Below, piece by piece: positions 1 to 64,000 of a DNA stretch of 64,000 nt. This stretch comes from Branchiostoma floridae (lineage: Eukaryota > Chordata > Leptocardii > Amphioxiformes > Branchiostomatidae), in the NCBI RefSeq assembly GCF_000003815.2, contig NC_049982.1, positions 30,912,407-30,976,406 on the forward strand, read 5' to 3'. A model generated the notes under the pieces. It saw only the letters and a list, made by a program, of their open reading frames with translations, searched no databases and was not told the DNA's origin. A program made the position numbers and the translations under genes. Positions within the stretch are counted from its first letter, which is position 1; each line of letters starts with the position of its first letter.

Positions 1-275
1 TTTCTGCGCACCTCGTTCGCTTCGCTCACTGGGTGGTTTTATCGGTGGTTATACAAAGGAGCAGGCGTTATGACACCATATACACCTCGGGGCGGGTCAT
101 TCACCCTTAACGGGCAAGGTACAGGTCACTGATAATTAGACATAACAGACATATGCATAGACAACAAGATACAATTTAACGTTTTGAAGGTGCTAAGCTA
201 ACAGGGTGGTTGACATCTTCTCGCTTCTTTGTACAGATGTAAATATAAGAACCATCGTAGAACATCTGGTTGGGG

Positions 276-692
276 GAACCAGGACAGTTTTGAAAGTGAT
301 AATAAATTGTATTTATGTACTTGTGCTTTTAGGGACATGATGTATTATATTTCTTTTGTGGTTAGATGTTATGTGGTCCACCTTGCGTCACGCTGAAGTT
401 TTGTTACTATGTACTCGGTTTTATTACATATCTATCATGTGGATGTGTTTGGACTTACCTTAACTGAACAGTTGACGTCATATAGCAACTGGTTAGGGTA
501 TCTGTAACAGTTGACTCCTTAATAGAGCAACTGTTTGCCGATCCTGGACAATTTGAATATGATAATTAACTTTGTATTTATCCACTTGTGCCTTTTGGGA
601 CCTGATGTGTTGTGCTTAGTTTGTGCTGTTAGATGTTTCGTGCTCCACGTGGCGTTACGCTGATGTTGTGTTGGTATGTACTTGGATTATGC
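276..692. repeat. Imperfect direct repeat, ~265-bp period
   Basis: Positions about 276-425 and 540-692 match each other imperfectly. Both contain a run around GGGACATGATGT / GGGACCTGATGT and end near TGTACTYGG. No coding potential is visible. It is probably part of a dispersed element whose left part lies outside the window. The rest of 1-966 holds only a short perfect 20-bp inverted repeat (TGCATTTGAGGCACCGGTGC at about 692-711 against 882-901) and a doubled GCAGTGAGAGTCCACCTTC motif near 898-950. Confidence 0.5.
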
Positions 693-1151
693 ATTTGAGG
701 CACCGGTGCAGCACTGCAGGGTTCGTTCACTACTGCACTGTTTTGTTTTGTTTTCGCGATTTTTGATAATTTAGATATTGCATGACACCTACAAGTATGA
801 CTTATAAGACAACAAAATATCCAAAACCGAAGAAAATTCGTTCTTTATCTCTGAAGTCATCTACGAACCCGCCAGTGCCGCACCGGTGCCTCAAATGCAG
901 TGAGAGTCCACCTTCGGATAGTTCCTTGATGCAGTGAGAGTCCACCTTCAGAGAATGTGCCGGATCTACGAGGGGCGTGCAATAAGTAATGGTCCTGACC
1001 CACTTCCAGTTGTCTGATCTAAATGAAATTTTGTATGTGTAATAATTCATATCTTTATGGGTTATGTTGCAAAAGACAGCTCTGAACTAATTGTGGTTTC
1101 TGATTTACTGGTGTTTGAACTTAGTCAGGTGCGAAATGGACCAGGTGTGAA

Positions 1152-1426
1152 ATGGAACCAGTTGAGTGTCGCGCAGTGATCCGGTTTTTGTATTTGAAAG
1201 GACGCACACCAAAGAAGACTTTTGATGAAATAAATGAAACTTATGGTGATGATGCCCCATCATATGACCTTGTAAAACGCTGGCATCCTGAATTCAAACG
1301 TGGCTGGAAGTCTGTGGAAACAGCTCCCAGACCTGGTCGTCCCTCTTGTGCCATTGATGAGGCATCAGTTGGAGGACCAACCTGGGGTGTCCTACAAAAT
1401 CGGTGTCCAGAGCTGCATCAAACGAT
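1152..1426 (+). pseudogene. Mariner transposase N-terminal fragment (HTH)
   Basis: Reading from the ATG at 1152, the protein shows the helix-turn-helix region typical of mariner/SETMAR transposases. It has FLYLKG near residue 12, GDDAPSYDLVKRW near residue 32, an EFKRG stretch, and the linker PRPGRPS near residue 59. In intact members a second HTH and a DDD/DDE catalytic domain follow. Here the similarity fades just after PRPGRPS, before the gap at 1427, and the sequence after the gap belongs to the right end of the element. It is most likely a decayed or internally deleted copy. Confidence 0.7.
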
Positions 1427-1526
1427 NNNNNNNNNNNNNNNNNNNNNNNNNNNNNNNNNNNNNNNNNNNNNNNNNNNNNNNNNNNNNNNNNNNNNNNNNN
1501 NNNNNNNNNNNNNNNNNNNNNNNNNN
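1427..1526. other. Assembly gap (100 N)
   Basis: Run of 100 N inside the mariner element; the round number suggests a placeholder of unknown true length. Confidence 0.99.
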
Positions 1527-2244
1527 AGAAAGACTATACTGTGCAAGTTTCTTAATCTCTTGCTATGGGAAATGGGTCAGGACCATTACTAATTGCACGC
1601 CCCTCGTAGAAACGGATATATAAACAACCGAGCAGAGCAAACACATAGGAGATTGACGCCAGATTCCACGTTTACATATTTCTAGCCGGCTTATTTTAGC
1701 ATTAGGGAGGTCTTGTTGGGAGGATATATACAATACATTTTGCGGAAAAAGTTACAGTAGAGAGCCTGTAAGTATGTGCATTGTTATGTTGAATTGCACA
1801 AGGTGAATGTATGTGCAGAAAGATCATGGTTACGAAAAGTATATATGGTATGGCTGAAATATATAAGTACAGTACCGTATTTGTCGAAAGTCCGTATTTT
1901 CGGATTTTGTCGTTTTGAGTTTCCTGATAACCGTTTTGGATCGGTTCAGTGTTCGGATTCGTTACGAATCCTTTTGTCAATTCTGCCACAAACGATGTAC
2001 GGTGTGAATACCTTCCATAAAATCTAGCAAAAGTATGTGACAGTGCTAAATTGATTCTTCTTCTCCACATTGCAGGTATCAAAGTGGCACGACAGTTCGA
2101 TCATTTGAGGAATCCACAACGCTTATCTCAGAACTCCCCGCGAAATACGCAAAACGTGTGACGTGGCGAATCGCAGTAGTCTAATACCGCATTATCAACT
2201 ACACTTTCTCATACAACGACCAAACATTGTACTGTAAGGTTAAA

Positions 2245-2413
2245 ATGCGTCCTTTTTCGCCAACTCCAAAGAATATCTTCCTGTCCCTTCTGATACTAAA
2301 CACTGGGATTGTAGTCTACTACATAATATCAAGAACCAAGTACGTATCCGACGTATCACTGAAGAGGATAATCGGGTACTGGCCAGGCACTCGTGTATCG
2401 ACTTTGGAGAAAG
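2245..2413 (+). CDS. Sulfotransferase exon 1: cytosolic tail and membrane anchor
   Basis: The ATG at 2245 opens a frame encoding about ten polar residues, an 18-residue hydrophobic segment, then a basic/polar stem. It ends at a donor (AAAG/GTAAAT) in phase 1. The one leftover G joins AA of exon 2 to make a Glu codon, which preserves the reading frame. Confidence 0.7.
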
Positions 2414-5400
2414 GTAAATAATGCGTACTGTTTTCTATTCGTGCCATATCGTTCTTAATGCTATGCATGTTTCCCCGGTCATCGCAAGATGGCAGTGTTG
2501 CCACGTTAGGCCACAGCAATTAAATGTTATGGATGACATCAGCACGCTCATTAATTTTCGCCTGATTTTAGAAAAAAAGTTGGTCAGATACTAGTAGACC
2601 AAAATGGGCAAACATGTTGTGTTGTAGAAGTGACACTAGGGACGTAGCCGGTCTGACTATAGTTGCAGAAGTGAAACTTGTTGGATAGTTGTAAAAGTGC
2701 CACCAATATGGAAGCCATGACTGTAGTTGCCAGCTTGGCAAGTGATACCAGTGTACCACACTAGTATCACTTTTACTACACTAGTTCACTTCTTTATTGC
2801 TGGAATGAATGCCTTCTTAGTTGTGATGCCACGTTTTGTCACCTCAAATCTTGTTACAATGTTTATGCTATCAATTTTGAAATTTTACCTTAGCTTGTTT
2901 CTATTTACCCTTATTGCTTTTTTCGCGCCATTTCTTTATTTTTGCACTCTGCATAGGATGTCATCCATAAAATTTTCCTGCTGTGGCCTTAACCCTATTT
3001 TTGGTCAATAACTTTCCATGAACACAAGTGCAGAGACGGCACACACATACAGAAACGCTCCCACAAACACAACATACATTCGCATAATTCCACCAGGTGC
3101 CATTATACCGCCACCTCAAAAAACATTGTTATAGAGGCCTTCTCAAGATTATCTTCAACATGTTAACACCTAGATATCTGAATTGTATTACATTTAGGAT
3201 ATTTAACATTCGGTGTTCAAGACAATCTTGGGAAGACCTCTATACTAACGTTTTTTTAGGTGGCGGTATTATGGCACCTGGTGGAATTATGATAGTCGAT
3301 GTTACCTCCGTTTTATTGGATAAAATTAATACAGTAAAATACATTTCAAGTCACCGAGGTGGGTTTTAAAGATATGCATTATAAGTTCGTATTATTTTGA
3401 ATAAAAGACTATCTAAGCCAGCATGGTTCTATACAATTTTGAAAGAAATATATGAAAATTTGAAAATCCATTTTAAAAACCCTTTAAACATTTTGGAAGC
3501 ATTTTGAAGGTGGCTGTACAAAAATCTTTTATTTAGAATAATTTTCAAACATCTAATTGATTGTACACATTCTAATTCTTTTAGAAATATTCAAAACTAG
3601 AGTTCGGCGACCTTATACCTCCATGAGATTTGCAGTGTTTTTGTAGATTTTATTCATGGTGATGACTTCCGGTAACCAAGTGGCACTCCTGCCAATTGTA
3701 AAATTTGTATGCAAAATACTCACATGGCCCATATAGTAACATGCAACAGGCGCCTAAAATCCTTATCATAGGACTGATCAAAAGCTTGCTTTGTGTACAG
3801 ATATAGAGTTCAAAGTTTGTAACACTCCCCAAAAAAGATTGTGGGATTTTGGAGTGAAAGTACAATATTTGGCATCCGGTTCATGAAGATGACAGGTGGG
3901 AAGCATGGCGGTCTGTATATGGTGACAATGTTGACTTTGGTAGATGTTGTTGTTACATTTCAATCCATACTACAGTATGCATTGCAATATATTGTTTTTG
4001 GTCGCGTCTCTTCTTCTTCTTCTCCCCCCCCCCCCTCCTTCTTCTTCTTCTCCTGCCAAATCTTCAAATGGATTCGGCTTTTTTTTTCATTTTGGGGCCA
4101 AATGAGATGAAATTTGGCATGGAGGTACGAATAGCACATACCCCAAGACGTGTTTTCCACTTTTTTTTATAAAAGCCTTAGAAATTATTATGTTTAGGGA
4201 TTTTTGGTATTTTTAGACTAAATATTTACATTTGTGCCCTGTGCCCAGGTATTACAACCTAATGACCTGACATTTGGTACAGAGGCGCATTGGCCATATG
4301 CCCAAAGGACACCATCAACCCTTTTTTCACACATCACTTTAAAATAAGCTATTTTGAGATTTTGGGCCATTTTTAACAAGAAATGTATATTTTTGGCTCC
4401 TGTGCCCTTGTATTACGACCTAATGACCTGAAATTTGGTATGAAGCTACTGTAGGATAAGTGTCGACAGTATGGCGTTTTTTGTTCTGGCAAACATTGCT
4501 AAAATTGTTGAATTTGGGGATTTTTTTTGCCATTTTTAGACTAAAATGTATATTATTGGCTCTTGTGCCATTGTAGAAAACCAAAGATCTAAAATTTGGT
4601 ATGAGGGTGCATACNNNNNNNNNNNNNNNNNNNNNNNNNNNNNNNNNNNNNNNNNNNNNNNNNNNNNNNNNNNNNNNNNNNNNNNNNNNNNNNNNNNNNN
4701 NNNNNNNNNNNNNNTCATGTGACAGCCATTTTTAGGGGTGAAATCACACCCGTGGCTATGATATCTTACAAGCCATCAAACAATATGAATGTTGTGGTGC
4801 ATCTTTTGTAAAAAATTACAGGGATTGTGGAAAAACGAAGGAACCAATGATTGCCTCCATGGAATGTCATGGAGGTTATATTTTCACTAGCGTTTGTGTG
4901 TTTGTCTGTCTGTCTGTCAATAAGATAACTCAAGAACGGCTGGATGGATTGGTTTCGTACTTGGTGTGTTGGTGGGGTGTGATAAAAGCTGGAAATGATT
5001 AGATTTTAGGCCCCCTAGCCGTTTCCCTTGGTACTGCAGCGCAACTTCGGGTTTTCACATCTCGTGCTCTGAACATGCTATGGTCACGAATTTTGAGTAT
5101 TAGATAGCTCTTGTGCTCAGGAATAAGTGACAGAAGTTTGGACCCCCTAGCAACTAGTTTTGGGATAGCAGGGGCATATTTGTCAAAAACTTCTGTAGTG
5201 GATAACTCATGATTTTTGGTATGTAGGTACGTTAGACAATGTTGTAAAATATGAAATACTAACTATGCAAAATCGGAGTACATTTGCATAATTAATGAGA
5301 ATAATCTATCATAGCAGTTTTTTGAATTTATCTCTTGTCCCGGACATAGTGGTAGATAGCTTTTAGCGTCATGACAAAGTGGAGCAAGTTTCAGCCCCCT

Positions 5401-8400
5401 AACGTTTAATTTTGGAACTGCAAGGGCATTTTGTCAAGAAATTCCAAAGAGGATAACTACAGAAAGGAATGACGGATTGACATCATTTTAGGCGTGCGGG
5501 TAGCTTAGGCAAAGTTGTTCATAATGATATACATCTTATGCAAAGGAGGACTTAATGTGCATAATTAATGTGGAAATGGCATAATTCCATTGTTTTCAAT
5601 ATCTGGACTTCAATAATGTAACACATGTAAATTATGATAGATGTAACATAAGCAGATACCAAATATGCTAATGACAAACTGATTTGCATAATATATGCGA
5701 AAATGGTAAAACCACTTCATGATTAATTATTGGAATTTCATATTTGTGACATGTGTATGTTAGTCAATGATGAAAATCATCATGCATAAATCATGTAAAT
5801 GTGCGAGTTACTTGCATAAAATTTACAAAAGCTCTAAATATATATTTCATGTATGAATGAGGTCGCAAAACTCTAGTTTTACTATCGTTTCTTCTGTAGA
5901 AGAAGCATCGAAGAGGTTGGCGTACTGTCTTTTCATGGAAGAAATCTACTTTATTTAATTGAGAACATTTACAGAAAGATTGACCATTATGAAATATGTC
6001 ACATGTGTAACTTTCTCTTCTTTTTTTCCAGAAAATTGGAAAACCGTAGCGGAAGCGGAGAAGGAACAGTTCCGCAGACTTGCTTTGTTTAATGCATACT
6101 GTGATCGTGAAAAGAACGCTTCATTGGTACGTTCTTGTATAACAATCCACTGCTAAGTAGGGGTGGGTACCGGTACAGAAAATTCAGGTCCATGTCCGGT
6201 TCAGGTCCAGAGGATCAGGTCCAGGTTCGGACCTGAACCTGGACCTGATTCAGTATGACCAGTATCAATGGTTCATTTCGCTACAAACAAATCTATTTGG
6301 TAGACTATTTGACTCACACTGGTGTCTTAGAATCCTACAACGCTAACTGCACCTGTGCGATTGAATGTAAAACTTGGTAGAAATGACTCTGTACGTTAGT
6401 TCACTGTTATTANNNNNNNNNNNNNNNNNNNNNNNNNNNNNNNNNNNNNNNNNNNNNNNNNNNNNNNNNNNNNNNNNNNNNNNNNNNNNNNNNNNNNNNN
6501 NNNNNNNNNNNNGGCATGAGAATTACATTGTACCAGACGCACTTTTGACATTTTGACGTTCTTGTTTTTTTTTTCAAATTTTCTATTTTTTTTTCAGACG
6601 GATCCATCGCTATTGCGCCTGCCCCATCTCTTCTTTTTTTGAAAATATTAAAACGATCTACTGTTCTATCCCAAAAACTGGGTGCAAAACGATGAAGTTG
6701 TTATTTTACAATCTAGAGCACAATACAACTGAACGGTTGCCCGGTGTTAATAAAGCTGCATTGTTAGCGAACAAAGATAACTATACTGAAAACGACCACG
6801 CTGATGGCTGGATCCACGGGCAATATTACAGAAGATTAAGTCACTACAGCAAGGAAGAAGCAAACCTGCGCCTGGCGACCTACAAGAAGATCATCGTTGT
6901 ACGAGACCCTAAGAGAGGTTAGGGTAATTAATTACTTTCACCAAGAAATTGTGTTTTCGATGCCACTTCTTTTTTTCAATGTGTCTTTCTATGGGTATCA
7001 TAACACAAGAATATGAGACTGGATGTTTTAGCAGTAGGGATTGTTTGTGCTCAATTTTGTGTGTGTTACATAACCCAGAGGTTCTGGGTTCAAATCAGTT
7101 GATATGCCACCAAACGTGTGCCCTTGGGAAGGGCTATTAACACGACTTATTGGGATGATTGGATAAGTCTTAAAGACTAAAGACTGACCTCAATACGACA
7201 GCAGTGACCATAGGACTTAAGGTTTTCAACCATTTACACTGGGAAGGAAGGACCCCTAGTCTTTTCCATAAGTGTGGTGGGTTCTTTGCCCTATCTTAGG
7301 GAGGGCCTTACCGAATTGAAGGGAGGAAAGTCGTGTTAAGAGCCCTTCCCAAGCGCACGAGATTGGTGGCATATCAACTGATTTGAACCCAGAATCTCTG
7401 GGTTATGTAACACACACAATTACTTCACACAAAGCCCCTTCACACACCGCTCCTTCAAACGCAGCTCCTCCACATACAGCCCATTCACATACAGTTCCTT
7501 CACACATAGCTTCTTTATTGAGCACAAACAACTCCTACTGCTAAAACAGCTTTTGTCCCAATGGGCTTTCGTAGGTCCAAGTAGCCTGACGTGATAGCCA
7601 GCCCAGGTAGACAGCCCAGGTAGACAGCCCAGCCTTTTCCGTAAACCCCTCCCCAGAAAATTACGAAAAGTAGAGAGGGTGAAGAAACTGAAACCCATAA
7701 CTCTGAACCGTTGGATTTCAAAACGAAACTAACCATTATCATATTCATTCCAGGTTAGCGTCTGCGTGGCTCAACAAATTCGTTAACATGCCAGCACATA
7801 GCGGCAATTTTGTGTGGGTCAAGAATTTGAATAGAAGGCTGAGAAGTTACAAAAATCGCAACTCAACTGATAAGGTATGGCACATTTTCTTAGCATGTAA
7901 AATATAAGTACCGTCAAAAATGCCCAAGCGACCACCTCTTTTTAGCGACCACCTGGCCATTACGACCGATTTTTGTCGGTTCCGAAAAATTTACCCATTG
8001 ACGTAAGCATCAAGCGACCTCTTCACAGTGTCCATATGGCCAACGCGATTGGACCAAATCCTTGCCGCGTCATTTTCAAATCTTGAGGTGTCATCAATGA
8101 TAACTAGCGCGATTTTGTGTCGAATTCGGCCAGTTTGTATCGGATTTTACCTGCCATTGCGATGTTATGTTCGAAATAAAGATTGCGGCGGATGCACGTG
8201 CGTACGTGTGTGCTTGCAATTTGCCATTTGACACAACGGAAACCATTTAAAGTATGCATCGGGCATGTTGTGAGTCGATACGCTTCTAACCTCGGGTGTT
8301 CGCCTTGGCCAGGTTTGACTGTATGTTTAGTTTAGAACATGTTTAGAGTGTGAGTGTTACATAACGCTTTATCCAGCCATAGGATTTTGTTGGTCAGAAA

Positions 8401-10769
8401 ATATATGTTTTGACAAACATGATTAAGCTTATATATTTTGAACAGGATAAGAAATTTTAAATTAACATTTAGAAATAAAGAGTAGTCCGTCGCTTAAGAG
8501 ACGCAGCATTATGTAGATAGGACGCATGACTCGGTATTTTTCATATTTATTTGCTATATCAAGTATTTTTAACGTTTATTTGCTATATTGAGGCTTTTTC
8601 CTGCATAAAATCAAATCACAAGTTATGTAGAATATGTATTATAATTAAATATGCATAAATTATGCAAATTTGTTGACGTCATCGACCAAAATTTAAGATG
8701 GTGGACTATATGACCAGATCAAGAATAACTAGCTTGTTGTCCCTTAGAATCTGCACATGACTGTATTTTTTTTTGTTTTAGTCTATTTCCATTGGCTTTT
8801 GTGACTATTTATTGCAGAAAATCTTTTTGATAATTCAATGTGGTGGGTATAAAATGGCGGAGCCCAAGTTGTATTTAAGATATGCATGACGTCACTTCAT
8901 GACATCATTTTGAAGTCATTTGTTGTTGCTATTGGCAACACGAGTCGTAAGAATTATTAATATTCTGTGCAAGTACACCTGCTGTTACATTTTTGCAGCA
9001 TATTTTGAAGTTTTCTTGGTTTCAGCCAATACAATGATGACGTTAAATATCGTAAATTTCTGTGCAAATGGTTCCATTAACTTCTACAGCAAAAGAAAAT
9101 GTATTTCGTCCATTTTAGTCAGGTGAAGAAATGAAAGGGGGATTCAACATCACACAACCAGTGGAGTTCCGGAAGTTCCTCTTCGCCGTTTCGAATCATA
9201 TCTTAGACAATGAGCACTGGGAATCATTCAACAGCTTGTGCCTACCATGCAAGGTAGATTGTCACACTTATCACTTATTCACTTATCACTTATCCACAAA
9301 TTCACCCACTCGGACACTCTCACTATCTAACATAGTAATTAAAGGGGCATTCCACTGCAGAATGGAGTGTTATTTTCCAATAGATAAATGTATCAATGAA
9401 TACATGATCAGTCGGACTTTTGTGGAATTTAACTTGTAGTGAAGTACACACTGTGTGTTTGTAAAACAAAATGACACTCACTAAACCCATGCAGACCCTA
9501 CCAATGTATTCTCTATGCGTGTAGACACTTCCTTTATCGTGAATATTTTCGGCATAGCACACCAATTGCAAGAGGGTCAACTGTTCACAAGATATCAAAG
9601 AACACATAACAAGACATGTTTTGCTTAGCGCCCCTGAAACTAGCTTTGTAACCTAACTTAAGTCAGGCGTTGTCAGGCACATTGTAATCAGCCATAGGCT
9701 GTGCTTGATTAATTCAATTAGAGGGTACTTGGTAGTTTTGTAGAAGACTGGATAGTTTTTGATGCGCGTGGGGCTAATGGGTACTCTATCGTATAATGTT
9801 ATGTAGCATACTTTTGTCACTTCTTACAATTAATATGTATCGGAAAGTAACAGTCCCGTCTGGAGTGGAATGCCCCTTTAACTTCTTACTATCCACAGCA
9901 AATCAATAACGCTACGATAAAGTCAAAACTCGTTGACTGAATTGTTGCATACCGCATAAGGTGTGGTCAGATAGGTCGTGCAATCGTCGTACGATCACTA
10001 ACTTCGGGCAATTTAGTTTGGAGGACAAAAATGTACGTCTCCAACAAAGTTCAACTGTCTTGGTGCATAGAAAAATGCTGTTTTGGAACAATGTCTGAAG
10101 TTGTTTCAGTCACGGCCTGCTTGAAAATCCCATAGCATCAAAATCGTACGACGATTGCATGAACTATGTGACCACGCCCATATACCCGTCACATTATCCA
10201 CGATCTTCGGGCGTATCGATGGAAGATCGACCATATTTAAGACCCGCAGTGGGTTGTGCGTGTTTTTTTTTTCCACCTGAAAATCGTCCTTATCACATAA
10301 AAGCCTTACTTTGTACAGTATACAATTGTTGTGCAATAAAGTTATTATTATAAGCAAGGCCCGGGCGATTGCCGCAGAATCGTCGTCCGATCGCGATTTT
10401 AGCCAAATGTGACAGGGATGATATCAAGGAAGAGTCGGCAAATTTCATGCTTCAGCCTTGTGTGTTTGACGTCTAAATGTAAATTTCCCCCTCCAGATTA
10501 AGTACGACTTCATAGCACACACGGACACGGTAGCTTCAGATGTTCGACTCTTTCTAACGAAGATCAACGCAACAGTGGATAACGACGTTCTCCCTGAACA
10601 ACGACCAAGAAACGCTGACGATGACAGAGTTTTTAGCGACATCTACCGCCAAGTCCCGATGGACGACATACTGGCTCTCCGGACCATTTTCCAACAGGAC
10701 TTTGACATGTTCGGATACTCCTTCGAACAAGATTTGCATAAGATACTCGAAGGAAGGGCAAAAGGGTAG
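2245..10769 (+). CDS. HNK-1/chondroitin-type carbohydrate sulfotransferase (six exons, one frameshift)
   Basis: Exons: 2245-2413, 6032-6126, 6598-6917, 7759-7874, 9119-9253, 10497-10769. Members of this family (CHST8-14) transfer sulfate from PAPS to Golgi glycans. Exon 1 encodes a short cytosolic tail and a type II membrane anchor (NIFLSLLILNTGIVVYYI). Exon 2 carries the stem motif EKEQFRRLALFNAYC. Exon 3 has the 5'-phosphosulfate loop IPKTGCKTMK and ends in the 3'-phosphate motif VVRDPKR, continued by ASAWLNKF in exon 4. Exon 5 ends CLPC and exon 6 starts IKYDFI, both family hallmarks. About 368 residues, normal for the family. All junctions are GT-AG. Phases agree only if one T of the T7 run at 6634-6640 is ignored; as written, the frame stops at 6640. 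The exon 3/4 join is also slightly short compared with the usual RDPxxRLxSAW. Which CHST paralogue it is cannot be told by eye. Confidence 0.85.
2509..2988. mobile_element. PIF/Harbinger-like MITE, copy 1
   Basis: A 480-bp element with inverted ends of about 32 bp (GGCCACAGCAATTAAATGTT... and the reverse complement ...CTGCTGTGGCC). It is flanked by TTA on both sides (2506-2508, 2989-2991), the 3-bp target duplication usual for PIF/Harbinger. It lies in the first intron of the sulfotransferase gene. Copies 2 and 3 are at 42079-42723 and 63562 to the window end. There is no coding sequence inside. The internal GTTGTAGAAGTGACAC motif is amplified in copy 2. Confidence 0.75.
4060..4614. repeat. 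Tandem-like repeats, ~165-bp period
   Basis: A unit with the core TGTGCCCTTGTATTACGACC then AATGACCTGAAATTTGGTAT recurs near 4223, 4387 and 4549. A diverged unit lies near 4095. The array runs into the gap at 4615. A short TTC/C-run microsatellite (4010-4050) sits just upstream. Confidence 0.6.
4615..4714. other. Assembly gap (100 N)
   Basis: Run of 100 N ending a repeat array in intron 1 of the sulfotransferase gene. Confidence 0.99.
4852..5879 (+). repeat. Dispersed ~1-kb repeat (ATGGAGGTTATATTTTCAC family)
   Basis: It begins GCCTCCATGGAATGTCATGG, has a (TCTG)n run near 4905, and ends near GCAAAACTCTAG. A long copy in reverse orientation lies at 21135-21920 and a shortened forward copy at 28650-29010. 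Fragments occur at 16850-16975 and 43895-44170. No ORF is visible. It is probably a non-autonomous transposon of the host genome; the class is not clear from the sequence. Confidence 0.6.
6158..6412 (+). mobile_element. hAT-like MITE, copy 1 (right end in gap)
   Basis: It begins TAGGGGTGGGTACCGGTA and continues with palindromic CAGGTCCAGAGGATCAGGTC sequence that matches the complete element at 53343-53741. The right end is lost in the gap at 6413. It lies in intron 2 of the sulfotransferase gene, 31 bp after the exon 2 donor. Confidence 0.65.
6413..6512. other. Assembly gap (100 N)
   Basis: Run of 100 N inside a hAT-like MITE. Confidence 0.99.
7062..7415. repeat. Fold-back pair of tRNA-SINE fragments
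   Basis: About 80 bp at 7062-7145 (CCAGAGGTTCTGGGTTCAAATC then TGCCCTTGGGAAGGGC) recurs inverted at 7325-7415. The GGTTCTGGGTTCAAATC part resembles a pol III B box. The two arms could form a large hairpin in the sulfotransferase intron 3 transcript. 7420-7520 then carries a degenerate CTTCACACAxAGCYCCTTCACA mini-repeat. Confidence 0.55.
7911..8321. mobile_element. pogo/Tigger-like MITE
   Basis: The left end CCGTCAAAAATGCCCAAGCGACCAC and the reverse complement of the right end (CAGTCAAACCTGGCCAAGGCGAACAC) match imperfectly. Both are flanked by TA. A related copy starts at 38614 (CAGTCCAACCTGTATTAGCGACCAC). The CAGTCAAACCT terminus resembles pogo/Tigger elements. Non-coding; lies in intron 4 of the sulfotransferase gene. 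Confidence 0.6.
9343..9877. mobile_element. TTAA-flanked MITE (AGGGGCATTCCACT ends)
   Basis: The ends AGGGGCATTCCACTGCAGA / reverse complement AGGGGCATTCCACTCCAGA are inverted repeats (14 identical, then 18 of 20). The element sits between TTAA at 9339-9342 and TTAA at 9878-9881, the duplication used by piggyBac-type elements. About 535 bp, no ORF; lies in intron 5 of the sulfotransferase gene. Confidence 0.65.
9961..10405. mobile_element. MITE family with GACGATTCTGCGGCAATCGC end, copy 1
   Basis: Contains CGATCTTCGGGCGTATCGATGG and ends GGGCGATTGCCGCAGAATCG. The same sequence is found in reverse orientation at 40383-41465, where it is interrupted by a 607-N gap. Its left end resembles the far end of that second copy. 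It is AT-rich around a CACAATAAAGTT tract. The transposon class is unknown. The right end lies about 90 bp upstream of the last sulfotransferase exon. Confidence 0.55.
10497..10769 (+). CDS. Sulfotransferase last exon
   Basis: Begins IKYDFIAHTDT after a CAG acceptor and runs 90 codons to TAG at 10767. The YDFI...T motif follows the CLPC of exon 5, as in other members of the family. The C-terminus includes DRVFSDIY and FDMFGYS, the conserved F-Y-x-x-D-F-x-M-F-x-Y tail of the family. Confidence 0.85.
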   Translation: MKYDFIAHTDTVASDVRLFLTKINATVDNDVLPEQRPRNADDDRVFSDIYRQVPMDDILALRTIFQQDFDMFGYSFEQDLHKILEGRAKG

Positions 10770-13700
10770 TCTACAAAGGATATTCTTGGTTCTTCTGCAG
10801 TTGATTGAGTATATCCTCATCTATTTGTGATCAAAGGAAGGAAGGAAGGAAGGACAAATATACAAATACCAAGTCAGGAACTTGAAGGCTGCATTATGAT
10901 GAAAAAGAGAAGCTTAATTTTTGTGTTTCAAGGCCAAAAAAGTTAAATCATTATTGTTATGAACCGATGTTAAGGTCATTGATGCAGACATTAAGGCCAG
11001 ACGCCAGACACTGCAGAGCTTACATGTCTTTATTGTTATCCCAGGACTCCAACACATGGAATGCCAGCATGGCACTTTCTCAGAATGAGGTTGTCCCCTG
11101 GACTAGTACACTTCCATGTAGGGGGGTTTCTAATATTTAATTATTATCTTAGTTGTACCTTAGTGGATTCATAACAATTATTCTCGAATCTGCACTGTAG
11201 TACGTATACATTATAGCGTTCAAACGTGTTAATCGCTGACTAACTAGCCTTATATAGATAACCGAGTAATATCATTTGTATCATAGACTGACATTCTAGA
11301 TCGTACGACTGCTAGTCAAGCTGTAAACACGGATCACATCTGTAGTCAATTTACATGTATCGTTAATACTGTTGTATACGATATACTATTGTATAACGTA
11401 TATTGTAATGTTACCAGGGCTAGCCCTTGATAATAGCCTCCGGCTAGTTGGGTAGCCCTGGCTGTATTTCTCATGATTATACAGCCGAATAAATCAAATC
11501 TGTTAATTATACCCCTTCACACGACAGGTAGACTGAACAGGAACGCCGTCTGAATGAAAATTTCTGTTATATTCCTTGGTATTCGTACTACATTCTAGAA
11601 ATTCTAACCAAGCTGCATTCAAGATTTCTTATTAATCTACTTGCCAGGTAAAATCAGACTGCACTTGTAGAATTTCTGATTCTCCTGTATTACATGTTTG
11701 AAAATTCAAAGTTCATAGTATAGGATAAGCTATTTATAGTTTAGGATAAGGTACTAGTAGTCTACTACTATTGTACGCTAGTGAGTAATATACAGCATAT
11801 TCGTAACCGTTAATTGCCAGACAAAGTGACAAGACCTCTGTTGTTTATCTGTTGATAAGTTAGCATTATTTCAAAAATAGATTTAAGAATAGCGAACTAC
11901 CTTTTATCATATCATTGTTGAAGGAATCTTAATGTAGTTTTTAACAAACGTTTTATGTATCATAGACCAATTCAGCCTTGTATGGCTGCGATGATATGTA
12001 CATGTATATGCGCACTTGTTTGGCGCTAATAAACTAGTCATCCAATTCATTCAGAAGATCTAATTTTTTGGGTAATGTTATGCACTAGTGAGTAGTATAC
12101 AGTACATTGCGTGTTAGATAAGAAGTATGAAATATGATAATTTATTGTTAGAAAGTAATGATAAATCATACCCCTGATAGAAAAAAAGATTGCCCTGGTA
12201 AAATTACAATCTCTGTTAAGGGAGGTTGGAATTCCAATTTCCCCTAGAAGAATTTCAGATTTCCCTAGGACTAAATGGAATTCCAATCTCCCCTGGAAAA
12301 TTCCAAATTCCCCTAGGACTAAATGGAATTCCAATCTCCCCTAGAATTCCAGATTCCCCTAGACCTAAATGGAATTCTAATCTCCCCTAGGAAAATTCCA
12401 GATTCCCCTGGGACTAAATGGAATTCCAATCTCCCCTAGGAGAATACAAAACACCATTTTTGTGCTTTAATATTTCACCAGGATTTATTGTAAGGCTACA
12501 GTAAGTAAATCATACGGATTACATCTTCTACAGACTGCAAAAATAGTGAGATATGGCGAATAAAAACAAGATGGCTACAAAAACAAGATGGCTACATTTT
12601 CAAATTGGACACAATAAACGCAACATAAAGGGACACTAGAAAGGCCAACATTTGCTTAGGAGCCAATACAGCATATTTCAGCCAAACCCTCTTTTTTAAC
12701 AACATTTAACTGTCTCAAAAAACCCCTGCTCGAAAATGGAACATTTAGGGGCACACCCCAGTTTCTCGCCCCCATTGAAACGTATAGTTAAGAGACTATT
12801 TTCAACGACACCGTATTTCCAAACAAAATTTCCCCCGAGAACTACACCTATACAGTATACAGGAAGTAAAAATGTACCATCTGGTCTAACATAAATGATT
12901 TGCAAGAAAATTGTATACTATAGGACCTAAAATCTTACAATATCCGAATGAATTTCGAAAGCCTGTAGCGATGACATTATCGGTCAAGCTGCCCGGGGCG
13001 CTTCACTGTTTGCGTCCTCGGAGCGATACCCGGAAGCCAAGATGTGTCGACAAAAACTTAACAAAAACAACATATAGGGGTGGAAGTTTATACTAGCAGC
13101 GGATCCGCTACGCTAATTTTACACTGAGTAACTGGGCACTAAGGGACTGGTCGATATTTAGCGGGGGGGTGGGGGTGGGTGGGTGTTGGTCGTCGGGGGA
13201 AGGGGGGTATGGGCCTAGGAAAAAAAAATTGAGCCAGGGGTAGGGCCTAGGAAAACAAATTTGAGCGGGGGGGGAGGGCCTAGGAAAAATTTTTTTGCTC
13301 GGACTATCAGTGACATTTGTTCGTCCAAATGCCGGAAATGGCGTTTCAGAGGGTCAAGATTTCAACATTTTCACGGGCCTCAACAAGCTTGAGACGCCTC
13401 GCGCCCGAGCTCGGCGCCCGGCAAGGCAAAAAAAGTTGGTGGCTTCGGCGCTCCATATGCTGAAAATTTGCTCAGTATTCACTCAGTAATATTTTCCTGC
13501 CGCCCCTTTGACTCTATCTCTGTTAAACACCGCTACAAGGTTGTAAAACTATTGATGTTACAATAGTAATTACCGTTTTACCGCTGGTATAAAGGTGGGT
13601 GGAGAAAATATCAGTCAAATTTGTTTACCTGTCTTTTGAAGGCAAAGACATTAAGCCGAAGTTCATACCGGACGTGGTAGACTATTTTCAGAGTTCTACT

Positions 13701-14560
13701 GTATGGTATAATAAGTTCTCGATAAAATTACCAAAATGACGTAAAAAATGTACTTCCGGTTTGCAATGCCACCATTCAGTCACGGTGACAAAATTCAGCG
13801 CCTTAGAAAAACTTGCATATCTTGCCGACATCTGTGCACCAACACATGTCGGTATTTTCGATTTTACCGAAAAAATGACAGGAAAAAACCTTATTTCTTT
13901 CATAGTTTTGAACGCTCTGGAAGACGACTGGTGACAAAGTAAGTGAACGTGTTGTCTGTGAAACCGACGGTGAGACTTGTAAATTCAGCGACTTGAGCTC
14001 AAATCAAACGTACGCAGTACAAGACGTGCCCAACCCGATTCGCATGTGGGAAATGTTGATGTACGTGTCATTACCATGACAACAGCCTTGGCTGCAGTCT
14101 TTAGATATACCGATTAGACAGGGCGTGCCACTTTAGGTCTCATTGATGGGTTTCTTCTTCCCATAGACTTCTATATTATACTTCGTGGTTTAAATGGCCG
14201 CGTTCATAATGAAGCTACGTGAAATTTCAGCAGATTTTTTTTTTCATTCTATGTCGAGCACATTTACCCTATATAGTGGGAAAAAATTACCAACGTAAAC
14301 TAAGCATTGGAACTTTTTTATAGCAATTACAAACTACGATTAATCAATCCCCCCAAAAGGCACTTTTTCGCTGCTAGTGTACAACCGCACCACTCAGAAC
14401 CCACGACTGTGTACCTCCGACCTAGCGCGCGGCTGCAAAACTTTACCTGCTAATTTCTTCAGTTACAAACAAGCTTTCACCAATCTAACTTTTGAGATCA
14501 GTTTCGCTGGCTAAAAGGGAATTTCTCACCGCTAAAAACGTGCGTCCGTGCAGCCGTTTA
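10770..14560. other. Non-coding stretch downstream of sulfotransferase
   Basis: No supportable gene. It holds a (GGAA)n run at 10834-10852 and possible poly(A) signals AATAAA at 11488 and 12029. It also holds a hairpin-like AGGGCTAGCCC...GGGTAGCCCTGG segment near 11415-11460, a minisatellite (12190-12445) and a G-rich low-complexity tract (13155-13290). Scattered ORFs here are short and show no recognisable motifs. Confidence 0.6.
12190..12445. repeat. Minisatellite, ~52-bp unit
   Basis: About four to five imperfect copies of a unit containing GGAATTCCAATCTCCCCTAG and TTCCAGATTCCCCTRGGAC. Each unit contains an EcoRI-like GAATTC. Short ORFs across it are repeat artefacts. Confidence 0.85.
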
Positions 14561-14589
14561 TTTTTTGGCTCGGATCTCTTTTAGTACTC

Positions 14590-15570
14590 GCAGTAATACA
14601 TCAATGAGACCTTTATGCGAAAAATCGAATTAACTTGCGACCAATCACAGCCAGCAGCGGCTCCAACAAAGGCGGTAACATGACGTCAATCAAGAAGAGG
14701 CACGAAACTTTGCGAAAATAAACCAAGAAACTGCGATGTTTGGGACTGGATAACATACACAAGTATCTCGCTAAGGCGTCGACCTGTCAAGAAGTGGACG
14801 ACGCGGAAACTATTGCTTCTACTACAACTGTTGAGGGACAAGGATGAGGGGCAGCGGTGCAGCCAAGGCTGACACCGATCGCGAGAAAACGACGNNNNNN
14901 NNNNNNNNNNNNNNNNNNNNNNNNNNNNNNNNNNNNNNNNNNNNNNNNNNNNNNNNNNNNNNNNNNNNNNNNNNNNNNNNNNNNNNNNNNNNNNNNNNNN
15001 NNNNNNNNNNNNNNNNNNNNNNNNNNNNNNNNNNNNNNNNNNNNNNNNNNNNNNNNNNNNNNNNNNNNNNNNNNNNNNNNNNNNNNNNNNNNNNNNNNNN
15101 NNNNNNNNNNNNNNNNNNNNNNNNNNNNNNACTAGGGGCCATGCAAGTCACCCAGGGACAAGGACATGGCCAAGGGCAAGTTCAAGGACAGGCACAAGAT
15201 CATTCTCGAGGCCAAGCTCCCCAGAAGCATTAAAAGTGGAAAAACAAATCGGGCTAGAAAGCTTTGTCAATCAAGATGGTGGAAGTGGAAGAAAAAAAGA
15301 AGAAAGAAGTCAACGATCCCTGGAAAAATGTTGTTTCAGCCTGAGATCTGCTTTATTAATGCAATATAGAGTGGTTTGGTTAATATGCCCTTCTTTCTTT
15401 GTTTATGGGGCTGCTTTAGATTGGGGAGCGAGCACATAACACATTTATTGACTTAACCTGTCCTTTTCATCTATCTATTACAAGGTCCGGTTGATTCCGA
15501 TGGGAGTTTCCAGGCATTGCAAATTAGAATCGTGAATAAAAGTGAATGTTACCGAATAAATAGTATCATA
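14590..15570 (+). CDS. Possible short gene with CRE/CCAAT promoter, interrupted by gap
   Basis: A CCAATC box (14641) and a perfect TGACGTCA CRE (14681-14688) precede an ATG at 14844 (MRGSGAAKADTDREKTT...) that runs into a 236-N gap. After the gap two frames stay open. One encodes a Gly/Gln-rich tail (QGQGHGQGQVQGQ) and stops at 15231-15233. The other starts at 15166 in a good Kozak context (GACATGG) and is rich in Lys/Arg. AATAAA signals follow at 15535 and 15556. I do not recognise the product; the gap prevents choosing a frame. It could be a small basic protein gene or only promoter-like sequence. Confidence 0.3.
14895..15130. other. Assembly gap (236 N)
   Basis: Run of 236 N; it hides the middle of a possible short gene. 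Confidence 0.99.
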
Positions 15571-16279
15571 ATATTTCTTTTGTCATGCTTGTTCATTTGC
15601 TTACGCGCCTTCAACAAGAAAGGTGGCATAATACAGACATAAAGTTAACATGTTGCTGCAACATCGTGCTGGCAAAATGTATGATTATTCATATAAACAT
15701 TGCACAGGTAAGACAATTGTTTAGATTTACAGTTCAAAACATTCTAAAGATAAATATTGATGAGGAAATAATCATTCTCGCCATTGTTAAACTTACTTAT
15801 CAAAACTAAACTGGCCAATTTTCCCGCGATTTCCGCCAAGTAACATTTCCTCGATTGTCTCAACTTACCCTGCCAAAGTCAAATCTGCCGAAAATGATTG
15901 ATATTGCTACGCGGAAAGTTGTCAAATTCATCGACAAAAACATGTACTCTGACGTTCAAGGAACGCGTACCTTCTGCTATCGTCCAAATAACCTTGTCGT
16001 TAACTCCAAATCCTCGCAAACAACTATTTCATATATACATGTATATAAAACCGGGCGTAAGGTCACATTCGTCCGCTGTGTTGTCAAGAAATGCACGTGT
16101 TTCTATATAAACGGGGTTGGAAGGCCCTGCTATTGAATATTAATTAGACTTCGTCTTCCTCTTCGCTGATTGGCTGGCTAGTTAAATTCAATTAAGGTGG
16201 CGATCTCGAGAGCCTAATCAAAATGATTATGCACGGCACTTCGCACGCGATCCACTCAGTAGTACTAAGTGGACGCAGA

Positions 16280-16640
16280 AGAGGAAGAAAGAAGAAACAT
16301 TACGGATACAATATATTTCACCATACTATGTATGGCTGAAATATAATTACGAATACAATATATTTCACCATACCATGATATGGCTGAAATATAATCAATT
16401 CCTCAACATGCAAATGGCCTTCAGGAAGAAACGGACACCTAGACTGGGTAGGCCCCGCGAAGGCCTTTTAGACTCCCTGCCTGATTGACGACGTGAAACT
16501 GTGCTACAATCAGAATGTCAAGATGGCACCTTACATGCTGAAATGGCTGCGGACAAGGCACAGTGGAATGGGATGTACAAGGACATTAATGAGGACACAC
16601 ACTGATTTGGTGTGCCGATGACTGTTATAATCTAAGAACT
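16280..16640. repeat. Short tandem repeats and possible LINE 3' remnant
   Basis: ACGAATACAATATATTTCACCATAC...ATGGCTGAAATATAAT occurs twice in tandem (16300-16396). It is followed by a frame reading CQDGTLHAEMAADKAQWN, which resembles the C-terminus of a non-LTR reverse transcriptase with stops. Only weak evidence. Confidence 0.3.
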
Positions 16641-17249
16641 GTACATTTGCACCTAAGACCAGTATTTATTATTAAATATTATTATATAATTCCTCAGACC
16701 AGCCCAACGTCGCACGACTAGTCTAGTTAAAGTACCAAATAAGGACTGTTTGAAATTTTCTTTTTTTTTCCGCGCACAATCAACGATTGAAACCAACTTC
16801 CATGCCTTGGTACTGTAGCAGAACCATTTAAAGAAATATTTTTTGACCTGGACATGCTATGGTCTTTATTTTTTGGTGGCAGATAGCTTGTGATGTAAGG
16901 AAGAAGTGGTGTATGTTTGGGCCCCCTAGCAGCTTGCTCTGGAACTGTAGGGGCATTATTTATCATGCTTCTCCTCAACAGTGGACTGTATGGCGAAACA
17001 GGTGTTCCTTGTCAAGGTCACTTTTTCAAAGTCACCATAGCGATGTACGGTCAAGGTCACCTCAGGAAAGGCACTTGGAAGGACTTTCTTCTTTCTCAGA
17101 TGAAAATGACTACCTAGCTTCGTTAATGAACGTAAAATGGACGTAAAGTTTGAAGAGAGCCACACCTCAAACACCGTAAAAGATCCCACCACACTTATCG
17201 GAAAAGAGCAAGGGTCCATCCCGGTATCAGGGGTGCCTAAGCATTTGTA

Positions 17250-17375
17250 CGAACCCTATGAAATCCGTACGAATATAATGTGATGCGCACGAACCACTAT
17301 ACGAAAATCGCACGAACCACTATGCGAAAAAGCACGAATCTTATGAAAATCGTACGAATCACTATGCGAAACGCA
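17250..17375. repeat. Degenerate short tandem repeat (GCACGAACCACTATGCGAAA)
   Basis: Five or so imperfect ~21-bp units of CGTACGAAYCACTATGCGAAA. Directly after it, 17380-17600 matches 39265-39510 (GCAATATAAACAAAAGC, CAAGTCACTGGGGAAGAACG), a dispersed repeat that ends in a SINE-like B-box stretch. Confidence 0.6.
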
Positions 17376-17539
17376 ATATAAACAAAAGCGCAAGTCACTG
17401 GGGAAGAACGGACGTGAGTAGAGCCCACCCTACAGATGATACAATTTAGGACTTTTTTTCTCTTTGCTTGGGAAGATCGTGCTCTTAACAGTCCAATCTT
17501 ATGGGGGAGAAGGAGAAAAGGGTGGGGGTGGTAATTTTA

Positions 17540-17735
17540 TAAGGGTTCTGGGCTCGAATCTCTCACAATGTTGACCGTGCCCTTGGGAAATGGGCTACCC
17601 CTGTACATGTACTCATTTTTACCTGACTGAAGTGAAGACAGTCATGTTAAGTGCCATTAACAAGGGCAAAAGATCGATGGGCTATCAACGGATTCGAACC
17701 CAGAACCTCTGGGTTTTAGGTCTGATGATACGCCA
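17540..17735. repeat. tRNA-SINE fragments in inverted pair
   Basis: TTCTGGGCTCGAATCTC (+) near 17546 and the complement GGATTCGAACCCAGAACCTC near 17690 are B-box-like. Both are linked to the TGCCCTTGGGAAA / TTAACAAGGGCA motif seen in the other SINE copies. Same arrangement as 7062-7415. Confidence 0.45.
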
Positions 17736-18076
17736 CACGGCCGGCTAATGAACTAAATTACGTTAAGTAAATTATGCGCAGATGAAGTTTGAATGCTGCC
17801 ATGCAATCAAGTTAATGGGAGAAGGTGTATAAGGCCTGAATATTTGATGATGTATCGCCACAAATGTGTCCTTTTTAATTCACGCCTTGTTACAAGTACA
17901 GGCGGTTAGCACGTAACGTTACATACTTGGGAAGTTAATTATCTGAACAGTCTGGTGTGGTCTTCACACGATCATTGCCTGTGTCACAACAATAACTGCC
18001 ACGGCTGGTGTCGTGGACTCTGCAGACTGAGGAAGTTCCGTTAGATAGACATTCTCAAAAAACGTACAACTTGGAG

Positions 18077-18284
18077 AGGGAACTGGTGGGTCATATTGAC
18101 TCCGTGTGTTTGGACTAAAGCGAACATTTTTTGTGGCAAAAAAGACAACGAGACTGACACACCGTAGGCGTTACCGAGTAGAGGAACTGGTGTGTAATGT
18201 TGCCTTCGTGTGTTTGGACTAAAGCGAACATTTTGTGGCAAACAAGACAACGGGACTGACACACCGTAGGCGTCACCGAGTAGG
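18077..18284. repeat. 104-bp tandem duplication just upstream of the receptor start codon
   Basis: Copies 18077-18180 and 18181-18284 share GGAACTGGTG, then TTTGGACTAAAGCGAACATT and GACTGACACACCGTAGGCGT with few differences. It ends 20 bp before the ATG at 18305, so it lies in the presumed 5' UTR or core promoter. Confidence 0.8.
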
Positions 18285-18304
18285 ACCGCTGACGCTGTGA
18301 AGAG

Positions 18305-18359
18305 ATGAGAGGCTATCTTGTCATCTCCACGATCAGCTGCTGCCTGCTGCTCGTCTCTG
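18305..18359 (+). CDS. Receptor exon 1: signal peptide
   Basis: MRGYLVISTISCCLLLVS then a phase-1 donor. It is a short n-region with one Arg, a hydrophobic core, and likely cleavage shortly after the join to exon 2 (GSRTRG). Phase 1 matches every downstream module. Confidence 0.7.
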
Positions 18360-21300
18360 GTAGGAACTGTACATAAAATCTATGTCTGCAGATTGATAGG
18401 GAGGGGTGCATATTAATTTTGTGATTGGCCTTCTTTCATTTGCAATATCTATTAAAGAAAAAGTGGAACACTTCGTCTTCCACTGCTTCTATCCGTCCAT
18501 ATTATTGCTAGAATGGTCACCTGCTTCCACTTGTCACCATTGTTATCTATACCAAAGTCTTTTATTTTATCGATGTTTATTATATGCCCCATGTTGCAAT
18601 TAGCCCTCGGGCAAGAATTTGCCTAAAAAACTCTCAAATACCGAAAAAAACATATTTGTTTGACGGTCATAGTCTACATTTATTATAACACAGAAGAGCG
18701 TGCGCAAAATATCATCATCGATAGTTATGAAATTTAAGTGTACAGGAAGGTTGAACAAATGAGGACAGAGAACATGGTACACATAATAATGACATCTATA
18801 GTTTTGTTCTTTCACATCTCCACTGAGTATATTTGATTTAGATGACTTTGCTGAGGGCTCAAAATTATGGTATGCAAAATTGGGTCAAAAAGCAGAGAGA
18901 GAAAATATCTTGCGAAGGAGGGAAAATATCCTGGCAAGTGAAAACAGTTTCTACGAGGGGAAATGGATACCTTGTGCGATAGGGAATAAAAGTATATAGA
19001 GAGAGGAAATAGAAATAGAGATAGAGAGGAGGTATGCGTGACTTACAAAATGACAGGAGCAAGTGTCCATCCTTGCTCATCCTTGTTTATCCTTACCCAC
19101 TCTTATTTATACTTACCCATCCTTGTCCGGGCATTCTAACCAATCCTTGCGAAATGTCTGTTCATCCAAGAATGATCAAGGATGGAAAAGAATAAGCAAG
19201 GAAGACCAATGATGAGCAAAGATGGGCAGGGATGGGCAGGGATGAACAAGGATGGGCACGAATGAACAAGGATGGACAAGAATGAGCAAGGATGGACTAG
19301 GATGAGCAAGAATGGATAATGATAGGCAAGGGCAGTTAAGGATAGGCAAGGATGAACAAGAATAAGCAAGGAAGACCAATAATGAGCAAGGATGGGCAGG
19401 GATGGGCAAGGATGAATAAGGATGAACAAGGATAAACACGCATGGGCAAGGATGGACTAGTATTGCCCAGATTTCCGGTTCTTTCCGTGCAGGTGCACGT
19501 CCGTTAAAAGTGGCGCGACCAGGCAAGAGTTTTTTGGGTCCGGCGTATAGGTGTACCGTTAAAATCCTGCGTTTTCCTACACAGTCGCGTGCACGTTGAT
19601 TCCCAAAAACTCGCACAACCCTCGTGTTACCACACCGAATATATAACAATAAGCTTTATAAGCTTTTTAAGCAATATAAGTCACGCTACGTGAAATATAC
19701 GTACGGAGAACTTCATTTTTCCAGTAGGAATGGAAATGAGGTTCAAGACAATGAGGTTTTCAGTGTTTTAAGTTTGTGGCTGAAAGAATACTGCAGTAAG
19801 TAGAAATGCAAATGTAAAGGCAAAAGAATTCAAAAATGGTTGAATCATTATGGATTTCATTCAGTTTGTTTTTATTTCATCAGGCTTTTGAGTGTCAGAA
19901 AGTTCCTAGATGCCTGGGCACGCTTGAAGTACGATTCCCAGTGTACAAACCGCCTGCAACATTGTCATCCCTTTGTCGTCACGTAAAAGTTACGTTTAGA
20001 GAAAAAGTGCTCCAAATTGCCAGTTCTGTACAAAATGATACCAAAAGTATACCACTGTCTTCTCCGTGTATATGGGTTATTACTTTTTATCTTATACGCT
20101 ATACTAAATTTACTTTATATTCTCAAAAAAGAGCAACACGTCATACCATTTCAATAATGATGGGCATAAAATATAATTGGCCACGGAGTATGAAATCCCC
20201 ATTGTCTGTCTGACATACAGGTGTTGGCAGTTACACCGGGCATCATCAATTTTTCAAATTTCATTACTCAATATTATCATTAATATCCATATGCACTCAT
20301 TGCCTTCCATTGAGTTGTTAGGACCCAGACGCCCGTTAGTAACAAGGGTGTACCGGTATAATTCCCCGTGGAACTGAGTGCTAGCATCGCAAAGAGACTT
20401 TCTGGTTCGTTTCTGTTTTCGTGTCTTTGGCCGCGACGTTTCGGCCGGTGTCACAGCCATCTCAATTAGCGCACTTAAACTATTAGCTATAACATTGTAT
20501 TCTACCGAGTAGAATCTTATTGTATACGTGGAAAATTTGACATAACAACCTGAGTGTGCTTTTTTTTCAGTACGTAAGGCCACACCAATTTAGTGTGTTG
20601 CTTGTCGGATTTTCCATCACGTTTTTTTCTGATTTGGAAGAAAAGAAAAGAAAAATAATTAGGTTTTCCTATTGCAGACCCGTAAAAAAACACATACTGC
20701 TGATAAACCCAATCAGATAGCTTCGTTGTAGTCATTGAAAATAAGTAAATGCAATACACATGATTTCAGTATGAAAACAATTCCATTTATTCAGAACAGT
20801 GGTATCAAATCAAAGGAAGAGATTAATTTGATAAATCATGCCATGAAAAGGAAAAAAAAAAACTTAACTACTAAGCTTGTTGTTTTGTGTTATATAAGCC
20901 TCATATGTTCTCCCCCAGACTTTTTGCAAATTTTGTTATTTTTATTTTTTCGACCGCCCGACCCGATATTTTTCTGAAAAAAAAAACGAGAAGTAACAAG
21001 TCAAATTGGTGTGGCCTAATTATCTGTCAATGTTTGTATTAACTTAAAGAAAACTGTGTAGGGTGTGAGGACGCACTTGGCTAATCTTCCAAATGTTTAC
21101 ATGGTAATCAATCTATTGGTCTCCATGGCTAACAAGAGTTCGGAGACCTCATATATCAATGAAATAGTCTGATTATGTTAATGACTTCCACATTTGCATA
21201 ATCTATGCTTTGTTATGTACACCTGTCAATAACCTACGCTGGTCACTATGTTGATTGTTCAATCATTCACCACATCAATGAATTATGGCACGTTTGCATT

Positions 21301-24300
21301 GATTATGCAAATTAAGGACGGGTTTGCATAATTGGTATCTGATAATGTTCCACCGCCACAAACTACATATATTGCATATATTTGAGCTCTATAAAGGAAA
21401 CACTACAAATACAGATTTTCCTCATTAAATATGCGAATTTAGTGTCAGTTTGCATAATTTGCCATCATGATGTGCATCACTGTCTAAACTACCTACATAC
21501 CAAATATCATGAAAATTTGTCGTTTCCTTCTTCAGTTATCCATCTTAGAAGATTTTGACAAAAATGCCGCTGCAGTTCCAGAGCAACCTGTTAGGGGGAC
21601 CAAATATACACCACATATCCCTCATGTCACAAGCCATCTGCCATCGAAAATCAAAACCATAGCACATCCAGTTCAAAAGATCCAAAAAAGATGAATTTCT
21701 GCTGCAGTACCAAGGTCACATACCAGTTGGCCTAAAATTCAGCTTGACCTCAAGTTGTCTTCCCAACACCTACCCACAAACCAAATATCATCGTAATCCA
21801 TTCAGAGTTCCTTGAGATATGCTAACTACAAAAATCCGGACACACAGACACACAGACAGACACACAGACACACCCAAAAGTATACCTCCATTGCCATCTT
21901 TACTACGGGGTTACGTTAGGAAGTAAGAAGGACACACTATTCAGAAGCTTCGTGATGGAAGTTACATTTTACGCAAACTGCTTCTTAAAATAAGGCCTTT
22001 ACTTACAGTAGGTGCACAGAGTCTTGACATACCTCTCTTAGCTCAACTACCCTTTGTGTAACTATCTTTTTGCATGTATATATCACCTGTTTGTTGTTTG
22101 TATTGATGTATATACCACTTATTTGTTTATGATGTATGTATAATTGATGTATGATTATTTTGGACGAAGACCGTCAATACATCGATATCCAACCTCCTGA
22201 ACGAAGAACATGAGTACAAAAATCCATTTGGTAACTAAGCTAAAGGCACAACCCGCCGTACGTGCAATTTGTATGAACGTTTGGGGGGTGGGGGGTGGCC
22301 ACGTCCGCCACGTATTTCTGAAAACGTTCAGCTCTACAGGGCAGGCGCGTCGCCCGTACTGGCACGTACGAAGGGCGAAACCGCAGTCCAATATGGCACA
22401 CAAAGTTTTGCCTGCACGTAAAGTTCTACGGCCTGTCTGTGTGCTACAAAATCCGTCGGATTCCCTACGAGTTCGTACGGAGGCGGTACTTACTACTTAC
22501 GGATCCCCAAAGCTTGCCCTGACGTTTTGGCACGTAGACAGCACGTATTTGTCACGTACGGCGAGTTGTGCCCTTAGCTTTACTAATATAAGACTAGAAT
22601 GTTCCACCCTGTCCCTCACCCCAAGGATACTCGGACTGCTCTGAAGCGTACTGTATTCTTGTAAACATGTGGAGAATTGCACTGGATCAAACTGGTTATT
22701 CTTGACCTGAGGGTCATCGGACTATACTACTGCCGCAAGGGGAGGGGGTGTATACCACTTTCTTACACTAAAATACTCCCTACCTCATTCAGGAAGCAGA
22801 ACCCGTGGGTACACCAGTCTGGGGTGCTGGAGGGACACTGCTGACCGCGCCATTCCGATTCTTGAGGGGACAGATCCACTCCTAGATGGTGTAAATTACC
22901 AGGAACGGGACAACGCCATAGAGAAGTGTTACCAAGTAGCACGTTCTCGTGGTTTCCCCGTGTTTGCTGTACAGCATGGCGGATCGTGTTTTGGGTCTGC
23001 TGATGGGCTCAATACCTACAACAAGTACGGGCCTTCCATGGACTGTGCAGGGGACGGCGAAGGTGGGGGTTGGGCAAACGAGGTCTACATGATCACCGGT
23101 CAGTGCTAGTAGATGTTGTACAGATGGAAGCTAAGCAAGTGTACGTTGTATTTTTGCCGTCCCATCATGCAATGCGTGCATATCATTATATCATTAGCCA
23201 GGGAATTGTGCCATGTAATATCATTGATGGTATTTGTCAAAATATCTTTGATTGTCGTTCGATACTTCTCCACTTCAAATGCACCTCGAAAGTTTTCAGT
23301 ATATTAAAAACTTTCGGGCCAGCCAAAAGAACGGACACAAATATCTGGAATGATGTGAGAATTTCTAGAACGCACCACGAAATCAAAGGGATAGAAAATG
23401 ATGTTCATTCTGACGGCATTCCGGCTCATTCTTGCTCTCGTGCGAATCCGTGTCACTGTGACATTTCCAGAAGGTCTCAAGTCGTGCCGCGACGACTTAC
23501 GCTGCGGACAGGACTACCCTGCAGAAGACGGCCACCCTGCCCTGTGCGACCCTCACAGTGCGTACCCGTGCTGCTCCAACGGCGGCTGGTGTGGCAGCAC
23601 CATAGACCACTGTTACTGCCATGGTTGTGTGGACTACAGGAACACCCTGTCAGGTGGGTACTTGTTTATTTAATTTGTTTATGTGTTATTTTACCAGGGT
23701 AGGCCCCCATCAGTGACTGGCACCGTAGTCATTGATTGTTATCTAAGTTAATGATGCCACATTTTAGTGTGTTCGTAATAAGATACACTTTATTCATCAT
23801 TGTCCATACTACAGTATCGAAAGAGACAAACTATTTAAACTAGTCAACAAACTTTTTCCCGGCTTTGCACAACGCACCGAACTAAAAAAAACACTAATAG
23901 TACCACCCAATGCATATGTTTCCGAAAAATGTCGGGAATTTCATCCTCCACTGCATACGGAAAAGAAATCAAACTCAATAGCATTCATTTTAGATTAGAC
24001 GTATCACTAGTTGATGACCCCTATTTCACTTAATTTCCATCTGTTTTTATTTTATACCATTCAGTACCATTATCGTTATTGTACTGTCATGTATTTTTGC
24101 AAATAGCCTTCGGCATGAGTTTGCCATAGAGATTCTATTAACTCATCTCCGTGATAAGTCGAACGTCACGTATTTTTCGTCCCATGTGACGTGAATTTAG
24201 GTCAAAGGCAAACGTTACGTACACGCTGTCCAGCGGCAGACTACGTCCGTTTTAATGGAGTTTGCTACAAGAGCTTTACGGGAAACAAGACGCGAGACGA

Positions 24301-27300
24301 GGCCAGCGAGGCGTGTGCGGCCGACGGAGGGATGTTAGCCATACCGAAGGACAGTAAGACCAACGCCTTTCTCGCCAGTCTACCTGAGGTAACAGGTGGT
24401 CGCTGGCTTGGGCTGACTGACGCCAACGGTGACGGTCAGTGGGTCTATGACGATTGCCAATTCCTGACGTCATCCGATTTTTCCAACTGGCAACTGAACG
24501 ACACTGATAACGGTGCCGGGTGTTTGGCATTTTGGGAAAACGGGACCACGTGGGATCCAAGAGGCTGTGACCTCCCAGGGGGATTCATTTGTCAGCTACA
24601 TGAAGGTATGTGTTTCGATCTTTCTGATTATGTGATTCTGATAAAGCTAAGGGGAGAGTCGGTAGCTAAATTCGGCAATGTGTAAGCTAGTCTTAACACA
24701 GATATACAAAACTGTAGTGTGTGCCATCGACATCCTTATTTCGATATTACTGAGTTAAGGATTCTCTTCCTCTTCCCCAGCTATGTGGCTGTCACGGGAC
24801 CCGTCGTGGGTTGTGGTCTCCCACGGCAGACCACTAGTCAGCAACGGAGTCAGATATGATGCCGCAAAAACCTTGGATGGGGACACTAGGACCTACTGGA
24901 GCCCTGGCGGCGGCCAATGGTACAACAACTGGTACATCGTATTTGACCTCACAGTGCCGCACACTCTGTCCGGCATCGCAGTCTACAACTACGGAGACGG
25001 CACCCATGATATTCAAGCCTTCACGTTGCAAAAGTCGCAGGTTGGGAGTTCGTACAACTGGTTGGACGTCGTTTCCGTCATCAATGTTCAAGAACTGACC
25101 ACACAGCATCAGACGTTCGGCGGGTTCCAGGAAACAGCGCGGTACTGGAGGTTCGTGGTCACTTGGACCCACTCAGGCTGGCAGCCATGGCTCCGAGAAC
25201 TGTACCTCTACGGAATGTCATCAGGTAAGGGGAAATATCACTCTTTTTTGTTTTGTTTTCACGGTTATCTAAACAAATAATGACACCAGAAACGGATGAC
25301 GTGCGAAGCGCTGAAGTGTGAGACGTTGGGACTTTCTATGCTTACGTATTTCATATCACAACATTCATCAAAACGTACTCATTTACGTTGGCATTTTTGC
25401 AATAGAAAAGAGTGCATTGTGCCGAAATTCAGTTTAGTCTTACTAGCGACAAAAAGCTTGTTTGAAGATTCAATAGTTCCAAGCACCAAGTTCGTCTTAT
25501 CTTTACTTCATCTAGTCCCAAACGTTATCTGAACGAATACTTCACATGATATCTCTTACGCGATACTGTAGTGTCCCCTTAGCTTGCTGTTTCTGTTCCT
25601 CTGCTTTTGACGAACATTCCACCCGCAGACAAAATCAATGCACTGACTTTGTCGTGAGAGTTGAAAGGTCCCCTCGTTTATCCACGTGCCTGTCCCCTAC
25701 CCGTGTACAACAACATGGCAGGCAACTCCGCAACAATAGAATAGGCACTTGTTACCTTTTTGTACCCTTGCAATTAGCCAACGGGCATAAATTTGCAAAC
25801 AAATTTGTTACGAAAAGCACATTCAATACGATATATTAATATATATAGGAAATCTCGATGGTGCGGCAATCCATCCACAAGTTCATTTCAAAGTCTAAAC
25901 ATTGATCCGTGTTTGAACACATTTTCAGTGTGCTTGCGAATTCCTGCTGATTTCCAGCTCGACGGGAGACTGACGATGTTACCCAATCCGCTGGGCCAGA
26001 GGACTTTCAACGAGATCCAGAATTCCTCTGTCGTGGCGCTGCTCAGTACATCCAACAGTATCCCGGGGGAACACCACCCGGAGCTACGAGAATTCGTGTC
26101 CGCCGTCCTCTTCCCGCGATGCGATGTCCCAGAAGAGGACATGTCCAACTGTTATCCAAAAACCACGACCTCGTGCGTGTAAGTAGCCAACATGTGTTCA
26201 GGTCCATACGAATCGCACAAATTACTCCTTACCTATGCTACGGTCACAATTGGGGAAAAAAGAGGCCCCGACGTTCAGTTAAGGTTTTTGCACTACAAAT
26301 ACAAATCACTACGTGGCTTCGTGGGGCAACCTGTGGCCACCGGGCTACATTTGGGCACGATCGGGCCCGGATTTAAAAAAAAAGTTAAAATCAACCCGGG
26401 GCCCGTACTCGGCGATAAATAGACGCCGTGACCAAATCGTAAAAACTCCGAGACGTACCGCCTCGGTATCCGACAGTCTACCGGGACAAATTTGCGGCTT
26501 TAGAGCCCGGCCGGGGCTGCATCCCTGACGGGCACCGGTGCAAGTGTGACCGTAGCATTCGCCATGTTTAAATTTGGCAACGAGTTCAGTTGATATGAAT
26601 GTTTCTTCTAACAGTGACGTAAAAAGGTAAACACACGTACCTCTAAAATTTTCGACGGCTATCTGTCCATCTTGATCACCGATTAACCTAGTTCATCCAA
26701 GTAAGATGTGACGGGTCGTTCGGTGTAATGTAACCAGCTGCTCCCGCGCCGCGCGCCTGCGAAGCTGGTGTGTTACGCCGAACGGCGGTTATACCGGCTA
26801 TATAGATACAGATACAGAGGGGCATAAGATCCATGCACATCTCGACCTACTTCTCGCAGCTCTCGCAAGAGCAAGCCAATCGGTGATCACGAAGGACATC
26901 TAGATAGCCATCGAAAATTTGGAGGTACGTGTGTTTAGGTTTTAAAGTACGTCACTGTTAGAAGAAAAATGCCTACTAACTGTGCTCATACGTGACTAAT
27001 GAATCTCTTCAATGGTAACGAGTTATTTTTCATCAGGGAATGTCAACCACCGATCAGCCGTTGATGCATTCATGCTCATAGCTGTAAGGTATACAGCCTC
27101 TTCAATGTTAAGGTTCGCTAAGCTTATAAGAAGCTCTTTTACTTGTGACAGTGTGAATGCTTGTTCAGAGGTATGTTGACACTTTGTGATGTATATCGGC
27201 TGGTGCTAAATGTACTTATTTTTCTTAGTTGCAGACAGTTGCTGCCATGCCGTTCTTTGTGTGAGGAAGTGTTCAGTATGAGTGATGGCCTGATGAGGGA

Positions 27301-30300
27301 CCTGCTGCCTCCATGTGATGTGTTCCCGTCGCCACAGCATGGCTGCTGGAACACTGACACAGCGGTGAAAGGCAGAGAAGGTAGACATCATAACTTGATT
27401 GGTATTTTTGCAAGATACGTCGACGAAGGTCATTCTCCCACGCAGAGACACCCAACAACGCTAGCAAACCACCTCTTGTCTGTACACTGCTATCTCAACC
27501 GTCCCCATCAGTTCCTGACCGCCCTGCTTATAAATATTAATCTGCTTACCTTATATGTGAGATCCCTTTTGAAAACTGAAAGGCATATTCTATGAATGGC
27601 TGACGGCTGGTTTGTGGCGACGCCCACAGGAACTGATAGTGACGGTTGAGATAGCAGAGTACAGACAAGATGCGGTTTGCTGGCGCCGTTGGATGTCTCT
27701 GCGTTGGAGAATAACAAAGGTTAGAAATCCAAGGAATAAGATACGCCCAACAGTCAAGATCTCTACAGTGTCCCTGACTTAAGATATGGATGCTATCTGA
27801 AACATCTGGTCGTTTCTAAAATCATAATGATGCAGTAACTTGAGTAACTGCTTTTTGGCGTATGATCTGTATTGTAAAACAGCAAGGAGGTTATTCTTAT
27901 TTTAATACGTTTATCTTCTCTATATTTTTGATGACCGGAATCATATCCTCGTACTGACATGAAAATCATAACTGTAAGCACTGTGCCTCTATATCGTGAG
28001 CCGGCAACATCTTAATTCTAGCAGCATCTCAACGTCTCAACGAAACCTTATGTCGGCTTGCTACATTCAGGAAATTTATTCAACAATACAAATCAGCAAT
28101 ACCCTGTTCTGTAAGTTTTGAAAGACATAGCAGGTTAATATTCCACCGACTTTTCCCCTTTTGAATTTTTCCTCAGTTTGTTACCACAGCACTGGCATGA
28201 ATTACCGTGGAACATGGAGTACAGCGACTTCTGGGGCAAAATGTCTCGAGTGGTCAGCTCTACAAGCTGTTTACTACAAGGACAAGTACCCCTGGGCTAA
28301 CCTGGACAGGAACTACTGCCGCAACCCGACCGGACTCCAGCGGCCATTCTGTCTGACTGGAGACGGTAGCCAGGAGGAATGTGACGTCATTCCGTGCAGT
28401 AAGTTGTTTCATTCATCACCATTGTATCTATTTTTGGAATCATCAAAGGCAATTATTATGTGGCTAAAAATCTTATTTTGCCTTTTCATTATTATTAACC
28501 CTTTTCACTGTTTTATTAGTACTAAACCAGATTTCGTCAAACTTAAAATTACAGTTTACAGCAGTCTTGCAGTTTGGGTCATTGTCAACTTCAGCCTTGC
28601 TACAAGGCATCTCTAGTTTCATACTACTGTATATTTTGTTATCTCCATGAAATATCATGTATATTTTGTTGTCTCCATGAATTATCATGGAGATTATATT
28701 TCCACCAGCGTTTTCATGCGTGAGTGTCTGTGTACAACAAGGTAACTCAGGAACCGCTGGATGGACTGGTTTTCATACTTTGTGTTTAGGTGGGGTGTGA
28801 CGAAAGCCGGAAATGATTAGATTTTTGGCTACCTAGCGTCTTCTCTTTGTACTACAGCGGAAATCCGGGTTTGATATCTCGCGTTCTGTACAAGATTTGG
28901 TCACGATTTTGAGGTCTTAAAGAGCTCTTGCGGTCGAAAGAGGTGACGTGAGTTTGGACTCCTAGCGACTAGGAATTGCAGGGGCATTTTTGACAATACT
29001 AGTCGCCGAACTCTAGTTCATATCATATTTTGTATTGACTTGATTTAATCATTTGTTTTTATGTTTTTCATTTTAATTCATTATTTCTTTGTTAATCAAT
29101 GCCCGAATGCCATTTTATTTAGTAACGCCCTACTTTCCTGTCTTACTCTCAGATTTTGTTGGTTGTTGGGACAGAGGTCCTCCAAACTACGGCAAGAGAA
29201 CTCCCAATAAGATGTTCTACTTCTTAGAAGAAAAGGTGACCTACACGTGTAACGACGGCTACACGCCCGAGTACGGCTCCCCGACAGTAGCGACTTGCCT
29301 TGCAGGAACCAATGGAGGAGTCTGGGAGTATGCCACGCCCGTTTGCTCAAGTGAGTCATTGCCGAACTACGCAGAGACAGCCTCCCACACAGGGTTGACT
29401 ATCACGACAATGCCTTACGATATCACCCCTGCCTTTTCAGCCGCAGAAAACGGGTATTAGGGGCGTTTCTTCTGACCAACTGTCTGCCCATCAGAGAAAT
29501 GCATTTTCTGATGTCTAAAGGCGCCAAGTAAACAGTACCGACATAACGTTTCACAGTCCTTTCAGCGTCCAGACGTCTTTATCAGGTACTAAATTTAAGA
29601 TATGTCGGTTCTGTTAGTCTAGGGTAACCACGTCATCACCGTTTATCGACCTAGCATACGAAAAAAAAAACATTATCATCGTGCAAAAATAGATCTTTGT
29701 GCACGCCGCGCCGTACGCTGTTTGTTCGAAACTTGCAATCCGGCCGCTGATTGGCCCGCGACAAATCAGGCAAGCTCATTAAAAAATAAGCAAATCGCCC
29801 CTAATACCCGTTTTCTGTGACTGAATTGGCAGGGGTGTTATCGTAAGGCATTGCCGCGAAAGTCAACCCTGTGTTATATAGGAGGGTGCGCAGAGACGAA
29901 CCGGCGTCCTAGAACTATGCCTGCTAATGCTCTGCCTAATCACGCCATAGACGCCACCAATTATCCGTCCTGCTTATGAATATTCATAAGTTGTGTCATT
30001 CAACACAAGTCAACCAGCTCAGTGTGACGATTAGCTGGCAGCTGGTTAGTGGCGACACCCACAATGTGAGGGCAGTACGAACCAGTGAGTGTTCCAAGTG
30101 GGTTTGTCTCTGAGTGCATAGGATAATGTGACGAATTTAAACTTTCGTATCCCAAGCAGCTCTAGATCATGGTCTATATTTTTGTTCTTGGCAAACTAGG
30201 CAAACTATTATTGAGAATTATTGGCAAACGATTATTAGAGGCCATTTACATCAGAGCCCACCAACCTTCCCTTAACCGAGACGGGGGCCGATACCGACTG

Positions 30301-33300
30301 CCAAGCACCTTTAACCATTTCCTGACGTCACACTTCCGTTCCGGATGTGTGACGTAGGTATTGGGTCATTTCAACTTGAGAAGGATCAGAGGGCTGATCG
30401 CTAAGCGCTTTATTTTGTGCACGGATATAAAATCTTAAAATTGGAACGAAACATTATTGAGAATATTTCTCTCGGTAGAAAGGTTACTACCTGTCAAAAT
30501 ATAGAACTTTGTTGCCTTTTTCGGTACCGTGATTTTTTAATGATCCCGTTTTTAGATTAGAGTTTTTAGGTAATCTATGCATCCTTAGATAACTATATGT
30601 TATTTTGTTTTTGCATATGCCTATTTTGCGTTCTCTCCAAGCAGAGGTTCAGTCACGGTTGTTTGCCAGACTGGAATACAAAAAGAAAACAGTAAAAAAT
30701 TGAAAGCCATATAAAAGCGCCTGGAAACATATCAAAAATAGCCAAGGCCTAACCTCTGCTCTGAGAGTATGTTTTGTGGATATACATGTAGGCATCAATA
30801 CACACACTGTATATAGCTTCAAGATTTTATAGTAAGATTTCGCCCATACACAGACGAAACCGCTTCGTCTGGCGATCTTAATGTAATCTTTGCATTTGAA
30901 TTGCTGCCGTGTCCCTGTAAGATTTAAACAATTTCATACCTACAGAACCAGTAGTAAATTGCCCTTCACACAAGCAAGAATGAACCGGAATGCCGTCAGA
31001 AGTGATTTTCTTTTCTATTCCTGGCGATTCTTGGCAATTCGTAGTTTGTTCCAGAATTCGTAGTTCTATTTGTGCCGTTCTGTAGGCTGGCCCTAAAGTT
31101 TTTGACATGTCAAAAACTGTCGAGATGCATTCGAAGTGGAGATATATCGAATAGCATTCAAAGTGGATTCTAAGTGTATTCTAACTATTTAAACTACATG
31201 TACTGGTATGACCGCATTCTACGGAATTCCAACATTATTCGAAACATTTTTATGTCATTCGGTGGAGAACCGAAACGGCAAGCCACTTTGAATTCTGCCA
31301 GAATGCCGACAAAAGAATATCTGGAATGCAGTGAGAATTTCTAGAATACACTACGAATTCCAAGGAATAGAAAAGAATTTTCATTCTGACGGCATTCTGG
31401 CTCATTCCTTCTCGTGTGAAGGGGATATAGGGTCCGTTTGGAATTCCCACCCGAATGGCCCCGAATGTGGCACGAATTTTGCAAATACTTCATTCCGGCT
31501 TGTTCTGCTTGATTCCTGCTGATTCGGTTTTAGTGTGAAGGCCTTATAAAGATGAGAGGTGCACAGAATCAGAGTTTAAAGTCATTTTCTCACAAGCTAA
31601 GCTTCTAACCTCTTGTTTAGTAAACCATAAGCGGCGACTGCAAAAGGATCTTCTAGCCGCAGAACTCTACAGTGCAAGTTTGGCCCCTGAAAATGTCATC
31701 ATCAACTTCACGGGAACTGTGCAGCAGATCGTTGACTTGGTAGGTACTTTTGACAAATTTAACTTTCCTTCTTTTTTTAATTAAGAAAATTAATTGAAGT
31801 GTTTGGTGGCCAAAATTCACCATGAAAAACGTAATAATATGATCTCTTTTATGCAGGACGAAAAAAAGGAGCAACTTCTCGCTTCTGTGGTCATCGATTT
31901 CGTAAGTTTGCACAACCATAGTAACTATGCCCTGTAGTATACCTATCTCTCACTCCCAGGACCTGATTTGGCGCCCTGCACATGGTATATGGGGTTTGTG
32001 GCCGTTCACCTCGAAAGCTTATGTCAAACCCCGGCGTACGTGCAATTTGTCCGTAAGTTTTCTTTTGGGGAGGCCACGTCCACCACGTATTTCTGAAAGC
32101 ACTCGGGCTGTACAGGGCAGGCGCGTCGTCCGTACTGGCACAATTCTGTAGTTTACGGGGGGGGGGGGGGTTTGATTCCGCAGCTCGATGGCACATTAAG
32201 TTTTACCTGCACGTAAAGTTCTACGGCGTGTCTGCTTGCACCCAAATCCGTCGGATTCCCTAGGAGATCGTACGGAGGCGGTACTTACCACTTACGGGTT
32301 CCAAAAGATTGCCCATGTTTTGGCATGTAGACAGAACGTATTTGCACGTACGGCGGGTCGTGCCCTTAACTTAAGCCAAGACTGCTAGAAAAATCTGAGA
32401 TGTAGCAATATGAGCTGAGTATCATTAAACTCTTTCAAATAAACCCTCTTAATATCTTTCAATAAACTGAACTGAACCCTTCAATCCAGTTTAAGCTTTC
32501 GATTTTCTGTCAGATGAAAATTGGACTCCATTTTTGTGTAAACAGGCGGCTCTTTGTCTTAGAAATAAATGTACGTACATGTATCTATTCTCTTGAGTAT
32601 GAAATTTTGGCAGTCACGTTCACTTGAATGGCAAGTAGTGAACAATTCGTTATATCATCTTGGTGCAATACGATTGTAGGCCAGAACGTAGTTCCTCAAG
32701 CAACTGGATATGGTTTTGGAAACGGTCAGACGTTTCCACTGCTATCCGGTAGTTTTCGTCAGTGACACTGAATAGATCTTGTTGGAGAGGGTTTATATAT
32801 CCTAGATGTGTATTTATATATAAAAGTGATCTAAAGTTTAGTTAAATCAGTTCTATCTTCACCAGATCTATTCGGTGTCAACTGTTGGATAGCAGTTGAA
32901 ACGTCGGACCGTTTCCAAAACCATACCCAGTTGAGTAAATACTTTTTGACGTATCTTATTACGTGAATGTCTAACCTACATCGACTGATTTTACATTATC
33001 TTTCGTAGTCATGGTACGACAGGCGGCTGAAGTGGACCCCGAGGTATTACAATGGTACCGAGACGCTCAGTGTTCCTGGGAACAATCTTTGGACACCTGT
33101 ATTTACTCTACAGAGGAAGTAAGTAGAAATCAGATATAGATGGTATAAAATGTGTCAAATGTGCATCAAAGTCGCCTTAAAACCTTAAAATATTTCTTCA
33201 TTTTTTTTTGAAAAGTTGATGCGCGCGCGAATGTCATCCATATATCAAATCAAAATATGGCCTACACATCCTCCTACACAGGGACATCCAACGGCGAAAC

Positions 33301-36300
33301 CGGCTATCTGGGTGAACCCTGCTTTCTCTTCCGTAACTCTTAGTTCCAGTGGACGTCCCCTCAAATCAGCTGTCAGCCAATGACAGAATAGGCCTTTCAG
33401 TTTTAAACAAGGGTTTTGCATATGTAAGGGTAAGCTCATTATTATTCCCCGTTCGGGCGGTCAGGAACTAAGGGTGACGGTTTAGAAAGCAGGGTACATC
33501 CCGACAGGCGGTTTCGCTGTTGGATGTCCTTGCTTTGGAGGATGGGCCTACGATTAACGACAAGACATTTTCCAGCGCCAACCCGCTCCACCAAGGCCTA
33601 TCAAAGGACGTCCCGGTCCGAGTCAGCAGTAGTGGACGGGTGGAGTGGACAGTGGGGACCCTGACCACCACCGTCTGTGATGCTGACCCCTTCTTCTTCC
33701 CCGCAGACACCATGGATTGCCAGATCTGTTTTTCCGCAACCTCGGCAATTAAGCAAACCATACGTGAGATTTTCAGATATTTCTAGTTCTAGTTCAGGTT
33801 CTAGTTCTAGTTCTAGTTCAGGTTCTAGTTCTAGTTCTAGTTCTAGTTCATAGTCTGCAACTTCCTGGTAGGAATATCTTAAATGGAGGAGGCGCAGCAT
33901 CTGCGAGTGGTGTGAGATGATAGCAACCTGCTCTTGAACTGTCCAGTGAGGGGCTGTCGACAATGTAGGCTGTTCCACTCGGGAAATGTCCTGGCGTAAA
34001 AAGCATATTTTGCATCGTAGAGTTCTGTACTTATGTCAGTGGCTTGCACTTCTAACGATATGGTCTAGCGAGGACGGACGCTTTAAATTTACTTGTGCCA
34101 CCGCCTGAAGAGAAATGGGAGTAGTCCACTCAGGATAAATCTTTCAGTAACAATTCCAGAGTGAGCAGAAATCTCGATGCCGTCGATATCTTGTACACAC
34201 TATCCCGGTAGCAGTATGTTGAATTAATATTTTAATTACAGAATGCCATGGGGGAAGTTCTCCATCAGATGCACATGAGGAAAGCCACCCTTGTGACTCC
34301 TTCTCCCCCGCCAAACCGGACGGAGAATGGTACCGGAGAGATATGATCTTCGCAAAAGACAGAAAAGAGGCTTGCTTTTCTGTACAATTGTCTAGGATCC
34401 CCACGTTCCACATTGCCACGACTGTTGGGCCCTGCGTCATCCTGATTGTGCTGATGACCATCACCTTTATCATGCCCATAGACCAGGGAGACCGGATCTC
34501 CTTCGGAGTGACCATTCAACTCTCTATGGTCGTGTCTCTCGTGTTTGTTACAGAGGTTCTTCCTGTCAAGGGGGCTCTGCCATTTCTCGGTGAGTACTTA
34601 CACGAAATTATCGATCAATCATTCGCAGGCATCATAGTCTGATGCATAGCGGCTACAGACATGGAAAGTTTACGGCAAGTTGATCAGTCCTGGGCGTACT
34701 CTCTCCAGTTGGTTCTGGAGACCCCCAGCTCTTTCAATGTGTTGAGGATCTGGTCTTCCCATCGCCCTCTTTGAGAACTGCTCTTGGTGTGTGTCCTAGG
34801 AAGGTCATTCTTTGCCACGCAATTCTAGAAGTGACTGACGGTTGTTGTTTTTGTTCTATGGACGTAATTAATGAAACATAATGATTTACTTAGTTGCAAC
34901 GTTCGAGCTATATTCCAACCTGAGAAGGAAGACACACACCATGAATGAATGGCATCATAATGGAATCGATTTTGCCGACCTTTATCAGATTACTGATTCA
35001 CTACATTGACGTTCCGAAAGTCGGAAGTGACGTCAGGAGCGTATCAAAAGTGGCGTTAAACTAAGACAGTATCTTTGTCAGACTTTTGGAACGTCATGGC
35101 AGTATAAATCAGTCATCAGATGAAGGTCAACGACTAAAACTTCATGGTGAGTGTCTTCCTTCTTTTGGAATATAGCTCAAATTGTACAACGATGGATTCT
35201 ACTAACACTGGTGAGTCTTCAGTCGAATGATTATTAAGTTTTACTCATAAACATTTTGCACGCAATAAACAAGTGAAGCGTGTTGTCAAAAAAATGTATC
35301 CGCTTTAAATTTTAATTTCTTTAGCATATCTATCATAACCACACTCCTCTACCAACGAAGCAAACGAATATGTAGATGTTGTAATATAGATAAGTTAGAG
35401 GACGAACATCATTTTGTAGTAGTATAGTTTGTACAAGAAAGAGAGAGCTGAACTCTATAGACGGATAGAACCCATGTTCTCCCAATCCATACAACAAATT
35501 TATAGTCCTTATGAATTCAGACAAACCTTTTCTTATAAAGCATATCTGTTCCTACATTTTCAATGTAAGAAAAAACCCAGAAGCAGTCGAATTCACGTTG
35601 TAGAATACGATTATTGTGTATTGTAGATTCATTGTATATTTTCATGTATCTTTTGTTGCGACCTGTACTGAACCCAGTAGGTATGTATGTACAATAAAGG
35701 TCTTCATACATTATGTAATTTCACAGCCACGCTGATAATCGTGTGCATGGGCCTGATGGGGCTCTTCCTCTTCATCACTGTGGCCGTCATCTTCATTTAC
35801 AACAAGGAGGGGTGTCTGTCTCCGGGGGCGAGGGTTCTATTTCTCCGCTACATTGCAAGGTACTTAATAGTTATCCTCTATAGCAGGGTCACTTGTGCCG
35901 ACTATGATGAGGTCGTTCCTTTAAGCTAATGGCACAACCCGCCGTATGTGCTATTTGTCCGTACGTTTATTTATTTTTTCTTTGGGGGGGGGGGCACGTC
36001 CGCCTCTTATTTCTGAATACGTTCAGGCTGTGCAGGGCAGGCGCCTCGCCCATACTGGCACGTACGGACGGCGAATCCGCAGCCCGATGGCACACAAAGT
36101 TTTACCTGCACGTAAAGTTCTACGGCGTGTCTGCGAGCTCCCAAATCCGTCGGATTCCCTACGAGTTCGCACGGAGGTGGTACTTACCACAAACGAAACC
36201 TCAAACGATTGCCCGCGTTTTTGCACGTAAACAGCACGTATTTGCACGCACGGCGGGTTGTGCCCTAAGCTTAACGACTTCTTGACAATGTATTTCTTTC

Positions 36301-37144
36301 TTTCTAAAATAATGATAGTCTTTATCAGAACGGACGCGCCACCGTATTTTTTATAACTTCCACCAAATTTGTTTCGATTGCCGATAGCTTATTGATCCAA
36401 CATTTGTTGGCGATTTCTAAACATAACTAAAAACAGCTTAATGAGTCAAATCCATACACGTAAGAAACGACTGAAAAGCTTTTAGGAATTCTTATAGGTA
36501 AATCCCAAGCCTCTTGCAGCTTTTTTTAAACTGTAGATTTATTACCAACTGTAGACTACAGGTGTGCGGGTGTCGTGGTGTTGCATTGTAGGCACCAGAT
36601 AGCATCAACTTTATTTTGTATCTCGTATGATTTGTAAAGGGCACTGCTTCTGGGAGATCTAACGAAGTCGAAGGAGAAGCAAAACAGCAGTGGTACTGCG
36701 ATAGAGATGACCAACACCGCCTTTTGTGACGATGATGTGCCGGTAGACGATGGAGCAAGTGTGGCTGTAATGTGGCTGCAGAACAGTGGAGACCCCGGGA
36801 GGACCGGGCCGCCAACAAACCCTCCTACAGCCCCCGAGTCTCCAGGATTTCTTCACTTGATCTCCAGCGTGCGTGAGCTGACTAAGGTGGTAAAGAAAGG
36901 AGACGAGGAGCTGACTAAGGCGGTAAAGAACGGGACGGAGAGGCTGACGAATGAGCTGGTGGATGTAAAGAACAATCTGACAGAGGTAAAGAGTGGGATG
37001 GAGGAGCTGACCAGGGCCGTGAAAAGCGAGGAGGAAGTTTCCGACTACACCCTGCTGGCGAAGGTCCTGGACAGGCTGTGCCTCGTGGTATACATCATCA
37101 GCGTCGTTACAGCCATCCCGATGACTATGTACTTGAGCAGGTAA
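18305..37144 (+). CDS. Chimeric lectin/Frizzled/kringle/sushi Cys-loop ligand-gated ion channel
   Basis: Sixteen exons: 18305-18359, 22793-23098, 23471-23653, 24201-24605, 24781-25224, 25929-26178, 27229-27380, 28177-28398, 29153-29350, 31621-31739, 31857-31901, 33009-33118, 33486-33763, 34242-34589, 35727-35859, 36640-37144. All junctions are GT-AG and phase-compatible, giving 1250 residues. Order: signal peptide (1-18), WSC-like (~25-120), hevein-like (~121-181), C-type lectin (~182-316), F5/8C (~317-464), Frizzled CRD (~465-598), kringle (~599-672), sushi (~673-738), then a pentameric channel subunit (~740-1250). The channel has WYDRRLKW, a Cys-loop with FPAD, four membrane segments and a coiled-coil M3-M4 loop. 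Module exons are phase 1-1, apart from the two-exon Frizzled CRD. Family knowledge predicts a plasma-membrane, cation-selective channel (-1' Asp, 20' Glu in M2). The aromatic-box Trp of loop B and the loop C CysCys pair are missing, so acetylcholine is an unlikely ligand. The alternative is two neighbouring genes (1-9 and 10-16), but exon 10 joins exon 9 in phase and has no signal peptide. Confidence 0.75.
19071..19455. repeat. Inverted 12-bp minisatellite arrays
   Basis: 19164-19455 is a degenerate ~12-bp array (GGGCAAGGATGA / AACAAGGATGGA). 19071-19145 carries the same unit in the opposite orientation (TCCTTGCTCA). The two arrays could pair as a long imperfect hairpin. Long minus-strand ORFs (PSLPILAHP-like) are artefacts of the repeat. 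It lies in intron 1 of the receptor. Confidence 0.8.
20578..21016. mobile_element. MITE with GGCCACACCAATTT ends, TAA target duplication
   Basis: Inverted termini GGCCACACCAATTTAGTGTG and GGCCACACCAATTTGACTTG; flanks are TAA (20575-20577) and TAA (21017-21019). TWA duplications are typical of PIF/Harbinger. About 440 bp, T- and A-run-rich, no ORF. Receptor intron 1. Confidence 0.7.
21135..21920 (-). repeat. Dispersed repeat of the 4852-5879 family, reverse copy
   Basis: It starts ACAAGAGTTCGGAGACC and ends with (CAGACACA)n and CAAAAGTATACCTCCATTGCC, the complement of the 4852-5879 element. Receptor intron 1. Confidence 0.55.
22237..22580. mobile_element. ~350-bp MITE (GGCACAACCCGCCGTACGTGC ends), copy 1
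   Basis: Inverted ends AAGCTAAAGGCACAACCCGC and AAGCTAAGGGCACAACTCGC (reverse complement of the right end). The body has TTTGCCTGCACGTAAAGTTC and AATCCGTCGGATTCCC, shared with copies at 32015-32374 and 35921-36274. All three sit inside introns of the receptor gene. Open frames across it are repeat-derived. Confidence 0.8.
22793..23098 (+). CDS. Receptor exon 2: WSC-like cysteine-rich module
   Basis: The module starts GYTSLGCWRDTADRAIP, then KCYQVARSRGFPVFAVQHGG, SCFGS, YNKYG, DC and GEGGGWANEVYMI. The GC(W/Y)xD...RA(I)P...C...GF..FAxQxGGxC pattern resembles WSC/lectin-like modules common in lancelet and echinoderm extracellular proteins, and glycan binding is likely. Phase 1 at both ends. 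Confidence 0.65.
23110..23462. repeat. Intronic repeat of the TTCACACGAGAAGGAATGAGC family
   Basis: 23280-23450 matches, in part, 30962-31420 and 37246-37620 (TATCTGGAATG, TTCATTCTGACGGCATTCYGGCTCATTC). It ends about 20 bp before the acceptor of receptor exon 3. A fragment is also present at 11515-11600. Confidence 0.5.
23471..23653 (+). CDS. Receptor exon 3: hevein-like (chitin-binding type 1) module
   Basis: CRDDLRCG then PCCSNGGWCGSTIDHCYCHGC. The CCSxxGWCGxxxxHC core is the chitin/GlcNAc-binding motif of hevein-type domains, with the aromatic residues W and H/Y on the binding face. About 60 residues, phase 1-1. Confidence 0.75.
24201..24605 (+). CDS. Receptor exon 4: C-type lectin domain
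   Basis: The long-form start CPADYVRFNGVCYKSF, WxGL-type core RWLGLTDANGDGQWVYDD, ASEAC, then CLAFWENGTTWDPRGCDLPGGFICQ. The QPD/EPN position reads LND and the WND motif reads TWDPRGC, so Ca2+-dependent sugar binding is uncertain. About 134 residues in one exon. Confidence 0.85.
24781..25224 (+). CDS. Receptor exon 5: F5/8 type C (discoidin-like) domain
   Basis: Contains AAKTLDGDTRTYWSPG, NNWYIVFDLTVPHTLSGIAV and ARYWRFVV with LRELYLYG at the end. This is the DG(d)xxTxW...WxxxDL...Ix...R(Y/F)xR(F)...LxELxxYG pattern of F5/8C domains. These bind carbohydrates, lipids or proteins. About 148 residues, phase 1-1. Confidence 0.75.
25929..27380 (+). CDS. Receptor exons 6-7: Frizzled cysteine-rich domain
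   Basis: Exon 25929-26178 and exon 27229-27380, joined in phase 2. Visible: LTMLPNPLGQRTF, LREFVSAVLFPRC, then PCRSLCEEVFS, LMRDLLPPCDVFP and HGCW. These match the MLPNxxxH..., FLCxxxxPxC, PCRxxCxxV and xxCxxFP blocks of Fz domains. The pairing with a following kringle recalls ROR/MuSK receptors. Wnt or lipid binding is possible but not shown. Confidence 0.75.
26233..26562. mobile_element. MITE with ATGCTACGGTCACA ends
   Basis: The left arm TATGCTACGGTCACAATTG pairs with GCAAGTGTGACCGTAGCATT at the right. It is a GC-rich, ~330-bp non-coding element in the intron that splits the Frizzled CRD. Confidence 0.6.
26602..26966. mobile_element. MITE with ~90-bp inverted arms (CTTCTAACAGTGACGT ends)
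   Basis: Arms 26602-26690 and 26875-26966 are complementary (CTTCTAACAGTGACGT...GATCACCGATT). The interior (26700-26830) matches, in reverse, 45235-45345 in the cytokine locus (GTTCGGTGTAATGTAACCAG). Confidence 0.65.
27431..27714. mobile_element. Long-arm inverted-repeat element (GACATCCAACGGCG family)
   Basis: Arms 27431-27517 and 27627-27714 are complementary over about 87 bp. The arm motif TCCAACGCAGAGACATCCAA is shared with the inverted repeat at 33280-33540 that overlaps receptor exon 13. It begins about 50 bp after the exon 7 donor. Confidence 0.7.
28177..28398 (+). CDS. Receptor exon 8: kringle domain
   Basis: VCYHSTGMNYRGTWSTATSG, CLEWSA, NYCRNPTGLQRPFCLTGDG and CDVIPC. This is the classic C-Y-x(n)-Y-R-G-x..G..C..W......NYCRNPD....PWC....C.IP.C pattern, slightly shortened (PFC for PWC). 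Phase 1-1. Confidence 0.9.
28650..29010 (+). repeat. Dispersed repeat of the 4852-5879 family, short copy
   Basis: Begins GTCTCCATGAATTATCATGG and ends CGCCGAACTCTAG; an internally deleted relative of 4852-5879. It lies between the kringle and sushi exons. Confidence 0.6.
29153..29350 (+). CDS. Receptor exon 9: sushi (CCP) domain
   Basis: GCWDRGPPNYGKRTPN, the KVTYTCNDGYTP core, ATCLAGTNGGVWEYATPVC. It has four cysteines and the W before the last Cys, as in CCP modules. It ends in phase 1 (A), which joins TA of the first channel exon to give Ile. Confidence 0.85.
29387..29875. mobile_element. MITE with ~80-bp inverted arms next to the sushi exon
   Basis: Arms 29387-29465 and 29796-29875 pair (CACAGGGTTGACTATC..., GCCGCAGAAAACGGGTATTA). 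The element begins 36 bp after the sushi donor, so the insertion nearly reaches the exon. Confidence 0.7.
30630..30769. mobile_element. Small MITE (CTCTCCAAGCAGAGGT ends), copy 1
   Basis: TTCTCTCCAAGCAGAGGTT at the left, AACCTCTGCTCTGAGAG at the right. A second copy lies at 56750-56940 with the same ends. Confidence 0.55.
30962..31420. mobile_element. Inverted-arm element (CCCTTCACACGAGAAGGAATGAGC family)
   Basis: CCTTCACACAAGCAAGAATG...GCCGTCAGAA on the left and TTCTGACGGCATTC...TTCTCGTGTGAAGGGG on the right are inverted. A related element is at 37246-37610, just past the receptor stop codon. Confidence 0.55.
31621..33763 (+). CDS. Receptor exons 10-13: Cys-loop channel ligand-binding domain
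   Basis: Exons 31621-31739, 31857-31901, 33009-33118, 33486-33763. Helix 1 is LQKDLLAAELYSAS. It is followed by DEKKEQLLASVVIDF, SWYDRRLKWTPRYY and NLWTP (loop A). The Cys-loop starts at C-DADP, with FPAD inside and exactly 13 residues between the two cysteines. After the loop the frame reads CFSATSAIK. Nicotinic-type channels have a Trp (loop B) where this has Thr by eye alignment. The first ~15 codons of exon 13 lie inside an inverted repeat. Confidence 0.8.
32015..32374. mobile_element. ~350-bp MITE (GGCACAACCCGCCGTACGTGC ends), copy 2
   Basis: Same ends and body as 22237-22580 (GCCGTACGTGCAATTTGTCC, CCTGCACGTAAAGTTCTACG), with a G11 run near 32160. Receptor intron 11. Confidence 0.75.
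32701..32933. mobile_element. Inverted-repeat element with GTTGAAACGTCGG motif
   Basis: The left arm CAACTGGATATGGTTTTGGAAACG pairs with CGTTTCCAAAACCATACCCAGTTG. The centre carries GATAGCAGTTGAAACGTCGG, a motif seen in many deuterostome dispersed repeats. Receptor intron 11. Confidence 0.6.
33280..33540. mobile_element. Inverted-repeat element whose right arm overlaps receptor exon 13
   Basis: Arm 33280-33349 pairs with 33462-33530. Aligned: CTGGAACTAAGAGTTACGG... against CAGGAACTAAGGGTGACGG..., and GCCGTTGGATGTCC against GCTGTTGGATGTCC. The TTAG acceptor at 33482-33485 and codons 33486-33530 lie in the right arm. The family is shared with 27431-27714. Confidence 0.65.
33783..33850. repeat. 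Hexanucleotide microsatellite (TTCTAG)n
   Basis: About eleven copies of TTCTAG with two TTCAGG variants, starting 20 bp after the exon 13 donor. Confidence 0.95.
34242..35859 (+). CDS. Receptor exons 14-15: loop C, M1, M2 and M3
   Basis: Exons 34242-34589 and 35727-35859. Pre-M1 SRIPTFHIATTVGPC keeps the IPxFxxxxxxxPC signature. M1 is followed by FIMPIDQGDR, then M2 ISFGVTIQLSMVVSLVFVTE and VLP. Aligned to nicotinic M2: -1' Asp, 0' Arg, 9' Leu, 20' Glu, 23' Pro. M3 is TLIIVCMGLMGLFLFITVAV. The loop C region has no adjacent cysteine pair. Confidence 0.85.
34905..35178. mobile_element. MITE with GAGCTATATTCCAA ends
   Basis: GAGCTATATTCCAACCTGAG...GAAGACACAC on the left and GTGTCTTCCTTCTTTTGGAATATAGCTC on the right. 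Inside, GACGTTCCGAAAGTC / GACTTTTGGAACGTC also pair. Receptor intron 14. Confidence 0.6.
35921..36274. mobile_element. ~350-bp MITE (GGCACAACCCGCCGTACGTGC ends), copy 3
   Basis: TTAAGCTAATGGCACAACCC to GGGTTGTGCCCTAAGCTTAA. The palindromic TTAAGCTTAA at the border is visible in this copy. Receptor intron 15. Confidence 0.8.
36640..37144 (+). CDS. Receptor exon 16: M3-M4 loop with hendecad coiled coil, M4 and stop
   Basis: The acceptor TAAAG/G restores the frame as IAR-ALLLGDLTKSKEK, the usual post-M3 LLLGDL pattern. The loop has 11-residue repeats (ELTKVVKKGDE, ELTKAVKNGTE, then degenerate) predicting a coiled coil. It then has the amphipathic MA-like DYTLLAKVLDR and M4 LCLVVYIISVVTAIPMTMYL. 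TAA at 37142. The repeats are also visible in the DNA as ~33-bp units. Confidence 0.8.
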
Positions 37145-38613
37145 TAGGGCCTTCACACTGAAAACAAATTAGCAGAAATCGAGCAGAACCAACCGGAATG
37201 AATTATTTGCAAAATTCGATCACATTTGGGGAATTCCACATGGACCTTATATCCCCTTCACACGAGAAGGAATGAGCCCAAATGCCGTCAGAATGAATTT
37301 TTTTTCTATTCCTGGGAATTCGTAGTGTATTCAAGAAATTCTCACCGCATTCCAGATATTCTGTTGGCCACATTCGGGCAGGATTCGAAGTGGCTTGCCG
37401 TTTCGGTTCTCCATCGAATGAGACAAGGATGTTTCAAATAATGTTGAAATACTACAGAATGCCGCCATACTGCAGTTAGAATAGTTAGAATATACTTAGA
37501 ATCTACATTAAATGCCGTTCGATATTTGCCATTTGCCAAGCTGCAAGAATAGAAAAGAATTTTCACTCTGACACCATTACGACACATTATTGCTATAGTG
37601 TGAAGGGGGCTTAAAATGTGTGATTCAGCTAACCATGGAAGCATACCAATCCCTACAAACTATTATCAATTTTCAGCAAATATATAGCAGCCCTGTACTT
37701 GTAGCGAACTGTTATTATGAGCTCAATTTGGTTTCCAGTCATCTATTGAGTTAAACAATGCTGGAATTGTGTGAACTATTTCACGAAGAAAAAATCAAAC
37801 AAAAAGTACACCAATAAGAAGTACATGAAGTTCCCTATGCCATATCACTTCTAACACGATTATAACTATGATTTGATTTAAGTACTTCTGTATTGTTTGT
37901 TCAGATATTTAGACTTTGCTATTGACAAATATTTTGTTTGGTCTTTCAATACAGAAAATTAGTGATTTTAAGACTGTGATAATGTAAAAAATCTGTGACT
38001 GAAATGATAAGAGCACCATGGACAAGGTTGTGCGGTAGGGTCATGTAGTATGTTATGTTATGCTGTGTGTTTTAGATATGGTAATATTATAACCAATTGC
38101 AAGCCTGATGAATAAGATATATCATACCAAAATCAACTCCACAACTGTAGTTACTAAAATCTATGTATATATGATTGATAGTATTTGAATATTAAAAAAA
38201 GTATGCATGGCCGTAGGGTTGTGTCAATGCTTTCAATATTTCTTTTAACCCACATTAATCGTTATCAATTATTTGAATATCATAATGTGACCTGCAAGTA
38301 GGTTCGAGATAATACCTTGAGAAAAGTTTACCATAGAGCTACTTTCCACAACTTGAAATCTTCAATTTTTCTTCATTTTCATGAGTATATGATATTATGT
38401 AACATCCATCCTTGGCAGCAACAGAGAATTTATAAATCCACTGTTTGATACAGCAATGAGCATAAGTATTAAAAATGTAAACGTTTGAGTAATCGCAAAA
38501 ATGGAGCCATTCTTAGCGGCAAATGTTTTCAATCTAACAGAAGAAAATATCAACCTACTGTGCCAAATACATCAACCGAAAATATCATAATTTCAAAAGA
38601 ATAGCACATAGTA

Positions 38614-38880
38614 CAGTCCAACCTGTATTAGCGACCACGTTTGCATTGAGACCACCTAGCTGGTTATTGCGGTGACCGTCACTTTTTGTCGGTCCCCTGG
38701 ATTTTTCCCATTGACCTTAGCATTAGAAAATAATCTATAGCGGCCACCTGTTCAACGCGGCCACGGCCACACGATTTCCGGTCCCGTAGATACAGCAACA
38801 CTGCCTATTGCGACCATACTGCGGTCATACGTCACGCAGCGCCGAGTTTTGAAATCCTAGTTTGCATGGGGAATTTAGAG
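38614..38880. mobile_element. pogo/Tigger-like MITE copy (left end clear)
   Basis: CAGTCCAACCTGTATTAGCGACCACG after TA. The body has GTCACTTTTTGTCGGTCCCC and TTCCCATTGACCTTAGCAT, matching 7911-8321. The right end is not clear. Confidence 0.5.
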
Positions 38881-39636
38881 TTCCCGATAATATTCATCTT
38901 AGCGGTACGCTAGGTGTGGTGTTGTGGGTGCAAGGTGCGCATACCAAAATCTGACTCCTCTTCCTGTCTTTCCTTGAGCTATCAACAGGTGGCACTGTTA
39001 CGCACGACAGCACTAGTACAAAGGAGGGGCAATGCAGCATCAAAAGTTCAACGACCCCACCCCATATTTTCGCAAAGCAGTACCAGTAGTAACTCTATGA
39101 ATAGAATCCCATTTATTTACTTATCTATCATGCTCTCGGAAAAGAGTAGGGGTCATTCCTTGTGTGAGTGGTTCAAATGAATCTGTCCGGAAATACAGCT
39201 TACAAGTATACTGTTCAGTAGAATACACACCAGGTGTGTTAAGCCGTGGGGCGGTATACCGGATATGCAATATAAACAAAAGCCCAAGTCACTGGGGAAG
39301 AACGAACGTCCGGACTAATCATGGAGTAAAGCTCACCTTTCACATGATAAAATTTTGGATATTTTTTTTTCTCTTTGCTTGGGAAGATTTTGCTCTGAAC
39401 AGTCCAGTTTTATGAGTGGGGAGAGAAAGATTTGAGGATGGTAATGGTTCTGGACTCGAATCTCTTCCAAGTTCTAATAAGTTGTGCCCTTTGAGAAAGG
39501 CACTTTACACTTATGTTATCATTCGACTCAGGTGCCGCGAGCGGTAACACAACCCCGCTGCTTGGCCATCTGATCTCAATTCCGTGGATGTGGACCTAGC
39601 CGATTTCGATCTTTTTTTTTATTTGCCTTTAGAGAG

Positions 39637-39898
39637 ACAAGGACAATGTGGCCCTATACTCAAGTTAGTAACTTATATTAACAGTATCACATACACAGCA
39701 CAGACAGAAGGTAAAAGTAGTCTTTTATCTAACCTCCCCGACCGAAGTCAGGTACTTATTTTTACACCTGGGTGAAGTGAGGAATGTCGTGTAAAGTGCC
39801 TTTACCAAGGTCACAACGTCGGGGGCACGGAGAGGATCGAACTCAGAACCTCTAGATTCCGAGCCGAACGCTCTACCAGTTACGCGACACACGACGCC
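39637..39898 (-). mobile_element. tRNA-derived SINE
   Basis: On the minus strand it starts GTCGCGTAACTGGTAGAGCG (A-box-like), then GGTTCTGAGTTCGATCC (B box). A tail follows with CCCCCGACGTTGTGACC, TTTACACGACATTCCTCACT and a GGTCGGGGAGGTTAG tract. The same structure is seen on the plus strand at 57166-57413. The tRNA-like head and shared tail make this a SINE and not a functional tRNA. Confidence 0.75.
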
Positions 39899-40382
39899 AC
39901 AAACGATTGCATTCCGGAAGGGACGTAACATGGGGGTTCCTGTGTTCGTAGACCGCCTCATTACTTGGAAAGTTCGTACCTTCCGGCTACAATAATGCAC
40001 CAAGGTGAAACCACTGCCGAGCCCCAGTTTGGAATATCCTGCCGGAAGTGACGTAATTTTACCGGATCTGACGTAAAATCCTTCTTTGAGGTCAGATCAG
40101 AGCCACACCTCTAGGTCAAGAACCTTACTATGATCCTACTACACCTGGATCTCGTCTGATATACTTATATTTAGGTCAAACTGAATTGATTGTATGGATG
40201 GGTTTTCACGAGCGCGTCAATGTTCGTTCTTCTATAAGAAAGATGTAAATATATGTCGTACACTGAAAAAAAATCGGACAACGGATACTTCAAAATAGAA
40301 ACAGATACATGACTTTTAAAATAGATAAATATATGCCATAAATTGCCAAACAAATCAGAAAGCTGATACTAATGTCGTAATA

Positions 40383-41465
40383 TCGAAAATCAATCGGACG
40401 ACGATTCTGCGGCAATCGCCCGAGGCTCACTCTAATACCCCCCCCCCCTCATATTAGGCGAAAATCGATCTGACGACGAGTCTGCGAGCTCTANNNNNNN
40501 NNNNNNNNNNNNNNNNNNNNNNNNNNNNNNNNNNNNNNNNNNNNNNNNNNNNNNNNNNNNNNNNNNNNNNNNNNNNNNNNNNNNNNNNNNNNNNNNNNNN
40601 NNNNNNNNNNNNNNNNNNNNNNNNNNNNNNNNNNNNNNNNNNNNNNNNNNNNNNNNNNNNNNNNNNNNNNNNNNNNNNNNNNNNNNNNNNNNNNNNNNNN
40701 NNNNNNNNNNNNNNNNNNNNNNNNNNNNNNNNNNNNNNNNNNNNNNNNNNNNNNNNNNNNNNNNNNNNNNNNNNNNNNNNNNNNNNNNNNNNNNNNNNNN
40801 NNNNNNNNNNNNNNNNNNNNNNNNNNNNNNNNNNNNNNNNNNNNNNNNNNNNNNNNNNNNNNNNNNNNNNNNNNNNNNNNNNNNNNNNNNNNNNNNNNNN
40901 NNNNNNNNNNNNNNNNNNNNNNNNNNNNNNNNNNNNNNNNNNNNNNNNNNNNNNNNNNNNNNNNNNNNNNNNNNNNNNNNNNNNNNNNNNNNNNNNNNNN
41001 NNNNNNNNNNNNNNNNNNNNNNNNNNNNNNNNNNNNNNNNNNNNNNNNNNNNNNNNNNNNNNNNNNNNNNNNNNNNNNNNNNNNNNNNNNNNNNNNNNNN
41101 TATAATAGATAACTTTATTGCACAACAATATTATTGTACAAGGTACAGAGTATGGCTTATATGTTACAGGGACGGTTTTCAGGTGAAAAATACGCAAAAT
41201 CCTCTGTCGATCTTAAATATGGCCGATCTTCCATCGATACGCCCGAAGATCGTAGATAATTTGACAGGTGTATTAGGGCACACGTAGGTCGTTCGATCAT
41301 CGTACGATTTTGATAATAGGATTTTTAAGCAGGCAGTGACAGAGCCAACCACCCACGAGGATCCAAGAGAGCGTCTTGTGCAACAAGGAAGCTAAACATT
41401 GTAGGACACATGAATGGCTGTCCTAAAAAATTCCCAAGGACGATCGCACCAACTATGTGACCGTG
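40383..41465. mobile_element. MITE family with GACGATTCTGCGGCAATCGC end, copy 2 (gapped)
   Basis: Reverse-orientation relative of 9961-10405: GGACGACGATTCTGCGGCAATCG at the left, CATCGATACGCCCGAAGATCG and CTATGTGACCGTGCC at the right. 607 Ns lie inside. Confidence 0.55.
40494..41100. other. Assembly gap (607 N)
   Basis: Run of 607 N within a repeat element. Confidence 0.99.
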
Positions 41466-42078
41466 CCTTTAGAGAAAAGGTGGGCGTATTGCGTCCGAGG
41501 CGCATCCACATACCTGACTGTCCTAAGACAGCTAAACATAATCTACAAGGCCCAGTTCAAAACACTTCCACGAAAATTATTTAACATGCTGATTTTGCCG
41601 TAAACGTACACCTCACACAAAGGAATTACGTGCCTGGAGCTAAGATTTCAAAAGTCTTCCAAGAAATTGTGAAAGAACATAAAAAAGCACATTGTTTGGA
41701 ATATAAAGATCTGTTAGCTTAGTCATCTTTTAACCCTTTCTGACCACTTAGATTCCATAATAATGAAGCCATTCTCAAGTTTTTCGGCCAAACTTTTATT
41801 TTCATTTTTGCCCTAAAAGGACGTCGTTCTTATAATCAAATCATAATGGCGTTACGTTGGTATGTGAACTTGTATACAGTCAGGCGACCTCTGCGTAGGA
41901 TTTTTTAAAAAGAGATTATCGCCGTTGAAAGCGTTAACATTTGTTTAACAATAAAGCGTCGGAATACTTTCATTAAGTTCGAGGGGTGGGAGGATGTTTT
42001 GACGACATCTTAATTAAGAATATCTCAGGTCCTTGCATTGAGGGTTGATTGCATTTTTAAGGCTTTAGAGGAAGGTAA

Positions 42079-42723
42079 GGCCTCAGCAAGTAAAGTTTAT
42101 GGATGACATCATCGCGAAAATTGATGTTCGTCTGATTGTGTAATAATATGACAACAACATGATGAGAAAATACCACATGTGTTGCGTGGTACCTATAACT
42201 GTAGTTGTAGAAGTGACACTATAGTGAGGTAGCCATGACTGTAGTTGTAGAAGTGACAATATAGTGAGACAGCCATGAATGTAGTTGTAGAAGTGACACT
42301 ATAGTGAGATACCCATGACTGTAGTGGTAGAAGTGACACTATAGTGAGATAGCCATGACTGTAGTTGTAGAAGTGACACTATAGTGAGGTAGTCATGACT
42401 GTAGTTGTACAAGTGAAACTAAATTGGTAAGTGTAGAAGTGACACCTGTGTTGTAGCCATGAGGGTAGTTGTCAACTTGGTAAATGATACCAGTCTACCT
42501 CAATAGTGTCACTTTGCGCACATCTTGAATACACTCAGGAATGAAAGACCTCTTGGCTTATAGTGATACCATGTTTTGTCACTTCAATTGTACAACGTTT
42601 ATGGTGTCTATTTTTAAAATTTGCCATCCTTTTTTTTTTACCCGTCTTGTTTTTTATTCACCCTACCTCATTATTTTTGCAGTTTACAGTGGATGTCATC
42701 CATAAAATTTACTTGCTGTGGTC
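42079..42723. mobile_element. PIF/Harbinger-like MITE, copy 2, with internal minisatellite
   Basis: Ends GGCCTCAGCAAGTAAAGTTT and AAATTTACTTGCTGTGGTC match copies at 2509-2988 and 63562 onward. At 42193-42420 the ~38-bp unit GTAGTTGTAGAAGTGACACTATAGTGAGRTAGCCATGACT is repeated about six times. The flanks (TAA / TCC) no longer match. It ends about 255 bp before the TATA box of cytokine gene 1. Confidence 0.75.
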
Positions 42724-42978
42724 TCCATGGTTTCGAGGAATAGTCACAGGTACCTTTCCATGGCCCCGGTGGAATAAAAACAAAGCATCGTTTCCCTAGA
42801 GAGAAAATGTGGGCGTATTGCGTCAGAGGCGTATCCTCATACCTGAAACAGCTAAACATAATCAACTTGACCGAGTTCAAAACATTTCAACTAAATTTGG
42901 ATTTTGCCCTGTCTAATAATAGTCAGCATACCTGGTGACTACGACGATGACTAAGTCTACAACAATAGAGATTTTCCC

Positions 42979-42987
42979 TATAAAACC
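42979..42987 (+). promoter_or_regulatory. TATA box of cytokine gene 1
   Basis: CTATAAAAC about 100 bp before the ATG at 43088. The spacing suits a transcription start near 43010 and a short 5' UTR. An AP-1-like TGACTAAG lies at about 42949. Confidence 0.5.
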
Positions 42988-43087
42988 TGTGCAGACCGTA
43001 AGTTCAGTAAGAATCCAAAGGTACTTGTCTTCAAAAACGAACGTCTGCAGTTACTACGCGCTATCTGATACTATAAAGGACTGAAGC

Positions 43088-46000
43088 ATGCATTATCAGC
43101 CGAAAGGTGAGTTATAAGTTTCATCTCCTATCTATTTCTTATCTTTATATATAAGTGATGAAAGAAAAGAGAAGAACCGGAGTACTTAAAGACATATGTT
43201 TGAGAAAGAGTATGCTGTTGGTGGGTAGTATGGGTTCAAAAAGTGAAAAACGGAAAAGGGAGTCCTTTTAAACTTTCTAAGATAAAAAGCTTAAGGACTA
43301 AAAGATTTAGGACCATTAAACTAGGGTCAGTAATGGGAGGTGGAGCTTTTCATTTCGCCGCTTTTCACTGAACGAAGACAGGTAACGTTACCCATTTATA
43401 TGTTTTAAATGCGCAAGATCGGTAACGCGACAAGATTTGAACCAAGAATCCATGGCTTCTGGGTCGAATACCCTACAATTTCGAAAATATAGAAGAAGAA
43501 ACAAAACATCGTCTTTATTTCATTTGTTGACAGTAAACATACTAGCGTGGATGCTGTTCTTTGTGGCGGTGGTCCGCTTTGTGTCCGCTCTTCCTACCGG
43601 GACATCCCGACTGCCACACCGTCAAGATCGCTCTGTGCACCGCCATACGAACCCCAAACCTTACGATCCCTGTGGGCACAGGGGATACGGCAAGGACCTT
43701 CAACTGACGAGGAAAACAATCCAACAGACCAACGACACTATAAATATGATAGTGAGTAAATGTTAATGTATGGCATAAATTTACTCGAATAATTGTGTGT
43801 TTGTTCTTGCCGCGTATGTACATGTGCGTATACAGTTTTTTTTTCTAGATCACTGATTACATCCATGAAAAATCTAGGTATAGTTTTTGACGTGTGTGTT
43901 CGTGTGTTTGTGTTTCCGGATATTTGTGGCTAGCATAACTCCAGAATGAATGAATACACTGAATGTATTGCAATAATATTTAGTATTTGGGTAGGGATTG
44001 GAAAAACAAAGGTCATGGTTGATTTTGGGACCTTTGGTAAGTGACCTTGGTACTAGCGGCAGAACTTCAGTTTTGGTATCTTTTGTGCTTGACATGCTAT
44101 GGTCTTGATTTTTGGTGGTAGATAGCTTGTGATGTAAGGAGGAAGTAATGTATGTTTGGGCCCACTAGTTGCTCATAATTTAAGCAAAATTGGCCACCAT
44201 AATCTTCCTATTTCGTTTATATCTCTGTACGTTGGACCAAATTGCGCCAGGCATTCGCAAATTGGCGCAAACCGCCTGAAATTGCGATTAGTGTTGTAGA
44301 ATTAGAACACCTCGCAACTAGCAGAAATGGTCGCAAACTGGCGCATATTCTATTAATAATCTTCCCTATGTAGGGCCAAGTATCAAATTATCTCATACAT
44401 TCAATATTACACATTGGTTTTTGATCCAGCGTCAACACTTCGCGTGTACGACTTCCATTAACTTGGCCATCTTGACTTTCAACGAAAGTACGCCACACAT
44501 CAATGTGATCGCAAAAAAAAGTAACGCTTACATACAAAGTGGCCTCAATGCTCTAACGCAATTTGGCGCCGTCCAATAAAAAACGGTTGATATGAAGGAT
44601 ATTTATGTTTTTTTCCGAAGGAGAAAATATATAATTTTTGCTGGTGTGTTCTTTCTCCAAGAAGAAAAGGTTAACGGTAAGGTTTACGGTCTACTTAGAT
44701 TGGCTATCACTCTGATGCCCCCATTCATACCCCAAATTCTTTTTGTATCACCTGCGCACACTACTTTGAGGCGAGCCTAATGGTATAGTATTGTATGCGA
44801 GTAGTTTGCTACAAGGCTAGAGGGAAAACATTCTGCATTTTTGCAAAAATGTTGCCTTTCTAGTTTTGTTCTAAATTTCTACTAGTAATTACAGTCAATC
44901 AATCTTGTTTACAAGTTGTTATCCTATCTCTACGTTGTTAGCTACCTGTTTTAATGAGAATATTCGTTGCGCTTGTTTTACAGAAATTGAAAGCCTTCAG
45001 GGATGAATCGTACCAGACTGGTGTCATCGACACCACCCCATCTTCTCAGGTTAGTTTTTTTACCTCCGACTGGAGTATTGTATTTGGCTGTGTTTGTGCG
45101 TTCATACCTTTTACTCAAGGCTTGATGGATTTGATTAGATTTTGTATGAAGAAGCTCGGTGATCTTGGTTCTTCCTCTAGCGGTATTTTCAGGTACCGCA
45201 AAATAACGGGAAGACCCCCCCCCCCCCTCCTGTATGTCTGTATCTGTATCTGTCTGTATCTGTATAGCCGGTATAACCGCCGTTCGGCGTAACACACCAG
45301 CTTTGCAGGCACGCGGCGCGGCAGCAGCTGGTTATATTACACCGAACGACTCGTTACCCCTAACTTTTGCACATCTATCTGCAAGCGTTCTTTAAAACTA
45401 CCGAGAGAAGATGCCCCGATGTCTGACAGTAATGCAGTATACCAGTACGCCATGGTCAACCGTCCCCGACGAAGGTGATTGATTAAGTGAAGAAGGAAAG
45501 GTGCAGATCACTTACATAAGTGATGGCTAGGTTATTAAGCTAAGAAATTCACACAAAAATACTTCATTAAGGTTTGAGGTATTCCATTTGTGAAGTTAGT
45601 AAAATAACACTTGAAAAAAGCTGACTTCTGTATGCATCTATCGAAGAAAGAGTTTTGTGGACATGTATATGATTTTCATTTATTTTTCTTTTTTCTCTTT
45701 TACTCTATCCGTTACTTTCTTTCTTTAAGTCTCTTCCTTTCTTGTCTTTCTTTTTCTTTCTATCCTACTCATTTCTTTCTTTCTTTTCCCCACTCACGTA
45801 CTCTCTTTGTCAAACACACACTCACCTACACACACACACACACACACAGATACACACACACAGAGACAAACACACACACACAGATACATACCCACACGCG
45901 CACACACACACGCACGCACACACACACACACAAACACAAACACACACACGCACACACAAACAAACACTTTCCTCACATTCGTTTTCAAGATGAACTGTTC

Positions 46001-46712
46001 ATAATGAAAGATTCTGCATTATCCAGAACGACAGCGGGCTGGTTCCCCTGTATCGTCTCCTCAGCGGATACGATCTGACCATCCCACAAGTCATCTTGGA
46101 AGCACCGGATGTCGACGACTACGACGCCACCTTGCGGAATTTGCTAGATCGCACCGGTGTCACCCTGAGCAACTTGCTGTTCAAACTAAGATTAACGGTA
46201 AGAAACTTCTCAGTGAATACAACAATTTCGTACAACAAAATCGCACTTATAACTTCATCTTGGCAAATACACGTATATTCAATATGATAGATATGACTTG
46301 TAAGGTAGGTCTACTTTATAGCTTAATAATCTTACTGTTAGTAGTGAGATCTTATAGTGCGATTGTAAGCTCCGATCACTTCAGCCCCTGGCTGCCAAGA
46401 GAGGGTAGCCCAATTACAATAACAATAATAACAATAACAAAATAACAATAACTAAATCACAAGATTCTATTGGATTTTACGTCATATTTGTGTCTTTATT
46501 TTCAAATTGTACAGATGAGGGCAGCAGGGGAAATGGGCGACCCCACTGAGCCACAGGGGTGGACGGTAGATCCCATTCCCCTTGAGGACGTGGGGAACAA
46601 TCAGTTCTATCATGCTTTGAGAGACCTTGTCTTCTTCGAACGCTTGTACGACACCCTGGAGCGGCTGAACACGCAGCTCGAATCAGAGGTGGCTGCATGT
46701 GGCGAAATCTGA
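43088..46712 (+). CDS. Secreted IL-6/CNTF-family-like four-helix cytokine 1
   Basis: Exons: 43088-43106, 43534-43751, 44984-45049, 46027-46197, 46515-46712; 223 residues. Exon 1 gives six residues (MHYQPK) and a phase-1 donor. Exon 2 continues [19 protein letters not shown], a clear signal peptide with likely cleavage before LPTG, then predicted helix A ([19 protein letters not shown]). Exon 3 is the A-B loop. Exon 4 holds helices B and C ([30 protein letters not shown]). Exon 5 holds the C-D loop ([13 protein letters not shown]) and helix D ([20 protein letters not shown]). Phases 1,0,0,0 and the helix-to-exon map equal the IL-6/G-CSF gene plan. Two cysteines in the mature chain (PYDPCG, AACGEI) could form a bond. 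Expected role: ligand of a gp130-type receptor. Family assignment rests on structure-like features; sequence identity to known members looks low. Confidence 0.65.
43405..43482 (-). repeat. SINE head fragment next to cytokine exon 2
   Basis: On the minus strand: CGACCCAGAAGCCATGGATT then TTGGTTCAAATCTTGTCGC, a B-box-like stretch, just 50 bp before the exon 2 acceptor. It creates the spurious upstream ATG at 43437, which is not the start because exon 1 joins in phase at 43534. Confidence 0.45.
44765..44870. repeat. Dispersed repeat motif (AGCCTAATGGTATAGTATT)
   Basis: Related stretches occur near 48405-48490, 50500-50570 and 61800-62030, with CTAGAAAGGCAACATT / CTCACTCTATAGTAT. Copies lie inside introns of both cytokine genes. 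Confidence 0.4.
45680..45985. repeat. Pyrimidine tract and (CA)n microsatellite
   Basis: A TTTCTTTC-rich tract at 45680-45795 followed by about 150 bp of CACACA with GATACA and ACGCA interruptions. It lies in intron 3 of cytokine gene 1. All ORFs across it (THTHTH) are artefacts. Confidence 0.95.
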
Positions 46713-46730
46713 GAGGACTTTACAATTCTA

Positions 46731-46879
46731 AGTACGCATGTGCAGTGAAATGCATTGTAGGTGCAATGTTAAAGCGAACAGTTCTTTTCCCAGCCATCAT
46801 CTCGATTTACATAACAATGTAATTGGGGCCTCCACTTTTGACATATTACCCACAATGCATTTCACTGCGCATGCGTACT
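46731..46879. mobile_element. Small MITE in cytokine 1 3' UTR (AGTACGCATGTGCAGTG ends)
   Basis: AGTACGCATGTGCAGTGAAATGCATTGT is inverted at 46852-46879 (ACAATGCATTTCACTGCGCATGCGTACT). It starts 18 bp after the stop codon. Just downstream, 46905-47032 has a direct repeat (CTTCAGTGGTACAAGTACAAGCGTT) around a second hairpin. Confidence 0.65.
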
Positions 46880-47388
46880 TTAGGATTACACATGCCAATG
46901 CCACCTTCAGTGGTACAAGTACAAGCGTTAGTATTTTTCTCAAATTACTACTACTGTACTTCCACTACTACTGTCAGTCACTAGTAGTAATTTGAGAAAA
47001 TACTAACCTTCAGTGGTACAAGTACAAGCGTTGGGATTTTCTCAAATTAATGATCAAATAATCTGTTTTTCAATTTTTGTAGATTGTTTGTTGAAAAAAC
47101 AAACTCGACATAAGATACAAAATATGTACTAGTAGAACCCCCTCCTGTGTTTCGCACGCATCCAAAATGGATGACATTGGCAACCGCATGGGAACAGTTG
47201 CTATGCAACACGTGAAAGTATGGAAAGAATCAAACAACAGTCAATGTATTCTTCAATAAGCATTATGAATTGTAGTCAGTATCTGACATTCAAAAGTAAT
47301 AGAAATTAGTATTTTTCTTATTAGAATGCTGTTAAATAGATGTGGTAAGGGAATAGATACAAAACCATTTCAAAACATAATTGGGTAG

Positions 47389-47394
47389 AATAAA
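47389..47394 (+). terminator. Candidate poly(A) signal for cytokine gene 1
   Basis: AATAAA about 680 bp after the stop codon; the first strong hexamer downstream in this orientation that I found. Uncertain. Confidence 0.3.
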
Positions 47395-50300
47395 GACCGT
47401 TTCGACCGTATAATCAGATAAATATATTTGTTTTGAGGATTTGAGTCTAGATTTTTGTAATGGTTATCCAAACCAGCTGGTATATTCAGTCGAGTCAAGT
47501 CCGTGTGATGTCTGTAAGCTTTTCATACGCAGTATATATAATAATATAATACGCACCTCGTAAGCATCGTAATCGTTTTTGTCAGGTTTAGATACGCTGT
47601 CAAGTGTAGAAGTTGTTTAGTTGATATTTTGAAGAATCTGCAACAAGTTGGATTTGTTTTGATAATGACTTAGTAACTGCCTTGCAAGTTGTAACAAGTA
47701 TATATTGACAACTAGAATACAAAATAATACAATGAAAATTATTGAATAACGCAATGTCCATGTACAATGTAGTAATAAGTAAACATTACAAATTAAAAAC
47801 TAGAAAAAGAAACTTATCTATTGTTGAACATTGTTGCCGTACCGGTAATGGAGGCTAGGGGGCTCTCATGCCACTAGGTAGTTCGTCCGCACCTGCAGTT
47901 TACTTTTATGTTGCAAGGCGTTGTTGTCCTACGTTTGGTGACTCATCTTCCTGAAAAGTACAACATATGGAATGTATCGTTGGATGTCTATGAAGTTCCA
48001 TATGGTAAGATACGTTGTAGAACACATTTTTCATCGTATTTTACAAAATATCGTATAGAATCTATAAAAATCATTACAGGATGGTTAGTAAAGCGACAAC
48101 CTCAATGCCTCTACAACTTACTCTTACTAACTACTTCTACCAAACGCCTTTATATATGCCTTATGGTGAGCCCTCATATTAACGTTGTATATATTGTTCA
48201 ACCACTGGGGCTATGCTTTCGTGGAAGCCTTGGGCTAGTTGTAGCCATGCCTGGGTCTCTTTATACAGTTGGACACAAAAAAATCAAATCGAATCAATGG
48301 CAAGGATGCAATGGGTTGCGTTTAAAGAACGTGTCGATAGGTGGCGCACTCTTGCAACATCAATTTCATATAGGGTAAAATGGTAGTTTAACAGGCTAAA
48401 ACGCACAGAGCTGTATGTAACTAGAAAGGCAACATTACCAAGTCACAAGCACACAAAAACATACCATTAGGCTCACTCTATAGTATATTAAAAAAAAATC
48501 TCATGTCTAACATAACAGCTAATATGCAAGCTAAGCTCTCATTGGTTACTGACAGAAGAGGAAAGAAAAGGAACACACCAGCAAACAGCAAAACAATATG
48601 TGATCCCCTACGGCAAAAATATAATGAGGAATACCCCTCACCACACAGAATTTTAGATATTTATATGTAAGGGCAAACGCCACTTTCCGCACTAGTTCAT
48701 AGTCCCTTTCCACTGAGACGGAGACCATTGAGCGAAGTACCAAAATTCTAATATTTCAAACAAATTTCACTGATAAAGAAATACATTCTACAATTTTTGG
48801 GAGTTTTTCCCTGAATTCAGTTATTTTCGTTCAGCGGACTCCAACCTTGGAACAGGGGGCTCAAACTTACTCCAAACACTCAAAGTTTAGTTTACTAGAA
48901 GGAGGGGTAAGAAACGACCCAATGTAAATAGAGTAAACCACTTTACAAAACCTTTACATAACAAAAACTTGTAGGTCAGAGTACAAGTTGACCTCAAAGC
49001 TTGGCTGTTTTTATATTTGTTTTGGACGTGAGCTCGCTTGTTTTTGGATGCCTTTTAAGACCTTTGGATGTTTTTACCAGGGCACTATGCTGAGGGGGTT
49101 TAGATAAGAATTCTGTCCACATTTGGAAGACGTCCAAATGAGAAGCAAAAAAAGTCCTGCAGAAAACACGCCTAGCTAGCTGACAGACACGAAGACAGCT
49201 TTACAAAACAAAAAACAAAACAAAAACATTTTATGAAGTATTTCTGTCTCAACAATTAGAATGATTACAATGCAATAATTCTTAAGATCAAGACAAGAAC
49301 ACAATGATAATTCAACATCTATCAAACATATATCGAAAAGAGGCACGTTTGTTACACACAACATAGTTTTTCTAGCTTGATATAACTATGTAACGTTATA
49401 TATTTTTTTACATAGCAGTCTTTTATAAATTAATTATAAATTCTTTTATAGATTTCCGTTTTCGAAATTAACTGTCTTTGTAGATAAATTTTTCTAAACT
49501 GATTTTGTATATTACTGATTTGGTAGACTTCTGTTTTTGTACTCGACTGTTTTTTTTTTAATTGCCATTTATGCAAGGTACTCTAGAGCCTGACTTCTCA
49601 ACTGCTTCAATACAACTTGGTCATATCAACAGGTTGATTCGATTATCTGGATAACGTTAACACCTAACACCCTCTCGCGCTTCGATTTCCCGCCGTTTGC
49701 AAAAACTTTTCGTCCGTTATGTAAACTGTAGAGAGCAGCTGCAAGATGAGCAAATAGTGCAAAAGAAATATCGGAAAACTGTCGTAGAGTGCCAAAGTCA
49801 GTCTTTAACTCAAAGAACTATATGTGAAATAACAAAAACGAATAATCTGTCATTCAGTTTACCATACTATGTGCGTTTAACTCTTTGTTCAACCTTCCTG
49901 ACGACTTAGATCTCATAATGAAGGCACATTATTTCTCAATTTTTTATTCGCACACTCGCATCAGTTGTTGGGTTTCCAGAGGTTGTCATCCATATAATCA
50001 AATCAACATAGCCTCTACGTTCATGATTCACGTAATGACCTTCAAACTGACACCTAACCGGTGAACGACCCGTCAAACTACACCTCTGCTTCCTACAATC
50101 TTCAAACACCGCAACATAACGTTCAACACCGCACGTACATGTCTGGTACACCAGTCTAGTTGTAACGACAACTTCGTGACCAAAGACACGAGTGTTCAGT
50201 CTCCGTGTCATGTCACAACCTGACACATTGTACAACAATGGATGTCCAAAGCGACAGGAAGACAAAACGTTATTGCGTCAACAACAAGCCGCAAACTGCA

Positions 50301-51739
50301 CCTATTTCCTCAACGAGAGAACAGTAGCCTTGTTTGCAGGCCTTCTAGGGCTTCTAGGCTCCGACGTGCGATTTTCAACATGGGCTCAAGGACTACGACA
50401 TCGAGCTTAGAATTTAAGAACCCTACCCTTGTTTAAAGTCGCAAATTAGCAAAGAAAATACAACTAAAAGGCATAATTTTCGCAACAAAATGCAAAATGT
50501 TTCCTCGTAGCCCTTCGGCAAACTACTCGCACACAGTACTATACCGTTAGGCTTACCATATAGTATTTCGTGTGAGTAAAAAATCGACCTACATCTGCTT
50601 GGTTTTGAACCGGGTCATTAATACTATACCATTAGGCGCACCCAATAAAGTTAGTTTGCGAGTAACAAATTAACAACGCATAATATACATTTACAAAATA
50701 CAGATGATGGACAGATAAAGACACACACACAGATAATGTCTTATCCCAGTTCTAGCTTCTGATTGGTTAATGACAGAAAAAGGAGGAATAAAAATAACAC
50801 ATCAGCAAAAACACTTGCGTTTTTCCTAACAGAGAAAACATAATTGACTTCGGCCGTACGTAGAATGTCTGTAAACAAGCCTCGACTAAAAGGGACATTT
50901 CGTAAAAACGGGATGCTATGACTAAGGATAAAGTTGGCCATGGCGCCATATATAGCTAGGCCCCAAGGCCATAATTTACCAAACACAAGACTGCGTTACA
51001 CCAAGGAGGTTTAGAGGGGACACCTCCTTGGTTACACCTACATGTGCTGTCATTGACCTTGTTTGTTAGAGTACAAGTTCAACGACCCCAAATGAAAAAC
51101 AGTCCTCCATATTCCCTACTAATACTAGATTAAACGGCACTTGTTTACCCACGTTTCTATAATTAGAGAAAGAAAGCCTTGAAAAGGTCTGCTCCCTTGT
51201 GGAATAGTATGTAGGACGGACGGAAAGGTATTTTGAGGGGGAGCTAGAGGGTTCAAAGGTTAACAAAGTCTTTAAGGCAAATAGTATGTGTCTTTTTCTG
51301 TCGTTGCTGCTAGGACGGAGTAAAAGTAATTTGAGCCAGTGCATGTTTTTTAATCTCTGTTATCTTTCAACTTTCTTAAGCTTATAACTTCTTTTCTTCC
51401 TAAAATGATTTGAATAATGATAACGGAATGAAAAAAAAATTAACTAATAATTCGAATGAAATATTTGAAGTTCCGAAAAAAAATTATTAAAAAGCAAACC
51501 CCAGTGATGACCCGGGACGAGGGGAGATACAGACTTAGCAACATTTGGGATTGTGTTCTCGCCGCAAAAGCGCCACCTACATCGGCTTCATAGCAACGAG
51601 GAAAAGTTCTCCAGCCAAAATCAGAAGCTCTGAGGAAGATGTCTGATAGGCATTGAAATGTAAGAAGGTAAGAGACATAATACTGGCTCTGCAAAAGAAA
51701 ACTCACGTATCCAAAATCTTTCCTTCTTTGAATTTCTTT

Positions 51740-51972
51740 TTTTCTTATAGGTTAGACTGAAAATACAGGTATGCATGAGCTTCCGTTTTCTCAGTCTCGA
51801 TGAGGGAGAGAAAAATAAGCTTTCTAACTGTTTGTTCAATGACGAGGGACAAGGCATTGGCAGGTGCGTATACAGCACTAACACTTTGCAGAAACCGTTA
51901 GGATTCAAATTCATTCAAACCACAAAGGATACCACGCCCAGCTCCGAATGTCACGTAGCAGTTATTAAGTAG
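51740..51972 (+). CDS. Possible orphan exon or short ORF
   Basis: After a pyrimidine tract and TATAG acceptor-like site (51739-51750), a frame runs VRLKIQVCMSFRFLSLDEGE... to the stop at 51970 (last residues CHVAVIK). It is polar and balanced in composition, with four cysteines. I do not recognise it and no partner exon was found. It may be chance or a decayed gene. Confidence 0.2.
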
Positions 51973-52349
51973 TGTGAGACAAACATCGTTAAGCCGACGT
52001 CACACAGTCGTAAGATACCTCATCCTGTGACTCTGTGAGCTCTAAAAAAACTTTTGACAGCAAAATGGCAACAGGTGTTTTCTAGATAACTGCGCAATTT
52101 TTGTAGTCTCAGGTCTCCGGGCCTCGTCCAATGAGACAAGGTAGATTTTCAGGTGAAAGATATGCTGAATTCTAGGCCGATTATGATATTCAGCGACCTT
52201 TTAGAGATTGAAAAATCGGCAGAAAGCCCTTCACAGTGTAACGATCCATTCAAAATTACAAGAAAAGTGAAAATGTTGGGCCCAAAACAATCCCCTATTA
52301 TGTTTCGTAATAGTTTTACTTGGTTACCACGTAACAATACTCCAAGGTC

Positions 52350-52490
52350 ACTCCAGTGTTACGGGTTACATTTGTAACTGTAACAACATCTCCAGGGTTA
52401 CGGGTTACATTGTACCTGTAACAACATCTCCAGGGTTACGTGTTACATTGTACCTGTAACAACATCTCCATGGTTACGGGTTACATTGTA
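52350..52490. repeat. 38-bp tandem repeat
   Basis: About 3.5 copies of CTCCAGGGTTACGGGTTACATTGTACCTGTAACAACAT. Each unit is itself partly palindromic (GGTTACA...TGTAACA). Confidence 0.9.
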
Positions 52491-52801
52491 ACTCCGAAGA
52501 AGCAGGGGTTCCAAAAGTTGCTTGAGAAATTCCCTACCCCATTTAGGCCTAAGTCACATTTCCAAACTGGCGGGGCCCGGCCGTGGAGCTTTTGGGAGGG
52601 AAAATAATGATATAGAAGACATGAAAATACACAAAATGTCAACATAAGATTCAAGGGCATGATTTGTGTGTATGTCTAGGTATGCATTTTAATTTTTCGT
52701 TCCTTTGATACATCCCGGTCAGGCCCCGGTTTGGAAATGTGACCTAAGCTTTAGACAAGAATAGTTTTTGATCCTCACAACTCCTACTCTTTTTCATAAG
52801 T

Positions 52802-53055
52802 CAGGGCTCGAAATACCACCTGCATATTTTATACATAAATGTGATATGATGTAGGTGTATGTGGATTGTTATTAGCTGCATTAAATGTTTCCACCTATAA
52901 AGTATAAAACAAAACAAAAAAGGTTCCTGAACAATTCTAGTATGATCCATACTTCCTAACTTCAGAGTAGTGCAGGTAAAATTTGTCTGGTGCAGGTAAT
53001 TTTCAATGTTACCTGCACCAGTGCAGGTATGCAGAAAAATGTATTTCGAGCCCTG
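52802..53055. mobile_element. hAT-like MITE (CAGGGCTCGAAAT ends)
   Basis: The left end CAGGGCTCGAAATACCACCTGCA and right end TGCAGAAAAATGTATTTCGAGCCCTG are inverted. CAGGGCTCGAAAT is a widespread hAT-type terminus. TAAGT flanks both sides, a partial duplication. 254 bp. Confidence 0.7.
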
Positions 53056-53129
53056 TAAGTGTTGTGAGGTCTTTTACATGCGCGAGGCGTGACTCTCCTC
53101 AAACACAGGGCATCCATTTACATGTAACG

Positions 53130-53320
53130 TCATGTCCGAAGGAAGACCTGATCGATGAAATCGAAGCTTGGTACACATGTTCACCTAAGAGGAGTAAGGG
53201 AAGTCGTGTGAAGCAACCGTTCTCAAGGGCACAAGATCGGTAACATGACATGATTCGAACCCAGGACCTCTGGGTTCTGCGGGGCCAAATACCATGCCAT
53301 TAGTCTACATGACCGCACAA
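53130..53320 (-). mobile_element. tRNA-derived SINE fragment
   Basis: Minus strand: TGTAGACTAATGGCATGG (A-box-like) and GGTCCTGGGTTCGAATCATG (B box), followed by the ACCGATCTTGTGCCCTTGAGAA tail shared with the other SINE copies. Confidence 0.6.
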
Positions 53321-53342
53321 AATTTCATTCTATACTCATTAG

Positions 53343-53741
53343 TAGGGGTGGGTACCGGTATAGAACATTCAGGCCCAGGTTCGGTTCAGGTCCAGAGGAT
53401 CAGGTTCAGGTTCGGACCTGAATTCAGTATGTGAAAACCTGTGGCGATGGGCGATACTAAAAAAAATGGTCCATTTCACTACAAAGAAATCTGTTTTGTG
53501 GAGATTCAACTCCCACTGGCGTTTTAAAATCGATTGACTGTAAAACTTGGTAGAAATGACTATAGGCTCTACTTTACTTCGCTCTCGTTATTTTCCTTCA
53601 CCGGTAAGCCCCAAAACGTGTGAATGCATGATCATATAACCTGTTCATTTTCCAATAGGAAACATGCAGTCCACCGAATCTTTCCGGTCCAATAAGACAA
53701 ACTGGTTCCGTACCGATACACCGTACCAGTACTCAGGCCTA
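53343..53741. mobile_element. Complete hAT-like MITE with 8-bp target duplication
   Basis: Termini TAGGGGTGGGTACCGG and (reverse complement of right end) TAGGCCTGAGTACTGG. Flanked by CTCATTAG at 53335-53342 and 53742-53749, a perfect 8-bp duplication as expected for hAT. 399 bp. Its left half matches 6158-6412. The internal region is rich in TTCAGGTCC/GGACCTGAA palindromes. Confidence 0.85.
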
Positions 53742-54445
53742 CTCATTAGTAAACGCCATGTTTCAAGTGTATTTACTGGAGGGGTGTGTGATTTCTGTGT
53801 AAACTTGGGCTTTGTATAATTCCGTGTAAGTCGTATCGTAAACGTACTTCCAGTTAAAGCAGGAAACCGTATCAAAGGCGGTGAACATGTGTTGCCGGAG
53901 TCTGAACATATAGACGATGCAAATATTTGTACAAGTGCTTTGATTGTGTAATTCAGAGTGATTTAGTGTGACGTGTCGAATGACTACTGGTACACCGTGT
54001 ACGAACTGAAGTGGGGAGGGGGGCGCGGAAAGATAGTGTTACATCAATGGACACAGTGAAAGACTTCGGGCCACACATGGTTGACTTTTCACGACTTAAA
54101 TTAGCCGGCTATGTGTTGAACAAGTCCCAGAATTACAGCGGACGTTAATTGTGATGTCAACAACAAAATCAAACAGAATTTGAGTACCGAACTCACGCGT
54201 CTTCTAAGCCTCGAGGGTTAGTTTATGTACGTCACCAGGTGAGCCTATTTTGGTAACAGACACGGCGTGCGTTACAATGTAGGTTTAGACACGGTCGGTT
54301 TGGAAATGCGTGTTTGAAGTAAAGAATGGCAGTGTGACAGGTTGTATAAACTTAACAGGTGGCTAAGGGTGCATAGAGTAAGGAAAACGAATTAGCTCGA
54401 GTGGAGAGGGCGATGCAGAAATACACGCAACCAGACAGACACAGA

Positions 54446-54719
54446 CACAGAGAGAAGCGAAGAGAGAAACTACCGGGGGGTGGGTGGTGGAGAGGGAGAG
54501 AGACAGAGAGAGAGGGGGAAGGGAGAGAGAGAGAGAGACATAGAGAGATAGAAAGAGAGAGGGAGGGTAGAGCCTGTTTTGGCACAGAGAGAGGCGAAGA
54601 GAGAAACTACCGGGGGGTGGGTGGTGGAGAGGGAGGGAGACAGAGAGAGAGAGGGGGAGGGAGAGAGAGAGACATAGAGAGATAGAAAGAGAGAGAGGGG
54701 GGATAGAGCCTGTTTTGCC
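54446..54719. repeat. GA-rich microsatellite, tandemly duplicated (~137-bp unit)
   Basis: Two copies starting CACAGAGAGARGCGAAGAG, each with CTACCGGGGGGTGGGTGGTG and long GAGA runs, ending TAGAGCCTGTTTTG. Confidence 0.9.
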
Positions 54720-54805
54720 CTCCCCTTCGGAATTCACTCTTCGGAAAATCTAAATAAAGAAATAAAGAAAATCTGATTACAGTAGAATTACTGCAATTTA
54801 CAAAG

Positions 54806-55066
54806 TCACCAAACTACTCGCAAACAAATATACAACGAAAGATGCAAGCGCAAGTGGTGACGTTGTCTTCCATTCTTTTCTAAAAATAAGTGAAAACGAG
54901 AGAAAGAACTATATACACTCTATACGATCCTACTATTGTACGATCGCTGAAAGTAAAACAAAGGCACCAAGGTAGTCGAAAACAAACATACAGCTATAGT
55001 GTTGTGTTGCAAACTGACGTCGTCTACCAATTCTTTTCTATAAAAAGAAGATTGACCGTGTGAGAA
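54806..55066. repeat. Diverged direct repeat (~100 bp, two copies) with TATA-like core
   Basis: Copies 54806-54905 and 54964-55066 share CTCGCAAACAAATATACA and CCATTCTTTTCTAWAAATAAG-type sequence. The second contains CTATAAAAAG at 55039. No downstream gene was identified. Confidence 0.45.
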
Positions 55067-56431
55067 AAAAACAACCCACTCCATTCGATTTAAAGCTCGT
55101 ATCGAAGACATATCAACTGATAGCCGTGTGACTTCCGGTTCTCGTTAGCGAAATCTTTAAAATAGATCCGGACATGTATACAGTTACTGTTTAGTCCTCT
55201 TTTACTCAAGTGGCAATCTTGGAAAGTAATTGTTTAAACAGGCACGTAACACAATCGGCGTATTGAAAAAATTGAAAAAGGAAACACCTTAACAGTACAA
55301 TCGCACGGCCACTTGTTTTACAAAGTGGGTGGGGGATACGTCACCCGTGTCTTTGTGCACCAGTCAACAAAGACCGACTGAGGGCCATCCTTAGCGACGG
55401 AAGTAAATAGTTTAAGATGACTTGTTGATTGTAATTGGATTTCCTTGTCTTTAGCGCGAGCAGGTAATCTTTTGTGAAGAGATCTACCCGAGATAGGGGA
55501 AGAACGAGTGGTATTTTCTGAATGTAACTAACTTTTACTTAGTATGATAGTGTGAATTTCTTGATACAGAATCAAACCTACATGAGAATACTTGGCCATA
55601 CAAATTACATTGCAGGCCCTTGAGTCTTTTGGTTTATAACAAACTGGAATGGAAGTTTATGAAATGTAATAATCTTGTTATGGGGAACCATACACATTAT
55701 ATTAATTGAGTTACAGGGTAATCTAGTTATAAACAGTGTAGTCAGTGTTAAATGATATCCCCCTTGTATCTCGTGAGCACTAATGGGCCGTAAGATGTCT
55801 AGAACAGCTTTGTATCAAGGTAACAATACGGCCAGTTATACAATATATCAGTTGTGCTTCAGATTTTTCTAATTATAACTAAGTACGTGTCGTTTGTCAC
55901 TGTTCACCGAAGGGTAAATCCGCTGTCTTCTCATCTACATAAAAAAAAGACAGAGACATCCTGAGAGAGTTCAGAAGACACGCTCGTGACATCTCGGCGG
56001 TGTCAAAAAGGAATGCCTTTAATTGATGTGTGTCCGGGTTTCTCTGATCATGCCAAAGTTACGTGGCATTTCTCACTGTTCACAGACGGATGTCTCCGTT
56101 GTCTTAAATGTATATGACTGGTTTAATCTTAAATTAATTTTTTTTTATAGATTCAAACACACTGACATTGGCATGGTAGCCTCACGGCTGAATTGCGACA
56201 TGTCATAACAAACGGTTACCATCATGATATCATAACAGTGGTTAAAATCGAAGATTATAAATCATTGCAAAGACACAGATCTTAAGAAACGTTGCAGACA
56301 GGAAGATTAAAACAGTATTGGGATAAAATATTTAAAACAGTATTTACTTAGAACAGTTATATCACAGTAATAAGTTGTCTTCTCATCTACATAGAGTTCT
56401 GAGACGTTTTAAAAACCAAGCTTTGGACTAC

Positions 56432-56581
56432 CCTCCATAGCAGGCTCTCTTGGGCCTTTTTCCGTCTTCTACGGGGCTAATGGATAAGAACCTAGTACAA
56501 AAAGGAAATGTGCAAGAAAAGTGTACTATGAGCAAAAAAAAAAGCCAGAAAAAAAGGCCCCAGAGAGTCTGCTATGGAGGC
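56432..56581. mobile_element. Small MITE (CCTCCATAGCAGGCTCTC ends)
   Basis: CCCTCCATAGCAGGCTCTCTTGGGCC inverted as GGCCCCAGAGAGTCTGCTATGGAGG, about 150 bp. Confidence 0.7.
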
Positions 56582-56749
56582 TAGCTTTAGACACACAAAA
56601 TGTAGTCCCGTAGCCTTTGAGGTCTTATTTTGCTATCCATAATGTTCAGGACATGACATTTAGACGTGGGGCACATTATATATTTTTTAAATCTTTTTAC
56701 CACCTTGTATCTCTCAAAACCAATTTCTCAATGACGCAAACGGAGTACT

Positions 56750-56940
56750 TTCTCTCCAAGCAGAGATTAGGGCCCGACAGTTTTTTTTTTGGTCATTTCT
56801 ATCGGGCTTTCTATTTTGTACTATTTTCTTAAAGCTTGATGTCTAGCGGCCATCAACAAAACGGTACGGAATAGAAAGCCCTACAAAAAACGCAGAAAAA
56901 CTTCAAGAAACAGCCGGAGCATTACCTCTGCTTGGAGAGT
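56750..56940. mobile_element. Small MITE (CTCTCCAAGCAGAG ends), copy 2
   Basis: TTCTCTCCAAGCAGAGATTA to TTACCTCTGCTTGGAGAG. Shares ends with 30630-30769. Confidence 0.6.
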
Positions 56941-57165
56941 GCGGAATTTCTGAATCGAATCCATAACCTCTAGTCAGTTGGCCACTCGGCGCCAATATCA
57001 TAACAAACATATGGGGCTATCTTCGTAGTTCTGCCTTAGGTTGTTCTGATTCTGACCAATTTACGTGTCGTTTGTGACTTACCATAGACTTCTCTAGGTA
57101 TTTCTCTAGCTCTTCTTTATAACAAGGCGACAAAATCCTGACTTTCCTGACTGAATATTCATAGC

Positions 57166-57413
57166 ATCGCGTGTAGCGTTCGACTCGGAATCTAGAGGTC
57201 CGAGTTCGACACCCGCCGTTCCCCCGACGTTGTGCCCTTGGGAAAGGCCGGCACTTTACACGACCTTCCTCACTTTACCAACGTGTAAAAATGGGTTTCT
57301 GAATTCGGTCGGGGAGGTAAAAGAAAGACTACCTTTACCTTCCGTCTGTACTGTGTACGTATGTGGCACTGTTAATATAAGTTTCTAACTTGATTGCTGT
57401 GCCACATTGACGG
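57166..57413 (+). mobile_element. tRNA-derived SINE
   Basis: GTAGCGTTCGACTCGG, then GAGGTCCGAGTTCGACACCC (B box). Then CCCCGACGTTGTGCCCTTGG, a TTTACACGACCTTCCTCACT segment and a GGTCGGGGAGGT tract. Near-complete plus-strand counterpart of 39637-39898. Confidence 0.7.
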
Positions 57414-59182
57414 AAAAAAATCCTAAGTCACTAAGGGTTTCACCGTATAACGCAATCCACCGTCCAGATTTCACAACTTTCACCCAGGTCTACCCAATTT
57501 CCTATACGTCAACTGTGAGCAACAACAAAACTGGATGAATCCGGACCAAGCTGGAGATGAGTATACGACGATCATGGGAGGATGCTGACTGTCAACCGGT
57601 AATTTGAAAATTCAAAAACTTTCTTCCGTTACAATGACGTCAGGAAACTTTTTACGTCATGGATATGGATTAGGGTTAGGTCCCCCTTAGGACCACCCCT
57701 GTGGACATATAACACACCCTTTCCGACTACTTTCTCTTTTAGGGTTAGGGAAAAGCCTTGGATGCCGTGAAATTTCCTTGTCCTAGATTTTTAGTTACCA
57801 AGTTCCGGTTCGTGAGTCATGAACGGAAAAAAGACAAGGAAAAAAGAACAAGCGCGAGCTATCTCTTGAGTTCACTTGACATACCTCTAAGATTTGATTT
57901 TTAAAAAAAAGACGATTTCTCTTTAAAAAAAGCATTTGTACAAATCTGAACACATAGAAGAACTTAGAGAAAAAAACTAGCACAAGATAACCCCCAAAGC
58001 TCGGCAAATTTCTCTCTTGTACACTCACGAACTTAATTGACCCCGACGGAGCGTGAAATGGACGATAATGAAACTACTTCCTGTGACTTCCGACTTCCCT
58101 GTCTATGGACATCCGGTGTGACGTCAGGGTCATTGAGGCGGGGAATCCCCCTCCAACCGTCGAAACTGCTACGATCTTTGAACCCGAAAAGCAAACGATA
58201 CTACGTTCCCAAGGGTATCAATGGTTTACATAATCTGTGCACTGTTTGCTGAACTTTAAATAGGTTGTTGAAATCTACTCCAAAATGTTTACTTTTGTGC
58301 TTTTCTTTAGCAAGCATACGCGTGGGTTGAAACGTTGCGAATACGGCGTTCTTTTAATAGTTTTAAACTCGACTGTTGCGATTCCATGGGAGATGCCAAT
58401 ATACAATAGTTTAACTCCCATGGCGCGTGCATTCTTTTCTGGCCTCAAATTCAAAAAGAGTCACTCTCTCCCGAACAACGTTTAAAATTCAAAGCCCAGT
58501 TTTTCCCGATTAAAATGCTTAAAAACGAGGAACCAAATAAGGCATTTCTTCGAGATAGTTGTGAGTAATTGAGATTGGCACGTCACAGATAATAAGCTAT
58601 TGTCTAATATTGATCCCCGTATAAATGACTACATTCATTAACACATAATTGAGGACCTGACTAACGCACTGTCTCGTCTATTGTCTGAAAGACAAACTCT
58701 CCAAAAAAAAACGTCTTTCACGTGAATCAACGGTGAATACACCTTTAGTCACAATTTGGAACAACTATCCTTGTTTACCAAACAAACACTTGCGTAAACT
58801 CTCCAGCAAAAACTAAGACTCTTAAAAATGTCGAGAAATGTCTTTAAAAGGACGCCTAAACAAACTCGACATCTGGAATGCCGCCGACGGTTTGTAACCT
58901 AATTCCTTTGGAGCACGTAAACGAAATGCCCAGGGGGGGATTTGGGAAAGTTACCACAGCTTGTCCCAACCCGCAGAACAGTATTTAGGTGCGATACAGG
59001 GTTTTTCCCCATGCTGGTATTTCTTACAATGCACTCCTTATACCAGAAGGCGTTTGGAAAGGGATTAGATATAATTCCCGGCATATGTTTCGTCGCAAGC
59101 CCCGCCCCCGGATTTTGCGGCGAGTGGTATGATCCCGAAGACTTCGCCGGAAACCCCTTCCGGGTTGTCTGGTGGCGGGAGA

Positions 59183-59278
59183 TGACGTAATGGCCTCATA
59201 CGTAAGTGAGGGTGAGCTAAGCTTTTGGATACATCACTTGGGGGTTTGTTCTATTCATAGACCCCGAGGATAAAAAGG
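59183..59278 (+). promoter_or_regulatory. Promoter of cytokine gene 2
   Basis: TGACGTAA (ATF/CRE-like, 59183-59190) and a TATA-like GATAAAAAGG (59269-59278) precede the first exon. A kB-like GGAAACCCC (reverse GGGGTTTCC) lies near 59150. Start of transcription is expected near 59300. The sites are sequence matches only. Confidence 0.45.
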
Positions 59279-59287
59279 GGGGACACC

Positions 59288-59459
59288 ATGAGCCGTTTTC
59301 AGACACAACCCGACCGGGGCAACGAGACAACAACTACCTGCACCGAACAGATAAGAAAACTTCAACGGACTACCCTCTACATAACACCGCCGAAGAAATA
59401 TCAAGATGAAGACCGCAACGTTCAACAACTTTTACTCCACTGCATCATCAAACTGTAAG
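59288..59459 (+). other. Possible upstream ORF in cytokine 2 leader
   Basis: An ATG at 59288 (MSRFQTQ...) opens an out-of-frame ORF that overlaps the ATG at 59406. If transcription starts upstream of 59288 it could limit translation from 59406. If it starts near 59300 it is irrelevant. Confidence 0.3.
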
Positions 59460-62361
59460 TATAGTTAGTGTTTCTTTTTCTTTTCTTTTCATGTTACAAT
59501 GTGTTACACAATTACATTTAGGTCAGATCAATTAAAATCCCAAGGACGATTTATAGCATGCACTGCAGTGTCTTTTTAGTGGCACAAACGCTTGTAAAGA
59601 GAGTGCTCTAAAAGGGACCCTTTTAAATCTTCTGTGTGTGGTTCTGTCGAAGATTTAAGGGTAACAAGACTTGTCTTTCCAGACAATAGCTCTTTTCTTG
59701 ACAGCTACAGCAAGCGTTAACGAGCCAGTAAAGGAAAGTGATATGCGTGGCGTGTGGAGAGAGTGCGGCCTTGTGAAACGCACCTGCTATGTACAAGTTG
59801 TGCCGGCTACATATTTCTTACCATCGGCGTTTGTTTGAAAAAAAAAAAAAAACTCTCTATCTTTCAAACGTTTTGTGTTCTTAAACTTAAAGTTTCTTTG
59901 CTGAAACTGTAACGTATTTTTCTTTTCTTTTCCCGACTAGATTTCAGAGCAATGAAGATATGCACCGTGCTGCTACTGGTGGGGTTTCTCGGGACCTCGG
60001 CCACCCCCATCCCGACGACTTCTTCCCCCGGCTTCCCTCAAGAAAGCCCGTTCGATGTTCTCATGAACGACCGAAGCATCGCTGACAGACTGTACAGAAA
60101 AGCTGACGCAGCCTACACCACTTTCGTAAGTGTAATATAGTATTGTATAGTATTGTATTGTATTGTTGAGGGCATGTATATATGTGTGCATGTGCAGGAA
60201 TTTCCCCGGGAATTCCAACATATCGTGAACGTCCGGTTGCTTGTCCAACAATCGCCCACGTGTTTGTCTGAAACCACTACAAAAACTGCTCTGTAATGCA
60301 CTACCTGTGCGAGGGTCATCGCTTGTTACAACATGTAACATACACGCCTGCTTGAGCCAATTCGAAAGTCTTACAAGATGCAAAGGCTAGCCTTCCAAGA
60401 ATCCCCTGAACACCGCTCCAGGCGTCTTCTGATTGGATAATCGCTTCCTTGGTGCAGTGACGTAGAAGTAACCTTTGGTCGTGCAGACGACGCGCAACTA
60501 GAGAGACTGTTTCTGTTCCATGGCTGACTACTAGCGTGACTGAAAATGTATCGTTTTTCTTCTGTTTGTAGATTCAGGACGAATTTGACGGGAACTCTGG
60601 ATACTGTGCGGAACAGATCACCTGGGACGAGCTCATAAGTGTCCGAATGACCCCCCTGGAGTGGAGAAACCTCGGGGTAGGTACATAGAAATGTCTTGTA
60701 CTTCCACATTCTTGTATTACAGTATGATTAATTGAGCGGAGCTACTTTTTATAGAAGATCAGAAGAATGGGGATGCGTTGTCCATTGTTTAGCACAGTCG
60801 AGGACAACATGTGACACCCGTACATAATAGTTATCGTTGTATGCAGGATGAATAGTATGAATTTTGGCGTGAAACATGCAAACGTGACCAGAATAACGTA
60901 TTAGCTAGCCTGGAGGCCAGACTATTTCTATTGCGAACTTCTCGTCTCTTATGGCCAACACCCCCTCCCAAAAAGTTTTTCACATGTCTTATGTGAAGGA
61001 GGAGGGGGAATGGTGTTTGTACGAAATTTCCTTGGGAGTATGTTAGCCCTGGAGCCGAGGAGCTAGCACTGTAAGTGCCGGTAACAGCAGACTGGCTTCT
61101 AGGCTAAGTGTCACGGAGTTACTGCGCCTGCAGTGTGTCAAGGAACTCACCTCGCGGTAACAGAATCCAAATGTGTCAGGAACCACCGAGTTCCGGTCCG
61201 TGAGAACACACAGAGAAAGATTACACGCATACAGGAAACTTTCAACATTCGCCAGGACTTCCGACCCTCAGATAAGCATTACAAAAACTCAACCGACGTT
61301 AGAGTCTCTTTGAAAGTGCGAAAGAAAAATATTTCAACAGCTCACTCCGACCACTTCCTACCGATCCCAAGAGATTAAAACGATTTGTATATTTGGAGAA
61401 ACCCCAAGGAAAACTTCCTTTCAGTTTGGCTGGCGGATTGTTCTAGCTCGCAAGGTATACAAGCTAAGGTTTTTAGCATATGTGTTTAGTTAGTATATCT
61501 TGGTATACATAGCATACGTTAAAATTCTAAAACAGTAATAAACTGTTCATTATTTTGTTGCTTCTGCCACTGAGCATGCGTAACTAACGATTTCTCTTGT
61601 TTACAGGACGAGGAGCGTATGCAGCGCATGCGCAGTGACCTGCAGATTTTCGGACAGTACTTGGAAGAGGTCAAGTTGGACGAACTGGACAAGGAGGGAC
61701 ACACGGACACCGCTGACAAAGTGGACGAAACCATTCACCAGCTCAGCACACTGATGACAGCCATAGACGTTACGGTAAGACTAAGAGAACTTACCTATTA
61801 CATTGAGAAACTAGAAAGGCAAGTTTTCCATAAAATGCAGAATGTTTTTCTTAATATTAGGCTTCTTGGTTTTTGGACCAAGTCATTATCAACATACATA
61901 ATCATATGTTACCATAAAGCTCACCCATAGTATTGTGTGCTAGAAAAATCTTAAACTCATTCTATAGTATTGTGTGCTAGAAAAATCGTAAGATCATCCT
62001 ATAGTTTTGTGTTCTGGAAAAATCTGCCCTAAGCTGTGATTGGCTACTGACAGAAGAAGAAAGAACGCACCGCAGAAACAATAACCTACCGGGGTAACAT
62101 TTGTGGTAGTCCGTCATCATTGTGACTCTTGTTACTTTTTTCATGTCTTTAATCCTTATGGTTTTCTTTTTCTTTCCTCAGAACAACGTCTTGGGTTTCT
62201 CATCTCCAACTGGCACCGCCGAAATTCAAAACATCCAGTTCCGGGACCCCTTCAGCGAGTTCGCCCGCTCCATCCGCGACTGTGTCGTTCTACGAGACTT
62301 CAGGGTCCTCGTACAGAGAGTGCACCGGGACTTCACACTACTCAGCCAAAAGTACCAATAG
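59406..62361 (+). CDS. Secreted IL-6/CNTF-family-like four-helix cytokine 2
   Basis: Exons: 59406-59454, 59941-60125, 60572-60676, 61607-61774, 62182-62361; 228 residues. Exon 1 ends in phase 1 and the other introns are phase 0, as in IL-6, G-CSF and cytokine gene 1. The frame from 59406 gives a 20-residue extension (MKTATFNNFYSTASSN-YFRA) before MKICTVLLLVGFLGTSATP, a signal peptide. Translation may instead start at the ATG at 59952 (208 residues). Helix A: IADRLYRKADAAYTTFIQDEF. Exon 3: A-B loop with ITWDELISVRMTPLEW. Exon 4: helices B (EERMQRMRSDLQIFGQYLEE) and C (TADKVDETIHQLSTLMTAID). Exon 5: helix D (FARSIRDCVVLRDFRVLVQR). Two mature cysteines (GYCAE, IRDCVV). Same exon plan and strand as gene 1, 12.7 kb away: a diverged tandem pair. 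Acts extracellularly, presumably on a gp130/JAK-STAT-type receptor (inference). Confidence 0.7.
61930..62030. repeat. ~39-bp triple repeat in last intron of cytokine 2
   Basis: CATAGTATTGTGTGCTAGAAAAATC occurs three times with small changes (61928, 61967, 62003). Confidence 0.8.
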
Positions 62362-63176
62362 AATACCTCCTAGAAATCACGTGGTCTTCACGTGGCTTTC
62401 TTATAGAAATCACGTGATCGTCGCGTGACACGACGTATGCTTCGAAAGCATTAACGTAGTCATTCCGTCCTTTTTTTATTTATTTCTGGTATCCAGTCAG
62501 GATTCAGAAAAAAAGTTGGCTCAATATATGAGCTGGTAAGCTTAAATTATTGTTGGAAACATAAAATGAGTCCAATACTGGTTTGCTAGCGTATTGTGTC
62601 AACTGTAATGTGCAATATTACTTATTAGGAGCGTATACATTCCAGTGAAAATTATATTCCTATAGACCCTTCGGTGAACATGAAAATTTATACGATATGA
62701 ATAAGAAATATTCTATGTCATGCGAATGTGAGAAATATTTTGATATCAAGTTCAGACAGTTTGTTAACTTATTTATTTATCTATCTATTTATTTATGTTA
62801 CTTGTGTGGTCATATTATAACTTATGGTGAGCTAATTTATGGTGACTAGGGACCATAGTACCTTCTTGTTTCTTAATTTATTTGAGATATTTATTATAAG
62901 GCTATAATACTTTGTTGACAAACCAGCGAAGATTATATTCGCTGTTATATTGTGTGGATCTATCTTTTATATGTTTCAGAGAGTTTCTATCTATTTATAT
63001 CTATTTATAAGTTTGTAATGTTCAAACTTTTTATGTGTTGTCGGGACCATATGAAATGAAAGATTTATACTATTTATGACATGTTTTATTTATGAATCTG
63101 GGTACGAATTTTATAAACGAAGTTAATAATTTATTGACAAATATGCTGCTGTTATAAGACAAGTTCGATTAATAAA
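62362..63176 (+). promoter_or_regulatory. AU-rich 3' UTR with poly(A) signal of cytokine 2
   Basis: More than ten ATTTA pentamers lie between 62765 and 63135, including overlapping ATTTATTTA at 62770 and 62788. The poly(A) signal AATAAA is at 63171-63176. Clustered ATTTA elements destabilise mRNAs of many cytokines. Inverted GAAATCACGTG copies at 62373-62417 lie just after the stop codon. Confidence 0.65.
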
Positions 63177-63561
63177 ATTGAACACGTCACTTATACATTT
63201 TGTTCTTTGTTGTTATTTTTCACCCAAACATTGCCTGGTAACCACTCACCACGGGTCGCCTTAGGTGAAACTTAAGCTTATGGGCTCAAGATAACAATAT
63301 TGCATAAGAGCAAATTTGAAGAACATATTGTTTGGTACACCATACTCTATGTGTTTGGTCATCTGTTTAACCTTGATCACATGAATTTTATAATGAAGGC
63401 AATTTAAAAAAAAAAAAAAACTTTTGTTTTTGTTTTTTCATTCGCACGCTCACATCATGACTGTGTTTACACAATATCTCACTAGCTGGGGTTAATGACC
63501 CATTCTCCGAGACGGCTCAATAACTGTACATATAGGGTTGGCCACTTGGAGTGCTATATTA

Positions 63562-64000
63562 GGCCACAGCAAGTAAATTTTATGGATGACATCAGCGCGC
63601 GCTTTAGTTTTCGCCTGATTCCAGAAAAAAAACAATGTTTTTTTTTCTTCTGCAAGGATGGTCAACATGACGATAAAGTATCAAAATGAGCAAATATATT
63701 GTGTTGTAGCCTAATAATTGTACTTGTAGAAGTGACACTTGCGAGGTACCCAGGACTGTAGTTCTGAGTGAAGCTATGAGTGTGGTTACCAACTTTGTTG
63801 GTGATGTCAGTCTACCACACTAATGTCACTTTTACCACACCAGTACATGTCTTGAATACAGGAATGAATGCCTTGTTGGCTCTGATACCATGTTTTGTCC
63901 CTTTAATTCGTTTTACAACAGTCTTCACAACTTTATGGTGACTATTTTCTAAAATGTAGCCATCTTGTTTTTTCTTCACCTATCTTGTTTTTTTTTTTCG
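63562..64000. mobile_element. PIF/Harbinger-like MITE, copy 3, cut by window end
   Basis: GGCCACAGCAAGTAAATTTTATGGATGACATC after TTA (63559-63561). It shares GTAGAAGTGACAC and GATACCATGTTTTGTCCC with copies 1 and 2. Its right end is outside the window. Confidence 0.75.

Follow-up and report, generated by a model that had tools for sequence, protein, structure and literature searches.

A Branchiostoma floridae gene predicted to join seven outer modules to a Cys-loop channel subunit

Does a single lancelet gene carry seven adhesion-type and lectin-type modules in front of a Cys-loop ion channel subunit, and what would such a protein do? The question arose from a window of 64,000 nucleotides of Branchiostoma floridae (RefSeq assembly GCF_000003815.2, contig NC_049982.1, positions 30,912,407 to 30,976,406 of the forward strand), in which sixteen exons had been traced by hand between 18305 and 37144. 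All coordinates below are those of the window, and all sixteen exons lie on its forward (+) strand.

Exon structure and outer modules

The 16 exons were rebuilt from the sequence. All 15 introns have GT-AG borders, the phases match, no internal stop occurs, and the frame ends at 37144. The original prediction had claimed sixteen exons without a frame break and a protein of 1250 residues; the exons, their joins and exactly this length were reproduced with its exon 13 start (33486), and only that start had to be replaced. Six of the modules are encoded by single 1-1 exons and the Frizzled-type module by two (1-2 and 2-1), behind a signal-peptide exon that ends in phase 1.

With the acceptor at 33576 (cattttccag) the frame is preserved and the product has 1220 residues. 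Relatives were compared over the exon 13 interval and taken as scorable if they carried the motifs needed to score it; this held for 65 of 82 aligned sequences, and in 65 of 65 the interval was short (32 residues or fewer), as in the 33576 model (22 residues). The start at 33486 was rejected because it falls inside a repeat (33268-33544) and disagrees with all scorable relatives; judged by these comparisons it is probably wrong, and 33576 is the better boundary. A start at 33541, used in the RefSeq model P0088, was also rejected, since it does not join in phase to exon 12 as correctly read.

Exon 1 (18305..18359) encodes the predicted signal peptide MRGYLVISTISCCLLLVSG, ends in phase 1 and has a matching start in the relative P0001. 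Exon 2 (22793..23098, phase 1-1) encodes a WSC module, for which Pfam gave 28.6 bits with the exon alone and 21.5 bits with the whole protein (cut-off 27.8). Exon 3 (23471..23653, phase 1-1) may be called hevein-like; the name is weak, being taken from cysteine spacing and a weak Chitin_bind_1 match (17.1 bits on the segment, under the cut-off of 27.8). Exon 4 (24201..24605, phase 1-1) encodes a C-type lectin module (Lectin_C, 46.4 bits, over cut-off), and exon 5 (24781..25224, phase 1-1) an F5/8 type C (discoidin) module (F5_F8_type_C, 39.3 bits, cut-off 28.2; a second model of this type was also over its cut-off in the whole protein). Exons 6 (25929..26178, phase 1-2) and 7 (27229..27380, phase 2-1) are assigned to the first and second part of a Frizzled-type cysteine-rich module. 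Exon 8 (28177..28398, phase 1-1) encodes a kringle (59.3 bits, cut-off 34.3), and exon 9 (29153..29350, phase 1-1) a sushi module (21.4 bits in the whole protein, 28.7 on the segment alone, cut-off 20.7).

The ligand-binding domain starts in exon 10 (31621..31739, phase 1-0), whose join to exon 9 was also seen in P0001, P0003 and P0007, and continues through exon 11 (31857..31901, 45 bases, phase 0-0) and exon 12 (33009..33118, 110 bases, phase 0-2). The corrected exon 13 (33576..33763), placed by acceptor and relatives, contains the Cys-loop, C864-C878. The end of the ligand-binding domain, M1 and the pore helix M2 were located in exon 14 (34242..34589) by Pfam and alignment, and Pfam placed M3 in exon 15 (35727..35859) and the intracellular loop, M4 and the stop in exon 16 (36640..37144), where the model of P0001 also shows helices. 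In the 1220-residue protein Neur_chan_LBD scored 95.6 bits (cut-off 26) and Neur_chan_memb 65.6 bits (cut-off 28.1). Lectin, F5/8C, kringle, sushi and channel of the predicted module list therefore stood over the Pfam cut-offs, Fz and Chitin_bind_1 stayed under them, and WSC exceeded its own only when searched alone.

The Frizzled assignment rests on relatives. Fz gave 21.5 bits on the segment of the window gene (cut-off 32.1), 14.5 and 18.7 bits in the nearer relatives P0007 and P0023, also under cut-off, and 47.2 bits, over cut-off, in the more distant P0070. Of the 11 cysteine columns in P0070 (one flanking cysteine included in the 11), 6 are retained in the window gene, which does not show the ten canonical Frizzled cysteines; across the family, 7 columns were found in 62 of 125 rows and 10 in P0083, P0126 and P0144. 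With cysteines retained in 6 of 11 columns, the idea that this protein senses Wnt found no support.

The lectin module has the Lectin_C fold and neither the EPN/QPD nor the WND calcium-site motif. In C-type lectins, EPN or EPD together with WND marks calcium-dependent sugar binding. Since EPN or EPD occurs in 31 and WND in 29 of 42 family lectins (including P0074, the window gene's own record), such binding is likely for many of the family copies. Glycan sensing by the window gene, which had also been proposed, is unsupported, because its lectin has lost the EPN and WND motifs that most family copies keep. The motif loss leaves room for other ligands of the lectin and Frizzled-type modules. 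The predicted structure of P0074 had a mean pLDDT of 57.2, and 49 of 50 rows of fold matches were lectins; that of P0001 had a mean pLDDT of 58.7 and was poor over residues 12-242, 307-381 and 925-998.

Several repeats were noted. An inverted-end repeat is present in two copies (33268-33544 and 27431-27712), both in introns of the gene, one of which offers the false splice site beside exon 13. A second repeated element occurs on the forward strand at 22240-22580, 32030-32372 and 35926-36272, with copies 77-82% alike and inverted ends of about 28 bases. In the first intron, a minisatellite-like run of AAGGATGGGCA and AAGGATGAACA units was noticed by eye at 19150-19460.

Two further features of the window are recorded. 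An open frame at 6557-6919 (+) matched Sulfotransfer_2 with 35.2 bits (cut-off 22) and is part of a carbohydrate sulfotransferase-type gene. Three phase-0 exons on the forward strand (43386-43763, an open frame; 61607-61774; 62182-62361) resemble a long-chain helical cytokine, with a hydrophobic leader, two helical exons and a stop after SQKYQ. Joined, they gave Pfam PRF (plethodontid receptivity factor) at E 0.0057 and 16.6 bits, under the cut-off of 22; a single exon gave IL11 at E 0.077, behind five other weak families, and a search against solved structures gave no match of note. PRF is related to IL-6-type cytokines, and a cephalochordate cytokine of PRF/IL-6 type, if true, would be worth a study of its own.

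The Branchiostoma family and its probable origin

Three protein searches returned 87, 70 and 112 matches, or 205 different records. The first two sets carried Branchiostoma names throughout; the third included 12 records from other animals (plasminogen, HGF and LDL-receptor relatives), which shared only kringle or LDLa among the mapped modules. A channel module was found in 182 of the 193 Branchiostoma records and both channel parts in 168, these counts being protein clusters from several Branchiostoma species and hybrids rather than genes, and automatic models of which some are partial or chimaeric. Upstream of the channel in the 168, sushi was present in 134, kringle in 127 and Frizzled in 114. 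Kringle, sushi and channel followed one another directly in 120 records, with Frizzled in front of them in 109, and 32 records, with lengths of 265-701, had nothing in front. The region before the Frizzled-kringle-sushi core (n = 127) held CUB-LDLa in 33 records, lectin-LDLa in 25, LDLa in 13, nothing in 24, and 20 rarer sets in the remaining 32.

The closest relative found, P0001, is 90% identical over residues 600-1060 and is a single predicted protein from signal peptide to pore. It starts with MRGQLVICAISCCLLLVSG, continues with the same kind of WSC module and has its sushi-channel join at the same place; start and join match likewise in P0007 from B. lanceolatum. Because the predicted protein of the closest relative is continuous and many Branchiostoma records are joined, the fusion is no chance join. 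The models of P0001 and P0007 and the family records support the central claim of the original prediction, that a single gene encodes a Cys-loop channel preceded by adhesion and lectin modules.

By these sequence comparisons the window gene is one member of a large Branchiostoma family and not a lone oddity. Its combination of modules had been described as unfamiliar, which was too narrow in treating it as a single case; no description of the combination or of the family was found in the open-licence PMC texts available, including lancelet and domain-shuffling papers, and papers elsewhere may exist. The particular set of WSC, hevein-like, lectin and F5/8C modules was seen, among the records found, in the window gene alone (and in its RefSeq fragment P0074). 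Window gene and P0001 differ in front (WSC, hevein-like, lectin, F5/8C versus WSC, lectin, lectin), yet their channel parts are 89.6% and 93% identical.

The protein searches reach near relatives only, as they depend on shared exact words within length limits, and in this range no fused relative was found outside Branchiostoma. In one search, which scored the 7995 candidates sharing most words, no receptor outside Branchiostoma was listed, though ordinary receptors match the query. Given the reach of the searches, absence outside Branchiostoma is not proven. At E 1e-3 no further copy was found in two flanking stretches of 20 kb, one on either side, which begin about 2.4 kb and 0.6 kb from the ends of the window. 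In databases, P0070, P0151, P0143, P0167 and P0088 are named MFRP, CHRNA9, CDCP2, CHRNA7 or CHRNA7-FAM7A fusion protein-like. The Branchiostoma entries LOC144877354, LOC118431627, 'MFRP' and 'CHRNA9' belong to the same family under automatic names, and names of this kind conceal the fusion and can lead work on orthology astray.

Ordinary acetylcholine-receptor-type gene clusters of the same genome (C3:12424001-12454000, C9:13404001-13434000, C14:12715001-12745000; loci L009-L017) can serve as unfused controls; they contain ordinary receptor genes and no fused relatives. Six ordinary exons of this type share the length of exon 12 (110 bases) and its phases (0 in, 2 out), as found in a search restricted to frames of exactly 110 bases with a W.D..L.W motif, to which other lengths are invisible. 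A seventh row was an overlapping chance frame and was discarded, and no 45-base partner comparable to exon 11 was found in the ordinary genes with the pattern used.

According to the text available, all acetylcholine-receptor genes of vertebrates share their first three introns (PMC6354393), and unusually frequent shuffling of phase 1-1 exons is reported for lancelets (PMC4284660). From the match of exon 12 in length and phases, together with the shared early introns, we infer that exon shuffling probably placed the module exons, in phase 1, behind the signal-peptide exon of what had been an ordinary receptor gene.

In a quick tree of 110 rows, made without bootstraps and marked by long branches and open forks, a very long branch (SH-aLRT 100) set 107 family rows apart from three canonical receptor genes taken from this genome, whose rows are without the beginning of the ligand-binding domain. 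On most of the deep family branches the set is CUB-(LDLa)-Frizzled-kringle-sushi, P0181 and P0077 having no recognised CUB. The window gene belongs to a derived group of 62 rows, in which lectin modules are common and a few members still carry CUB. Module labels change 21 times on the tree (lectin 9; F5/8C and CUB 7 each), a rough figure, as partial models blur the labels and 29 unlabelled rows were left out. The first module set was probably CUB-LDLa-Frizzled-kringle-sushi, and the derived clade would then have gained lectin, discoidin, WSC and hevein-like modules.

ROR proteins carry Frizzled and kringle modules. An origin of the Frizzled-kringle pair in ROR kinases was weighed and does not follow from the matches: in P0070 the kringle is closer to those of plasminogen and HGF than to that of ROR2, and the Frizzled part has matches in Frizzled-2 and Frizzled-7.

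The channel part and the competing readings

Pfam recognised both a ligand-binding and a four-helix membrane domain, as in Cys-loop receptors. The two cysteines of the Cys-loop, 13 residues apart, are kept in 83 of 83 sequences. Position -1' of M2 is D in the window gene and acidic in all 83, and 9' is Leu in 82; together with 0', 6', 13', the M1 proline and the Cys-loop, these positions are near-invariant. By these residues the pore is probably cation-selective. The acetylcholine site is another matter. At the four test positions (the aromatics of loops A, B and D and the cysteine pair of loop C) the window gene has Q, T, V and A, and in 81 of the 83 sequences none of the four residues is present; the loop B W and the loop C cysteine pair are intact in the three canonical receptor genes taken from this genome. 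The alignment shows that the acetylcholine-binding residues have been lost in the family. Extra conserved cysteines are found at 881, 894 and 910.

With confidence somewhat better than even, the gene is read as a subunit of a pentameric, probably cation-conducting channel of the acetylcholine-receptor branch, which probably acquired seven outer modules by exon shuffling and would use them as a built-in extracellular scaffold. The modules would tether and cluster the channel on partner cells, matrix or glycans, so that one chain would take over the part played for nematode acetylcholine receptors by LEV-10 (CUB, LDLa) and LEV-9 (sushi); gating would then depend on a factor other than acetylcholine bound at the classical site. 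The scaffold is suggested because the probable ancestral module set resembles separate receptor-clustering proteins. It is proposed by analogy of modules, and descent from clustering proteins does not follow from the matches of P0070. Against the scaffold stand the window gene itself, which has neither CUB nor LDLa, and the deep rows P0181 and P0077, in which CUB does not appear. The reading as a whole is further opposed by the split RefSeq models, both of which look faulty, and by the 32 of 168 two-part records without a front module.

The main rival is a channel in which a glycan, microbe or partner-cell ligand bound to the outer modules opens the pore directly, as in pattern recognition or contact chemosensation. 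We regard it as a serious contender that nevertheless falls well short of even probability. The frequent lectins of the derived clade and the calcium-site motifs of most family lectins would fit such recognition, as would the lost acetylcholine site. Octopus chemotactile receptors are described in the text available as acetylcholine-receptor channels turned into contact chemosensors (PMC11526382, PMC10338036), and Lectin C-type domains and 'channel activity' are both listed as enriched among dispensable lancelet genes in the available part of PMC12373286, which can serve as a lead only. This rival is weakened by the lectin of the window gene, which lacks both motifs, and by the hypothetical coupling between modules and gate.

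It is unlikely that the outer part is the working part, i.e. that the product is an adhesion or decoy protein anchored by a non-conducting channel domain. The degenerate ligand site and the strong diversification of the outer modules would be expected of such a protein, but the near-invariance of the M2 positions, the M1 proline and the Cys-loop over 83 sequences is hard to explain without conduction.

Less probable still is a pair of genes, one for a secreted lectin-kringle-sushi protein (exons 1-9) and one for a plain channel subunit (exons 10-16). RefSeq does divide the B. floridae locus into two half models, of which P0074 reads through the exon 9 donor and ends beyond it and P0088 ('CHRNA7-FAM7A fusion protein-like') begins within the exon 12 region, and the 32 records without a front module could be added on this side. 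Both halves are faulty, however. P0074 starts at 22393 in the repeated element (22240-22580) and lacks exon 1; the protein of LOC118413770 is identical to the window over the seven modules, RefSeq having used the first copy of the element as its first exon. P0088 has exon 12 out of frame and is without a leader and half of the ligand-binding domain. A separate signal peptide before exon 10 was part of what the original prediction had named as counting against fusion. A scan with a hydrophobicity rule and any GTA or GTG donor found no signal-peptide exon in phase 1 between exons 9 and 10 by criteria that the real exon 1 passes, the background being 0.46 per 2270 bases over 24 stretches of the window. 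A narrower donor pattern gave five weak stretches there (top hydrophobicity 1.97) but did not recover the real exon 1. In the 120 records counted above, moreover, the channel is joined to kringle and sushi. The two-gene model was therefore rejected, on the faulty halves and the missing signal-peptide exon, and the RefSeq split looks like a prediction error. Least credible of all is a decaying copy, for which the repeat beside exon 13 and the canonical residues lost from the Frizzled-type and lectin modules could be cited; it is opposed by an uninterrupted frame of 1220 codons and by GT-AG borders that are intact in all 15 introns.

Beyond the reading as a channel with a built-in scaffold, a broader proposal is offered tentatively. 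The family may be a receptor class of the lancelets' own, adhesion-type pentameric channels in which a large and still shuffling set of recognition modules on a cation pore turns contact with a glycan, a microbe, matrix or a partner cell into ion flow without a neurotransmitter. The ancestral set may correspond, in one chain, to the extracellular scaffold that in other animals consists of separate proteins clustering acetylcholine receptors.

Comparison with known systems

In the text available to us, animal members of the superfamily are said to have only ligand-binding and membrane domains (PMC549065), and a paper of 2022 reports extra N-terminal domains in several prokaryotic pentameric channels that had not been observed in any eukaryotic homologue (PMC9897478). 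The remark in the original prediction that some invertebrate subunits carry extra N-terminal domains is at odds with the latter statement. PMC4795631, by its available text, discarded the ends of its sequences. A chordate family with up to seven modules would, if real, overturn the negative statement for eukaryotes (PMC9897478, as available). It would also supply natural chimaeras with which the coupling of outer domains to gating could be studied, and may show a receptor and its clustering scaffold merged into one gene. The case suggests that the transmitter site of a neurotransmitter receptor can be lost and the receptor remodelled through exon shuffling, a process for which this lineage is known (PMC4284660).

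The window gene shares with nicotinic acetylcholine and 5-HT3 subunits the ligand-binding domain, the Cys-loop, four membrane helices, the pore motif and the 110-base exon 12. It differs from them in the seven modules in front, in the loss of the acetylcholine-site residues and of the loop C cysteine pair, and in the added cysteines 881, 894 and 910. Octopus and squid chemotactile receptors have, to our knowledge, no extra outer modules. Compared by description, they are like the family in being lineage-specific acetylcholine-receptor-like channels that gave up acetylcholine (PMC11526382, PMC10338036, in the text available). Prokaryotic channels such as DeCLIC, likewise compared by description from available text, also carry extra domains before a pentameric channel, but different ones (PMC9897478, PMC549065).

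Several of the family's outer modules also occur in other proteins. As described in the accessible part of PMC9083331, clustering of nematode acetylcholine receptors needs both LEV-10, with five CUB domains and a single LDLa, and LEV-9, with eight sushi domains, and Neto proteins carry CUB and LDLa. The clustering or auxiliary proteins LEV-10, LEV-9 and Neto share CUB and LDLa or sushi with the family; like the ROR kinase CAM-1, they differ from it in being separate proteins that act on receptors and are not fused to them (PMC9083331, PMC6083452, text as available). Kremen, compared by its description in the available text (PMC3927612), combines kringle, WSC and CUB, all of which are present in the family, in a protein without a channel.
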